A stretch of 64,000 nucleotides of DNA from Owenia fusiformis (lineage: Eukaryota; Annelida; Polychaeta; Sabellida; Oweniidae), in the NCBI GenBank assembly GCA_903813345.2, contig CAIIXF020000124.1:124001-188000 (forward strand), written 5' to 3'. Of the stretch, positions 1-64,000 are shown one piece after another (the stretch's first letter is position 1; each line of letters opens with the position of its first letter). The position numbers and the translations under genes are program-made. The notes under the pieces were generated by a model. The model ran no database searches. It was not told the origin of the DNA and was given only the letters and a program-made list of their open reading frames with translations.

Positions 1-577
1 CAGGTGACAGGTCATCTCAACCCAAAATCAACTCCAACTCAGTCAAACTCAACCCCAAGTCAACTTTGGTTTGAGTTTAACTGCTTCCAAGCAATCGGTT
101 GAATCTAAAAGAAGTCATTATCTCATTGCTGACTTTTTCCTATTTTGCATGTACTTCCAGGTGCCCTCCTCTTACCCTGGCCATGAAAAATTCTGTGTTG
201 TCCGAGAAGTGTCAGAGAGGATACAAAGTCTACACCATCCGTCTACAGCATTTGTACCCACATATCATACTGTTATAACTACCATTGGTGATGTCTTATA
301 CGCCTTAAGTAGCTTTGTCCAAGACAGGAGAGGTCTCTAGGATCATAGTCGAGTAAGTACAATATTTCATTTCCTAATATATAGTATTGCTTTCAGATTT
401 ACCTTTAGCCTGGAGATTAGAAGCCCACTAGAATCTGAACAACAAACAGGAATCCAAACTGGCCTCTGGAAGACCGAGGCACCTGCTGGAAGATTAGCAA
501 CAAATGGAAGCCAGGTCATCAATTGGAAGTCAAGCCAAAATGGTCATGCTACAGGAAGTCAAGCTGCCCTCTGGAAG

Positions 578-735
578 ATGAGTCACCTGCTGGAAGATGA
601 GTCACCTGCTGGAAGATGAGTCACCTGCTGGAAGATGAGTCACCTGCTGGAAGATGAGTCACCTGCTGGAAGATAAGTCGCCTGCTGGAAGATGAGTCAC
701 CTGTTGGAAGATAGCTGCCTGCTGGAAGATGAGCC
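578..735. repeat. 19-bp tandem repeat
   Basis: GATGAGTCACCTGCTGGAA repeated about seven to eight times, last units degenerate. Confidence 0.88.
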
Positions 736-779
736 ACAAATAAGCATCAAGCCACAAATGGAAACGTATCCATCAATTG

Positions 780-1425
780 GAAGTCAAACCAAGATGGTCA
801 TCCTACAGGAAGTCAGGCTGCCCTCTGGAAGATGAGTCAACTGCTGGAAGATAAGCATCTAGCCACAAATGGAAACCTAGCCACCATAGGAATCCAAGTG
901 AAGATGACCAACAAATGGAAACCTAGCCATCAATTGGAAGTCAAGCCAAGATGGTCATCCTACAGGAAGTCAGGCTGCCCTCTGGAAGATGAGTCAACTG
1001 CTGGAAGATAAGCATCTAGCCACAAATGGAAACCTAGCCACCATAGGAATCCAAGTGAAGATGACCCACAAATGGAAACCTAGCCATCAATTGGAAGTCA
1101 AGCCAAGATGGTCATCCTACAGAAAGTCAGGCTGCCCTCTGGAAGATGAGTCAACTGCTGGAAGATAAGCATCTAGCCACAAATGGAAACCTAGCCACAA
1201 ATGGAAACCTAGCCACCATAGGAATCCAAGTGAAGATGACCCACAAATGGAAACCTAGCCATCAATTGGAAGTCAAGCCAAGATGGTCATCCTACAGGAA
1301 GTCAGGCTGCCCTCTGGAAGATGAGTCAACTGCTGGAAGATAAGCATCGAGCCACAAATGGAAACCTAGCCACCCATAGGAATCCAAGTGAAGATGACCC
1401 ACACATGGGAAGGAAGCCAAGCCAA
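780..1425. repeat. ~157-bp higher-order tandem repeat
   Basis: About four units, each containing GAAGTCAGGCTGCCCTCTGG, GATGAGTCAACTGCTGG, AAATGGAAACCTAGCCA and AATCCAAGTGAAGATGAC. One unit has an extra 18-bp AAATGGAAACCTAGCCAC. The unit also embeds a relative of the neighbouring 19-bp repeat. Frames through it are not genes. Confidence 0.88.
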
Positions 1426-1499
1426 GATCACTGGATACACTGGAAGCTACTTCAACACGACCCTTGATGTAATAGAGTTGCAATGTTCCTGTCACCTAA

Positions 1500-3537
1500 G
1501 TTAAGTATTCTTGATTTTCTATGTTAGTCATTTTTATGTTATGATAGTCATTTAAAGGGTCATCTCCAGCTAGACAATAATTTCCATCTATGGGTTGGGA
1601 GGCAGGTTCTTCTCGTTTAGTGGGGCACCTTCCATTTTGAATGAACCGGTGGATTTTGTTGGCCAGCCCATTATTCTGGAGTGGAGGAACGTGGAGTCTG
1701 CTATGAAGCTGGATGGCTGAACATGTCTTAACACGAGATCAATTGTTGGGAGGCCTTCCTTTGTTCATGTTTTATGTTGTCCCGATTGATTTCGAGGAAT
1801 ATCTAAGGATGGCATCGTTGAGCATGGGTCATTCTGATCCATTGCATTGAGAGCTCTGGCTTACTTGATCATACCATTTGATGTTCCTTGTGGTATCTCC
1901 ACTGTGATTCTGATGATCAGTGTCTATCAATCTCTAGATGCATGGGTTTCAGGTATCAATTCCTTGTAAGTCCCAACCCAACAGTTTCCTTGTTGGATTC
2001 TTATTGTTGAACTTGGTTCTTGTTTCGCCTATATTCTGATGGCTGATGAAAGCCACAGTTACTCGTCAGTAAACGTGGTCGACCTGCACCCACCAGGATG
2101 CAGGTCAATGTATTGCTGTGGTGCCGGTGTGCATTTGATAGTTCCCGAGGGGTCTCGGTGAATTCTGGTGATGGTCCACTCATTTTTGCTTTCAAGCATC
2201 AGTGACGATTAGTTGGCTATGATGGATATAGTGTGATTCTTAAGATCTTGTGAGGACGCAGCAAGAATTCACATGGTTACTGTACAGGAACGGCATTGGA
2301 GTTGATACATGTTACCTTGTACTCTTTAGGTAGGTAGACATTGCTTATCAGTGTTACAGTAAAGATACTATCGGGAATTGATAGTGGTCTGGTCTTGTAT
2401 TTCATCTTTTTAATGTGATGTATCCTAAGAAGCATGGCCAAGGATGGCATTCTTGTTATTCTTCTTAATCTCTCTGGACAGCATACAGCATGAGCGAGGG
2501 GACGGTCACCCAATGTTTGATCTTTTGTTAAGGTGTGGTTGGCTTGAAAGCTTCGTAACAGGTTCTATATTCTGAAATGAAAGAATAGTGGAATCCACCA
2601 ATGGTTCATTTCAAAATGGAAGAGATGTGCGCCATATTTGGAAATATTGTCTTCAAATTGTTGTTTTTTACATTCACTTTCACCTGAGAGTTAACATACT
2701 AAGTATGTTAGTCTCAGTTTTTAGGTTTCAATTTTCAATTCTTTTTTTTGGTGCGAGCTGGAAGATGATTCTCTGTGTTGTAGCCTATTTGTAGCCAATT
2801 TTTAGTTTTCAACTATTTTTTTCTTGTGTTGAGGTCAGTGCAAATGCGACCATTATTTGGTCCAAAAAGCAATCAACTGTCTAGGTATCTATGACCTAGA
2901 CACTGATTGTTAAGGTTTAAATGTTATTTTGTCAAATGATAATCCCTTGCATGCTTCGGAGTTAGGGTAGTCATTAAAACCATTTTTCTCAATGTAGGTG
3001 TTTTGAAGAAGGTGAAAAAGGACAATGACTACTACTGCTCTGGACTACAACTACTACTGTTGCAAAGAAGATACTAATAAATCAATTTTCTCCTTGCACA
3101 AAATCACAATTAAGCCAGAAGAATGAACTTGTAGCAGCCACACAATGGTTACAGTGCTGCAAGCAGTATTGTATTGACTAGTTAAAATCTATTACTACCT
3201 TACTCCATCCCTCCAAATTCTTTTTTTGGCAATTTATTTGAATTGGAATAATAAGATTAACATGCATTACATATATTTTTTCTTTTTTTCAGCAAATCGG
3301 GCCTTGGTTGCTACACAGGGAACACTGTTTGCATGTGTTTGGTAATTTTCATTCTGAGACTTTGGGAACTAAACAGGGAAAATAATTTAAATTCAATCAA
3401 TTTGGTCTTGATCATTTGTTTGATTACCATAATGCTACATATAGAAGTACTAATTTGCCAATTAATTCAGCAATCATACGATTTTTATTCATAGTTTTCA
3501 TTAAACTGTACTTACTCGGCAATGATTTGATTTTTTA
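1500..3537. other. No gene recognised
   Basis: Moderate GC then AT-rich sequence with only short frames. Nothing I can name. Confidence 0.5.
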
Positions 3538-3671
3538 TGTCACCACCAGGAGTTATGAAATAGTGTGATATTCTCTATTTAGTGGACAAAACTACTTCAT
3601 TGATGGCAGTCAGCAATTAGTGTTAAGCTACTGTTACAAATTGCTTCTTAAACAAATGGCCGGTGGTGACA
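3538..3671. mobile_element. TGTCACCACC-type MITE
   Basis: A perfect 10-bp inverted terminus pair, TGTCACCACC / GGTGGTGACA. It is followed by TTTGCATGTTAATGCAT as at the other copies. Confidence 0.65.
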
Positions 3672-3914
3672 TTTGCATGTTAATGCATAGTCTTAAAAGC
3701 AATATATAAATATACTCATATCTAAAAATGGTAATTCCAGAGATATGGATATATTCACCTATTCCTTTTAAGGAAAAAGTCAAATCCTCCTTGCTGACTT
3801 TTTCCTCTTTTTTTCAAGTACTTTCAGGTTGTAACAATGCCTATCCTGTAAATGAAGTGACAGAGAAGATGGACAGCATGTTGTTACTGGTTCTAGTGAT
3901 AGGTGTTTGCAACA

Positions 3915-4260
3915 ATTTTGTGTAACATAGTTACGGTCTGTAATAACATATTGTCTGAAACCCTTGGAGAGAAGAACATTATTATTGTTGTCTTCTGTAT
4001 TTGGCACTATTAATGACTCTGTTACATATACAACAATGATGGTGTAACTTAGTTATGGACTGCGATAATATATATTCTGCATCTTGATCTCGGAGAGAAC
4101 AACATTATCATACTCTCTTGTGACACCACTCATGATTGTTACCTAGACTGACAATGGACTCTTAGAAGAACTGTGATTACAAATTACGTACAATCCTTAC
4201 ATTGGAGGGATCATTATCATAATCCTCTGTGGCACCACTTGCCTCTCAATGTCTTAATGT
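3915..4260. repeat. Degenerate ~115-bp tandem repeat, about three units
   Basis: Units share GTAAC.TAGTTA.GG.CTG, GGAGAGAA.AACATTAT and GGCAC(C/T)A spacing but are heavily diverged. Confidence 0.45.
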
Positions 4261-4805
4261 TAATTCAAACAATGAACACATGTCTGTATGTTCCAGAATA
4301 ACCTATGAACTGTATGAAAAAAGCTATATGCATATTCCTTAATGTTAAAATTAGTCATTATTCTTTAATGTAAGTTCATTCAAATTCATGAAATAATCAA
4401 ATGACTGACAAAAGCCACTTTCCAAAAGCATTCATCTCTCAAAAGATGGCATAAAATATGGGTTTCAGTTTTTTTGAGAAAATATTGCAGAAATTGAACC
4501 CAATTTCGAACAGAAGTAACATTTATGGTAGTGATTTGATGATGTATGAGATTTTAATCTATTCAAAACTGTTTAAGTAATACTTTCAATAGAGGAGTTG
4601 CTGTCTAGATAAATAAATAGTTGGTAGTCCGGTTACTTTTTAGAATTTTTATAATTTTGACACCTGACAGAAGTCCTATTATTTCTTGATTCAGCGAAAA
4701 TTCCCAATTTTATTTTTGTTAAGTCTAATGGAATGTAACAAGAAGGGCTTGTGATTTCACATTAAAATTGTGATGTTTTAAAGATTAAATTAAGTTTTTG
4801 ATGTA

Positions 4806-5786
4806 CAGTGTGTCTCAAAAAAAATGTTACACATACAAAAAGTTCAATATCTCTCATGATTTTGACTTTTCCCCTAAAATATACTTAGATACCATAAGAC
4901 CAGTCTTTTTTGAATAAATTCACACCATCAGATTCAAAATCCGTCCAAGATTGGCTGCACAGGACAGATTTTATAGACGCATGTGAAATCTGATTTGCGC
5001 AAACTTCTCAGTGGCTTGACATGTGGTGATCAATTCTTTTTTGGTGTGAATGCTATGGACAGTGATATCTTGATATGATCAATGATTCAGTTGTTTATTT
5101 CCTGGATAGAAATACAAGATTTCATTGTCAGAGTGTTCAATTTTGTTACGTATGATGGCAACAGGATGGTGCAAAGGCCTTTGGCAGATCATTTGGTAGA
5201 ACTCTTTTGAAATCAGAAGAAAGCATTGAATTAACCATTGGATTGGCCCCCAGGGTCATCCCACTTTACACCCTTGAGTTTTCGAAGGGCCTCTGAAAGC
5301 GGTTTACAGCATCACACACTGACCTAAATGAACTTCTGCAAAAATGATTGATAGAATCAGAGTGATATTACAATTCATGAGCGCATGGGCAAGGGTACCT
5401 CAGATTTGCTTTGGAGAATGTGTTGAGGGAACCACATGTTTATGTGGATAGACCAAATGATCATATGTAACACAAATACGAAAACTACATAATGACTCAG
5501 TTTAAGGTCAAGCTTCTACTCAGATTAAAGTTAAAAATAAAAGAAACTGTTCCTCTTTTGCCATTTGATCCATCCAATCACTTAAAAGTTGGCGCAAGTC
5601 CGATTTTACAATGGGACACTAAACGCTGTCATGTTGAGCCAATCAATGACAGATTTTGAATTTGATGGTGTCAAATAATTCGAGAAAGATTTGTCTTTTG
5701 GAATCTAAAGTATATTTTAGGGAAAAGTCCAAATAATGAAAGATATTGTACTTTTTGTGAGTGTAACATTTTTTTGAGACGCACTG
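4806..5786 (+). mobile_element. Decayed mariner-family transposon, 981 bp
   Basis: TA dinucleotides (4804-4805, 5787-5788) flank inverted repeats of about 90 bp that start CAGTGTGTCTCAAAAA and CAGTGCGTCTCAAAAA. The interior is full of stops and frameshifts. On the + strand a WPPGSSHFTPLEF-like trace (about 5245-5285) and an LRFALENVLREPHVYV-like trace (about 5400-5450) recall the C-terminal part of mariner transposase. Confidence 0.8.
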
Positions 5787-5824
5787 TATATTGTGATTTA
5801 CCGCTACCTACATTTCCACGCGAA

Positions 5825-6015
5825 CCATAGTTTTCTGCTTCCAATGACCACTTAATATGTTTGAGATTCAAAGTTGTCCATTTCAAATTACAATTGAATA
5901 TGCCTGATATCCAGTTGTCCTTTTCAAAGTATCACCGACTATGCCCAAGGTCCATAGTTGTCCTCTTCCAATTACCACTGAATATGCCTCAGATCCATAG
6001 TTGTCGAGTTCCAAT
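5825..6015. repeat. Degenerate ~55-bp tandem repeat
   Basis: Three to four units with CCATAGTTGTCC, TTCCAATTACCACTGAATATG and GCCTCAGAT-like blocks. Confidence 0.6.
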
Positions 6016-6169
6016 AATCCCTGTTTGTGTCTAGGAGATCAGTTATCAACTTTCAAGCTTATTGAATATATATGTCTGCGAGAATCCTAATTAGTATATT
6101 TCTTCAGGAGATCTATATTCAGCTTCGAATAAGGGAGCCTTTGGAGAAATGAGTATTTCCCATAATCCT

Positions 6170-6490
6170 GTTATATTCCTTCGTATTTATGGAAATAATT
6201 TCTTTAATTTAAATCACAATGCATAATGATGTCCAATCGAAGTGCAAATTATGATCACATGAACAATCGTGAATACGATCTCTCTTAGGGCCGTGCATAC
6301 GCAAAGTATAATTTGAAATCAAGGAATTGACGTTTATTTCGGTTTAACATCAGTTCAAAAGAATTTTAAGTTAATCGATTCAAACTTGCAGAGAATATTC
6401 ACAAAACAACAGTAAACACTCGGAGAGAAATTTCAATGACAAATGAGGCCTGTTTACAAAATTGGTAATCGAACGTGCCAATACAAATCT
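6170..6490. repeat. Dispersed repeat, uninterrupted copy of the 25140-26620 family
   Basis: Contains AATGAGGCCTGTTTACAAAA at the point where the hAT-like element sits in the other copy, so it shows the empty target. It ends near a C-rich tract at 6492. Confidence 0.65.
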
Positions 6491-7264
6491 CGCCCCCCCC
6501 CCCTCCGCCGGGGCCATATAGATGAATTAATATTAATAAATAGATGTCGCCAATAATTTTTATTTTCGACCAGACTTCCATTAGGTTCTAGTGAATTTGC
6601 CTACACGTCATCCAATAAAGGAATTTCTAAATAGCTTTGAAATCTCGCAAATTTTCGATTTTCGTGAGATTTTAAGAGATTTGCACTTATTACCTCTAAT
6701 GACTTAGTTTTCTTTCTTTTTAATAGCATATTTGATGCCAGTGGAACGTTTTCTCCAAGAATAGCTTTTATTTACACGGTTGTGTCTTTTAAATCATTTT
6801 TTATGGCATTTAAAAAAAACTTGGGGACAAATCTCCATTGATGGTTTATTCGAATGACTACCAAAATTTTTATGCTTAATCACAATATCTACATTGACGG
6901 GGTCAAACAATAGTATGCCATTCGAGTTTTAGACAGATTCGACCAACGCGTTTTGATAAATCATGAAATCAAGTGACCATTCAAGTTTCTAGCAATAAAG
7001 TCAATAGAAGTTTTGCCCAAGCAAATTAAATACAAACGTGGGTGACATCTATTATTTAAGCTTTATTCACCTATATAGATACTATACTATTACCACCGTT
7101 GTGTGCTTTTTCTATGCCAATTTCATTTCGGTATGAGGAGATTGTCTTCGGTCAGCGTAAAATCGTATCCTCGAGGAATATATTACCTGAACTTCATATT
7201 AGCAGCTAAACCCATAAAAGTCATCAGGTCTATATCACACCCGATATGACAATTAAATGTAAAT
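6491..7264. other. No gene recognised
   Basis: Follows a C10 tract. AT-rich; no domain, repeat or splice-linked exon that I can support. Confidence 0.5.
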
Positions 7265-7935
7265 GGTCTCTGACGCTCATATTTAGACCACGTTCAAATT
7301 AGAGAATTAATTGTGTCTAAATGTCAAATAAGTCCCCTCTACAGCCAAAAATGAGATATATGGTACCAAGTATGATATACACGTATCATTGGGAAGATTG
7401 TTCAAAGTTACGTTGAGGCATATATCTGACGCCAGTCACGAATTGCTCTATTATATCAATAAAAAAGTTTGATTATATGGGGAAATCTCCATCCCTTGAA
7501 ACTCAAAATGTTAGCAATTTGCTATTGGACGATTTAGTTATATTTGATACTACTCAAGTACTTAGTAGCAAAGAAGGAATGCAACTTATACTAAACACTC
7601 TTGAGTCTTTATGTAATGTCTGGAAACTTGAAATTAACATTTATGAAACAAAAATCATGAGATTCTGGAAATGTCGCAACGTTTGTCAAGAACAATCCCA
7701 ATATGTTCAAAAGTATACATATTTAGCTATCGTCAGTGATTAGGGATCGAGCAAATAAAGCCATTGCATGTTTAAAGGAGCACACAGACATGAAATCTTC
7801 CTGAAATTGAAATTACATTGTATGATCAACTTATGAAATCTATCGCTTTAGAAGGTTCGGAAATATGGTGTTATGGTGTATTGATTGTCCCAAAAACGAA
7901 ACAATTCTTGGAATAAATCCTATTTTATTTTTCAA
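7265..7935 (+). mobile_element. Old LINE fragment, copy 1, left part
   Basis: A degenerate reverse transcriptase segment. ETQNVSNLLLDDLVIFDTT is the eroded FADD block, and GMQLILNTLESLCN and WKLEINIYETKIM follow, then frameshifts. It aligns along its length to the copy at 12745-14340. A 2.9-kb TTAA element interrupts it at 7940 and its continuation is at 10820. Confidence 0.7.
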
Positions 7936-7939
7936 TTAA

Positions 7940-10815
7940 CACCCAAATTCAAAAAAATGTCCCAATTCGGGTTTGAAAAATCTGATTTTTGAAGTCAGAG
8001 TAGCTCTGATTATTTTTTGCTGAGACAAAAGAACATATATTGATAGATAATACTGTGAAAAATTTTCAACAATCTCCTCCTCGTTTTCAAGATATGGCAT
8101 ATTATATGTCGACCAAAATTTATTGGAATAAGGCATAAAAAAAACTCTGTTACTACACACATATATTTAGTTTATTGCGTAACCTTTAGATCCAATCAAT
8201 TATTTTTATATATGAAATACTTTATATTTCTGTAATATGTGTCTATATTCTGAATATCAAACAAAACTTCAGAATATGTACAGCAAAGCAAACTTACATG
8301 GTTTAAAATTAATCATTCGATTTTAAATTGTAAAACTTTTCATTAAATCAGAAATGTGTCATATATAGCAACTTACATATTGGATTACAAACGAAGGAAA
8401 ATATATTATTTTTGAGTTAAAAGGAAAGTTTCAACCAAGGAAAACCTGGTGGGCTGTGTTTTTCCTAAAGTTACTGAAGACATTTCTGAAAAACTATATC
8501 TCAACATAAGCATCATAAAGTAACGAGAATTTCTGTATGTATTTTTTGTTTAGATTAGAAAAATAATGATAACAAATGCAGTGTATTAATCAACTTTGGG
8601 TGGTCATTTCCAGGGATTATTCACATTGCAATGAAAAAAACATTAGGTGAATCCGTAACATGTTTGTTACACGATTGCTACCCCTTAGGAGGAATACAAA
8701 TGTACAATATCAAAGTATATAGTAAATACTTTTTGTCACAAAACCGAAATCATGTATACATTTAGTAAAACTTGGATTATAGTGTATATTTATAAGAATG
8801 ATCATACTTTTTAAAACGTTTTAGTTGGTGGTTGTTGTTTACACAATAATAAAAATATGTTTCAGTAACACCCGAACATATACAAGCAAAAAAGTAATAC
8901 TTACATTCGCTGAACAAAAAATCACCTTGGAAGAAAGTTTCGTTACAATCATGTAATGATGTTTAAAGTGCCACACAAAATTATTCAACATCAACTGAGA
9001 TTGCCTTGATCATATCTACATGATCTATATAATAAAATATATAATACCACTAAAACAGTCAGTCACTTGCCTAGCTATTGTCTACTTTACCCCATTTTAC
9101 ATTTTTTAGGGGAACATGCGTTTTGACTCAACGTAGGGCAGTGCAGCCATTGATGGGTCTGCTACTCTGCTAATTTGAAAGCTTTCATTGAACAATGGTC
9201 AGATTGAGTCCATGGGCTGTATGGCATTTCTTTTCAGTCTATCAGATTGAGATAACTCATTCGATAAGGTCTAGATCGAATCCTTTCGTTCTCCCTCTCC
9301 CCTTTTCATTAACCTTTGCTTTCAAACGCTACTTTACATTTTGTCTTCTGCTCATGTCTTTTTCATCTGCAAAAATTTACTATTCAAAGGATTTGTATGG
9401 TTGAAAACCTATACATTTGGATTTAGCATTTCTTTGGCATTATATAAAAATGTGTTTTACATTTATAATATTCTATGAATAAAGCATACTATTTATATCC
9501 CCGTGCCTAGTATATCATAATTATCCGTTTCATAACTAATTTGATGTTTTAGTCATGAATTAATACGATTTAAACGTAAATATGCGAATTTTGACCTTTT
9601 TCAATGTTAACTAATGACGACCAGATCCTTTAGATTTGATGGAAATCAATTGTGAACAAAAATACCAATGCCATATATGCATATAATCCTAACACAGATA
9701 ATTGAATTCATCGTTACGTACATAACGATGAATTCACCAATTATAACAAGTGTTATCGAATTCCCAAGCTATCGAAAATACAACCAAGCTAGCTTTATGC
9801 AGTATTAAACTATTTTATCAAAAGTTGAACCTAGTTTTGTGTATGGATATTCTGTATGATCGGCAAAATAAGTAAATTTCTTCAGATCTCGTCTGTGATG
9901 GATATTTTCTTATCTATGTGAATTTACATGCGACAGAAGTGCAACATCCAATTTTTAAGCAACGACAGACTCTTAACACACTTACGTCATAAATCTAAAA
10001 CCAATAATAATGCCGCATTTTAGCAAAAAGTTATAGTCTTTGTATTCATGGTAACGAATAATACAGTAACAATGATTTGCGAACGTGTGGTTAATTGGAC
10101 TTTTTGCTCATTGCAAGAGGGCTACACAAACTCCCAAGTAGTTTTTTCTATTGTTTGTTTGATATCATTTTATGGAAAGAGTAAAAGCTTATGCCATGTG
10201 GTCTAACACGTTTTTCTGATGGTAACGAACATCATTTTTCTTAAAACGAACTCAAGGCACTGGCTTGTTTCTACAAGCAAATGTGAAAAAATGCAGACAC
10301 ACCTCGGACTTGACGCATGTCCTCTATTGAAAACATAAACAATCTTTCAAAATTACGTTTTCTTTCATTATCTCAATTCCAGACTCATATAATTGGAATG
10401 AATGAACCAAGTAACGATGATTTTTCTGAATTTTCTGAAACTGGCGACACCCCTTTGACAGGCTGTACAAAATAATATGTCGTTCAAGATGGGCTTTGTT
10501 TATCACTTTCTCTTAGAATTATGCGACTGCGAAGTAAAGTAGTTTGGAAATCGAATAAAATGTGATAATAAATACCTGTAAACATGACTTGAAAATCAAA
10601 ATTCAAAATGGCGACAGTAACGAATGATTCATTTTGACACTTTAGAGCCCTGGTAAAAATACATTAATTTTATTAAATTCTCATTCAAAAATGAATGTTC
10701 ACATATGGCCTTGAGGTTATTGATGAAATATATGCAGAAATTAAAGATGCACCACTAATATTTTCCGAGATAACATACGGCAACATCAATTGGGACATTT
10801 CTTTGAATTTGGGTG
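7940..10815. mobile_element. 2.9-kb TTAA-flanked transposon with CACCCAAATTC termini
   Basis: TTAA at 7936-7939 and 10816-10819. Terminal inverted repeats are about 28 bp (CACCCAAATTCAAAAAAATG left; CACCCAAATTCAAAGAAATG right, inverted). The paralogous LINE copy at 14343-14346 shows the unoccupied TTAA in the same flanking sequence. The interior is AT-rich, has no coding frame I recognise, and carries many GTAACGA-type motifs and a hairpin at 9703-9735. It is probably a non-autonomous element of the piggyBac/Kolobok TTAA class; the superfamily is uncertain. Confidence 0.85.
9698..9742. repeat. Hairpin inside the TTAA element
   Basis: AATTCATCGTTA and TAACGATGAATT face each other across a 4-6 nt loop (GTACA region), and weaker pairing extends outward (ATAATTG / CAATTAT). 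Confidence 0.7.
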
Positions 10816-10819
10816 TTAA

Positions 10820-11130
10820 GCGCTAATGTAAACAAATAAACCAAGTACATTTCACTTTAGAAAGCTATTATCAAACTTAATGTCTTGCTTGTAAATCTAA
10901 TTGAAAATTTCATGATGTTGAAGTTTATGATTTTAATCAGAGACCTATAAAAATGAACGTTAAATCGGTACATCCTTTATTTCCCGTTTTGAGTAAAATT
11001 AGCGCGTATTACTTTGAAGTTTGTTTTTTGTCTCCAAGATGCAACCATCAACAATTTAGCTCTAGTTGAAATTAAAATGAAGTAAAGCGTATCATACGGC
11101 GACATCAATTTGGGTGTTAAGCGCTAATGT
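10820..11130 (+). mobile_element. Old LINE fragment, copy 1, continuation
   Basis: It begins GCGCTAATGTAAAC right after the TTAA duplication and matches 14347-14560 (TTTCACTTTAGAAAGC, ATGAACGTTAAATCGG, TTAGCGCGTATTACTTTGAA). A shortened second occurrence of the TTAA-element end plus GCGCTAATG is seen at 11096-11130. Confidence 0.65.
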
Positions 11131-11540
11131 ACATTTCACTTTAGAAAGCTATTATTAATTTTCCCTTGATTTTTGTAAATTTTAATTTCTGTCGGCAGAA
11201 GAAGGGGGTAATGTTGCAATTGACCAATTATTTCAAAAAGTAGATGTTTGGCCCCTATTGAGTTTAGTGTCAAAATGTAGCTTAGACATAGCTTTAGAAC
11301 CACAGATAGGCCAGTGAGGCCACATAAATCCATAACTCGAGATAAAAAGTCAGACGTTTGCCCTTTTGCCCATTGACTAGTGTGGTGACGTGAATTAGGG
11401 CAGTTTTGCCTATTAGTCACATGTGAAAGTGACCACAATTTTTTAAAACCACTCCGAATCGCCCAGAATTGAAGTTTATTAGTGTGAAACATATTCTGGT
11501 CGGAGGCAAAAAAGGGAATTTTCATGAACAAATTAAATGT
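11130..11540. repeat. Diverged duplicate of the 12490-12745 repeat
   Basis: About 300 bp are shared with 12490-12745 (blocks at the CTGTCGGCAGA, TTTGGCCCCTATTGAG, AACTCGAGATAAAAAGTC and AGGGCAGTTTTGCCTA positions). The open frame on its minus strand is a by-product of the repeat. Confidence 0.7.
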
Positions 11541-12278
11541 TTTTGCTGAATCAGCAGATTTCGCTTTTTACCCCCAAAACCACCGATTTTGACGATATTT
11601 GGCTACAATTTCGTCCTTAATGACCCCTACACGTAGGTGTCATATGTTGTTGTAAATGGGGAAGCCAATAAGTTGTTGTTCAATAAAGATTGAATTTACC
11701 ATCTTATGGTTTCCAGTAAAGAATGAAGGTACATATCAGGGGTACAGTCAGAGATTGGTCAGTTAAGTGTCAATTTTTGATGTATCTGTCCACTCTGAAT
11801 AACTGGATTTGAGCTAAAACTATCTCTAAAGTCACAATTATCTTGGCCAAAGTCATAACTGATCAAATTTGTCATCATTTTTTCCAATCAGGAGGTTGTT
11901 GAATGGAATAAAATATCAAAAAATGATAATTTTAGTAAAGTCTTGTCTAAGTAGGACAAATTTGCCAAATTTTTTGCTTCACGGTTCAGTGATTTTGACT
12001 TAAAATCGCAATATGCAATGAAATATATACTCAATTTCTTGACACGATATTGTAAAATGTCACCATCAGGCAGTAGATTTCATGATGGAAATGAAAAAAT
12101 TAGTCAATTTAAAGGAAAACCATTGGGTTCTTGGGAAAATGACCCCAGGGTTAATCAGGTAGCCATATTTTTCATAACTGCTGTCAGAATATTCTTAAAC
12201 TGCACAAAACTACTCGAACAACTCTAGTAAATTGGAAAAACGCAATTTCAAGCCAGAAATCATCCACCCATGTGGCTA

Positions 12279-12741
12279 TTAGGCCAAACTGCCCTAATAC
12301 CTCACTTCCGCTGAATAGAAAAAAGTAGTTTTCAAAAATGAATGTAGTCCAAACACAATTGTGATCATGGCGAGTCAGTAAGCTAGTATGTAGGTACAGT
12401 AGTTTTCATCATTTTGCAATGACAACAAGTCATTTCTTCTGAAAATTCGTTCATTTGGGTTATCTGAACGAAAATTGTCAAGTGGCGTATTAATTTTGCC
12501 TTGATTTTTGTAAATTTCAATTTCTGTCGGCAGAGAGAGTGGGTAGTGTCACAATTGACCAATTATTTCAAAAAGTAGATGTTTGGCCCCTATTGAGTTT
12601 AGTGTCAAAATGTAGCTTAGACATAGCTTTAGAACCTCAGATAGGCCAGTGAGGCCACATAAATCCATAACTCGAGATAAAAAGTCAGGCGTTTGCCCTT
12701 TTGCCCATTGACTAGTGTGGTGACGTGAATAAGGGCAGTTT
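12279..12741. mobile_element. ~460-bp MITE with TTAGGC(C/A)AAACTGCCC termini
   Basis: Left end TTAGGCCAAACTGCCCTAAT and inverted right end TTAGGCAAAACTGCCCTTAT. The copy at 11130-11425 keeps only the right end. No coding capacity is seen. Confidence 0.55.
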
Positions 12742-12744
12742 TGC

Positions 12745-12906
12745 CTAATTGTGTCTGAATGTAATCTAAATGTCAAATAAGTCCCCTCTACGGCCAAAAA
12801 TGAGATATATGGATATATACCAAGTATGATATACACGTATCATTTGGAAGATTGTTCAAAGTTACGTTGATTGGCATATATCTGATGCCGGTCACGAATT
12901 GCTCTA
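12745..12906 (+). mobile_element. Old LINE fragment, copy 2, left part
   Basis: Matches 7310-7455 (AATAAGTCCCCTCTAC, GATATACACGTATCATT, GTCACGAATTGCTCTA). At 12907 a mariner-like element interrupts it, and it resumes at 13888 with TATTATATCAATAAAAA. Confidence 0.7.
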
Positions 12907-13887
12907 CAGGCGTCCACAAAAAAGTATACCCAACTTCAAAACCAAATTACTAGAATCCTGAGCAATCTTTTTGAAATCCAAAGGTAACCGCAAAAAGCCT
13001 TATTTGTCCTCCATCAAATGGTACCTAGATCATAATGTAACTGTCATGTACGACTGAGCAATCATGACCATTCTGATAGGTGGTAAAATTAGCACTGTGC
13101 CAAGTTATCTTCCTGTGTGGCAATCGATGTGTAATTGGCTTAGTATTCTTTTTCTGTTACATGTAAGATGACAGGACTTTCATAATGAACTGGACTTTGG
13201 GATGAGTAGCTCTCTTATTAAAAAAAAGATTTGGCAAAAAGCTTACTTACTCTAAATAGGCCTGCAAACCTGGTTTAACTGACAACTGAGCAGTAGAGCC
13301 AACAAAAAGAAAGTCCAGTGTACTGTTTAAGAACCCCTAATTTTACTATTGAAAATGTATTCCAGCAATACTGTCCAACATGAATCTACTTGTCGAGACT
13401 CGATCATCTTGACTTCTTCTGAGAAAATGAGGATTTCAGCAAGGGTGTATTGACTTCAATGGGGGATACTATTGACTTCAAGGCTGCATATCATCAAGTA
13501 GAAGTTTCATTGCTGTTCAAAAAGCTCGTGTTATCCAATTCCCGAGAGGGAGGTAGCAATAAAAAGTTATGGAAAATTATGCAAAAAGATTGAAGAACAT
13601 GGGACAAGTTTGAATTTGAACATTAATAATGTTTTGAACACAAAAAAACATTCATTGTGTCAATCCTACTTGAATGCTAACTTGGCACAGAGCTGATGTT
13701 ACCACCTTTCATAAAAGCCTTGATTGCTCAGTCATACATGACAGATACATAATGATTTAGGTACCATTCGACGGTGCATAAACTAGGCTTTAAACTGTAG
13801 CCTTTAAATTTAAATTTTAAAAATTGCTCAGAATTCTGGTATCCTGGCTTTGTAGTTGGGTATCCTTTTTTGTGGATTGCGCCAGTT
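12907..13887. mobile_element. ~980-bp mariner-like element with long inverted repeats
   Basis: The terminus CAGGCGTCCACAAAAAAGTA and its inverted partner (CTGGCGCAATCCACAAAAAA read from the right) belong to imperfect inverted repeats of about 200 bp (12907-13115, 13675-13885). The LINE copy at 7455 shows the empty site GCTCTATTATATC, which supports TA target use. No readable transposase remains. Confidence 0.75.
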
Positions 13888-14680
13888 TATTATATCAATA
13901 AAAATGTTTGATAATATTGGGAAATCTCCATCCCTTGAAACTCAAAAGGTTAGCAATTTGCTATTTGCAGACGATTTAGTTATATTTGATACTACTCAAG
14001 TACTTAGTAGCAAAGAAGGAATGCAACTTATACTAAATTGTCTTTATGTAATGTCTGGAAACTTGAAATTAACATTTATAAAACAAAAATCATGAAATTC
14101 TGGAAATGTGGCAACGTTTGTCAAGAACGATCCCAACATTTAGCTATCGCCAGTGATTGGGGATCGAGCAAATAAAGCCATTACATGTTTAAAGCGGCAC
14201 ACAGACATGAAATCGTCCTGAAAACGTCCTGAAATTGAAATAACATTGTATGATCAACTTATGAAATCCATCGCATATCGATTGTTCCAAAAACAAACAA
14301 TTTTTGACAAGTATTTTTTGGCTTGGAACTATTATTTTTCAATTAAGCGCTAATGTAAACAAATAAAACCTTACATTTCACTTTAGAAAGCTATATCTCG
14401 AAGATTTTATGATGTTGAAGTATATGATTTTAATCAGTGACACATAAAAATGAACGTTAAATCGGCACATCCTTTATTTCCCGTTTTGAGTAAAATTAGC
14501 GCGTATTACTTTGAAGTTTGTTTTTTGTCTTACCACCAACCATCAGAGAAAATATGGATAACGGGTCACCTTTTTAAAATTAGCGCGTATTACTTTGAAG
14601 TTTGTTTTTTGTCTTACCACCAACCATCAGAGAAAACATGGATAACGGGTCACCTTGATCACCTTTAAATTCAAAAGTGC
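13888..14680 (+). mobile_element. Old LINE fragment, copy 2, with intact FADD block
   Basis: Encodes SNLLFADDLVIFDTT (catalytic reverse transcriptase motif), GMQLILN and WKLEIN-like pieces with frameshifts. It matches copy 1 through 14340. An ~83-bp segment (14495-14577, with ATTAGCGCGTATTACTTTG) is directly repeated at 14578-14660. Confidence 0.75.
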
Positions 14681-14714
14681 CCCTGACAGAACATTTGGGT
14701 GATAACTGTGGATT

Positions 14715-15500
14715 AAAGGTGAAGAAAAGTCATTATTAATTAAAGATAAAAAAATAACTTTTCAATGAGTTCATTGATTAATTCCAAATTTTAACACAAT
14801 GACATTAAAAGAAAAACTTAATTTGCAAATCATGTTTCTGTAAAAATCAGAACCATCGGCTGTGGATATCAATCCTTTAACTCATAACAAACGGATTAGT
14901 TATCAGTGAACAAAACGTATGTCATAGAAATTAAATACTTCGGGATTAAAGTTTTAATTATATTGCTCTGGCATGTCAATACATGTACGAGATTGTGAAA
15001 AACGGCATGATATTGAAAGAATTGTTGGCCAAGGGGAGGGGTCGAATGAATTTAGCTAAATATTGAGCAGTTCTGTGTCAAGACTGTTTTTTGTGGCTGA
15101 CAAAGTGACAAAGTGAATACAGGTGCTTGTTTGTGCCTGTGTGATATAAGAGGGGGATTTAAATGCTGTTTGTTGGAAACTTGATGTGACAGAAAAACAA
15201 TAGAGTAAAAATGTGAGGAAAACCTTTTAATGAAGAATTAAAAAATAACTTTCCAATGAATTGATCGATTGAATCCAAATTTTAACACAATGTTAATCAT
15301 AACATTAGGGATAATATACAATCAAATAAATATGAAAAACTTAATTTGCAAATTATTTTTGTGGAACTTGGAATCGTTGACTGTAGGAAATTAATCCATG
15401 GACTCTAATAAACGGATTAGTTATCAGTGTTCACGAAACTCATTTTATATAAATTGAATAATAGGGATTAAAGTCTTAGTTATCATATTGCTCTGACATA
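14715..15500. repeat. Direct duplication of ~280 bp (14715-14990 and 15220-15500)
   Basis: Shared blocks in the same order are AAAAAATAACTTT, CCAAATTTTAACACAATG, AAACTTAATTTGCAAAT, AACGGATTAGTTATCAGTG, GGGATTAAAGT and ATATTGCTCTG. The copies are diverged and non-coding. Confidence 0.75.
14995..15060. repeat. Short dispersed repeat related to 18290-18345
   Basis: AAAAACGGCATGATATTGAAAG followed by TTGGCCAAGGGGAGG resembles AAAAACTGCATGATTTTGAAAG and CTGGCCAGAGGGGGAG inside the large inverted repeat. Confidence 0.45.
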
Positions 15501-17082
15501 CTGTATGTTATTTGCATCAGTTTGTTCTTCCATGCACCAATTTGCTCAAAGCATACTCATTGATATGTCAGATGAAACATTTGCAATAAATGTAAAATGC
15601 GCCCGTTTCTTTATTTGCATAATCAAATTATCAACTTAACATACCGAATCTTGCATTTTTTGTATATGTATATTTTGAAAGGGAAAACAAAGAATGATTA
15701 ATAAAACCAGCTGTAATAAACAGACATTGTCCAATTCTAATAGAAACAATTGTATTGCATGGGTTAATCTGTTGTTTATCACGGATGTTTATCTCAGATA
15801 TCATATGGATAACAGAAAACACACGAATTGTGAAATGTGAAAGAATAAAAGTTTTAAAGGACGAGTGGCTTTAGGACCCTATATTAGCCCCCAAGATATT
15901 TAGAAAAAATTGTACAGGATATCAAAGAAGAGACTTTGTTTGATAACCAGATCCCAAAATTAGGTCATACTTACATTTATATTTAAAATATAGGTCATTC
16001 TATTAACCTGTATAAAATGACCTTTTCAAGGAAAAAACACTTTTTTCACATCATTATTGTCAATGTTTCTATTTATTAGCAAAGTAATCATTATTTACAG
16101 TCATTCAAGACATTTTCATTTATCCTCTTGCTATTATCTTACATAATTGTGACAAAGCATATTGGGGAACATTCGAAAACATATAAAATATAACAAGTCA
16201 AAGATACAAACAAAATATTGAATAGTGATCTTCTTTATACTTCATTTAGAACAATTGTCCACAAAAAAAGTTTGCGAAACTATGGCAGAAAAGAACATTG
16301 ACTTTTTTTTAATTTACATCACAATGAGAAAGAACAAGGGGCAACATTTAAAAATACATGAAGTAATTAACAAGTCAAAAATGCATATCAATTATATTGA
16401 TCTGCCTCCTTGAGATCATATGCACATATGCAGTTTGTGGCAGTAAAATACTGAATTTATTATTTCACATAAATTTATTATAGCACAAAGAGCAACATTT
16501 GTAAACACATGGACTTTACATAACTGTTGATGAGCACATTCATTTGTTTGTTCATTATTATAAGAGATTCTCTGAGCAATCATCATCTTCTTCAAATGAC
16601 AACATTTCATACATATCTTTTGATTTTAAAATGTCAAACTTCGTGCATTTCTTTTTGCTTTTATACCCCTTGTGTCTACAACCCTACTCCCAACAGATTA
16701 GAATGCATAAATACCGGTGTAAAAGGATAGGAGGTCCTCTCAAATTATGGGCCTACTCTCCATTGATTTATATGGTGACCTCAATACAACTCTTTCCCTC
16801 ATTATCTTATACGCAATCAGGGCCAGTAAGGGCCGTTAAGAAAGGAGACCATAATCCCTGGGGGATCATCATTTCTTTTACACCGGATCACAGAATTTTC
16901 CAATGAGGGACCTGTTAAATGTATTACTGGCTGTTTTAATAGATGTTCTTGTTTCTTGCTCTTTAGGGAAAAGTAGTATTTTTTCTAATGTGTAGCATTA
17001 TGCGTTTCGCTTTATACATGTATGTAAAAACAACCCATAGCATTTGTGAAGCCAGTTGGGTGATCTCACCCACCTACAAAAA
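15500..17082. other. No gene recognised
   Basis: AT-rich sequence. Open frames here are short, overlap each other and lack recognisable domains or codon bias. I see nothing I can name. Confidence 0.5.
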
Positions 17083-19660
17083 AGAATTATTCTGCAAAGG
17101 ATTTGTATCGACACATGTTTCTCTTAAACCAGTCATCAAAAAATTCTGAAAATTTTACACATCGTCAATTCAATGGTCATCTTTTAAATGGTAACAATAT
17201 GATTTGAAAAAATATACCTTTCTCTTTATTGATTTAGAAAAGACATCAGACACTTCTTTTGTTCTTGGCACCATATGTTCGGAATGAAATGAAACATCTA
17301 TCGAAACCTCATTGGAACAAAATGACATAAACACAACGTGTTTAGGTCTCTCAATATTGTAATTGTACAAAGGAAAGTTTGGTTGATTTAAAAAAAGTTT
17401 ATTGAAATAAAAGGTTTATGGTTATAATGAAAACACGCGCTACGCGCTAACGCGCTAGCGCACTAACGCACTGTTCAGAATGATCGTTCCCACAGGCCCG
17501 GGAACATGATGTATAAACATCGAGTGAGTGAAGAGATTAGGTGGCTCATCAGAAAGCAGAAGTATGAAGAAGCCCAATGTTTGATCGTTAACTGTGCAGA
17601 TTATCGATTGTCAGTGTGTTTTATCTGATTTAAAAGGAAGATAGAAAGTAGCACCTTACAAGATGAATGGTCGCAGATATGCGAATATGCTCCCTATTTC
17701 ATTGCATTATTTGGGTCCATCCATCGGCGAGAAAAATCCCGTTTCGAAATCTGAGCCGGGGGCCCGACTACTTGACTAATGACTTAATATAATGTTTATT
17801 TGTCGCATGTTACCTCGTGTTACCTCTTAATATCAAGTCATGGATGTTTTATATATCTTTACTCTTTGTATTTGAAGTTATATCTCACATGACTTACCAA
17901 ACGGTGGGATAATTCAGGCATCGCATTTATATTTTTCCATTTTTCTTTTCGTGCCCGGTTACTCTCTTTCGCTTTCATGGGGGGGGGGTGTATAGGGTTA
18001 TCGTATAAGAGGAGGGTGAAAATCTATTGTGTATGGCCGCATAAGAGGGGGCAACATTTATCGTATATGGCATCGTATAAGTTAAATAAACACATGTTTT
18101 AAAAGAATTAAAGAAGCCTATTATGAAATTTAAGGCAGTTTGAACGAATACTGCAGATCCAGCTTATCCCCATAAATTTGGGATTTCAATACACAAGTAG
18201 TTGCGGGGGCTTGCCCGTAGCCAGCTTTTTTCCAGGCAGGGGAAGCTTTTTCACAATTTTGGCTAATAATCATGAAAAAAATTCTCAGAATGGTGAAAAA
18301 CTGCATGATTTTGAAAGAATCTCTGGCCAGAGGGGGAGCTCCGCTCCCCCAGCTCCCCCTCTGGCTACGGGCCTGGTTGTGGGGGTGATTTGAAAAATCA
18401 GTCCCACATTTATGGGGGTAATCCAGATCTCTATATACATAGTAGTCTCTATATGCCATATGCCAGGACAGTAACCAGGATTTCCCAGGGGGGGGGGGTC
18501 ACTTTTTCAAAAATTCCAAAGTCACCCTCCGAACCCCCCTGGCTTCGGGGCTGTGTACTATGGATTTCCAAGACCCCTTTGAACCCCCCTTTCATGTTTG
18601 CTTTCGTTTTTCTCAATTTGATTTTAGATTTAAAAAGTTTTGAATTACGTCAGTCCCAGTGAATTGTATTACCTATTTTACCAGGAATATTGTTGAAAAC
18701 AGGGTTGTATTTCATTTGGAATTAAAGTTTTAAATAAGAGACGATTTAAAAAGTAATGTAAACCCGACCAGCGTGTTTTATCATTGTCCGGTAATTGGCC
18801 GTAAATATTTATTAATTCTAAGTTACTCATGTTCTTTCAGGTCAAATACAGAGAAAAGTACACGTTCATTTAGTTTTGGAATTATTTCCTAAATTGAAGT
18901 TGAATTCTGTTTTTTAACGGTGTGAAGAACATCTTAATTGGTCTTATATTTTTAAAGAAATCGTAACTTGAAAAGTGTAATTTTCGAGAGGCTTTGTTTA
19001 TTTCCTGCGGCCGCAAAGTTCACATCAAAGTCTGATTGACAGGTTAGCGGTGATTTATACAGTCTTTGAAGTGTCAATGTTTTGACAAGTTCCCAGGGAG
19101 TCATAACCCTAATTATACATGTCCCTGGGCCAAGGGTATAGACCAATCATAAACATGCGCTTAAAACATGCGCACACATCGTGGGGGAAGGATCATTTTC
19201 TATTAGCGCATTGGCGCGTGGCGCGTTAGCGCGTAGCGCGTGTTTTCATTATAACCAAGGTTTATCTAAATTTTCTAAATTTCTATCTATTTTTTGTTTT
19301 AATTTTTTGAATACCTTTTGTTAAATCAACCAAAATTTCCTTTGTATAACTATATAATATTGAGAGGTCTAAGAAAATGTTGTATGTGCTATTTTGTTCC
19401 AACAAGGTTCGGAAAGATATTTTATTTCATTCTCAAGAATTGGTAGAAAGAAACAAAAAACAATTCCATTAAAAAACATAAAAATGTTAACAAAACAGTT
19501 ATATAAAATATATATAAATAATTTTCGCATTAAATTGTTGTCAATCAGTCAACATTACATAAAGAACTTTTTTACACAATGTTTTCAATAATTGGTTTAA
19601 GAGAAAACTATTGTTGAATTCGATTCACCATATCGATACCAATCCTTTGTTGAAAAAACA
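17083..19660. repeat. Large inverted repeat, arms ~420 and ~480 bp, GC-alternating core
   Basis: Arms are 17083-17500 and 19178-19660. Matching blocks include AAAGGATT(T/G)GTATCGA, TCTCTTAAACCA, GGAACAAAATGACAT/GCACAT, TCTCAATATTGTA, TACAAAGGAAA, TTGGTTGATTTAA and GGTTATAATGAAAACACGC, then runs of GCGCTA/GCGCGT. The interior (17501-19177) holds poly-G tracts and a GGGGGAGCTCC palindrome. It may be one fold-back transposon or two inverted copies of an element. Confidence 0.75.
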
Positions 19661-19844
19661 TTGACAAATTATAGTTTTAAATGTGAAGAGAACGAGCTTT
19701 GACGGGGGTTTGGGAGGGGGGCTTTTCTCCTCCAAGAAAATTAATGAGATTGTATTTAAAAGCGTTCTGCGGCGTTTTAAGATATGAAATTCCGACTAAT
19801 ATGGACCAATCGAATGTAAATTATTGGCCATTTTATCAGAATAT

Positions 19845-19905
19845 TCAGGGGTTTCAATAGCAGCAGGCAACAGGCGATTTTTACCAGTTGTTTTAAAAAT
19901 TTGCC
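19845..19905. repeat. Dispersed repeat, copy 1
   Basis: TTTCAATAGCAGCAGGCAAC followed by AGGCGATTTTTACCA recurs at 29688-29750 in a CEP135 intron. Confidence 0.6.
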
Positions 19906-21477
19906 TGCATTTAAAGATCCGGTTTTTATTGACTACCTAAACGCTACACCAATAGTCCATTTTCTCCACTTGGCCACTCTTTGATTGAGCCAGGCCTATT
20001 GGAAGATTGGAGGCACTTTTGATCAATTTTGCAAAGGGTTAATTTTATTCTCATCTGTCTCAACAGAACAGGAATATCTCAGAATTCAAAGTCATACCGT
20101 AAACTATATCATTGATTGGCCAAGGGTTCATCAAAAATCCTGGGAAATGACATCTTCTGGACGTAAAGCGTGGGAATATCTGATATGACCAGTTCCCATG
20201 GCAGTGTGTCACCTGTCATTTCTCTGGAATGATGTACACTTTCCTCCAAAGATTGGAAACAATTGTACTACAGTAAAACCTGTATATCTGAACACTTGGC
20301 TAATCTGAACACCTCCAAATTTGAATATTTTTTGGTCCCGTTTTTCCTCCCATTGACTCAAATGTTAAAAACCTTGAACAGTCATTCCAGATAGTAATGC
20401 CCCAATCATAATTTTTCTGTCGCCGTGTATTTTCTCTCAAATAACCAGGTGCCTGTACTGTAGTATTAAACATTATAGTTGTATAGGATGGTTCGGTGCC
20501 TAATATTGTCACTATAAGTTTGGCTCAATTTTCCACATAAGTGTTGTCACAATCAGTTAAAGTCAGAAATTCTTAAATTACGTTATTGTCGCCAAGAAGC
20601 ATTTTTAGGTATATGGAAGAAAACAGTTTACTTATCACAATCCGTATTATATATTTTCATGAGTAACAATGATGTGTTACAAATGTGCATGCGAAGTTTC
20701 AAACCAAAATACTAACAAGAACCTCTTATTTTTCACGTTATAATAATGTCGCCAGATTCTTGAAAGTTACTGCCTGTTGCATGTATACCTGATATGGAGC
20801 TTATACATTGTACCGATGTGACGTTTACCTTTAAACCAACATCAAATACTAGTTTACATATAAAACATTCATGAAATATATAGAATGTCAATGTATTTAC
20901 CAAGATATATCATTTGTGACTTGTCAAAAAATATTTTTTGAAACGTATGGATAAGGACTTTAAACTACGTTACCAAATATCCAGCAAAATAAAAGAACGA
21001 AGGCACTGTTTCCCACATATATTGTACGACAGCCTTGGATGACTTAATATGAGACCCTACTCTGTCGTTTAGTACTGAATTATAATAATTTATTTGCATT
21101 AAAATGTCACAAATATCAAATAACGTTACCTTAAACTACGTGAGACTTTTTTACGAAACAATCCTATTTGACTTGTTTTATAACTACAATCTTAATGACA
21201 ATGGGCCATATGGTGAGTTTAGGTGCGCCATGGCGCCATGTTGACTCAAAGCTGTGTATTATCTCTGACAATCGACTACAATCCATCAAAATAATTGAAA
21301 ATATGTAAGTAAATACCTAACTCCATTCACAATCTCAGTAAAGAACATTTAAGGAATTTTGGATACTAATTTCGAAGCACATCATTCATTAGAAACATGT
21401 TATTTGTGGTGCAAGAACAAAACTTTCAATTTGAAATATATTTGGTGAAATTCGATATTAATTCGATAAATTCGATA

Positions 21478-21510
21478 AATTACGTTATGTTCGGTAACGT
21501 AATTTAAATC
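21478..21510. repeat. AATTACGTTA / TAACGTAATT palindrome
   Basis: Ten-base arms around a 7-base loop in the middle of the pogo-like element. Confidence 0.65.
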
Positions 21511-21690
21511 GATCGTTAATCCTTTTCTGACTTGATTTGGAGTTTCAAATAGGGGGACATTCTTTCCGAAAATGGGTAAATCAAGAGCAGTGATTCAAAA
21601 AGCCTATATTGAATTGAAAAGAGAAATGGAAAAGATGGGGAAAAGTATAGAAAGAAAGGGCGCGTGTTAAGGAAATGGTGGAACAGACAG

Positions 21691-22016
21691 AACATTTTTG
21701 AAAAAAATGCAATACCTGCTCATTATATTTTCTTTGACAATATAAAAAATGAAGGCATGTAGAAATTTCAGGAAAGTATCGTCACAGTGTCTTCTTTTCT
21801 TGAGTCTGGTAAGAGATCAATTTAACTCCAGGAAATGCTGAAATTTCATGAAAAACATTCAAAATGGTCGTCTTTTCAATTTTTCAATGTTTTCTCAAAG
21901 TTTCTGTACGACACTTGAGTTACCAAGGGAAATGTACACATGCCATCATACTTTAATTTCAACAGAAAATAACATGTGCAGGTGTATCAATTTTTTCAAA
22001 AATGTTTTCGTTACAC
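21691..22016. mobile_element. 326-bp hairpin (fold-back) element
   Basis: The sequence folds on itself end to end. Left AACATTTTTGAAAAAAATGC and right, inverted, AACATTTTTGAAAAAATTGA bound arms of ~155 bp that share CACATGTTATTTTCT-like and GGCATGT blocks. The same arms occur at 26633-27505. Confidence 0.75.
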
Positions 22017-22400
22017 CATTACCTTAAGCGGTACCACACACCTATGGTAGAGCTCTCCTTTCAAACGTTTGTTTCTTGCTTTGCCTCGCGGAGTGCAAAA
22101 AATGAACCCCAGAGTAAGAGCACTGACGCAGACGAACCCTATGATAATAGAGCAGCTGTTATGTGCATAATCGACAATTATACTACTGCAGTCTATGATG
22201 GTGCTTGGTACATTGGAAAAGTAGTTAATGTGGATGGCGTGCTACGAAACATCATTTATGATTACTAGTAACAGACGGGGGTATTTTCAGTGGCATTCGC
22301 CAGAACGTACTCTGGGTAGCCAGAACATGTACTCTGGGTAGAACATGCAAACGTTCTTTGCCAAATAGTGGATTTGATTCCCAAGTGGGGGAATGCAAGA
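22002..22400 (+). pseudogene. Relic of an uncharacterised transposon-associated C-terminal domain
   Basis: The + strand reads DNYTTAVYDGAWYIGKV to a stop at 22266. After a frameshift come FQWHSPERTLWV-like residues. The pattern 'AVYD..WYIG.V ... F.WP..DD..WV' recalls a domain I have seen at the end of uncharacterised invertebrate proteins linked to transposons; the name is not known to me. The frame is broken, so it is not functional. Confidence 0.4.
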
Positions 22401-23859
22401 ATGTTCAAGATTACCTGAACTGATGATAAGCTATTTGCCTCAAAAATTGAATCAAGAGACAATGACGTCTGATATGTGGTTTTGGACAGATATGATTTGA
22501 AAATACGTTTTACTGTAAACATTTACTACTAGTTCACGTTGACAGTTGTTTTAGCGACGTCTCTAGAGATGTTGAATTAAGTGATAAAGTTAAGAAGTAA
22601 GTTTTACATAGACTTTGAACAATATTTGCTCTCGTTATCTAATGTCGTCGACTTTACAGTTTCTTAACAAGCGTTACCAAAATTTGCTGATCCAGTGCTA
22701 GGATAAGGGGTTTATACCAAGTACATTTAGCACCATTATTATTCACAATATGTAATGATTTTTTTTTGTTTTTGTAATGTATTCTTGATCAGATTTAATG
22801 ACACATGAAACTGATGCTCTAAGATGTTAATCTACGTTACCGTTCGTTTGAATATAGTACGCAAATGCTATATTTTACATGAACATAACGTGTTTTCATA
22901 AAATGAGTTTCTCTTATGTAAAACGTATATTAAACGGACCACTTTAATTCTTTAGAAACCACAATATTGTGCAACTGATTGAATTGAAAATGTCAGCTTC
23001 CATCAATTAATCTACGTTACAATATAGGCATGTTCAATGCTTGAGTTTTTTTACAAATAGATAACTTAATGATTAAATGACTGACAAACATTATGGAAAT
23101 TACAATTTAAAGGACAAAAATATAAAATAATTGTAATTGAGCAAAAAAGTTCAAAAGCCAACTATTATTAATCCTCCTGATAAGTATCAGTACCCTAATG
23201 TCTGTACTTTAAGGTAGAAAAACAAGTATTCAAATCAATTTAGATGGTACCTATAACGTAATTTAAAATGGCACAAAAACTTAAGATGTGTACCACATAT
23301 TTCAAATCAAAATTACTACGAAACCAAGAGAGTCTAAAAGCCAATTTTTTAGTATTATGACCCTCAAAAAATAACAAGGTATGAAGTGAAACGGAGAAAC
23401 TTTATTTTTGTCATTTTCCGAAAACTGATTGGGGCATTACTATCTGGAATGACTGGAAATGTGAACACCTCCCAATTTGAACAGTGGACAGTCATGTTTG
23501 AAAAATTAACCTATCTAATTTGAACACTTTTCATAAAGTATCACATGTTCCATACAGAATTGATCAAATATTTGAAAATAACTTCAATTATCTCACTCAT
23601 GGGGGGGGGGGGCTTTCTAGGATGACTAAATTCATTTGAATCGGATTTTCATGTCACCGTTATGCCATAAAGCTAGGTAGTCAAGACAACTACTGATTTA
23701 GAAATATTTGAGAACTTCCTATTCCTTCAAAATCCCAAATATTGCAAATGCAAAACCTCAAAATGTGAACACCTCCTGATGCGAACGCTCTTAGCTGGTC
23801 CCTCGCATTAGACAGGTTTTACTGTAGATACAATTCCCTCAGATCTTCACGGCTAAAGA

Positions 23860-24010
23860 GGTGTTCATTAGGATATTTTACTGTACTGAAATCGCTGGCT
23901 GAGAATCGGTGTTCACTATACACAGTTGTTCAATAGAGTAGAGTCATGTGTTCACTGGGCACAGATCTTCACTAAAGAGGTGTTCATTATGACAGTTTTA
24001 CTGTACTGAA
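23860..24010. repeat. Tandem remnants of pogo-like termini
   Basis: Two AGAGGTGTTCATTA blocks, each followed by TTTTACTGTACTGAAATC, resemble the right end of the element ending at 23824. Confidence 0.6.
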
Positions 24011-24524
24011 ATCAATCACTGACTGGGAATTCACTAAACAAAATTCACGGACATCTAATTAAATACGTTCTTCGAACTGCCCTGGAACTATATCACAAAA
24101 TTGATATGTGTGTATCATACCCGGGGTATCACCCCTGCAAAATAATTGACTCGCCCACTTGGTCTCTTGAAGTGAATGCATGCATTTCTTTCAAACTCTG
24201 ACTAAGAAATCGCTGGATTTTGGTTGACATCAAGCATTGAATGTTTATCCAGTCTGTCACCTGGGTTCGGTTGATCCACTTTTTTCGTTCAGTGTACTCT
24301 CTATAATGGAGGAAATAAAATTTAAGAAATGGCGGACACATACTTTTTCGGAAATTGGTTTATTTTTGTTGATTTCTCAAATAAATTGTAACATTATATT
24401 AATTTAATGTTTCGACCGAGAAGGTAAGTATTTCACCTTTCTATATGGACATATATTAGTAGCAAATTCTCACATAATGATTTGATATTAGTACAAATTC
24501 TTGAAGCTACAGAAAAAAATTTAC

Positions 24525-25112
24525 GAAGTGGCCAGAAGTTATCCCGTTCCCGGACTATGGTCCTGTGAACATCTCAATCTTTTGCCTGTGCGATTACAAC
24601 ATGGGAGAATTTTTTACTCATCTTACACTTCAGATACCTACTTCAATAGATTCCTTGGTAATTTAGCATTCTTTTCGTGTAGTTGAATCCACAATTGTCT
24701 GGGTTTATCGGCAGAACGAAGACATTTTCGTTTTTGATCGCAATATTTGCGTGTAACATTTACTTATTTCAACCGTCAAATTCCTCCATATTGGTACTTC
24801 CGGGCTACATCCGGGACAGCCAAACGGGGGATTCCCCTTTTAAATCCAACCGCCATTTTGAAAAGTGATGGAATCTCTCTCGATGAAAAAGAGAAAATGT
24901 TCCCGTTCTGCCGATATACCCAGACATGAGACAATCGGCGGTTCCAATATATTAGAAGTTACATCTTGAGTTCTATAATGCATCGAGGTAGGTATCTTAA
25001 GTGTAAGGGGCGTAGATAATTCTCCGAAGTTGTAATCATACAGGCAAATGAATGCGCTCAGTGCAGGACTATAGTCCGGGAACGGGATAAGCCAGAAGAA
25101 GTGAGTAGCTCC
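24525..25112. mobile_element. ~590-bp fold-back element
   Basis: An imperfect palindrome over its full length. TTATCCCGTTCCCGGACTAT near 24540 pairs with ATAGTCCGGGAACGGGATAA near 25072-25091. TTTGCCTGTGCGATTACAAC, CTTACACTT.AGATACCTAC and TATCGGCAGAACG blocks also pair, and the centre is near 24800. Short overlapping frames inside are by-products. Confidence 0.8.
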
Positions 25113-25139
25113 CAGAATTCTTTCATATTCTATCGTATT

Positions 25140-26620
25140 CGGGGGTTCCCCATTACGTCATCTTCCGCATCATCTCCAATCAAATTACAGGATTCGATCA
25201 CGTGAACAATCATGAACATGTGCTCTCTCTCTCATGCTCATAGTAAAATTTGAAATCGTGGAAATCGCGTTAACATCAGTTCAATATCATCAAAAACCTA
25301 CGGTAATACTATTGAAGTTGCTCGATCCAAACTTGTAGAGAATACTCATAAAACAACATTGGGAGATTCAGTTCAATGGCAAATGAGCACGGATAGTGGG
25401 AAGTCCTCCATCTAGGAGGTATATACACCAGGTTATGCGACTAAAAATTTAAAAAATATGAAAAAAATATGGTCACCTGTCCTCTAGATTCAATTTTTGA
25501 ATGAATCGTAGCATAATGTACAGATTATTTGATATCATGCTATTCTTGAAACATTTATACGCAAAAATAACTGGGTCGCTCACCTCTTATGCCTATATGT
25601 CAATTCTCGTGAGTAAAATTTCTCCAGGCCATTGAAAGGTCCGCTCAGTAAATTGACAATTTATACTGCGCATGTGTCATGACCTACTTCAGGTTGTGAA
25701 ACACTGGACAAAATGGTTTGGTAAATTTCAAGCTATTTGATACCGTTGTGCGCATGCGCGCCTTTGCGTGATTTGCTTTATTCTCGCGAGATAAGGCACT
25801 CCGTCCCCTTAAATTTTTATTTTGAACATTGCAACCATTATGATTTGGTGCATTATCTGACCAATAAAGCAGATTTGGAGGTATGAATATTTTTTTTATT
25901 TTTCTGTTTAGTGTTTTCTACAGGCCCTATGTGTCTCAGGATATTTGTTTAACATAAACTAGACAAATAATTTATTTTAGAAATACATATTTTTTATTTT
26001 GGATGGAAGATGCGTAACCTGACAAATAATATAAGTAATATATGGAGGACTTCCCATAACCGTGCAAATGAGGCCTGTTCACAGTCAGCACCATCTATCT
26101 AATATAATAGAATGAAATCTGGTAACTTAGAAAAAGAGAAAATTCTAAATTATTTTTTTCTCATGCCAGGGGCTTTGCTCAGTGATATTATATGTTTATT
26201 CAACTTTCATATTTTGAAACTTGTCAGAAATTTTTTTTAACGATTTCTTGACTGTCAATAAATAGATATGAGGTCATGTCCATGAGCAGAGTTTTGGCCC
26301 AAAAAAGTAAGAAATTTGTGCTTCAAGCTCAATATCTGCGATTTGCAAGCGATTCTGACCATGTTTTAAGTATCAAAATAATGCTCAGAGTATTGAGACT
26401 CAACTGAAGTTAAAAAATAAGGTAAAATATACACCAATTAGTGATTATGACCAAACAAAAACGGGAGACCAAACGGGAAGTCAAAGTGTAACAGCACTTT
26501 CAGTCTAGATATCTGAGGATTGATAGTGCTCACTGTGGGCCTGTTTATAAAATTTGTTTTCGAACGTTCCAATATGAAAGGTCATCTTTGGGAAATCTTC
26601 CCCCCCTGCGAAGTGTCTGG
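25140..26620. repeat. Older dispersed repeat, homologous to 6170-6490, split by a hAT-like element
   Basis: 25190-25387 matches 6240-6450 (ACATGAACAATC.TGAA, AAATTTGAAATC, TTAACATCAGTTCAA, AGAGAATA.TCA.AAAACAAC). It resumes after the insertion (AATGAGGCCTGTTCACA at 26067). A further related piece is at 26543-26600 (GGGCCTGTTTATAAAATT, GAACGTTCCAATA). Confidence 0.65.
25388..26064. mobile_element. 677-bp hAT-like non-autonomous element
   Basis: An 8-bp target duplication CAAATGAG lies at 25380-25387 and 26065-26072. Termini are CACGGATAGTGGGAAGTCCT and, inverted, CACGGTTATGGGAAGTCCTC. No coding capacity. Removing it rejoins an older repeat. Confidence 0.88.
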
Positions 26621-26632
26621 AGTAAGGTCCAG

Positions 26633-27505
26633 ATGAAAAATACCATTTTGGTAAAAAAATGCTGTACATGCACATGTTATTTTCTGGTACACTATAAAGT
26701 ATAAAGGCATGTGTTAATTTCCTTGCTTTTTTCAGGAAAGTATCATTACATTGTCTTATTTTAGTATATCTGGTAAGAGGTCAATGGGAACTCCAGGGAA
26801 ACTCTGATATTTCAGGGTTTGTATAAAAAACCTACTACCTCATACCCACCTACCCACCTACCTGGAACATGTTACAGTCATTGAAGGGTTCAATTTTAAA
26901 GATTATTAAATCTCAAAACTTATTAACATTTCTACAATTCAGGCTTTATTTTATGACTAGACAGATGACAGATCCATAAATAAAGGCATATGGATGCATT
27001 TTAATGTTTTATGACCCGAGAGCGCTCTAGGGGAGTAAATAACTAATGACCGTGAGCATAGGTCCAACAAGCCAGATAAAGAAATTGAAAGAAAGTGTGC
27101 TAAATTCTATGCTCCAAGTGGGAATCGAACCCAGCTGGGATGTAGTAGCAACTTGCTATCAAGGGTCGTTACAAATGCATGTATAATTCATCATAATCTT
27201 TTAACTAAGATTTAATAAACTAAGATCTTAAAAATTGAACACTTCAGACTGTATCATGGTAGGAGGTTTTTTATACAAAGCCGATATTTCACACTTTCTA
27301 TTTTTCCAAATTTTCTTTCAAAGTTTCCAGACAACACAGGAGCTACCATTGACCTGTTTCCAGGCCGGTTTACTAAAAGTAGACAATGTAATGATACTTT
27401 CCTGAAAAAAGCAAGGAAATATACACATGCCTTCATACTTAATTTTGTACCAAAAAATGACATATGCAGGTACAGCAATTTTTTACCAAAATTTTCCAGC
27501 TGAAT
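26633..27505. mobile_element. Inverted-repeat element, same family as 21691 hairpin
   Basis: Arms 26633-26847 and 27251-27505 share CACATGTTATTTTCTGGTAC-like, AAGGCATGTGT, TTTCCTTGCTTTTTTCAGG (nearly exact) and AAAAAACCT.CTACC. The ~400-bp centre contains a tRNA-derived SINE fragment. Confidence 0.75.
27040..27180 (-). mobile_element. Possible tRNA-derived SINE fragment
   Basis: The minus strand contains GGGTTCGATTCCCACTTGG, a canonical T-arm/B-box, followed by a non-tRNA tail. The matching 5' acceptor stem and A-box are not found, so it is not a complete tRNA. Confidence 0.45.
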
Positions 27506-29290
27506 CTTAAATTTTAAGGCTCTTTAGCCAAAATTTAAGGCTATTTAGCTGTGAACATGGTATTTTGGCTAGAGAGCCTTGGTGTTTATAATCCGTGTTG
27601 AAATTGTTTTTCATTGATGTTTACGTAATCTACACAATAAAATAACAGTCCCTAAAGTTTTTCGACACAGAATGCCACTTAAAAATATTACATATGTACA
27701 TTACTACATAGTTGCTAAAACTTAACATCAATCATGGAATATTTTTCAGTTTATCGGGAATCCAGGGATATCAGCCCAGGACATCAGCCAGGGACATCAG
27801 TGAATGCACTTCCAAATCTATTAGCCTATTAGATTCCAATGCTGATATTATATGATTTTTCACATGACAATATATTTTTCATAATTTTTTGCAAAAACTT
27901 CCCCCTCAAAAGTCCTTCATTTGTATCAACGTTTTTTAGGCTAGCCTCCAATTCATCAATAAATGTGACCCCCACACCTAAAATTCTCCGAGTGACCTAT
28001 TCTTTACATCAAAATCTTCACCGGAAAATTTAAAGGGACACTTTAAAAGGACAAATGCGACTTAAAGAGGATAAAATGGTTAATTATAAAAATGACTTTT
28101 TTTCTGGATATAGATTTGATTGCCTGGTCTAACTCCTTCTTTGAACTTATTTTCGAAGATGCATGAAGGTTCAATCAAAGTCAATGTTTGAACCTTTAAA
28201 AAGTCAAATTTAGATTGAAGATTGGAAAGAACCTTTATTTTTCTCTGAACATCGGAAGTATATTTATGAGTCAAGTAAAAAGTGATAATGTTCTTTACAG
28301 TGGGGAAGTCAAAACAGTATAGTACTATAGTAGAATAGAAGTCATAATAAGAATTCAAAGATCATTTAGAAGCATTTAAATCCACGGCAAAAATTGAAAT
28401 GACTGTAATCTTATGTTTTCATCTTCATCTTCTTCGCGGACCTCAGAGAAGACACTTCGTGTTAATAATCAGTGATTTTATCAATCAAAAATATTTCTTT
28501 TATGTATTTGTCCAATATCTGCTTAAATATGGTACAGTGTATGTATATTTGTGTTGATTGTTAAATTACAAAATAGATTGGGTAAAGAATATGTCGAAGT
28601 CTTCTGATCTCGTCTCAGAAGCAATATTTTGTCTTTTCCGCCACTTAGAATTCCTTTAAGCTCTAGCAAAATTGGCTATAAAAAATCCTGGGGAGATCAC
28701 TGACATCGGTTCCCAAATGCAGATTGATGGTCATTCATCTATCTAGAATTAGAGAACAGCTATACTGCATTCTGATTGGATAAGATATTCTGATTAAGCA
28801 TGGTCATGTTTGAATTATGTATAGAGGTTGTATAACACCAACACTACAGTATTTATAAAGCAAATGTTTCTAATCCCAATTTGGTAAATAAATTGTAACA
28901 TCAGGTACTTGAATGGATAGTAGAGTTGTCCATGAAAGAAGATCAACTCCTCCACTTTCTGTGTACTTTGGTTGGGGGGTGGGTTCAGTGAATACAAAGC
29001 TTGACAGGGATCTTCACAGCAATTGGGATATCTTTTTTTTAAACATTTGGTAGCAATGGACATAATGTATATTTGTGTGATAATGAGTAGTAGTGGTAGT
29101 AGTATATCTCATGGAGGGGTGAATTCGATATATTGTAGTACTTATATAAAATATGAATCTACCATAACATCTTTAAGTAAATTCACAACAGTTTATAATT
29201 ATGTGTGACGTACATTGACTGTATGATTGCCTCTGAAGCATCATACCAGTGTATGAGTTTACAATACATTGCACCAGTTTTCCTTTTCAG
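27506..29290. other. Upstream region of CEP135
   Basis: Expected to hold the promoter and a 5' non-coding exon. I see no convincing TATA box or CpG island. A lone CTGGGGAGATCACT MITE end lies at 28689. Open frames are short and AT-driven. Confidence 0.4.
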
Positions 29291-29600
29291 AGCTAAAGCA
29301 GAATGTCGATGGCACAGGAAAAATTTGTTGCATTGCGCAAAAGACTCGACCAGTTAGGTTATAGGCAGCCTCTTGGGATTGAATCCCTCCCTCTCGTGGA
29401 GAGACTATTTGCTGATCTAATACACACAACAGAAAGCCTCAAACGTGCAAAACTAGAAACAGTACGTCCTAAGGAAACAAAGGATTTCACTGCAGCAGTA
29501 GACCCATATAAAAGTGACAATGCTAAACTAGTCAAAGAAAATAATCAACTACATGTTCAGCTGATTAAGAAAACTGAGGAGTCTGATGCTACAATAAGAG
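29291..29600 (+). CDS. CEP135: CEP135 first coding exon (residues 1-100)
   Basis: A TTTTCAG acceptor precedes 12 nt of leader and the ATG at 29303; the donor is AGAG|GTAAG (phase 1). It encodes the conserved KRLDQLGYRQ segment and the start of the N-terminal coiled coil, which is the microtubule- and CPAP-binding end in studied homologs. The acceptor just ahead of the ATG implies at least one upstream non-coding exon, which I could not locate. Confidence 0.93.
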
Positions 29601-32600
29601 GTAAGAAAGATGCATCAGTAGATTATTAAGAACGTAAAATGTCTGATCGATAGACTGGTACCAGAGATGAGTTTTAGCCTTTGGTCAACAGGGATTTCAA
29701 TAGCAGCAGGCAACAAGCAATTTTCACCATAAAACCGCCTGTTGTTTTGAGGGACTTTTCCACATGAAGGTTTTTTGATTTCCATTAGTTTTGCCTGTTT
29801 TTCATTTTATTTAGCCTGTTGTGAGAAATTCTTGTGAAACCTCTAGTCAATGATAATATGTGCAATTTAAATTAACCACACCACACAATTTAAAAGTACA
29901 TGTAAAAATTTTATTTCACTACCAAAACAATGACAAAATTACAAAGTATAGATATGGAATTCTTGTTAATATATTCTTTATGCATGAATATAAACTTCAT
30001 GTATGTAACATATGTATTTTCATGATCCATCTTAAAAATCATTCTCAGAATTGGCATTTTAAATGATTACAGATCTGAAAGAAAGTTTGAGAAAGCTAGA
30101 ACATGACAGTGCAGATCTGAGATTCCTCAATAACCAATATGTTCACAAGATACGTGCCATAAAACAAGAATCTAAGGCAAAGACAGAAAAGATCTTGCAA
30201 CTCCAAGAAAAAAACTTCCAGGCTGTTGTGCAGACACCAGGTATGTAAATATATTAAAGCAGTCGCACACTGTTACTTAATCAAAATATTTTGATTCTTT
30301 ATATTAGAAATAAATTGATAACATAAAAAATTAATTGTAAGCTACTATTCTCTAGAAAAATTACATAAATTTTTATTAATTTGGATTTACCCTAACCTTA
30401 ACACAACAAAAGGCATCTTCTGCTTAACTAAAAAGCTCAAAAACTCAAACCACACTTTTAAAAGTTAATTAAAAGTTAAATAGATGTCACTCTTTTCAAT
30501 GCATTAATTACTTTAAACTATACATTTTGTCATGGGCTTTCAGCCCATGGTTCTGTTTTGAAATAAAAAATGTAAACTAAATATTTGCAGGTGGTAGGAA
30601 GAAATCAATTCCATTCAGACGCCAACGTATGGAGACTGATTGTCTCTTACCCCCCTCCACAACCCCATCCCCACCCCTACCTCAGGCCGATGACCCATAC
30701 GTCGCTGATCTACTTCAGGTAAGTGATGAGTCCTACTTTGATACATTTAATGTCACCACAACAATTGTTGAAGTCTCCAACTTTTTTGTGGATGGTGTTC
30801 GGCGTTGGTGTTTAGCATTCAGTGTCTGTAGCAAATGGCAGGTGGTGACATTTTGCATGTTTGTGCCTTATTATTATCCCATCGAACGAAGTTCGGAGGG
30901 ATATAGGGAACGCCTCCGTCCGTCCGTCCGTCTGGCCGTCGGTCCGTCCGGGCAATAACTCAAATACCGTTGGCCCGATTTTGTTCATATTTTGTACACA
31001 TATACCCTATGGGGGTAGAAGTTCTGCTCGAAAGCCGATTTTCAAAATGGCCGCTCATTTCAAAATGGTGGCCATTTTAGTGCCGATTTTACAGTAATTT
31101 AGGTGCAATATGTAAACTGTTATAGCAATATGTTTTAAATGTAAAAAGATGATAAAGGACAATAATAATGCTACAAATGTAGATGTTAAAGAAGCACATG
31201 GCAGCCATCTTGAAAAATGGCGGCCTTTACGCATCATTTTACGATTTTTGCTGTAACTCAAAAAATAGTGGATTTTGTTCATATTTGGTATGTGAATACT
31301 ATAAGCATTGCACACTGTCTAAAGACACTTTTGGTAGAAGGCGGCCATTTTGAAAAATGGTCACCATTTTAACGTATTTTACTATAACTTGAAAAGTAGT
31401 AGAGCGATTTTGTTCATATTTGGTATGTGAATACTATAAGCATAGCACACTGTCCTATGACACTTTTGGTAGAAGGCGGCCATTTTGAAAAAAAATTTGA
31501 AAATTGGCTGCCATTTTAACGTATGTTGCTATAACTCGAAAATTAGTGGAGCGATTTTGTTCATATTTGGTATGTGAATACTATAAGCATGGCACACTGT
31601 CCTATGACACTTTTGGTAGAAGGCGGCCATTTTGAAAAAAAATTTGAAAAATGGCCACCATTTAAACGTATTTTACTATAACTAGAAAAGTAGTGGAGCG
31701 ATTTTGTTCATATTTGGTATGTGAATACTATAAGCATGGCACACTGTCTATTTCTAATGACACTTTTGGTAGGAGGTGACCATTTTGAAAAATGGCCGCC
31801 ATTTTAACGTATTTTACTATAACTCGAAAAGTAGTGGAGCGATTTTGTTCATATTTGATACGTGAATACTTTAAGCATGGCACATTGTCTAATAAAACTT
31901 TGGGGAGTAGTCGACCATTTTGAAAAATGGCCAACATTTTTATGTGTGTGTTATTTTACAAGTACGTGTGCGATTTTTCAAAAATTTTAGAGGTGGCTAC
32001 TTAAAAGCATATTATTTCTTCTGATGACAACTTTGCTAGTGAGCAACCATTTTGAAAATGGTGGCCTTTCTGGTGTGTTGTTTTATAATATTTGCTATTC
32101 GTTTGTAAAAATGCCAGCCATTTCTGTTCGATGGGATACGCTACGCTTTGGCGTTGCCGTTGTTCTGGTTCATTTCAGGAAAGCTACATTTCTATTTATT
32201 TCATCAACAGATTTTATTGCAATAAGTTCATACAAGTGCAAATCATACAATACAAGGGACATTTTCGTCACAGTCCTTATTTGTAGAAATGCGAAATATG
32301 GTCTGTAATAGTATGTTTAATATATTAATTAATTTTATCAAAATTGGACTGTTTCTGGCTCACTTTTAATCAGGGTTTGAAACTGCTGCCGGACTGCAAT
32401 CACTTTTCACTCTGCAAAAACAGTTGCCTTTTGGGCAATAAATTGAGAATCGAATGCCAATAATGTGAATCTAGGCATGTTTTCAACTTTATTCTTGACC
32501 CCTACTTTTAGTTGAATATCTACAAAATCTGACTCTTCTTTCCTATATCTAGTATCTATGATATTTATGTTTTAGGTGGCTGACAATAGGATAGCTGAGC

Positions 32601-35600
32601 TTGAGAGTCAGGTGGCCAGAATTGTTGATGAGAAAACAGCAATTGAGAAAAAAGTGTCAATGTTCAGAAAACAGGTTAGTTTAATGTATTTATCATTTTT
32701 GTCGCCTGATTAAGAAATGGTGACATATGAAGGAATCAGGAATCAGATATGCACACGGTTGTTTAACCCTTTCACGACAATAGGCTCCATATGGAGCCCT
32801 ATTATGTAATACCTTTCAGGATGATGGGCTCCTTTTGGCACCATTATTTTTATTTATATACATCAATGAAATGACAATATTTCTAGTTCTATTCAGTATT
32901 TTTACACCAAATTTCGACAATTCAGTTACCAGGCCAACATTTTCCTCTTATATTCATGTCGGGAAAGGGTTAAAACATCATAGATGCTCTAACAGTGTGG
33001 GGATTAAACTGAAGCAGATATAACAAGATAAATAAAGATATTTTGACGCAATAAAAGCTGCCGGAGGAGGGCACACTAACTACTAAGGACATCATGATAC
33101 TTGAGAGTTAGTGGTGAGTTTAGATGATCTTTCCAATGGTATATCACACTAAGTATGAGTTTAGCTGTAGCAGGGGGTGGATTTATTTGACACTGTGCAT
33201 ATTGAGGACAACTGTGAATCATGTTTTAATTTCATCAATATATTCAATAAAGTTAGTGCAATGCATGCATCTAAATAAGAAAGTCTAACAGACATTAAAT
33301 GTCTTGAAATAGAGTTGAGTTTCACTTGAAAAACTTTACATATGTCAAAGTGTTATTATTGACTGTATAGTACCCCACACAGATTTTTGATAATAACTTT
33401 GACCTGTGATTTGAACACTTCCCCCTATACTATTTGTTATTAAATTTAGCACACATAAACTAGAGGCAATTTCCAACATTGGAAATTTTTTATTGAGCCA
33501 TATGTTAAATAAAGATTAAATGGTAGTAATTTCAAAATGCTAAACAATGGGCAATATTTTACCAAATTGCTACATTGTTTCAATGAATATGCCCTGTAGT
33601 ACATTTTAACATTTATGATTATGACAACAACCGGATAACTATATATCTAGGGCAAATGTATTTCCAAAATAAAACTTTGTTGATGGACCTGTGTTATAGA
33701 CAGACTACCCATAGACTATTCAAAAATACCATAAAGGCCTACTTTTCACGGAGTATTATTGTTCAAATAAGTGATAAGTAAATGAAATTGTTAAAACAGC
33801 AATTCTTAATTTTGATCTTATGACGTCAAATTGGTTAAAATGCATTAATAATACCCTTGGTTCAGTTGCTTGTGTTTTTATTGTTATTGAAGTAAAATAA
33901 AAACGGAAAAATTCCACTGTTGGAAATTGCCTCTTGTTTATGTATGCTAATTTTAATAACAAATAGTTTAATGTTAAGTGTTCAAATCGCAGGTCAAAGT
34001 TATTATCAAAAACTTGTGTGGGGTACTAAGCTATAACCATCGTTTTATCTTGAAATCCACTTTCAGTATTTGATGCTCACATCTGAAACAAATGGTTTAA
34101 TTGCAGCCAATGAATTGCAAATGTATATGCTTTTAGTAGTGTTTACTATAGACATTAGTTTTAGCATCAGTGTGCAAAATAACTTTTTTTATGTTGCCAA
34201 TTTTAGCGAGGCACTTTAAAGTGGTTCTGTCAATGTTTTCAGTTTAGCTATGCCAAAATATGTTTATGCTACTGCATTGTATACTTTCAGCAGACTGTCT
34301 GCTTATGTTTTTTTATTTTAATGCCAATTTTGGGCCTTTGATACTCCAAATCATTGATTTGAAATATTTGCCCCATCAATGTTTAGACCGGACTGAAGAA
34401 CTGATTTTCATTTTCAATTTGCTTTGAGAACATTAAAAAATGCTTTCTTTAATTCAGTTGGCTTGCTGAATACTCATGGAAGTAAAAATTCAGTGAGTGC
34501 AATTTTGATTGGGTAGCTGGTTTTTTTTATTGACCGTACATATGTATTCTCAGAACTCTCATGTTTAAGATTAAATCAAATGAATATCTCTAACTTAAAG
34601 GCGAGAGCTCTTAGCAAAATCAAACTAATGGAACCAGGTATTTTTAGCACATAGCAGCCCAGTTTTACTAAATCTAGTACTGTAGACAAAAGTTGGAAAA
34701 GCCTACAATTTAATGTGGAAATATACCCAAAATGGGCGAATTTGAGAAAAACAGAAAGGACATACAGGTGGTTAAATCTGGCCGTCTTCAAAAGTTGAAT
34801 GGTCTTTGGGATTGTTGGAATTTATATTTTAGATCTAACTTGATTTCAATAAGCCTGAAAAATAATAACCACAATTGCCATCAGGACTGTCAATAGATGG
34901 CGAAAAATTCAATTGGTTTAATTGTTTACTTTAAAGAGATCGTGTCTCCTCAAAACACAATTAGAGTAACCCCTTGATTTTTTCGTGTTATTTGATGTAA
35001 AACAAGTGTGTTTATCAACTTATCAATTCTCAGGTTTGAATTAATTCGTTAACAGTATCAATTCGATGATTGTTCCTAGCCATGAATTTCCACTTACATC
35101 AATAGAAATTCAAATTTAAAAAGCCCGCTCAAATTTGTTCCAGTCTGATTTGCTTTTTCCTTCAGATTATTTTGGCTTAGAGAAGCCATATTTATTACTT
35201 CTAAGGGGTTACAATATAGATAAATCCCCAAAAAACATTGTATTCTGTTTTCGACTTATTGCGTTCAATTCTGACAGTTGGTTGTTCTTTTGGTTGTCCT
35301 GTTGATATCCTCAATATATTGTCGTTATCATGCTTATGATTTGGTCTCAAGATATATCTAAGGTATATATGATGTTTTATGAGCAATTATATTGGGACAT
35401 TACTGATTGTCCAGAATAGAAATCTGGACAATTCGATCTTTTTAACATGAAAAATTGCTCCAAGATTCTCCGAAGATAAATTTTATTGGAAATATCCAAA
35501 ACCTTTTGATACAAAGATTTTGAACTTTTCTGAAAAGGATCAGGCTAAATCTTCATTGACACATTGTTAAAAAATCTTTAAAATTTCTTTTTTTTAAAAT

Positions 35601-38600
35601 CACAAGTTTAAGGTAAAATTGCAATTCACAGATCACCAGTATCATCTAGTTTTATGATTTACATTAATCCATTTTAAATATTCGATAAATCAAGGAAGTA
35701 TGTATATTTTTCAATTCTTTTCAATATTATATTCCCCTACCAAAACCCAACCAAACGTGTCACCTATTTATCCATTTTTGTAATAAATGTTTAATTGATC
35801 GAGTCTTGCACTTAAATCTTTAGTAAAATATAGAGGGCTCTCAATTAAAATTTTTATGTTACATTTTCACATTGAGAAATATGTTGTTTCAAATTCCTTG
35901 AAATATTTTATAGTTGCTCAAACTATTCTACATAAACAGGACATCTGTAACAACTACAATTCTGTTCAATACTAAAAGAAATTCAAATTATTAGTCATTT
36001 AAGTTCAGCAAAAATATTATTAATTTAGCCACAATAAAGTACAGTAATTCAGAACTCAAAAATGACTATTGTTATATATAATAATGGAGTTTATATAATG
36101 CTTTTAGTAGTTGACCTTATTTTTTTCTCTATAAAACATCACTTCATTACAAGTATCCACAACCCTTGCAGTTCAAAAATATTCACACATAATAAATACA
36201 AACTTGTGAGTTTATCACATTTCATTAATTATTAATTATTTATAGATTTAATAAGCAATTGATTAACTGCATTATTGGGTTCCCAGTGGATAAAGTTATT
36301 ATGTCTGATATAATAGTTGTTAACTTTAACACTTCAACTCTTACATGTACACTCCCCTCCATAAGTTTGGCAACTTGAGGTTTTCATTTGATAGCATATC
36401 AAAGCCGAAGCCTGTTAACGTGTATTCTTAATTTTGTTTCTTAATTATAACTGTTCAGAAATTGAAGTCAAATTTGTTGATTTTTTAAAATACCAAACAA
36501 AAGCTTTAATTAGTGATCAAAAATGGGACTTCCAATTGCCAAACTTATGCTGAGGAGTGTATATTCAAGCTGTTAACGGTCTCCTATTAACCAAACAGAC
36601 CTTATTCAAATTGAAACCCCCTTTTAAATGAGCACTATTAATCAAATAGACTTGATGTTGTTAAGAACGCTACATTTCTAGTGACCTTTTTCTAACTGTG
36701 ATATTCGATCCATCAACGATATTCTACTACACCTGTTATTCAGTGTTAACAATGCAGAGTATTTTTAACAGCATAATTGACAGCACAGTTTGAATTAATC
36801 AGCAGGTATATAGATCCAGGTAAGCCACTAGTCAAAGCTTATAGATTATCGATTTAAATCTAAAGATTGCTTTTCTGTTCTTCAAATAGGCTTATGCAGA
36901 TTGACAATACGCTATTGTGACCTTTAACTGTATAAACAGATATGAATAAAATGTACGTTAGAATTTAAATACGCTAGGAGCAGTTAGCGTAAAGTATAGT
37001 AAAAATTTTCCAAGTAATTTTGAATGAGATGGTGGAGTTAATTTAGCAGAACAGGCCCAGTTTAAAGCCCCGCACTTGGCTATTTTGCACTCAGAAGAAT
37101 AAGTTATATATCAGGCTTCATTAGGCCGAGGAGCAATTTTTGGCTTTATTTTGGACAAGGAGCACTTTTAGGCTTTATTTAGCCAATAAGCAACAGTTCG
37201 TAGGCATTATTTGGCTAAGGGAGAAAAGTGAAGGCTAAGGTAGAAAAAGTGAAGGCTTTACCCTCATTGAGTCAAGAAACAGTAAATTCAGGCTATATGT
37301 ATGACAGCGTAGGACTAAACTCTTTACAAGGAGTTAAAGTTTCTGTAGAAAGGTAGAGACATCTATGCAGAAACAGAATCATCATGTCTACGAGGAGGTC
37401 AAGAAGCAAATCAAGAAGTTCTAGGGTAGGTTTCTTTGATGCTTGTTTGGCTTGAAGTTGTTTGGATATATTTGAATCTAACTACAGGCCTTCGTACCTC
37501 CCCCACTAACACACCTCCTCTGTGTGAGAAGTTTTCATACCTGTCAAGTCAAGTAGTGGGAGTGGGGAGCATGGCTTAAAGTCTTCAGGAATTTCAGGAA
37601 ATTTCAGGAAAAAATTGACCAAAATCTGACCCCATTGAGTTCAATACAAATCTGGATTTTTTTTTTGGGGGGGGGGGTAGGGGTCAAGCAAGGGATTCAA
37701 AATAAAGGTCATATTTGTTTAATTTTTTCCTATGAAAAAACTTTTTCTTCCAAATTTGAAAGCATATGTATTTGTGTCTACATAACTCGATAAAGCACTC
37801 AATCAAATCTCATTTTTCCAAAGTTTCATAGAAGGAGGACCTGCCAAAACCAACCCCTCGCTTGGCCCGCGTCTTTCGCCATACAATTTTCAGGAAATTT
37901 GAAATTTGTTGCTTTAAGCCATGGGGGAGGCGTCACAATCGAGTCGAGTAGAGGGGTTCAATTAGAAAATATGCATTTTCTTGGCAACATTTTTCAACTT
38001 GTCTGCAACTTTATAATTTACATTGATTCACATTTCACATTTCTCAATAAATTAATGAATCAATTTAAGTTATGCAAGGGAAAATTCAATACCCTGGAAA
38101 GTCGCTTGCGTCGTTGCGTTTCGTTCAGTGGATAAGCTGTGGCCACACGCCCATATCTGATTATCCAATTATCTGATTACGGATCATTTAATGACCAAAA
38201 ACACAACATTTGCATTAGAAAATAACTTTAAAGCTATGGCACTGATACCCCATACGTTTGTACGGGTAATTGTGCAGTATTAATCCACCATATAATACAT
38301 AGACAGAGTATTTTAGGTTAACATGCAATGCTAACATATACACTGATATTGCCTTGTATTTGTGTAACAGATCATCTTATTAAACAGAAATGTTATACAT
38401 GCACTCAATTCTTGTATTGAATCTCTGATTTTATATATGATTTGTGCCCCACTATGGTTGCAGTGATCTCCCCATGTCACTTTTACCGGGGGCTCCCCCT
38501 ACTTGAAACCAAAGGCCCCCCAGTTGGCACCCAGTTGGAATCTGCACTTCAACTTCTGATTTGAAAAATGAGTGAAGTAAGCACCTACACTGAGATATTG

Positions 38601-41600
38601 TGAGCGTAGCGAGTGCTGATTTTTTCAGACTTGAAATCTTGCACCCAGTTGAAAATTTTTTTTGGGGAGAACACTGGGTTGTGTTTGGTAGAGAAGGGCT
38701 TGTATTCCAATATGGTTTTGTGTGGGAGAGAAGGGGTTGTATTCCAATATGGTTGTGTTTGGTAGAAAAGGCTTGTATTCAATTATGCTTGTGTTTGAAA
38801 GAGAAAGGCTTGTATTCCAATATGGTTGTGTGTGGTAGAGAAGGGCTTGTATTCAAATATGGTTGTGTTTGGAAGAGAAGGGCTTGTATTCTAATATGGT
38901 TGTGTGTGGTAGAGAAGGGCTTGTATTCCAATATGGTTGTGTGTGGTAGAGAAGGGCTTGTATTACAATATGCTTGTGTTTGGAAGAGAAGGGCTTGTAT
39001 TCTAATATGGTTGTGTGCGGTAGAGAAGGGCTTGTATTACAATATGGTTGTGTTTGGTACAAAAGGGCTTGTATTCCAGTATGGTTTTGTTTGGTAGAAA
39101 AGGGCTTGTATTCCAATGTGGTTGTGTGTGGTAGAGAAGGGCTTGTATTCCAATATGGTTGTGTTTGGTAGAATAGGGCTTGTATTCCAATATGGTTGTG
39201 TTTGGTAGAAAATGGCTTATTTCCAATATGGTTGTGTTTGGTAGAAAATGGCTTGTATTCCAATATGGTTGTGTTTGGAAGAGAAGGGCTTGTATTGCAA
39301 TATGGTTGTGTTTGGAAGAGAAGGGCTTGTATTCCAATATGGTTGTGTTTGGAAGAGAAGGGCTTGTATTCCAATATGGTTGTGTTTGGTAGAAAATGGC
39401 TTGTATTCCAATATGGTTGTGTTTGGTAGAAAAGGGCTTGTATTCCAATATGGTTGTGTTTGGTAGAAAAGGGCTTGTATTCCAATATGGTTGTGTTTGG
39501 AAGAGAAGGGCTTGTATTTCAATATGGTTGTGTTTGGAAGAGAAGGGCTTGTATTCCAATATGGTTGTGTTTGGTAGAATAGGGCTTGTATTCCAATATG
39601 GTTGTGTTTGGTAGAAAAGGGCTTGCATTCCAATATGGTTGTATTTGGTAAAGAAGTGCTCTTATCCCAATATGGTTGTGTTTGGTAGAATAGGGCTTGT
39701 ATTCCAATATGGTTGTGTTTGGTAGAATAGGGCTTGTATTACAATATGGTTGTGTTTAGTAGAAAAGGGCTTGTATTCCAATATGGTTGTGTTTGGTAGA
39801 ATAGGGCTTGTATTCCAATATGGTTGTGTTTCGTAGAAAAGGGCTTGTATTCCAATATGGTTGTGTTTGGTAGAAAAGGGCTTGTATTCCAATATGGTTG
39901 TGTTTGGTAGAAAAGGGCTTGTATTCCAATATGGTTGTGTTTGGAAGAGAAGGGCTTGTATTTCAATATGTTTGTGTTTGGTAGAGAAGGGCTTTGTTTG
40001 TGTTTGAGGGAGAAGGGCATATATCACAATAGGATTGTGTTTGATGAAAGGTATCGGTGGTCTTAGAAAAACAGGGGTGGTTTGAGAAAGGTATGGATGA
40101 TATTCAGGGAAGATTAGCAGCCATTATTCAAACTTGATTCTCCGTTGCCTGCAGTTGAACAATTTAGTAAAATTATTTCTTCAAGGTTCTCTTTGGACCA
40201 AACATTTTGTTGAAAGATGGTCATTACAAATAATCTTTGGTAGTATTCAAACTTCCATGGAACAGTTCTTGTCTTCAAAATACAAGATCACTAAATTCTG
40301 GGAATTTGTGTGTCATATCATTATTTTTCTACCAAATTACTTGGGGAAATTTAATTATAAGTTGGATAAAACAGTCTCATTATAATATGACCCCCTGTGT
40401 GAGCATTATTGTTACCAAATGGTTCTACTCCTGAGTGGCAACGGAGTGTATAGTTTGAATGACAGCTTCCCATCCTCCTTGGATGGTATTTGAAAGGTAA
40501 AGTTGGTTCAAAAAAGTATGGGTGGTCTCAGAAAGCAATGGGTGATTTTAGGAAGGTTTCAGTGATCTAAGAAAATTATGGTTGGTTTGAGAAAGGCAAC
40601 ACTGATTTTAAAAATGGGTGATCGGTAAACAATTTTAGAGACCAATACAGTATTTTTTTTATGGAATGATATTCAATTGACTTTATTTTTTAAATTATAA
40701 TACATTTCAAGACTTTTTACAATTTAAGTGTACAGTGTATAACAATTCTTCACATTGATCCTGTCCCTAGTATAAAGTCAATGCAGCGTTTTGTAACATG
40801 TTCATTATAATGCTCTGAATATCTACCGAAGTTTGATGCGATAGTAAAATGATTGGTCCCTTTGATGGTAAAATATTCATGCGAAACATCAAATTCATTG
40901 AACTTATCGCTCAAATCACTTGCATCTTTTTGTAGAAATGGAAATTCACTTTCAGCACAGAATAAGAGAAATTTAGGAATGCCGATGCCATTCATGGCTC
41001 GATTTTTCACATGGGTGAGAGGTGAAGATTTCTCCCATTCTGATTGGTCAGTTCCAAATCCTGGGATGATTATGAAGTGTTTTGCCATCCACGATGTTGC
41101 AATTCTTGGTACGGAGTATACCCCAGACATCGATATGATTCCCTGGAATATATACAATTTTAGGGTGAATAACACATGACATATGGAATATGAAAGATAT
41201 GCATCAGTTAAGAAATAGCTATATGGAGTGTTTTCTGTTAAAATGAATTCTACAAAATGGTTCACATGATCATAGAATACATTCAAATATTATCATGAAG
41301 TTCTAAAGAAAACCATTATATTGATTGATTGCTTAATGATGGTTTCATTCAAATTGTTTTGTTGCAATTGTACCTTAATAACACTTGGGTGACATCCAGC
41401 ATTCGTGAGATATGTGTTGTCAAGAGCAAGCAAAGTTGCTAAGTGTCCCCCTGCTGAGTGTCCTAGGAGGACTATGGATTCTGGGTCATATTGTCCCTGC
41501 CACTTTCTAGATTTGTGAAGCCAGGATATACAACGGGCCACAGATTTTACGGGTTGCGGGTGCTGCACTATGGGCACCTGAGTTTGAAGATATAGCAAAC

Positions 41601-44600
41601 TCAATTGTGATGTCATAATGAGTATGATGCTGAATATCATCATCTGTTGCTGTGATGTCATGATGAATTGTGATGTCATGTAACTAATGAATGCAAGACA
41701 CACCGGGAGAAAAATTGCAGCTTGTTTTGTCAAGTTGTAATTCTGAGAATTGAACATGATTACTATCCATATAAGGAGTTGCGTGATGGCTCCGTGCATA
41801 CAGAGTATTGTGAGCAGTGGATTCAAATCGGTCCATGTAGTCTCTAAGAGGTAGTCTTGTAAATCAACCACTGTTGGACATCCCGAGATAGCCATTAATA
41901 TTAATCCTAATATAAATACAGCACCAAACATGAGGTAATTTGTCAAAAATGACGTGACCAGCTCAGCTATGGTCCAGGGAAATTGCAATCGGCTAATTGG
42001 ATAAGAAATAACTGCACATGGGATGCCATTTTCCGCAAGTGTTTTTCCGAAATTAGCGTAAAATCTGAAGATTAACTGATGTACAAGAGCCATAAAAATG
42101 TTAGTGTCATATCTTGATATGAAATATTTCCATGACGCGTGATGCCCTCTTCTCCAACCGCCGCCATGTATGAACACAACTAAAGGTGGCGCTTTTGTTG
42201 AGTGGCTCGATGACTTGTTTGAACCAACATCATTGTGAGAATTGTTATTATCTGGTTTTGAGTGGTGAGAATTATTGTCAAATATCTGTTCATTTGTGTT
42301 ACCATGTATACTAGAGCTAGGATCATCCTGTAGTCTGCTTGTACCACCCTGTAACTTTAGATCATCCTCTAGAGCATTTCCAGATTTTCCTGGAATATAG
42401 AGGTCCAACTCTCTCTTGTTTAGTCCATCCTTATCTGTCCATATCCATGATTTGTCACTTTCCGGGGCCATATGGTTTGTTTCATCATCATATGTAAGAC
42501 CGTGTACCACATGGACACTATGTTTCCCCTTCATAATCTTACATGCCTTGTCCTTATTCCTATGTTTTATATTTTTATTCATGCTTTGAGTTTGTTAAAG
42601 TTAATGCATGAATTAAATATGTTTTGGTATTTAAGTATCATTATGACATCATACAAAAGGCTCTCAAATCCAATCATGAAGATTGAAATCTTCACTTCTC
42701 CATACTTTCAAGTTTTGTGTGTGAGTTGTTTACTATAATGTATATACTTATGCTAGTACTTTATCAATACTGTTCCGCTGTAGTGTTATTTCTCCCTTAT
42801 ACACATTGCTCTAACAATATAGCACTTCAAGGTTAAATATTTTTTCACAATCTTTACTCTTTCATCACTTTAACGGGTCGCTGGATTTGTATCCTCTGTT
42901 TCTTAACACTTATTATAGCTCTCTGTCTCTTCAAGTTCACTTCATTCTTTTATATGGATATTTAATCACTTGCATGTCAGTATTTAACTTTACTGTTAAA
43001 CTATCTGAGATAAAATGTCCTGTATCTATTGACTCTCGACTGCACCAAGGGTTATTTGTACACATATTTGGTTAACAGAATAACACCTTTATATTTATAT
43101 CCTTTATATTTTGACTATTTCATTGGAAGAATCACTTTTGATTGAGTTTACAGTTTCTTAATGAAAAATAAGGGACAGTTCCATTGAGGTCCATTCACCA
43201 TGTGGTTCAAATGAACAGCATATTTTTTTATCTTATTGTAGTACAATGATATTGTAAATTTCAACCTTTACACGTGTTCACTTGTGATAGGGAATTATCT
43301 CTCAGGTATTTACTGCAATCTGTTGTGCACACAGGCATATCTATATCATTTGTGTACCTATGACCTCCTTTTCAAATCATAAAGTTCTATTGTGCATGTA
43401 TTTATGATACTCCCTTGTTGATGTTCAGTGGCAGCCTGCCAGTGTGCAGCATCATCAAACTTGAGGTCGATCCATTCCTGTTTTGTATTCATTCAGTGAA
43501 AATAGAACATATACCTGCCCTGTTTATTTTGCTTATGAAAAAATCGTTTAGCTATGGCTCTTTATTGATTCTTTCTTTCCTTATTGCATGCTCTATAGAC
43601 TATCATAAATTCAATACGAAAATGTAGATGTTTTATAACAGCACTCTGTCGGAATATATTCTCTCTCAAGTGGTAAAGTATATGATTTTTTACTAGCAGA
43701 TTTGTTAATACATTTCTTAGATTATTCTGTAAGGATTAGAACTGTGTATTTACTGTAATCCTTTTCTGTACTGTTGTCTGAATGATTAGAATTAGTTAAT
43801 CTATTGGTATATCATGCTTGCCTACTCTCTGCTTCATCAAACTGCTATTTATTCATCAAGGATGTGTTAAACTAATATATTACTTTCATGCTTAGTGCAG
43901 TTAAACCTTGTTAATAAGTGAAACATCTTTTGCTTTGGTTCAGCTTAAATGTGTTAACTGTATTAATCAAAGAGGTTTAGTTAACCTTACAATAATGACT
44001 CATGAAACTGAAAAATGTTCTTAGCACTTCTACCAGAGGTAGGTTCAGTTGATATTAAATTGATGGGTCATGAGGCTGGGAAAAGTGTTCCACAAGCTCT
44101 TACAAAGGTGTTCCACGGAGGTGTTCCACTTACAAAGGTGTTCCACTTACAGAGGTGTTCCATTTACAAAGGTGTTCCACTTATAAAGGTGTTCCACTTA
44201 CAGAGATGTTTAAGTCACAGGGTCATGAAACTGGGAAAAGTGTTACACCAGATCTTACAAAGGTGTTCCACTTACACAGATGTTCCACTTACAGGAGTGT
44301 TCCACTTGACAAGTTTCACTTTATCATTGTTAACAACTAAATTCTTAACACATTATTCAAAAAATAATACTTGTAAGGAAGTGATGAAAGTGCACATGAT
44401 CTTAGGAGTTATTGTGACCTCTAACAATTTCACATTTAGTACTTTAGTCAGTGTTATTTCATATGCATGCATGTACTTAATACTACTTATGTCTTTATTA
44501 TCCTAAAACAAAAAAAGTCCAATGTAAAATAACAGGATATTAAAGTTCCACAATATTTTGTCATATATAATATAATATTAGATATGAAATATGAGTTTAC

Positions 44601-47600
44601 AGTAAATTGATAAAGATTTGATATGATATCAGTTAAGATTAAATTTAATTCTGTCATTTTATATGTCAAGTGATTCAAGTTCATTGTACTTATAGACCAC
44701 TTATATGTCGAACAGTCATTGTAACAATTCAAAAATTTGACCAGAGTGTCATCTTTAGACCAACATCGACCCAGGGTTTTAATTATTGGTGCAAATTGTG
44801 AGAAAAGATTTAGTTGACTCGACTTTGAATATACTGGATGTTGACTAAAAATGTGTTTTTTGATGTATTTATTTTTACAATACATGTGCAATGTATTAGA
44901 AACAGTACAGAGCTCCTCTTATATCAGAATTTTGAGATTCAGCACCTCCAATAATTCTAGGTACATTCAATGAAGATATTTTGTCCAAAATTGCAAAAAC
45001 CTACAATGTTGCGTTTAAAATTACAAATTAAGCAATTTCACCTCCAACAAAAACATTTTAGGAGAGCAGGAGCAGTGTAGCATTTGCAGTAGATGTTATT
45101 GTAATGTCACCACCACAAGTGGTGTCATATTATAGTCTCCAAATTTTTTTGTGGACAGTATTTGGCATTTGATGACTGGTGTTTGGCATTTGGCAGTTAG
45201 TGTTCGATGGTTGGTGTCTGTAACAAATAGCTGGTATTAACATTTTGCTTGTTAATACCTTGTATAGTTTTGTTATTCATCATCAAAACTAGCTTGGGCC
45301 ATATACCCCACCTGCACGTCACAGGCCAGATGAGAAGCGCTTCATAGCCCTGGAGCTGTGTTAAAGCCTGAATATTTGCAATTAAAATTTGATAAACAAT
45401 AACAACATTCTTTTAAAAAAAGAACATCTGTTAAAGTTACATTACTTCAACAAAAAAAACTAGTGGAACAACTCCACTTTGCAAATTATCAGGAAATGAT
45501 TTTATCAATTTTCTCATCAGCATGCTTCAAATTTATTTAATGATTATTTGCAATGATAACTGTGTTCCAATTATCCTCCATTGGTTACTTTTAGCTTGTA
45601 GTTTCATAGAAATCGACTTTTCTCATAATTTCCAATACATCATTGTTTTTAGTAAGAATCGTAATGTTCCCAATAATTTTCTATTTGAGTACCAAATATA
45701 CTATACATGTACATGTTTAATACAGAGCATTTGTGGCATTCATTATAGTGTTTTGGGTTCGTGCTTAACATTCCCTGGCTGGATCCAATCTATCTCTCTC
45801 TGTTTGACAATGCAGCTAAAGAATGAAACCAAAAGGCAAAATTATTAGAATTTATAATTTTAAACATGGAAATGTCACAAATCCTCAAACCAATGGATTA
45901 ACCAACTAGAAAAATAACCGATTAAATAACCGATTAAAATCGTGACAATACATCTGAAATAACACCATGGAAATACCGAAAATAAAAGGCAAAGTTATTG
46001 GAATTTATAAGCAAAATTCCTAAAAAAATCTGGTGCTTTTGGGTTAAAAACTGGAAAAAATTAACCCCATGTTAATTAACCCATGTATTATGTTTTGCAG
46101 GTTGAGGCCAGGGATGCTGAAGTTGACAGACTAGGAAGGATGTTGGACGGGGGTCGACCCTACGATGTTGTTGCCCTTGAGGCCAGAAACAGAGCCAATG
46201 AACGCCTTATATCTCAACTCAATATACAGGTAGGTCATGTCAATAAATGTTTTTCATCTCATGATACATATATTTGAATTCAATATATACTGGTATGTCA
46301 ACTCAATATTCTTATTTGTGTAATTTCCTGTAAGAAGAATTTTGATTTACGCCTGAGTCACATGTGCTCTGATTCATCGGCCTTCGATACTAAATACTCA
46401 ATCGGGTGGGCGACAGTTATTTTCTTGTATTCAATTTTCAAGTTTCCTGAACAGTCAATATGGCATTACGAAAATGGGTCTTCTGCGCATGTTAGAATTT
46501 TTCTTCAAACTCAACTTTTGTTCAAGTTGATACAATTGTCTTCCGAACTAGAGACTTAATTTTTCGAAAGATCTCAAAATGGTTTATCTATACTGAAAAT
46601 CTTAGATCCCAGAACGGATCATACGCTTTTGATTTTTTGAAGTGAGTTTCTATTGATCGGCAGATTTCTCTGACTGTTATTGGGTATTCCCAATTGGTTC
46701 GTTTCTAAGTACGAATATCTGCACTCTTATAACATCGGAACGACTGCCATATTTGAAATGAAAATATCACTAAATAGAGCTTTGCGCATTTCAGAATAAA
46801 TGGACTGTGAAAATGACTACATCCCCACTTACATGTTGTTCAAAAATTTTCATCTTTGAAATATATTGTAGCTCCTGATGATTTTAATCCTAAAATCACT
46901 GTGACATAGCATTAAATTGAAGAACAGACCCATTAGATTAACACAAGGGAAAATGTAATGTTCTACAGTAGCACAGATTTAGAAGAATGGCCTTTCATTT
47001 TAATTATTTATAATTTGTGCCGCATGGTCCAGTATGATATTTTCACATGAATACACAAAGGTAGTAGAAAATTATTAATTTATGAGGTTGTGGCAAAACA
47101 TGTAATATCTTTGGCTAGAGGTTAGTGTGTCAAGGCTTTGACTTTGTTATTTGCAATGGTTGGGAAGCAATGGCGTACCTTTGGTACTTTGGAGCAAAAC
47201 AAATTGTAAGTAATTTGATGAAAAGTGTTTGCTCTTTTTTTTAATTAGAAAATAATTGATATTTAATAGCGAAACTACCTGTTAATTAGCATTAGTTTTG
47301 CATTCATTTAAACAAATGAAATTGCCAAATTGAATGATATTAATGATGTTAATCAGGCTTTAAGGAAATTCAGGCAAAAAATGGAGTTACAATTAAAACA
47401 CTCAATTGGTTGTAGGTCAGTCAGTAAGCTTTGGTTAAATTTTCCTCATTTAAAATAATTTAGAATCACAATGTGTAATTGATTTTGTTACAAGTATTAA
47501 TTTTCCCCCTTTAAAATAAGGCAGTGATCTGACCCGGGTGCACCCCAGTTGTCCGAAACCCAGTTGTCTGAAACCCAGTTGTCCGAAACCCAGTTGTCCG

Positions 47601-50600
47601 AAACCCAGTTGTCCGAAACCCAGTTGTCCGAAACCCAGTTGTCCGAAACCCAGTTCTCCGAAACCCAGTTGTCCGAAACCCAGTTGTCCGAAACCCAGTT
47701 TTCCGAAACCCAGTTTTCCGAAACCCAGTTCTACGAAACCCAGTTCTCTGAAAAATTTAGTCATAATTTACCAGATAAAGGGGGACGCACCTCAGGCCAG
47801 TTTCATGTCATTTATTTGGCAAAATTAATGGCATGGACGCATTCTGATGTATAGATCTCGCTCTCACTTTGAATTGCATCCATTACACGGCGTTATCAGA
47901 ATGACAGGAACGGGGGATTTATTTTACATTGTGATTCTAAAAAAGCTCATCAAAACACAATATATATTACGGAACAGTTGATCTTATCTTATTCAATATA
48001 TTTTATATAGGCAAAATAAAATGAAACATTTTGAAACCGATAAAATAAGTTAACGCATAAAACTTTAGGAATAAACAGTACACATATTACGTTGTCAAAA
48101 TGTTTCGTCGCATTTAATTTCTTAGTCTCTGTCTCTTATCAAATCGTAAAATGTAAAAGAACAAAACATTCTAAACTTAATCACTTGGGATTAACTGGAA
48201 ACGAAGACAGGCTGTCCTCGTATCAAATTGGATGTTCTCCCATTCGCAAGAAGTTTCATTTTCGCCATGTACTCACTTCATCTTTTTGAATTTAATCTCT
48301 ATTTCTCGAACAGAGTACCTAAAATGAAGAATACTTTTTGGTTTCAAAAGATGTACACGTCAACTTTACTAAATAAATGCCCACTGGCTTGGTAAAACTA
48401 TTTCCCTTTTATGAACGCCCATCACACATTGGAAAAATGTTGTTCCCTCTCAAAAATCCCCATGGGGCATAAAGAAAATTGGTTTAAAAATTGTAGACCC
48501 CTATGTATGTTAATATGTAAACGCCACTTTGCAATGAGAATAGCATAATTTAACTTTGTTTATTTGAAGATCTGTATCACCTGTATTTTCGTCTTTCGAC
48601 AGTTTTTATTAGGCTAAATACTGGCCCATGGAGGAATCGTTCAGTTGATATTTACTCTCAAATACACCCTTTACCAATGAAAGAGTGCTCGTTCATAGAG
48701 CTGGATGGATTGGAGTGAAATATGTCAAGTGGAACATTTCAGAGTGCCAAGACCAACTCATTAATGTTAAATGGACCTCTCTCACTACGCTTGCCTTGGG
48801 GCCTCCGTACGGCGTATCCAGTTTTTTACACGCCACATGGTCGCGGTATAGAAATTATAACTCGGAGTTATAATATTTGTTCATTTCTGAGGTCCCGTAG
48901 AAATCAACTGGCTCAACAAGATTGAATCATTATTTGTCAATGTTTCACGATCACTTTTCCTAGCACTATGAATAACATTTATAAATTGCCCTGATGTAAA
49001 TAAAATGAAAAAAAGTATTATTTATCAACAGAAATTTAAATTCACCGTGCGGCTGCCTTGGGAAATGTGACTGTAAAAGTATGAGAGCGCAGAAATTCTA
49101 CGGCGAGCGTGGAAAAGCTATTGGCCGTAGAAATGATAGACCGCACGGTGGCCGTTGGAAATGTGACTGGGGTGTAATTCCCACAAATTGGGGACACATA
49201 TGCAATCCACGTTATTCTTCAGGGACAGAAAATGCAACCAATGATAAAATAAAAAATTGCATTTTGAATCCGACTGAGTCCTATTGATCCTCATAAATTA
49301 CCCCCTCCTCATACCAATTAAAATGTGCCCATCGTGCGCCTAATGCTAATGGCGCTGTCACACTGGTCGTGTCCCGTACCGTCTCTCAACGTACAAAGCA
49401 TTCAGGCCAAAATTTAAGGAATTAAGCTAGAGTGAGCTGTTTCAGAACGCCGTCTGAAACGCGTTCTGATTCTGAACCCACTGTATGCATTGGACGGTGG
49501 GAGGTCGTCCCTGCTTACACTTTCAGTATCTGACCCTATTATCACACCAAACTAGTTCTCACTACGCTCTCGAGAACGGGCTTAAACTGTATGGACGGAT
49601 TGGAAGTACTTAGAACCGTTTGGGGTCTACTTGCCTACTCGAAAGGGTAGTTCCAAAATTTCCACGTGGTCATCACTTTCTGCAATCACGCGGTCTTCGA
49701 CCGTTAATTGGAATTTTTGACCTGCCAGATGCTTGAAAATCAAGGATTGCGAGTCTCATATTGCACCGTTTTTCTTCCATTATACCATTAAAAGCAAAAC
49801 AAAGTTGCCTTTCTGTCGGTGCATTACTTTATTGTAAAGAGTTTCTCGTTCTAGCAGCGTTTTGGTCCCCACTCCCCAGCTGTTAGAAGGCCTTCTTACA
49901 GCTTGGGACCAAAATTACGCTGGAAGTAGGAACTCTGTTTAAGATGATAACGTACCATCAGAAAGAGATTTTTGTCATGCTTTGAATGGAACAAGTTTGA
50001 AGAAAAACGGTGCAGTATGAGACTCGTAATCCTTGATTTTCAAATATCCGGTAGGTCAAAAATTCAAATTAACGGTCGAAGTTAGGACCGCGTGGCAATT
50101 ATATCGAGTGACAACGTACTAACGACGAACAGGATGTGGGGCAAAGGTTGAACTGTCTCAGAATGTATTGGGAACGAGGTAGAAATAAAGAATTCATATG
50201 AACGAGTCATGCAAGATACTAAAGAGATACAAATGCATTTTGATACTCAGTTTTTGGGCAATTAAAACTCCCTGTCTGCATTGAGAAGTTATTTATTGTC
50301 CGGTGTATAATTTTGAAACATTATCCTAATTTTTCACAAAACTTTTTTTTGATTCTGCAATAATGGTTGACATCTATGGCACACTAAAAACGAATTTTTT
50401 TATGCAGGGTACGTACATGATACAGATCAAATCTTGGCTCTACTACAAACTATTACACACTTACTTCAACAGTTCAATATATCGCAAAACACAGTTTTGA
50501 TTTTGAACAATATCACCAATGGGAGAAATTCTTAAATCTAAATGTTTGGAAAGGAATACGTTTCTACTAAAACATACAAGCCTCTTATATTATGATGAAA

Positions 50601-53600
50601 AAAGGATAGACATCTGATATGTATATATGCCACATATATAAGTTATACGAAATGAGCATATTTTATTGATTTATCGAAAATTTGGACGAAATCTTAACAA
50701 TGGGTGGTACTGAACAACCAAAATCTTCTTTTTAGATATTTTTCAGGGTAGAAATATTATCAATTGATATTGGAATACATAATTAACCATATATATTATT
50801 GAGAAAAGGGAATGAAAAAAATTATCAAATTAATATTATATAATTGTCACGGACGTCCATACGTTATTCTAATGAGATAGATATTCCTTTCGCCAGAATA
50901 TTCTCTTCGACTGTGATAATTGTCTAAAATGTTGGCGGCAGTCTTGAATTTTCACCAAGAAGGAGTGCGATTCGTGCTGGACAATGCGGTTCAAAATTTG
51001 TAGAATGTCCATATAAGTCTATGTGCCGAGAATCTAGTAAGAATATATATATGATCGTGAACTTTCGGACCCATTATTGACCGGGCTAACCGGAACTGGG
51101 TTTCGGACAACTGGGTTTCGGACAACTGGGTTTCGGACAACTGGGTTTCGGACAACTGGGTTTCGGACAACTGGGTTGACCCCATCTGACCCCAGCTTTA
51201 AATCAAGTGGACACAGCACCCACCTGAGATTTTAAAAACAGGCTAGGACCCACCTGAAAATCTATTTGCTCCCACCTGAAAATGAGAAAAATAATGTAAA
51301 CAGGCATATTTTGACCAATTTTGGTCTGAATTGTAAAAATGAGTAGTTGTCACCCACTTGAGAAAAAATCATGTGAGAACACTTAAAGGGATAAAATTTT
51401 ACCTAATCCCACAGAAACTGATCATTTTCTAAGATGCCACAAATTAACTGTCCATTTTCTAAGATAGTGCCAAGCAAACCAAGAAGAATGCTCAGATATG
51501 AGCTAATTGAGAGAGCAGCTCAGTTACAAGCTTGACAAAATCCTAATGGTTTTCTGGGTTGTATCAGGAACTTTATATGACACAGATAATCATTTTCCAA
51601 TAGTTCAACATAAAAATATGAACATTGTATTGATCAGACCAAGTTTTTCTCCTGTATATTGTTACCACAATCAGTACAAAAGATATTGATAAATTCTATT
51701 CTATGATTCATAATTCCATACATTCCAGATTGACTACCTCCAACAAAAGAACAGGGAGGTCGAACATCGTCTCTCGGAAGCAGAAATTTATGAAAGAGAG
51801 GCTTTAGACAAATCGGTGAACTTTGAATCGAAGGCTCGGCAGTTAGAGGATGAACTACAGGATGTAGACTTATTAGCATCGAGGTTAAAAACAGATAAAA
51901 ATGCAGCTTTACGAGTGGCTGATCATGAATTGGATGAAGCTAAGGTGAGATTATCGTCAGCTCAAGGGACATTTATGGTCTTAAAAGTTGATTGTTTCGA
52001 TAATAGTAATTAAATATTTCTGACCATTTATATAGGAATAATACACCAATGCAGTATATCATGTCAACTATTGGTCATATAAAGTCATTCTTAGCAGAAT
52101 TCAGGGCAGAATTTAGAATCAACTTACTGCTAATTTTCAAAAACTTTTTTTCAATTCTATATATGAGAAAATCAAGGCATTATGAATATAGTAAACATAT
52201 TACATGTTTACTTGTTTCACCAAAACGGGTCAGAATTTATTGGAAAAAGTCTGTTCGTCTTATTTTAGACACATCTCCAAAACATCTTCTCAACATCTTT
52301 AGTTTCCTTAGGAGAAAAACTTCAACATTCAAAATTCAACATGCAATATTCTTATTTTGTCTTGTCTAGCTTGAGTAAGACCAGTGCATAATTGTAGTAT
52401 GTTTCATATGCCTCATATTGTTGTTGTGTTATTGTATTTAGGTTGAGCTTGAGAAGTCCAGACAAGAACTTGAAGATATGGATGTCCAGGTTGCACAACT
52501 CAGAGCTGTGAGTACCAGCTTATATACCCTTTGGAAAACTACACTATGAATAAGGCAGAATTCTTTGCTCTTAAGCCTATATATCAAATCAGAATATATA
52601 TAGTTGAAAATCATGACAAAAGGTTATGAATTTGCAGGTTCATTTGATATTGTTAAAATCTCGGCATCAAAACTGTTAAAGCATACTGTTAAATAGTAAA
52701 TACAGTACTTTGAACATGTATATCTGGTTCTGGATAATACTCTAGGTACACTGTACATGGGTATACTATACTTACTGAGGTTCTATTTACATAATAACAT
52801 GTGGAAATATACGGCATAACCTGTCCTAATGAACAACTCTCTCTTATGGACACCTGTCTCTAGTGGACACCCTTCCTCTGCACACACTCTACTGACTTCT
52901 GTATAAATAACCCTCTCTGTAGTGAACATCAACAACACTGAAAGTTGTTTCTCTGCAAGAAATGTTCAATATAATTATACAGAATTTACTAGGGAATGGG
53001 ATGGATATTATATCTGTACCTATATGGGGTACTTCCTCAGGAAATATGTGCACCTCAACCGGCATAAACCTTATATCCAGACCCTCTCAGTGCATAACCC
53101 TTATATATCTGTGTATTACAGGAAAGAGACAGGTTATTGAATGAACAAATAGATCTGAAGTCAAATCTCAATACTAAAACAGCAGACAATCAACGTATGG
53201 ATGACCTGGTGGATAAAATGCAAGCAGACAAGAAAAGACTCAGCAGTCGTGTAAATAAACTAACATCAAATGGTAAGCAGCTTTGTATTAAAATGTCATC
53301 TGTTAAGAGTGGGGTTTACTTCATTTAGAGGAAGTGTCACTCTTTATTTTTTGTGACGGAAATTCCCTACAAAACTTTGCTTATCAAACATATTTTGTTC
53401 CTGATATTTGAAGAAATTTTTTGAGAAACAATGAAACGTCAGTAAAGCAAATTAGAAGGTGGTTTCATATTACTTCAGAAGTTGATTTTGAACTGTGAAG
53501 TACAGACATGGCTTTAAAATCACCAAAAAGTCTTGTGACATTCTGCATTTCCTCCAAGTTTAAGATTATGAACTTTTATTGTGTCACCACCAGAAGAGGT

Positions 53601-56600
53601 GACATTTTTGTTATCTTCTTCAGCTTTTTTTCTGAAAATAAAATTTTATTTTTTATTATTTTATAGAAAGAGAACTTGTTCTAGAAATAGAGCGACTCAA
53701 AAATAAAGCAGCGCCTAAAAGGAAAGGTGGAAAATCAATCAATAGACTAGATTCGTTTATAAAAGGCTTAGAAGAAGAAAGAGACTATTGGCGTGAAGAG
53801 GTTGATGCTTTACAAAAATTACTACGCCTTCATGGGCCAGGAAGTAGTCCCATGAGGTCAAGGTCACCAAGTCGCTCAAAGGTTTCCACGCCAGCAGGAA
53901 CTCCTAGTAAATCTGAAAGAAAGGTGAATCTATATATATTTTTTTTTAATTATGAATAATCAATATTTAATACATTGTAGAATTCTAAAAACAGCGCACA
54001 GAATTGTTTCACTGGCACTCTCTTATATTCATAAAAGTTATTTTGACACATAAAACATAAACACCTGCTTTTGACTCTTTCCTCTCTAAAACTTAACTCA
54101 CATATTATAAAGAATTTATCATTTTGATTGAACTTCTATGCATAAATCTGGTGAATGTGATACAGATTTTAGATACATTGAGCTAAAAAAGTTGTGCGAA
54201 AGCTCTGTAATATCACCACCATGATTATCATAGTTCTGTTTATTTTTGGGGAGAATCTTATTATTTTCATCAAGTTTAAGACACGTTCCCAAGTTCCTAT
54301 GTGGGTGCAGATAGGAGCAAATTAGAATATTGTATTTAACGATCTAAAAGCCTTGTAGTCAAACTTCAGTCAGTAAATTTGAAGTTTCTGTCTTCTTATT
54401 CCAGACTGCTGCTCATTACGAGACAATCATGCGAGTGTTAGAGGATGAACGTGATCACTACAAACGTGAATATGAACTACTTCGTGCACTCAGACACAGT
54501 AGGCCAAATAGTCCAGTCAGGTCAAGGTCACCAAGTCTCAGGGAAATGGTAAGTTTGACAATTGCATTAGTCGGTTTATGATAAAACATGAAAAAGTACA
54601 CATTTAAAATTGATTTTTTTAGGATTTAAATCGACATATGGGAAATGAGAAAACTGTTTTTGAAATTTCAGATATTGTTTTAAGTTTCTCTTTAGATTAT
54701 GTTATAAGATTAAGACTTTGATATTTGCAAGTGAAAATTGCTTGCTAAATAAACATTTTATGTGATTACATATGGAAGTAAAAAAAACATGATCAAATGA
54801 AAAAAGTTACAAGTAAGGTAATTGCTTTGCATTCTCCGAACTCAGGGCTCCAGAAAGAGGAATAAACAGAGTTAATGATGTCTTGAACCCTTCATTTGGA
54901 GTATGGTTGCTTTGTATGTTTCATATTCTGTTCCAGAGTGTTGCTGATGAAACAGAACTGTTGCGTGTTACACGAGAGCGTGATGAACTTCAGAGTATGC
55001 TGAGCAAATTTGAACGCCACATGGCAGAGGTAAGATAACTTTGGTGTCCAATTGTTAACAGTTGTGAAAAACATATTTTGATTTTCTGAAGAGGAGCGAG
55101 TAAATGATGATTTCTTACGTAGAGAGGTGCAGCTTTTTTAAGTTATCACGAAAAAGGCTAATCAACATTTTAAATTTTGAAATGGGGAGGGAATCATGTT
55201 TGATAATAACAGAAAAAGGTTCATATTTGAGTCTATCCATTGTGTAAGTTACATATTACAGCTATAACCCTTTAAGAGATAGATATATCATAGTGGTACT
55301 TCTCATTAATTTGAAATGTTTATTTGTCCAGATCCAGACCAATGTAAAGGTGCTAACAAATGAAAGAGACAAAGTCAATACAATGTATGAAGAGGTATGT
55401 AGAAAGAGGTTATCCTCTGAGAAGTTCAGGATATTGGAATTATCCAGAGGCAGCTGTGATCAGTATCCACTTATTAATATTTTTGTTTATTTGTATAAAA
55501 GCTTCAGAAATAAGAATCCTTGTCATATTGAAAATGTGCATTGTTTCATCCCATATGTTTGTCTAAAATTCATAACTACTTGATGCACCTCAACAAATTG
55601 TAATTATTGTAAATTTTAAACTTCAAGTACTTAAGTATGCATCATTGTATAATAATGTATATTAATTGATTAAAATTGATCCAACAGGCCAAATTAGAGT
55701 TGCAAAGAATGCGCAGGGATGTTGTCAGGTCGCCAAAGTCTCCCAAAGTTTCATTGGCAGCTCAGGCAGTATTACGACGTGTTGAACATGAGCGAGATGA
55801 CGCAATAGCTGACCTGCGACGTATGACAACAGAACGCGACACACTCAGGGAAAAATTAAAGGTAAAATATTTTTGTCGATAATTTCAGAATTTTTTTGAT
55901 CGCATGATAAATGAGCCAACTTTACAATATATTGAAGTTCAATTCAATTCAATTATTTATTTCATAATTCTTATATAATATACACTATAAAAACAAGCCG
56001 CTAGACACCCTAGTGGGTATATGTTGCGGTTTAACAGAAATCATTAAAATGACAACTAGACTACATATAGAAAACACTTATATTATGTTACATGTAGGTA
56101 TATAAAAATGGTATTAACAATTAATCTAAGGATGTACAATGTAAAAATGTTACAAAAATCGGGTACCAGTATAAAATCAACAGTATAGTATGATATTGGT
56201 ATTATACATTATCAATAGATGAGTAGTTTTTTATATGAAGATTTGAAAATATTTAGAGTGGAGCATTTTTTAATATCATGTGGTAGAGCATTCCAAAGAT
56301 TAGGACCCAGATAGCGAAGGGAAAGTTTAGAGCATTTAGGGATATGAATATTAATGTTGATATCAAACAAGTCTTGAAATAGATTTTTTGGAAGACTGGG
56401 GTGCTTATTAAAGATTTTGTACATGAACTGACCAGTACAATATCTGTTGACATCAAAAATATTTAATATTCTAAGATCTTTAAATAGGGGAGCGGAGTGA
56501 GAAAGTCTATCCTTATTTAAAGCTAGCCTTAAGAATTGTTTCTGCAGTTTATGTAGACGATCATAAAATGATTTAAATGTGTTACCCCAGATTATGTTGC

Positions 56601-59600
56601 AATAATTTAATTGAGAGTGTATCAATGAGTAGTAAATTGTTTTGAAACTGTCTATTTGAAGTAGATGTTTAATGTGATAAAGAGAACCAATGACGCGAGA
56701 AATCTTTGTTTCAACAGATTTTATGTGCTCTTTAAATTTCAAGTTTTTATCAATAATAATTCCAAGAAAGTCAATTTTTTCCCGGAAATTTATGTTCTCA
56801 TTGCGTATTTTAAGATTCAGATTTGTTTGATTTTTTTGGGGTCCAAATAGAATAGCATTGGTTTTGCCAATATTAAGTGAAAGTTTGTTTGCTTTTATCC
56901 AGTCATCTATTGAATTCAAGTTTGCATTAGTTCTAGTCATGAGTTCATTTAAATCATAATCACTATCAAGAAGATTGGTGTCATCAGCAAACATAATAAA
57001 TTTTAGATTAGGGGCAACAAAAGGCAGATCATTTATGTAAAGAATAAATAAAAGTGGTCCAAGTACCGAGCCCTGCGAAACACCACAATTTAGAGATGAT
57101 TGTTTAGATTCATAATTGTTAATGGTGACATATTGTTTGCGGTCTTTTAAATAACTTTCAAACCAGGACTTAGCTATTCCTCTGATGCCATAATATTCAA
57201 GTTTTTGTATCAAAATGTCATGATTAATTGTGTCAAAGGCCTTGGAAAAATCTAATGTTATGCCAATGCTTGTTTTCCCCAAATCAGTTGATTTTCGAAT
57301 TTGTTCAATGAAATATAAAATGGCCATGTAGGTAGAGTTGAATTTCTGAAATCCAAATTGATAAGTAAAAATAATTTCAAAACGTTCTAAAAAACCAGTG
57401 AGTTTGGCGTGCATGAGCTTTTCTAACAATTTAGAAAATACAGATAAAACTGAAATTGGTCTATAGTTCGAAGGATTTGTAGTGACACCTTTTTTAAATA
57501 CAGGTGTTACTTTGGCCAATTTGAGGGCGTCTGGGAAAATACCAGATTTAAAAGATAAGTTAAATATATACAAGAGTGGATCAATTAAAAACTGTCTTGC
57601 AGACTTAATAAGTGATGGTAGAATCCCATCAGGTCCAGGCGAGGAAGATTTTAGAAGACACATTTCTAATTCAAGCTCAGTTTTTGAGGTCTTTTTGAGA
57701 TAAATAGATGATTGAACTTTTTGAGCTCTAGCTAGGTATTCATTAAAGCATTTTTTGGAGTTTGGAATCTCCTTGGCTAGATTTTTACCAATATTGGTAA
57801 AAAAATTATTAAATCCATTGGAAATGATTTCATGATCTGTTGTTTCCTTTCCATTTATAGTGAATTTAGATGGCAATGCAGCTTTTTTGTTTTTTCCAAG
57901 TAGTTCATTAATGATAGACCAAGACTTTTTAATGTTACCACTTACTTCGGCAAACTTATTTTGATAATGTGTACGTTTTGAGTATTTAATTATTTGCTTA
58001 AGTTTATGGTTGAAGGACTTGTAAGCTTTTCCTGTTTTGCAACAGGGATTTTTCAAATATTTGGTATATAGCTTATTTTTAGTTTTGGCAGAAGTTAAGA
58101 TGCCAGAAGTCAACCAGGGTCTATTAGGATCATGATTAACTTTGATAAATTTGGATTTGAGTGGAAATGAAGAATCATATTGTTCCATTAACAAGTTAAT
58201 GAAGATATTAAATGCTATGTTTACATCTTGACTAGCTACTAGTCAAGGTCAGGAAATCTGGATTCCTATTTATGGGCTTTAGATCAAAGCACAATCGACG
58301 AGTCAATTTCTTGTGAAGAATACTCAGTAATTTAATTGTTTATTTCTAGATTGCAACAGAGAGCCATCTATCTGATAGAGCCAGACTAGAACAGAAAATA
58401 GAAGATCTCGAACGAACAATACAAGCTGTAAGTATATATAGATTCTGGAGAAAGTCTTTGTGATATATTTTTAAATGTCTGAATGAACAAGGGTCGATAA
58501 ATAAAGTTTTTTACCCTTGGCTCTAGACTTTATAATAAGAAGAGTTGGATGTTCAAACTTTAACACATGTAGAGTAGTTAGTTTGCTTGAAACCCTGTGC
58601 TTGAAATGCTTACACCATTTTTTTTTTTTTTTGACCACCAATGAAGGTGAGCAATACCTCTTGGGTATATCCCGTATATATACGGTTGTAATTTACGTAA
58701 TTAACCCAGAAACCCTCCTTGAAGGAGCCCTGTGTTCTTTTATGTGCACTTATACATAGACATACAAGTGCACACCACAGCCTTTTGTACGAGTTGCGGA
58801 CCACTCAGTCACACACCCTGAAGTACTTCACGCAAACAAGCAAATTTATAATGTAGCAAATGATAGTTGGACATTTAACTTTATAAAATTTACTTAATTC
58901 ATGTGGTATATGTGCTAGGTTGAGGCTGATATACAGATTGTAGTGTAAAATTGTAAAATAAGGTAGCAGTACTGTTAACAATTGCTATTGTTACTTATTG
59001 TGCCAAATACCCATAGGTTGAAGCTGAGCGAAATGATCTCAATATAAGAATAGCTGCTCTTAAAGACAAGGGAGACAGAATGGAGGACCACATAAAAGAA
59101 CAAGTTATAACACTGGGAGAAACACAAGATGATGCATCTCAACAGAAAGCAGCTGCAACACAAATGAGGTAAAATTTCATGTTGCTGATATCTTCTCTGC
59201 ATTTGGGGTTTGCTCTTGTTTAGAATTTCAAAATGAGTTTCCATGCAATTGAATATCTATTTGAAAGTCTTGAGGCATATGATTTTGATAGTCAATAGAG
59301 AAGGCCATAATTTTTTTGTTAGTCTGATAGAACAGCTCAATTTGGAATATATTTTTTGATTTCATATTCCTACATACTTTCTGTCTGATTCATTATGGTG
59401 ACATATGTATACCAGTAATCAAAATCAAGTTTAGATTCGTTGAGAGTTAAACCTGTCGAATCCGAATGGCACTGAGACCAGTCAAAAGTATTATATTAAG
59501 CATGTGCTCATATTTCAAGGTTTACTAATATGTGAATCAATTTAAAATTAGGACAGAGGTGTTACTGAACTAACCCAAATAAATGATTGCTGTATTAGGT

Positions 59601-60949
59601 TACTAGCAGAACAAGCTGAGACATCACTTATGGACAACCGTAGACAACTTATAGCCAAAGAGGGAGATCTGAGGGCTGTTGAAGAGAGAGCAGCACAATT
59701 GGAGGTCAGACTAGCCGAACTTATGCGTCATGGTAAGGTCAAAGATGATGAGATTGCTACGCTACGTGGGACGATAAGTGCACTTGATCGTGAAAAGGAT
59801 GCTCTACAGATTGCAGTTGATGATAAGGCTGAGAGGAATGTTGATTTGGAGGACACTGTATTAGAGAGGGTGAGTGAGATATACTCATTAGGAGGGCATA
59901 TAACAATGAAGTAGATTCTTGTAATTATTTCAGTTGGATTTTTTACTGAAATGTTATCTTATTATGGTTACTTCAAATTCTGAATGGTTTTTAGTCATGT
60001 TGTGTTATATTATTTTATTCCTAAACATGTTTAATTAAAGTAACATTTCAGAGTTCTATATATAGGATCAAATTAGCTTATTTACTTTACCTTTGCGTTG
60101 GATTTTTCCTTTAATTTGCATAATAATGGCATAATGAAGTGATCTCCCCAGGATTTTTTCTCAGGTGGGTGCAAAATTCTCATTATCACAATTCAGACCA
60201 AAATTGGTCTAAATATGACAGTTTTTCATGATTTTTCTCATTTTTCAAGTGGGTGCAAATTGATTTTCAGGTGGTTGCAAGCCCACTCAGATTGATGCCA
60301 TTTGCCCACTTGTTTTAATGCTGGGGAGATCACTGTGGCATGTAAAATCGTTTGTATGTTTTGTTCACTCCCTGATGCTAATACTGTATTAATGCATGCT
60401 GCACCTTTTCAGGACAAGTTACTGAGTGACTTCAAGATCAACACCAGTGATTTGGAAGCTCAAATAAAGTAAGTGCATAAATGCTCCATGTTCCCCCTCA
60501 TTCTGTGTTTAGGTGTTTCTTGTGGATTCATACCTTTTCTCCCTTTTAAATGGTTATATGCATGTATTTAAAGTGACAATATCAGTGTATTTAACCAGAG
60601 ATTCATAAGCCATCATCGGCTTGAAGCAAAACTTAAAATATAAACACAAAAATATATTATTCTGTATATGTACTTGTATATTGAAATTGTGAGTTCATGT
60701 CTAGAACTTTAAATGAAAAGGTAAAAGTCTCAAAAGATTTTTTCCAGAAATACAAATTAAATTTTTTTTTATCATTCCAGTCATTTGCAAGAGACCATAG
60801 GCAACAAAGAGCGAGAGATTAGGAGTTTACGACGTCAGCTAGATAGCTCCACAGAGGAGTTGACGGAGACATCGAGAGGACGTGATGTTGCGGTTCGGGA
60901 AAATAGACGACTTCAAGATGATCTTGGAACAATGACACGAGAAAATCAA
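29303..60949 (+). CDS. CEP135: Centrosomal protein of 135 kDa (CEP135/Bld10), 5' part, 18 coding exons
   Basis: CEP135 is a long coiled-coil protein of the centriole cartwheel and wall. In the family it binds microtubules and CPAP through its N-terminus and SAS-6 through its C-terminus. The match rests on the N-terminal KRLDQLGYRQ block, LPLVERLFADL, VVQTPGG followed by FRRQRM, DDPYVADLLQVADNRI, the LDGGRP block, SQLNIQ, and LRRQLD near the end. Exons: 29303-29600, 30073-30240, 30591-30718, 32576-32674, 46101-46229, 51729-51944, 52442-52507, 53122-53272, 53667-53923, 54405-54548, 54937-55029, 55332-55394, 55688-55861, 58350-58427, 59017-59168, 59599-59869, 60413-60468, 60781-60949. They sum to 2712 nt (904 codons) with no stop and matching phases at every junction. 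The first ATG aligns with the family start and has 12 nt of leader after an acceptor at 29290. The C-terminal SAS-6-binding part lies beyond the window. Introns are full of transposons, and one holds an antisense gene. Confidence 0.96.
29688..29760. repeat. Dispersed repeat, copy 2
   Basis: Same TTTCAATAGCAGCAGGCAAC block as at 19845, followed by related sequence, in the first CEP135 intron. Confidence 0.6.
30073..30240 (+). CDS. CEP135: CEP135 exon, residues 100-156
   Basis: Borders are TTACAG| and CCAG|GTATGT, phase 1 in and out. It encodes LRFLNNQY, the lysine-rich KAKTEKILQLQEKN coiled coil and VVQTPG, all close to vertebrate CEP135. Confidence 0.94.
30591..30718 (+). CDS. CEP135: CEP135 exon, residues 156-198
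   Basis: Borders are TTTGCAG| and CTTCAG|GTAAGT. It encodes GRKKSIPFRRQRM, a Pro/Ser-rich linker, then DDPYVADLLQ, a CEP135 signature that breaks the coiled coil. A TGTCACCACC-type MITE starts only 33 bp after the donor. Confidence 0.95.
30751..30850. mobile_element. TGTCACCAC-type MITE, copy next to CEP135 exon
   Basis: TGTCACCACA left and GGTGGTGACA right are inverted ends 100 bp apart. The interior shares TCTCCAA.TTTTTTTGTGGA and AGTGTCTGTA.CAAAT with the copy at 45105. Confidence 0.65.
30876..32137. mobile_element. 1.26-kb element with 12-bp perfect TIRs and internal ~145-bp repeats
   Basis: ATCCCATCGAAC (30876-30887) is inverted perfectly at 32126-32137. The left end has a GTCCGTCC simple repeat. 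The interior is about five ~141-148-bp units (e.g. starting near 31382, 31530, 31676, 31817), each with GCGATTTTGTTCATATTTGG and a CATTTTGAAAAATGGCC palindrome. It is similar in style to elements common in marine invertebrate genomes. It sits in a CEP135 intron. Confidence 0.75.
32576..32674 (+). CDS. CEP135: CEP135 exon, residues 199-231
   Basis: Borders are TTTTAG| and AACAG|GTTAGT, phase 0. It encodes VADNRIAELESQV and on to FRKQ (coiled coil). It directly continues the DDPYVADLLQ exon as in other CEP135 proteins. Confidence 0.93.
32767..32969. mobile_element. 203-bp piggyBac-like MITE
   Basis: Flanked by TTAA (32763-32766 and 32970-32973). Ends are CCCTTTCACGACAATAGG and GTCGGGAAAGGG in inverse orientation. 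The left end resembles the terminus of the piggyBac remnant at 61167, so it may be a non-autonomous relative. It lies in a CEP135 intron. Confidence 0.75.
33370..34026. mobile_element. 657-bp TA-flanked element with ~120-bp TIRs
   Basis: TA at 33368-33369 and 34027-34028. Ends GTACCCCACACAGATTTTTG and, inverted, GTACCCCACACAAGTTTTTG, with strong inverted similarity through AGAGGCAATTTCCAACA. Non-autonomous; mariner/Tc1-like by target site. Confidence 0.8.
34029..36347. other. Intron sequence without recognised feature
   Basis: Part of the fifth CEP135 intron. AT-rich, with frequent stops on both strands. I see no repeat, exon or RNA gene that I can support. Confidence 0.5.
36350..36559. mobile_element. 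210-bp Tc1/mariner-type MITE
   Basis: TA at 36348-36349 and 36560-36561. Ends CACTCCCCTCCATAAGTTTG and, inverted, CACTCCTCAGCATAAGTTTG, followed by GGCAA on both sides. Confidence 0.8.
36562..38460. other. Intron sequence, low-complexity patches
   Basis: Contains degenerate TTTAGGCTTTATT / GGAGCA short repeats (37130-37260) and a poly-G tract near 37662-37680. No gene recognised. Confidence 0.5.
38461..38676. mobile_element. CAGTGATCTCCCC MITE, copy abutting the minisatellite
   Basis: CAGTGATCTCCCCATG left and TTTGGGGAGAACACTG right. The last bases merge directly into the first unit of the 37-bp minisatellite. Confidence 0.65.
38677..40020. repeat. 37-bp minisatellite, about 36 units
   Basis: The unit reads TTGGTAGAAAAGGGCTTGTA then TTCCAATATGGTTGTGT. 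Variant units have GGAAGAGAAGGG or GAATAGGG. Because 37 is not a multiple of 3, a reading frame cycles through all three phases of the unit, and units without stops give open frames of up to 210 codons on both strands. These are not genes. Degenerate GTGGTTTGAGAAAGGTATGG-like pieces continue to about 40110 and 40500-40620. Confidence 0.93.
40682..40687 (-). terminator. Polyadenylation signal of the nested hydrolase gene
   Basis: AATAAA on the minus strand, about 63 bp after the TGA stop at 40750. It supports an independent antisense transcription unit ending inside the CEP135 intron. Confidence 0.55.
40750..42582 (-). CDS. Membrane-associated alpha/beta hydrolase (carboxylesterase / ICME-like), nested in CEP135 intron
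   Basis: Two exons on the minus strand: 42582-41374 and 41142-40750, joined in phase 0 (donor ATTAAG|GTACAA, acceptor ATTCCAG|GGAATC). The product is 533 residues. Visible motifs are oxyanion-hole HGGGW at 139-143, nucleophile elbow GHSAGGH at 374-380 (Ser376), acidic candidates near 467-469, and the likely catalytic His in GTNHF at 501. The set fits the BD-FAE / isoprenylcysteine methylesterase / kynurenine formamidase branch. Residues about 66-130 are a low-complexity, Asn/Ser/His-rich linker. About four hydrophobic segments (roughly 214-233, 254-277, 288-304, 312-333) sit between the oxyanion-hole and nucleophile motifs, so the protein is probably membrane-bound; the substrate is unknown. 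The start at 42582 is the first Met of the frame; Met17 is an alternative and an upstream exon cannot be excluded. A polyadenylation signal lies just downstream. Confidence 0.87.
42583..44060. other. Intron sequence upstream of the nested hydrolase
   Basis: Should contain the promoter or 5' exon of the minus-strand hydrolase, but I find no convincing TATA box, CpG-rich stretch or splice-linked exon. AT-rich and otherwise featureless. Confidence 0.4.
44098..44310. repeat. 17-bp tandem repeat nested in a ~154-bp duplication
   Basis: The unit ACTTACAAAGGTGTTCC occurs about five times in a row at 44128-44215 and again at 44258-44310. A longer segment with GGTCATGA.(G/A)CTGGGAAAAGTGTT is duplicated 154 bp apart (44068 and 44220). 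Confidence 0.8.
44311..45104. other. Intron sequence without recognised feature
   Basis: AT-rich. Open frames are short and lack domains. Confidence 0.5.
45105..45260. mobile_element. TGTCACCACC-type MITE, degenerate
   Basis: Left end TGTCACCACCACAAGTGGTG. The right end is decayed but is followed by the family's ATTTTGCTTGTTAATACC. Internal GTTTGGCATTTGG-like short repeats. Confidence 0.55.
46101..46229 (+). CDS. CEP135: CEP135 exon, residues 232-274
   Basis: Borders are TTTTGCAG| and ATACAG|GTAGGT, phase 0. It encodes the conserved LDGGRP, ALEARNRANERL and SQLNIQ segments. It lies 13.4 kb downstream of the previous exon, across the intron that holds the antisense hydrolase gene. Confidence 0.95.
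47522..47535. mobile_element. Left stub of a CAGTGATCT MITE split by the 3.65-kb element
   Basis: CAGTGATCTGACCC is the beginning of the MITE whose remainder is at 51184-51383. ATCTGACCC is present on both sides of the insertion. Confidence 0.7.
47546..47757 (+). repeat. 15-bp tandem repeat, left terminal array
   Basis: About 14 units of CCCAGTTGTCCGAAA, degrading toward the inside. Period 15 leaves several frames open (SETQL, PKPSC and, in reverse, LGFGQ repeats); none is a gene. Confidence 0.93.
48850..48874. repeat. ATTATAACTC / GAGTTATAAT palindrome
   Basis: Ten-base perfect arms around one base, inside the 3.65-kb element. Confidence 0.7.
49667..50113. repeat. ~450-bp imperfect palindrome inside the 3.65-kb element
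   Basis: The left arm (49667-49880) pairs with the right arm (49895-50113). Pairs include CGACCGTTAATT, ATCAAGGATT.CGAGTCTCAT, CACCGTTTTTCTTC, AGCG..TTTTGGTCCC and a central AGAAGGCCTTCT. Confidence 0.8.
51092..51177 (-). repeat. 15-bp tandem repeat, right terminal array (inverted)
   Basis: Five to six units of TTTCGGACAACTGGG, the exact reverse complement of the left array unit. Confidence 0.93.
51193..51383. mobile_element. CAGTGATCT MITE, right part
   Basis: Continues the stub at 47522. CAGCTTTAAATCAAGTGG, CACCTGAAAATC and ACCAATTTTGGTCTGAATTG match, in inverse orientation, the copy at 60138-60334. Confidence 0.75.
51729..51944 (+). CDS. CEP135: CEP135 exon, residues 275-346
   Basis: Borders are CATTCCAG| and GCTAAG|GTGAGA, phase 0. 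It is a 72-residue coiled-coil exon opening IDYLQQKN and ending ADHELDEAK, matching the family's DFLQQANKD to DKELGEAK stretch. Confidence 0.94.
52442..52507 (+). CDS. CEP135: CEP135 exon, residues 347-368
   Basis: A 22-codon, phase-0 exon between ATTTAG| and AGAGCT|GTGAGT. It encodes VELEKSRQELEDMD and on to QLRA (coiled coil). It is short but in frame with both neighbours. Confidence 0.88.
53122..53272 (+). CDS. CEP135: CEP135 exon, residues 369-419
   Basis: Borders are TATTACAG| and AAATG|GTAAGC, phase 0 in and 1 out. It encodes ERDRLLNEQIDLKSNL and a lysine-rich coiled coil ending RVNKLTSN. Confidence 0.93.
53580..53640. repeat. TGTCACC hairpin, MITE family fragment
   Basis: TGTCACCACC with GGTGACA 16-22 bp away, located about 30 bp upstream of a CEP135 exon acceptor tract. 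Confidence 0.45.
53667..53923 (+). CDS. CEP135: CEP135 exon, residues 419-504, with first SRSPS linker
   Basis: Borders are TTTATAG| and GAAAG|GTGAAT. It encodes RLDSFIKGLEEERDYW, which matches the family's RLDTFLKGIEEERDFY block, then a non-helical Ser/Pro/Arg linker containing PMRSRSPSRSK. The linker has SP sites that proline-directed kinases could use (inference). Confidence 0.95.
54405..54548 (+). CDS. CEP135: CEP135 exon, residues 505-552, second SRSPS linker
   Basis: Borders are TATTCCAG| and GAAATG|GTAAGT, phase 0 in and out. It encodes LEDERDHYKREYELL followed by SPVRSRSPSLRE. This parallels the C-terminal half of the preceding exon (EEERDYWREEVDAL then PMRSRSPSRSK) and has no obvious counterpart in vertebrate CEP135, so it looks like an internal exon duplication. 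Confidence 0.93.
54937..55029 (+). CDS. CEP135: CEP135 exon, residues 553-583
   Basis: Borders are GTTCCAG| and GCAGAG|GTAAGA, phase 0. It encodes VTRERDELQSMLSKFERHM, close to the family's TRERDELQCMLERFE. Confidence 0.95.
55332..55394 (+). CDS. CEP135: CEP135 exon, residues 584-604
   Basis: A 21-codon, phase-0 exon between TGTCCAG| and GAAGAG|GTATGT. It encodes IQTNVKVLTNERDKV and matches the family's IQGNVKLLTAERDKL. Confidence 0.94.
55688..55861 (+). CDS. CEP135: CEP135 exon, residues 605-662
   Basis: Borders are CAACAG| and TTAAAG|GTAAAA, phase 0. It encodes another SP-rich stretch (VRSPKSPKVS), then ERDDAIADLRRMTTERDTLREKL, the counterpart of the family's LSDLRRIMAEKEALREKL. Confidence 0.95.
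55937..58235 (-). mobile_element. 5'-truncated CR1-group LINE with open reverse transcriptase frame
   Basis: The minus strand carries an open frame from 58194 to 56212 (660 codons). It covers the pre-RT linker (SWSIINELLGK) and a full non-LTR reverse transcriptase. RT blocks seen are FKKG with NYRPISVLSVFSKLLE, LDFSKAFDTINHDIL (motif A), GVSQGSVLGPLLFILYINDL (motif B) and MFADDT (catalytic, motif C), followed by the thumb and the usual C-terminal tail. Readable frame continues upstream to about 58235, where the element breaks, so the endonuclease domain is missing. The 3' end is a short AATTG tandem tail (55937-55957), typical of CR1/L2-like elements. No internal stop or frameshift is visible, so the insertion is probably young. 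It lies antisense in a CEP135 intron. Confidence 0.9.
58350..58427 (+). CDS. CEP135: CEP135 exon, residues 663-688
   Basis: A 26-codon, phase-0 exon between TTTCTAG| and CAAGCT|GTAAGT. It encodes LEQKIEDLERTIQ (coiled coil). The preceding intron contains the 2.3-kb LINE. Confidence 0.9.
59017..59168 (+). CDS. CEP135: CEP135 exon, residues 689-739
   Basis: Borders are CCCATAG| and ATGAG|GTAAAA, phase 0 in and 2 out. A coiled-coil exon opening VEAERNDLNIRI. Confidence 0.92.
59599..59869 (+). CDS. CEP135: CEP135 exon, residues 739-829
   Basis: Borders are TATTAG| and GAGAGG|GTGAGT. It encodes 91 codons of coiled coil with LDREKDALQIAVDDKAERN, the counterpart of the family's IDKEKDFLQETVDEKTE. 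An alternative donor one base earlier would break the phase of the next exon. Confidence 0.94.
60138..60334. mobile_element. CAGTGATCTCCCCAG MITE, complete copy
   Basis: AGTGATCTCCCCAG left and CTGGGGAGATCACT right form a 14-bp perfect inverted repeat around ~170 bp containing GACCAAAATTGGTC. A lone end with CTGGGGAGATCACT is also present at 28689-28702. Confidence 0.8.
60413..60468 (+). CDS. CEP135: CEP135 exon, residues 830-848
   Basis: A 56-bp exon between TTTTCAG| and ATAAA|GTAAGT, phase 0 in and 2 out. It encodes DKLLSDFKINTSDLEAQIK-like coiled coil. It is identified by splice sites and phase rather than by strong similarity. Confidence 0.85.
60781..60949 (+). CDS. CEP135: CEP135 last exon in window, residues 848-904
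   Basis: Borders are ATTCCAG| and AATCAA|GTAAGC. It encodes NKEREIRSLRRQLD, SRGRDVAVRENRRLQDDL and TMTREN, a near-identical block in CEP135 proteins. It ends in phase 0. No following exon was found in the remaining 3 kb, which a piggyBac remnant largely occupies. Confidence 0.96.
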
Positions 60950-61166
60950 GTAAGCATTCATTTTTGTGATTTTTCATCCAAAAAATGTACAAACAACTTG
61001 AATAAACACACTGTTTCTCCTGGACTTAAGGAAGTTTTGATATAAACATTCTCTGATAGTGTACTTTTTTTTAGCATACTTAGGTAACCCATGCTTCAAT
61101 ACCATCTGTAGATAAGATTGCCTATAAAGTGAGATTAAAAGCAACTGAAATTATTTCCATTATTAA

Positions 61167-63486
61167 CCCTTTTACTGCCATAGGGCCGATTGGGCCGATG
61201 GCAAAAACAATGGCGCTATATTGCCAAGAAATCGGCCCAAAACTGTTGTTTTGTAGGTCAGAAATATCCTAACGAAATTCAGTTTCATGAAAAAACGTTT
61301 TCACTATTAGGTCTTGTAAGTAACAGACGATGGTGCATCTGGTTTGTAACTCTAATTTTTCACGCACATCCGAGACGCTGGTACCGTCTTATACACAAGA
61401 AAAACACATTAAACCAAGTCCAATATGAAATCGGCCCAATATCGGCCAAAACTAATTTTTTGTAAACATAATAAAAGTGAATAAATTTGAGCGAGACACT
61501 ATTGATATACAAACTTTTTGTCACTGTTAGTTTAAAAGTTGATTTCCAATATCAAAGCAGCGTTTCCGAGACGCTGACTAATATGTTAATGCATAGATAA
61601 ATAATAGAATAACTCATTAAAATATGCCAAAAATACATGTATAAATTAACAGAAAACAAAAGAAAATAATTATGCGATCTTTTTGTACTTAGATTGAAAT
61701 CGTAAAGTAATATCAATGCGTATGCTTTTACCTTAACCTACTACGTTATGAAGACGTTGTGTTATTTTTCGGAAAATGAATGTAAGGAGGAACATTACGC
61801 GTTTCCCTTAAAACATATCTGCGTTCAGAAAATGATGCTTACTTATCTGTTATCATTTACTTAATTAAACCCATTGCGCATATTTCAAAAAACTGTAAAT
61901 AGACAACATTTAGGCCCACATGGTATTATTTCGTGAATAGGAGGTTCGATTAGGATTCCTGTCATAAATGATTGAAATACACGATATTTGATTTTCTATA
62001 CCAGTGCAGTGTGAGACGTTGTATGTAAAGCCTGGGTCACAACTGACCGTACAAGCTCGTATGGGTGGTTTACGGGCAGAAAAATGGGAAAACTTAGAAA
62101 AAACGCACGCACTCGTGCGAAATTTCGAGTTTGCAGACAGCACTTTAAAGCCGTAGGCCGAATGGATTTTTATAATGCCTATAGTTTACAGTTGCGGACA
62201 TTTTTTAAAGAGACAGTCCAACTGCTGTACACAATGTTCAGATGATACAGCGATGAACAGGATCATACACTATACATTGTATGTTAATTCATAGTCAACT
62301 TATTGTATACGATTTTACAAATAAAATGTTTCTTTTGTATGTGTTGTTTTATAGAGTTTACCGAAAGGAAATGAAAGTTCTTAAAACTTTTAATTTTCAC
62401 ATAAAACACAAAACGATATATTTTATTAGAAATTTGTTCAGTGCAGAAAACGAAGCCCTTTGAGTATAGTCTGATAGTATATATGTAGTTTGACTACTCC
62501 CGAGCTGTAAAATCTGAAAAACTGACGTTGAAGTAGAAAGTGGCAACTAATCTGATTGTTTTATCTACCTTTTATCTTCGTATTTGTTACTTGAAATTGA
62601 ACCAAATGAAGAACAAAAAGTAGAGAACTTAGGGACTATAGGACCCAGCGTTCAATATAGGTCTTATATGTCTCAAAAGTATATTAGTATTGAAATAATA
62701 CCCTGCTGCCAACCATTTATTTCGTGCCCTTACACTCTTTGTCCATTCTTTCTTTGGCATAGCCGAGTTCCATAACCCCGGGGAAATGTTTCGTTCGGTG
62801 CAGATTATTAATTGCCTGTCCAATTTAAAGGTCCTTGTCTGGGTCCTGTTAGTGGGTTTATTTGTGAAACAAATAATACTGAGAATGTGGAAGTAATTGG
62901 TGCGTAAAGGTGAAAACTTTCTTCAACGGGCATTTAATATTTCTGTTTGTCTATGTCTATTTTGCATGCATATTTTACACTAAATAATTTAAAATTAGTT
63001 TCAAACTTTTCAAACTTTTCGCGGCTTTTTTCCACTAAAAAGTGACGTCATACAGGGCAACGCCCTCACTTCCCAGAATTCATTTCGAAAAACAAGATGG
63101 ATCTTATAGAATATTTAGATCTTGGCGAAGATATACGGGATGAAGATGAGGTTGCAGATGACAATGAAAGTGGTATCAGCGATATCGAGGAAGAGCATAG
63201 CATAGATTCTGGATCTGAAAATGGTGATGATGACGATGATGATGTTGATGTTGATGATGATGACGATGATGAAAATGAGGAGGAAGAATGGATGCGTGTG
63301 GAGCATGAACCAGGGCCCCCAGTCAGGCAGGGGCGTTTTCAAGAAAATGTAGGGGTGATTCCACCTGTAGAAGGGTTAAAGGATCCTATAGACTTCTTCA
63401 ACCTGTTTTTCACATTAGAATTCTGGAATCTGTTGGTTACCGAAACAAACAGGTATGCAAAGACCTACACTTAGGCTTAAAGGGTT
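61167..63486 (+). mobile_element. piggyBac-type transposon remnant
   Basis: TTAA at 61163-61166 is followed by CCCTTTTACTGCCATAGG, a typical piggyBac terminus. A transposase N-terminal frame starts at 63097. At 63476-63486 the sequence reads TTAAAGGGTTA, which in reverse resembles the left terminus, followed by C instead of a perfect TTAA. The simplest reading is an internally deleted element that lost the catalytic core. Alternatively the frame is exon 1 of a spliced transposase (AACAG|GTATGC at 63452) that continues beyond the window. Confidence 0.7.
63097..63474 (+). pseudogene. piggyBac transposase N-terminal region only
   Basis: A 125-codon frame. It opens with MDLIEYLDLGEDI, then a highly acidic Asp/Glu tract (about residues 40-65, encoded by a GATGAC-like simple repeat). 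It ends with DPIDFFNLFFTLEFWNLLV and ETNRYAK, the conserved start of the piggyBac transposase domain. It then stops abruptly. The DDD catalytic core and the C-terminal zinc finger are absent from the window, so it cannot encode an active transposase unless spliced to downstream exons. Confidence 0.8.
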
Positions 63487-64000
63487 ACAATGAGTTTCCC
63501 GTACAAAATCAATATGGTGGCTCCAGACGAGTTAACTGGATCAGTCCATTTTTAAGAAATAAGGGGAGTTTTTTAAATTTCAGTTTATTATGGAGATAAA
63601 ATAATCCGTTTACAATGATTTTGTCAACATTGACATCGTGAATTATGCAACATAAACAGGCAGAGGCGTTTACACAACGCTCTCAAACCTGACTACTACC
63701 CTTGAGTATTAGTTCGAGATAAGGCTATTTATACTAAACGGTGAGCAACACCAGAAACGAGCGTTCGATTTGCTAAACGATATGCGTTACGCTTTAAGTC
63801 CCCAGTCTTAATCTCAATCTGGATATGACAACTTTGTATTGAGCTAGATCAAATTTGTATTCCCCTCGTATCGATATTAGTGAGGTTAAGCTAGCACATA
63901 AAATCGAAACGCAAACCTAAACGTATGGCCAATCGCCCATACAAATGCATCGCTTAAATAACTTACATTCGCGTTTAGGTTGTGAAAAATAATGCTAGCT

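Follow-up and report, generated by a model that had tools for sequence, protein, structure and literature searches.

A transposon with opposed arrays of a 15-bp repeat as termini, nested inside an older MITE

Two arrays of a 15-bp word, pointing in opposite directions, interrupt a MITE in the stretch of DNA analysed here (64 kb in all, and referred to below as the window), and the question raised by this locus is what kind of element the arrays terminate and what would move it. The locus is a transposon with array termini nested inside an older MITE. We consider it most likely, with a probability of roughly 0.7, that the element is a cut-and-paste DNA transposon of the foldback type which belongs to the Mutator-like (MULE) superfamily, is non-autonomous and is moved in trans.

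The window looks eukaryotic, with a retroelement ORF, a hydrolase ORF and what by eye are short exons with splice-like edges. Two of the seven window ORFs scanned yielded a Pfam family, RVT_1 in the retroelement ORF at 56212–58242 and alpha/beta hydrolase in the ORF at 41293–42594, while the window gave no Rfam match at gathering score and no tRNA gene. A probable exon at 46101–46229 and a coiled-coil-like ORF at 59552–59914 lie on the same strand, one on each side of the element, and if these are parts of one gene then the element is in its intron. We take the exon to resemble CEP135/TSGA10; Pfam and PDB searches gave no support for naming it, and a literature search to name the flanking gene found nothing.

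The sequence-only reading had proposed a 3.65-kb transposon caught in a MITE, with inverted arrays of about 14 and 5–6 units at its ends and a 9-bp direct repeat as its boundary, and each of these proposals is borne out by measurement. The whole element, as defined by its inverted-repeat ends and the flanking direct repeat, occupies 3648 bp between array-defined ends (47536–51183, without an assigned strand), has a GC content of 0.38 as against 0.35 for the window, and lies in a MITE that can be rebuilt from its flanks. The left array (47544–47753, forward strand) consists of 14 units of CCCAGTTGTCCGAAA, eight of which are exact, with 8 mismatches in 210 bases. The right array (51101–51175, reverse strand) has five full units, all of them exact, and a decayed sixth lies inward of these at 51086–51100, keeping only CCCAGTT(C) before it decays inward. 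The element thus has the long inverted terminal repeats of short tandem repeats that characterize foldback elements, here as 14 and 5(+1) opposed 15-bp units, and the interior bases just past the arrays differ between the left and right sides. When up to three mismatches are allowed, the 15-mer has 22 matches in the 64-kb window where 1.13 are expected from shuffles; 19 fall in the two arrays, and the other three each carry exactly three mismatches. Neither BLASTN nor a 15-mer scan found a second copy of the element within the window. Three patterns of the unit, exact or degenerate, had no matches among viral contigs, and one such pattern had none among prokaryote genome contigs, a set restricted to prokaryotes that says nothing on the host.

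The units of the left array are not uniformly conserved. Seven of its eight mismatches fall in the inner half (units 8–14), with a p value of 0.009 in a permutation test weighted by position that was picked after the pattern had been seen. Five of the eight are at unit position 8, and the decayed unit of the right array has a C at that position, as do left units 8, 13 and 14. On both arms the inner units are more varied and the outer units uniform, as would be expected if the arrays grew outward or if the outer units were still being levelled; selection acting on those units may be a further cause, which a single copy cannot distinguish from growth or levelling. We also note that GCACCCAGTTG occurs exactly twice in a MITE at 38461–38676, a possible sign of kinship with the array word, the shared stretch being short.

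Each array is closed off by an 8-bp terminal cap, GGGTGCAC on the left (47536–47543, forward strand) and, read inward, GGGGTCAA on the right (51176–51183, reverse strand). At both ends the cap and the first array bases together read GGGTNNACCC. On the left these bases form the perfect 10-bp palindrome GGGTGCACCC (10/10 positions), and on the right they contain GGGTCAACCC, which begins one base inside the end and pairs everywhere except at positions 5 and 6. The sequence GGGTNNACCC, which is its own reverse complement, has three sites in the window, namely the two element ends and one at 46151 in the probable exon. The end palindrome is a weak indication by itself, because 4+4 palindromic arms of any sequence are present in 490 of the 63,990 10-mers of the window and the right palindrome starts one base in; its likeness to the end of Muta1, considered below, was spotted after the fact and serves as a lead.

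Directly outside the caps are two identical copies of the 9-bp sequence ATCTGACCC, at 47527–47535 and 51184–51192 (neither with an assigned strand), so that the ends are flanked by a target-site duplication (TSD), as expected of a foldback element. Among 200,000 placements drawn at random with similar spacing, 2 gave an exact 9-bp match and 211 did so when both edges were allowed to slide by up to 5 bp, and since random placements so rarely give a match, a 9-bp repeat at array-defined ends is not a product of chance. A chance origin was therefore rejected both for the arrays, by the shuffles, and for the duplication, by the random placements. The right end carries an extra G (51183), which can be counted either as additional to a 9-bp TSD or as part of a 10-bp TSD with one mismatch; the exact length of the TSD is blurred by this base.

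The two fragments of the interrupted MITE lie immediately to either side. The left fragment (47522–47535, forward strand) carries the terminal repeat CAGTGATCT and takes in the left copy of the TSD, and the right fragment (51193–51383, forward strand) was recognized by a BLASTN match to the MITE at 60138–60334. The flanks had been proposed to rebuild the family of this second MITE, and when they are joined over one copy of ATCTGACCC they indeed align end to end with its reverse complement, from the terminal CAGTGATCT to about position 51383, the left part contributing just 14 bp and the site containing an extra GA. The right flank alone (51190–51383) matches the MITE at 77.4% over 199 columns (BLASTN). 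The local alignment score rises from 171 to 188 once the left 14 bp are added, and 135 bases of the left flank alone score 18; because this score is low, the left part of the MITE depends mainly on the exact CAGTGATCT being found at the expected position of the MITE end. The GA dinucleotide was present in the target MITE and is absent from the copy at 60138–60334 (CAGTGATCTGACCCCAG as against CAGTGATCTCCCCAG). Both duplicated copies carry it, showing that GA predates the insertion, and a 4-bp TSD (ATCT) with GA counted as element sequence was rejected on the grounds that GA is present on both sides. The MITE pattern had no matches among viral contigs, and MITE and satellite words returned nothing from the literature text.

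The interior of the element (47754–51083, without an assigned strand) has no recognizable coding sequence, as judged by a six-frame Pfam scan, with X at stops, and by ORF lengths. No Pfam transposase was found in it at E≤1, and its longest stop-to-stop ORF, leaving aside those that run into the arrays, has 92 aa. The transposases of MULEs (MULE DDE) and of the DDE_Tnp_IS1595 type are both absent from this copy in all six frames, as expected if it is non-autonomous, and it is from this lack of a transposase that the copy appears to be so. A transposase remnant or captured Pfam domain was also considered and rejected, the only line at E≤1 being DUF6986 (E 0.18), which is below the cut-off and was taken as noise. 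The interior also contains a hairpin (49687–50094, without an assigned strand) with arms of 183 and 190 bp and GCAAT on both flanks, which is probably a second, nested inverted-repeat element. A stretch of AAAGGGGGA is located at 47777–47785, inward of the left array.

Since there is no transposase in the copy, its superfamily must be judged by the length of the TSD and the structure of the ends, and the MULE name that we infer from these features in a single copy is to be taken as a leaning and not as a filing. The TSDs of MULEs are 8–11 bp in length (PMC6446971), a range that includes the 9 bp seen here (or 10 bp with one mismatch). Long terminal inverted repeats (TIRs) with subterminal tandem repeats, a frequent if not universal feature of MULEs that is seen in Muta1, Muta5 and Tm1, are also present, and it is the TSD length together with the published plans of these three elements that favours the MULE superfamily. 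Foldback structure is described as having arisen in more than one superfamily. The family itself had been put down as unrecognized and stays so: six 12–13-letter pieces of CCCAGTTGTCCGAAA gave single-word matches only in the literature text, none of them on transposons by title. The kind of element is known, examples being the foldback-type MULEs Muta1, Muta5 and Tm1, and what is new here is at most the name of a family.

Several other origins can be weighed against a MULE. It is very improbable that there is no transposon at all, and that the locus consists of two minisatellite arms produced by an inverted duplication or an assembly error; arrays in inverted orientation can be produced by foldback replication or during assembly, and further minisatellites are present in the window, but the duplication is perfect and lies exactly outside the caps, and the MITE is cleanly interrupted and rebuildable. 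It is unlikely that the element is a non-autonomous foldback whose transposase is of the Merlin (IS1016/IS1595-like) rather than the Mutator type. Merlin elements are described as having TIRs of 24–462 bp, terminal GG and 8- or 9-bp TSDs, with which the GGG ends and 9-bp TSD of the present element are compatible, and internal tandem repeats have been reported in them. However, such repeats are given as internal in the Merlin descriptions available to us from that source (PMC8101967), and not as opposed terminal arrays of a word of about 15 bp, a plan that is described as common in MULEs of Aedes aegypti and present in Tm1. It appears quite unlikely that the element is a foldback resembling Galileo, in the P-element superfamily, or one from a different superfamily, for example hAT. 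The duplications of P elements and Galileo (7–8 bp) and of hAT elements (8 bp) differ from the 9 bp seen here in being shorter, and a GGG end is unlike the ends of hAT and P elements. Galileo, from Drosophila, does share with the present element long, internally repetitive TIRs, which in Galileo contain several THAP-domain binding sites, but its TIRs are more than 1 kb in length and its transposase is of the THAP/P type (PMC3688188).

Membership of the sea-urchin TU foldback family is possible, if doubtful, and is a matter of family name that is compatible with the foldback/MULE reading. TU elements are foldback elements of the sea urchin. Their inverted repeats are long, with 15-bp tandem repeats making up an outer domain, and their middle segments vary. 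Other papers cite reports of foldback elements from this animal, and also a study of its TU transposons. Compared by description only, the two agree in the 15-bp repeats of the outer domain and in a modular middle, and the middle segment of the present element contains a nested hairpin; the TU duplication, however, is 8 bp and not 9 bp.

If the element is a non-autonomous foldback-type MULE, then this copy would be passive, supplying the ends, while the cutting and joining would be carried out by a transposase encoded at some other locus of the genome. Binding of such a transposase to the repeated 15-bp words would mark out the two ends; cleavage would take place at the GGG caps, and insertion into a target site cut with a 9-bp stagger would leave ATCTGACCC duplicated. 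The arrays would be putative clusters of secondary binding sites that raise the affinity and specificity of binding. Slippage or unequal exchange might alter the length of each arm's array independently, the outer units near the caps staying the most uniform. That the arrays are repeated transposase-binding sites, or that they grow by slippage, are ideas already in the foldback literature, and their extension to this element is a plausible prediction. It is improbable, in our view, that matters go further and that the element represents a foldback family not named before, whose transposase has the 15-bp word as its putative main recognition unit, whose arms both extend outward and are homogenized by inter-arm exchange, and in which unit number acts as a heritable dial of mobility.

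The wider question is whether transposase binds the tandem repeats at the ends of foldback and Phantom elements. The tandem repeats of Galileo have been shown to hold extra transposase-binding sites, and the authors described this in 2013 as untested for Foldback and Phantom (PMC3688188). The layout of the present element suits a test of binding because its unit is short, regular and unequal in number on the two arms. The insertion, which is clean and whose empty site has been rebuilt, should help to put a name to the family in the host. The locus alone changes no general view.

Among known systems, Rehavkus is grouped near MULEs and is described as having long TIRs, a minisatellite before the 3' TIR and a PHD-finger transposase (PMC6446971). 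The grouping and the combination of long TIRs with a minisatellite are points of likeness, although its minisatellite precedes the 3' TIR, whereas the present element has arrays at both ends and no protein. Further parallels are found among the long-TIR MULE families of Ae. aegypti, 10 of 12 of which have subterminal tandem repeats of 9–15 bp (PMC5225508). Muta5, with an 8-bp terminal motif, nine copies of a 15-bp repeat and an 8/9-bp TSD, has nearly the layout of the present element. Muta1, whose TIR is long and complex, is placed among the type-2 foldbacks, and its derivatives vary in repeat number and have interiors that are unrelated; the 10-bp terminal motif of Muta1 is an imperfect palindrome with positions 5 and 6 unpaired (PMC5225508), as is likewise the case at the right end of our element. 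Both Muta1 and Muta5 encode a transposase, unlike the present element, and the likeness to them noted here is one of layout.

Tm1, a Mutator/foldback family of the nematode Meloidogyne, has asymmetric 7-bp end motifs, tandem repeats of about 14 bp that are unequal in number on the two arms, and a purine-rich Motif D; its commonest TSD is 9 bp, with TSDs of 8–10 bp in 45 of 53 complete elements, and a MULE transposase is described in one class of its members, most members being without one (PMC3169594). The unit consensus of Tm1 (CGATTCAGTATCCGC) and its end motifs (CGGTTAA/CCTACCC) are different sequences from those of the present element, but the two are alike in their short asymmetric ends, in the unequal repeat number of their arms, in a 9-bp TSD and in being found, in Tm1 for the most part, free of a transposase.

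The flanks of a second CAGTG-ended MITE in the window (38461-38676) hint at a 5-bp target-site duplication for this family, as GGTTG stands on either side of it (38456-38460 and 38677-38681). The insertion point of this copy falls within, or at, the outermost repeat of the satellite array at 38677-39994, which comprises about 36 units of 37 bp. The flanks of the MITE copy at 60138 were also compared, and no comparable 5-bp match was found there; those of the MITE that holds the foldback (the 3648-bp transposon at 47536-51183, which ends in opposed arrays of 15-bp units) read only TAAGG and AAAGG, as against GGTTG and GGTTG at 38461-38676. An exact MITE terminal repeat also stands alone at 28688-28702, where the remainder of the MITE is absent and 22 bp are identical to the end of the intact copy at 60138-60334. 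Further complex tandem repeats are present at 446-1373 and 31271-31940 (units of 19, 105, 157 and 175 bp, and of 147 bp), with unit sequences different from those of the foldback.

Given probable plus-strand exons of a coiled-coil gene at 46101-46229, 59552-59914 and 60410-60470, the foldback would lie within an intron. The gene may be CEP135/TSGA10-like, a likeness for which Pfam and PDB searches provided no support. Across the left boundary of the foldback there is a 21-bp inverted match (19/21 identical), with one arm outside the element (47459-47479) and the other within it (47921-47941), which may be a chance product of AT-rich DNA.

Two structures were noted in the foldback interior. A short segment at 49043-49150 has the edges CACCGTGCGG and CCGCACGGTG in inverted order, and no clear flanking duplication was found around it by eye. 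The other is a nested hairpin at 49687-50094, with ends CACGCGGT and 5-bp GCAAT flanks, whose CAC end and 5-bp duplication are reminiscent of Transib-type elements.
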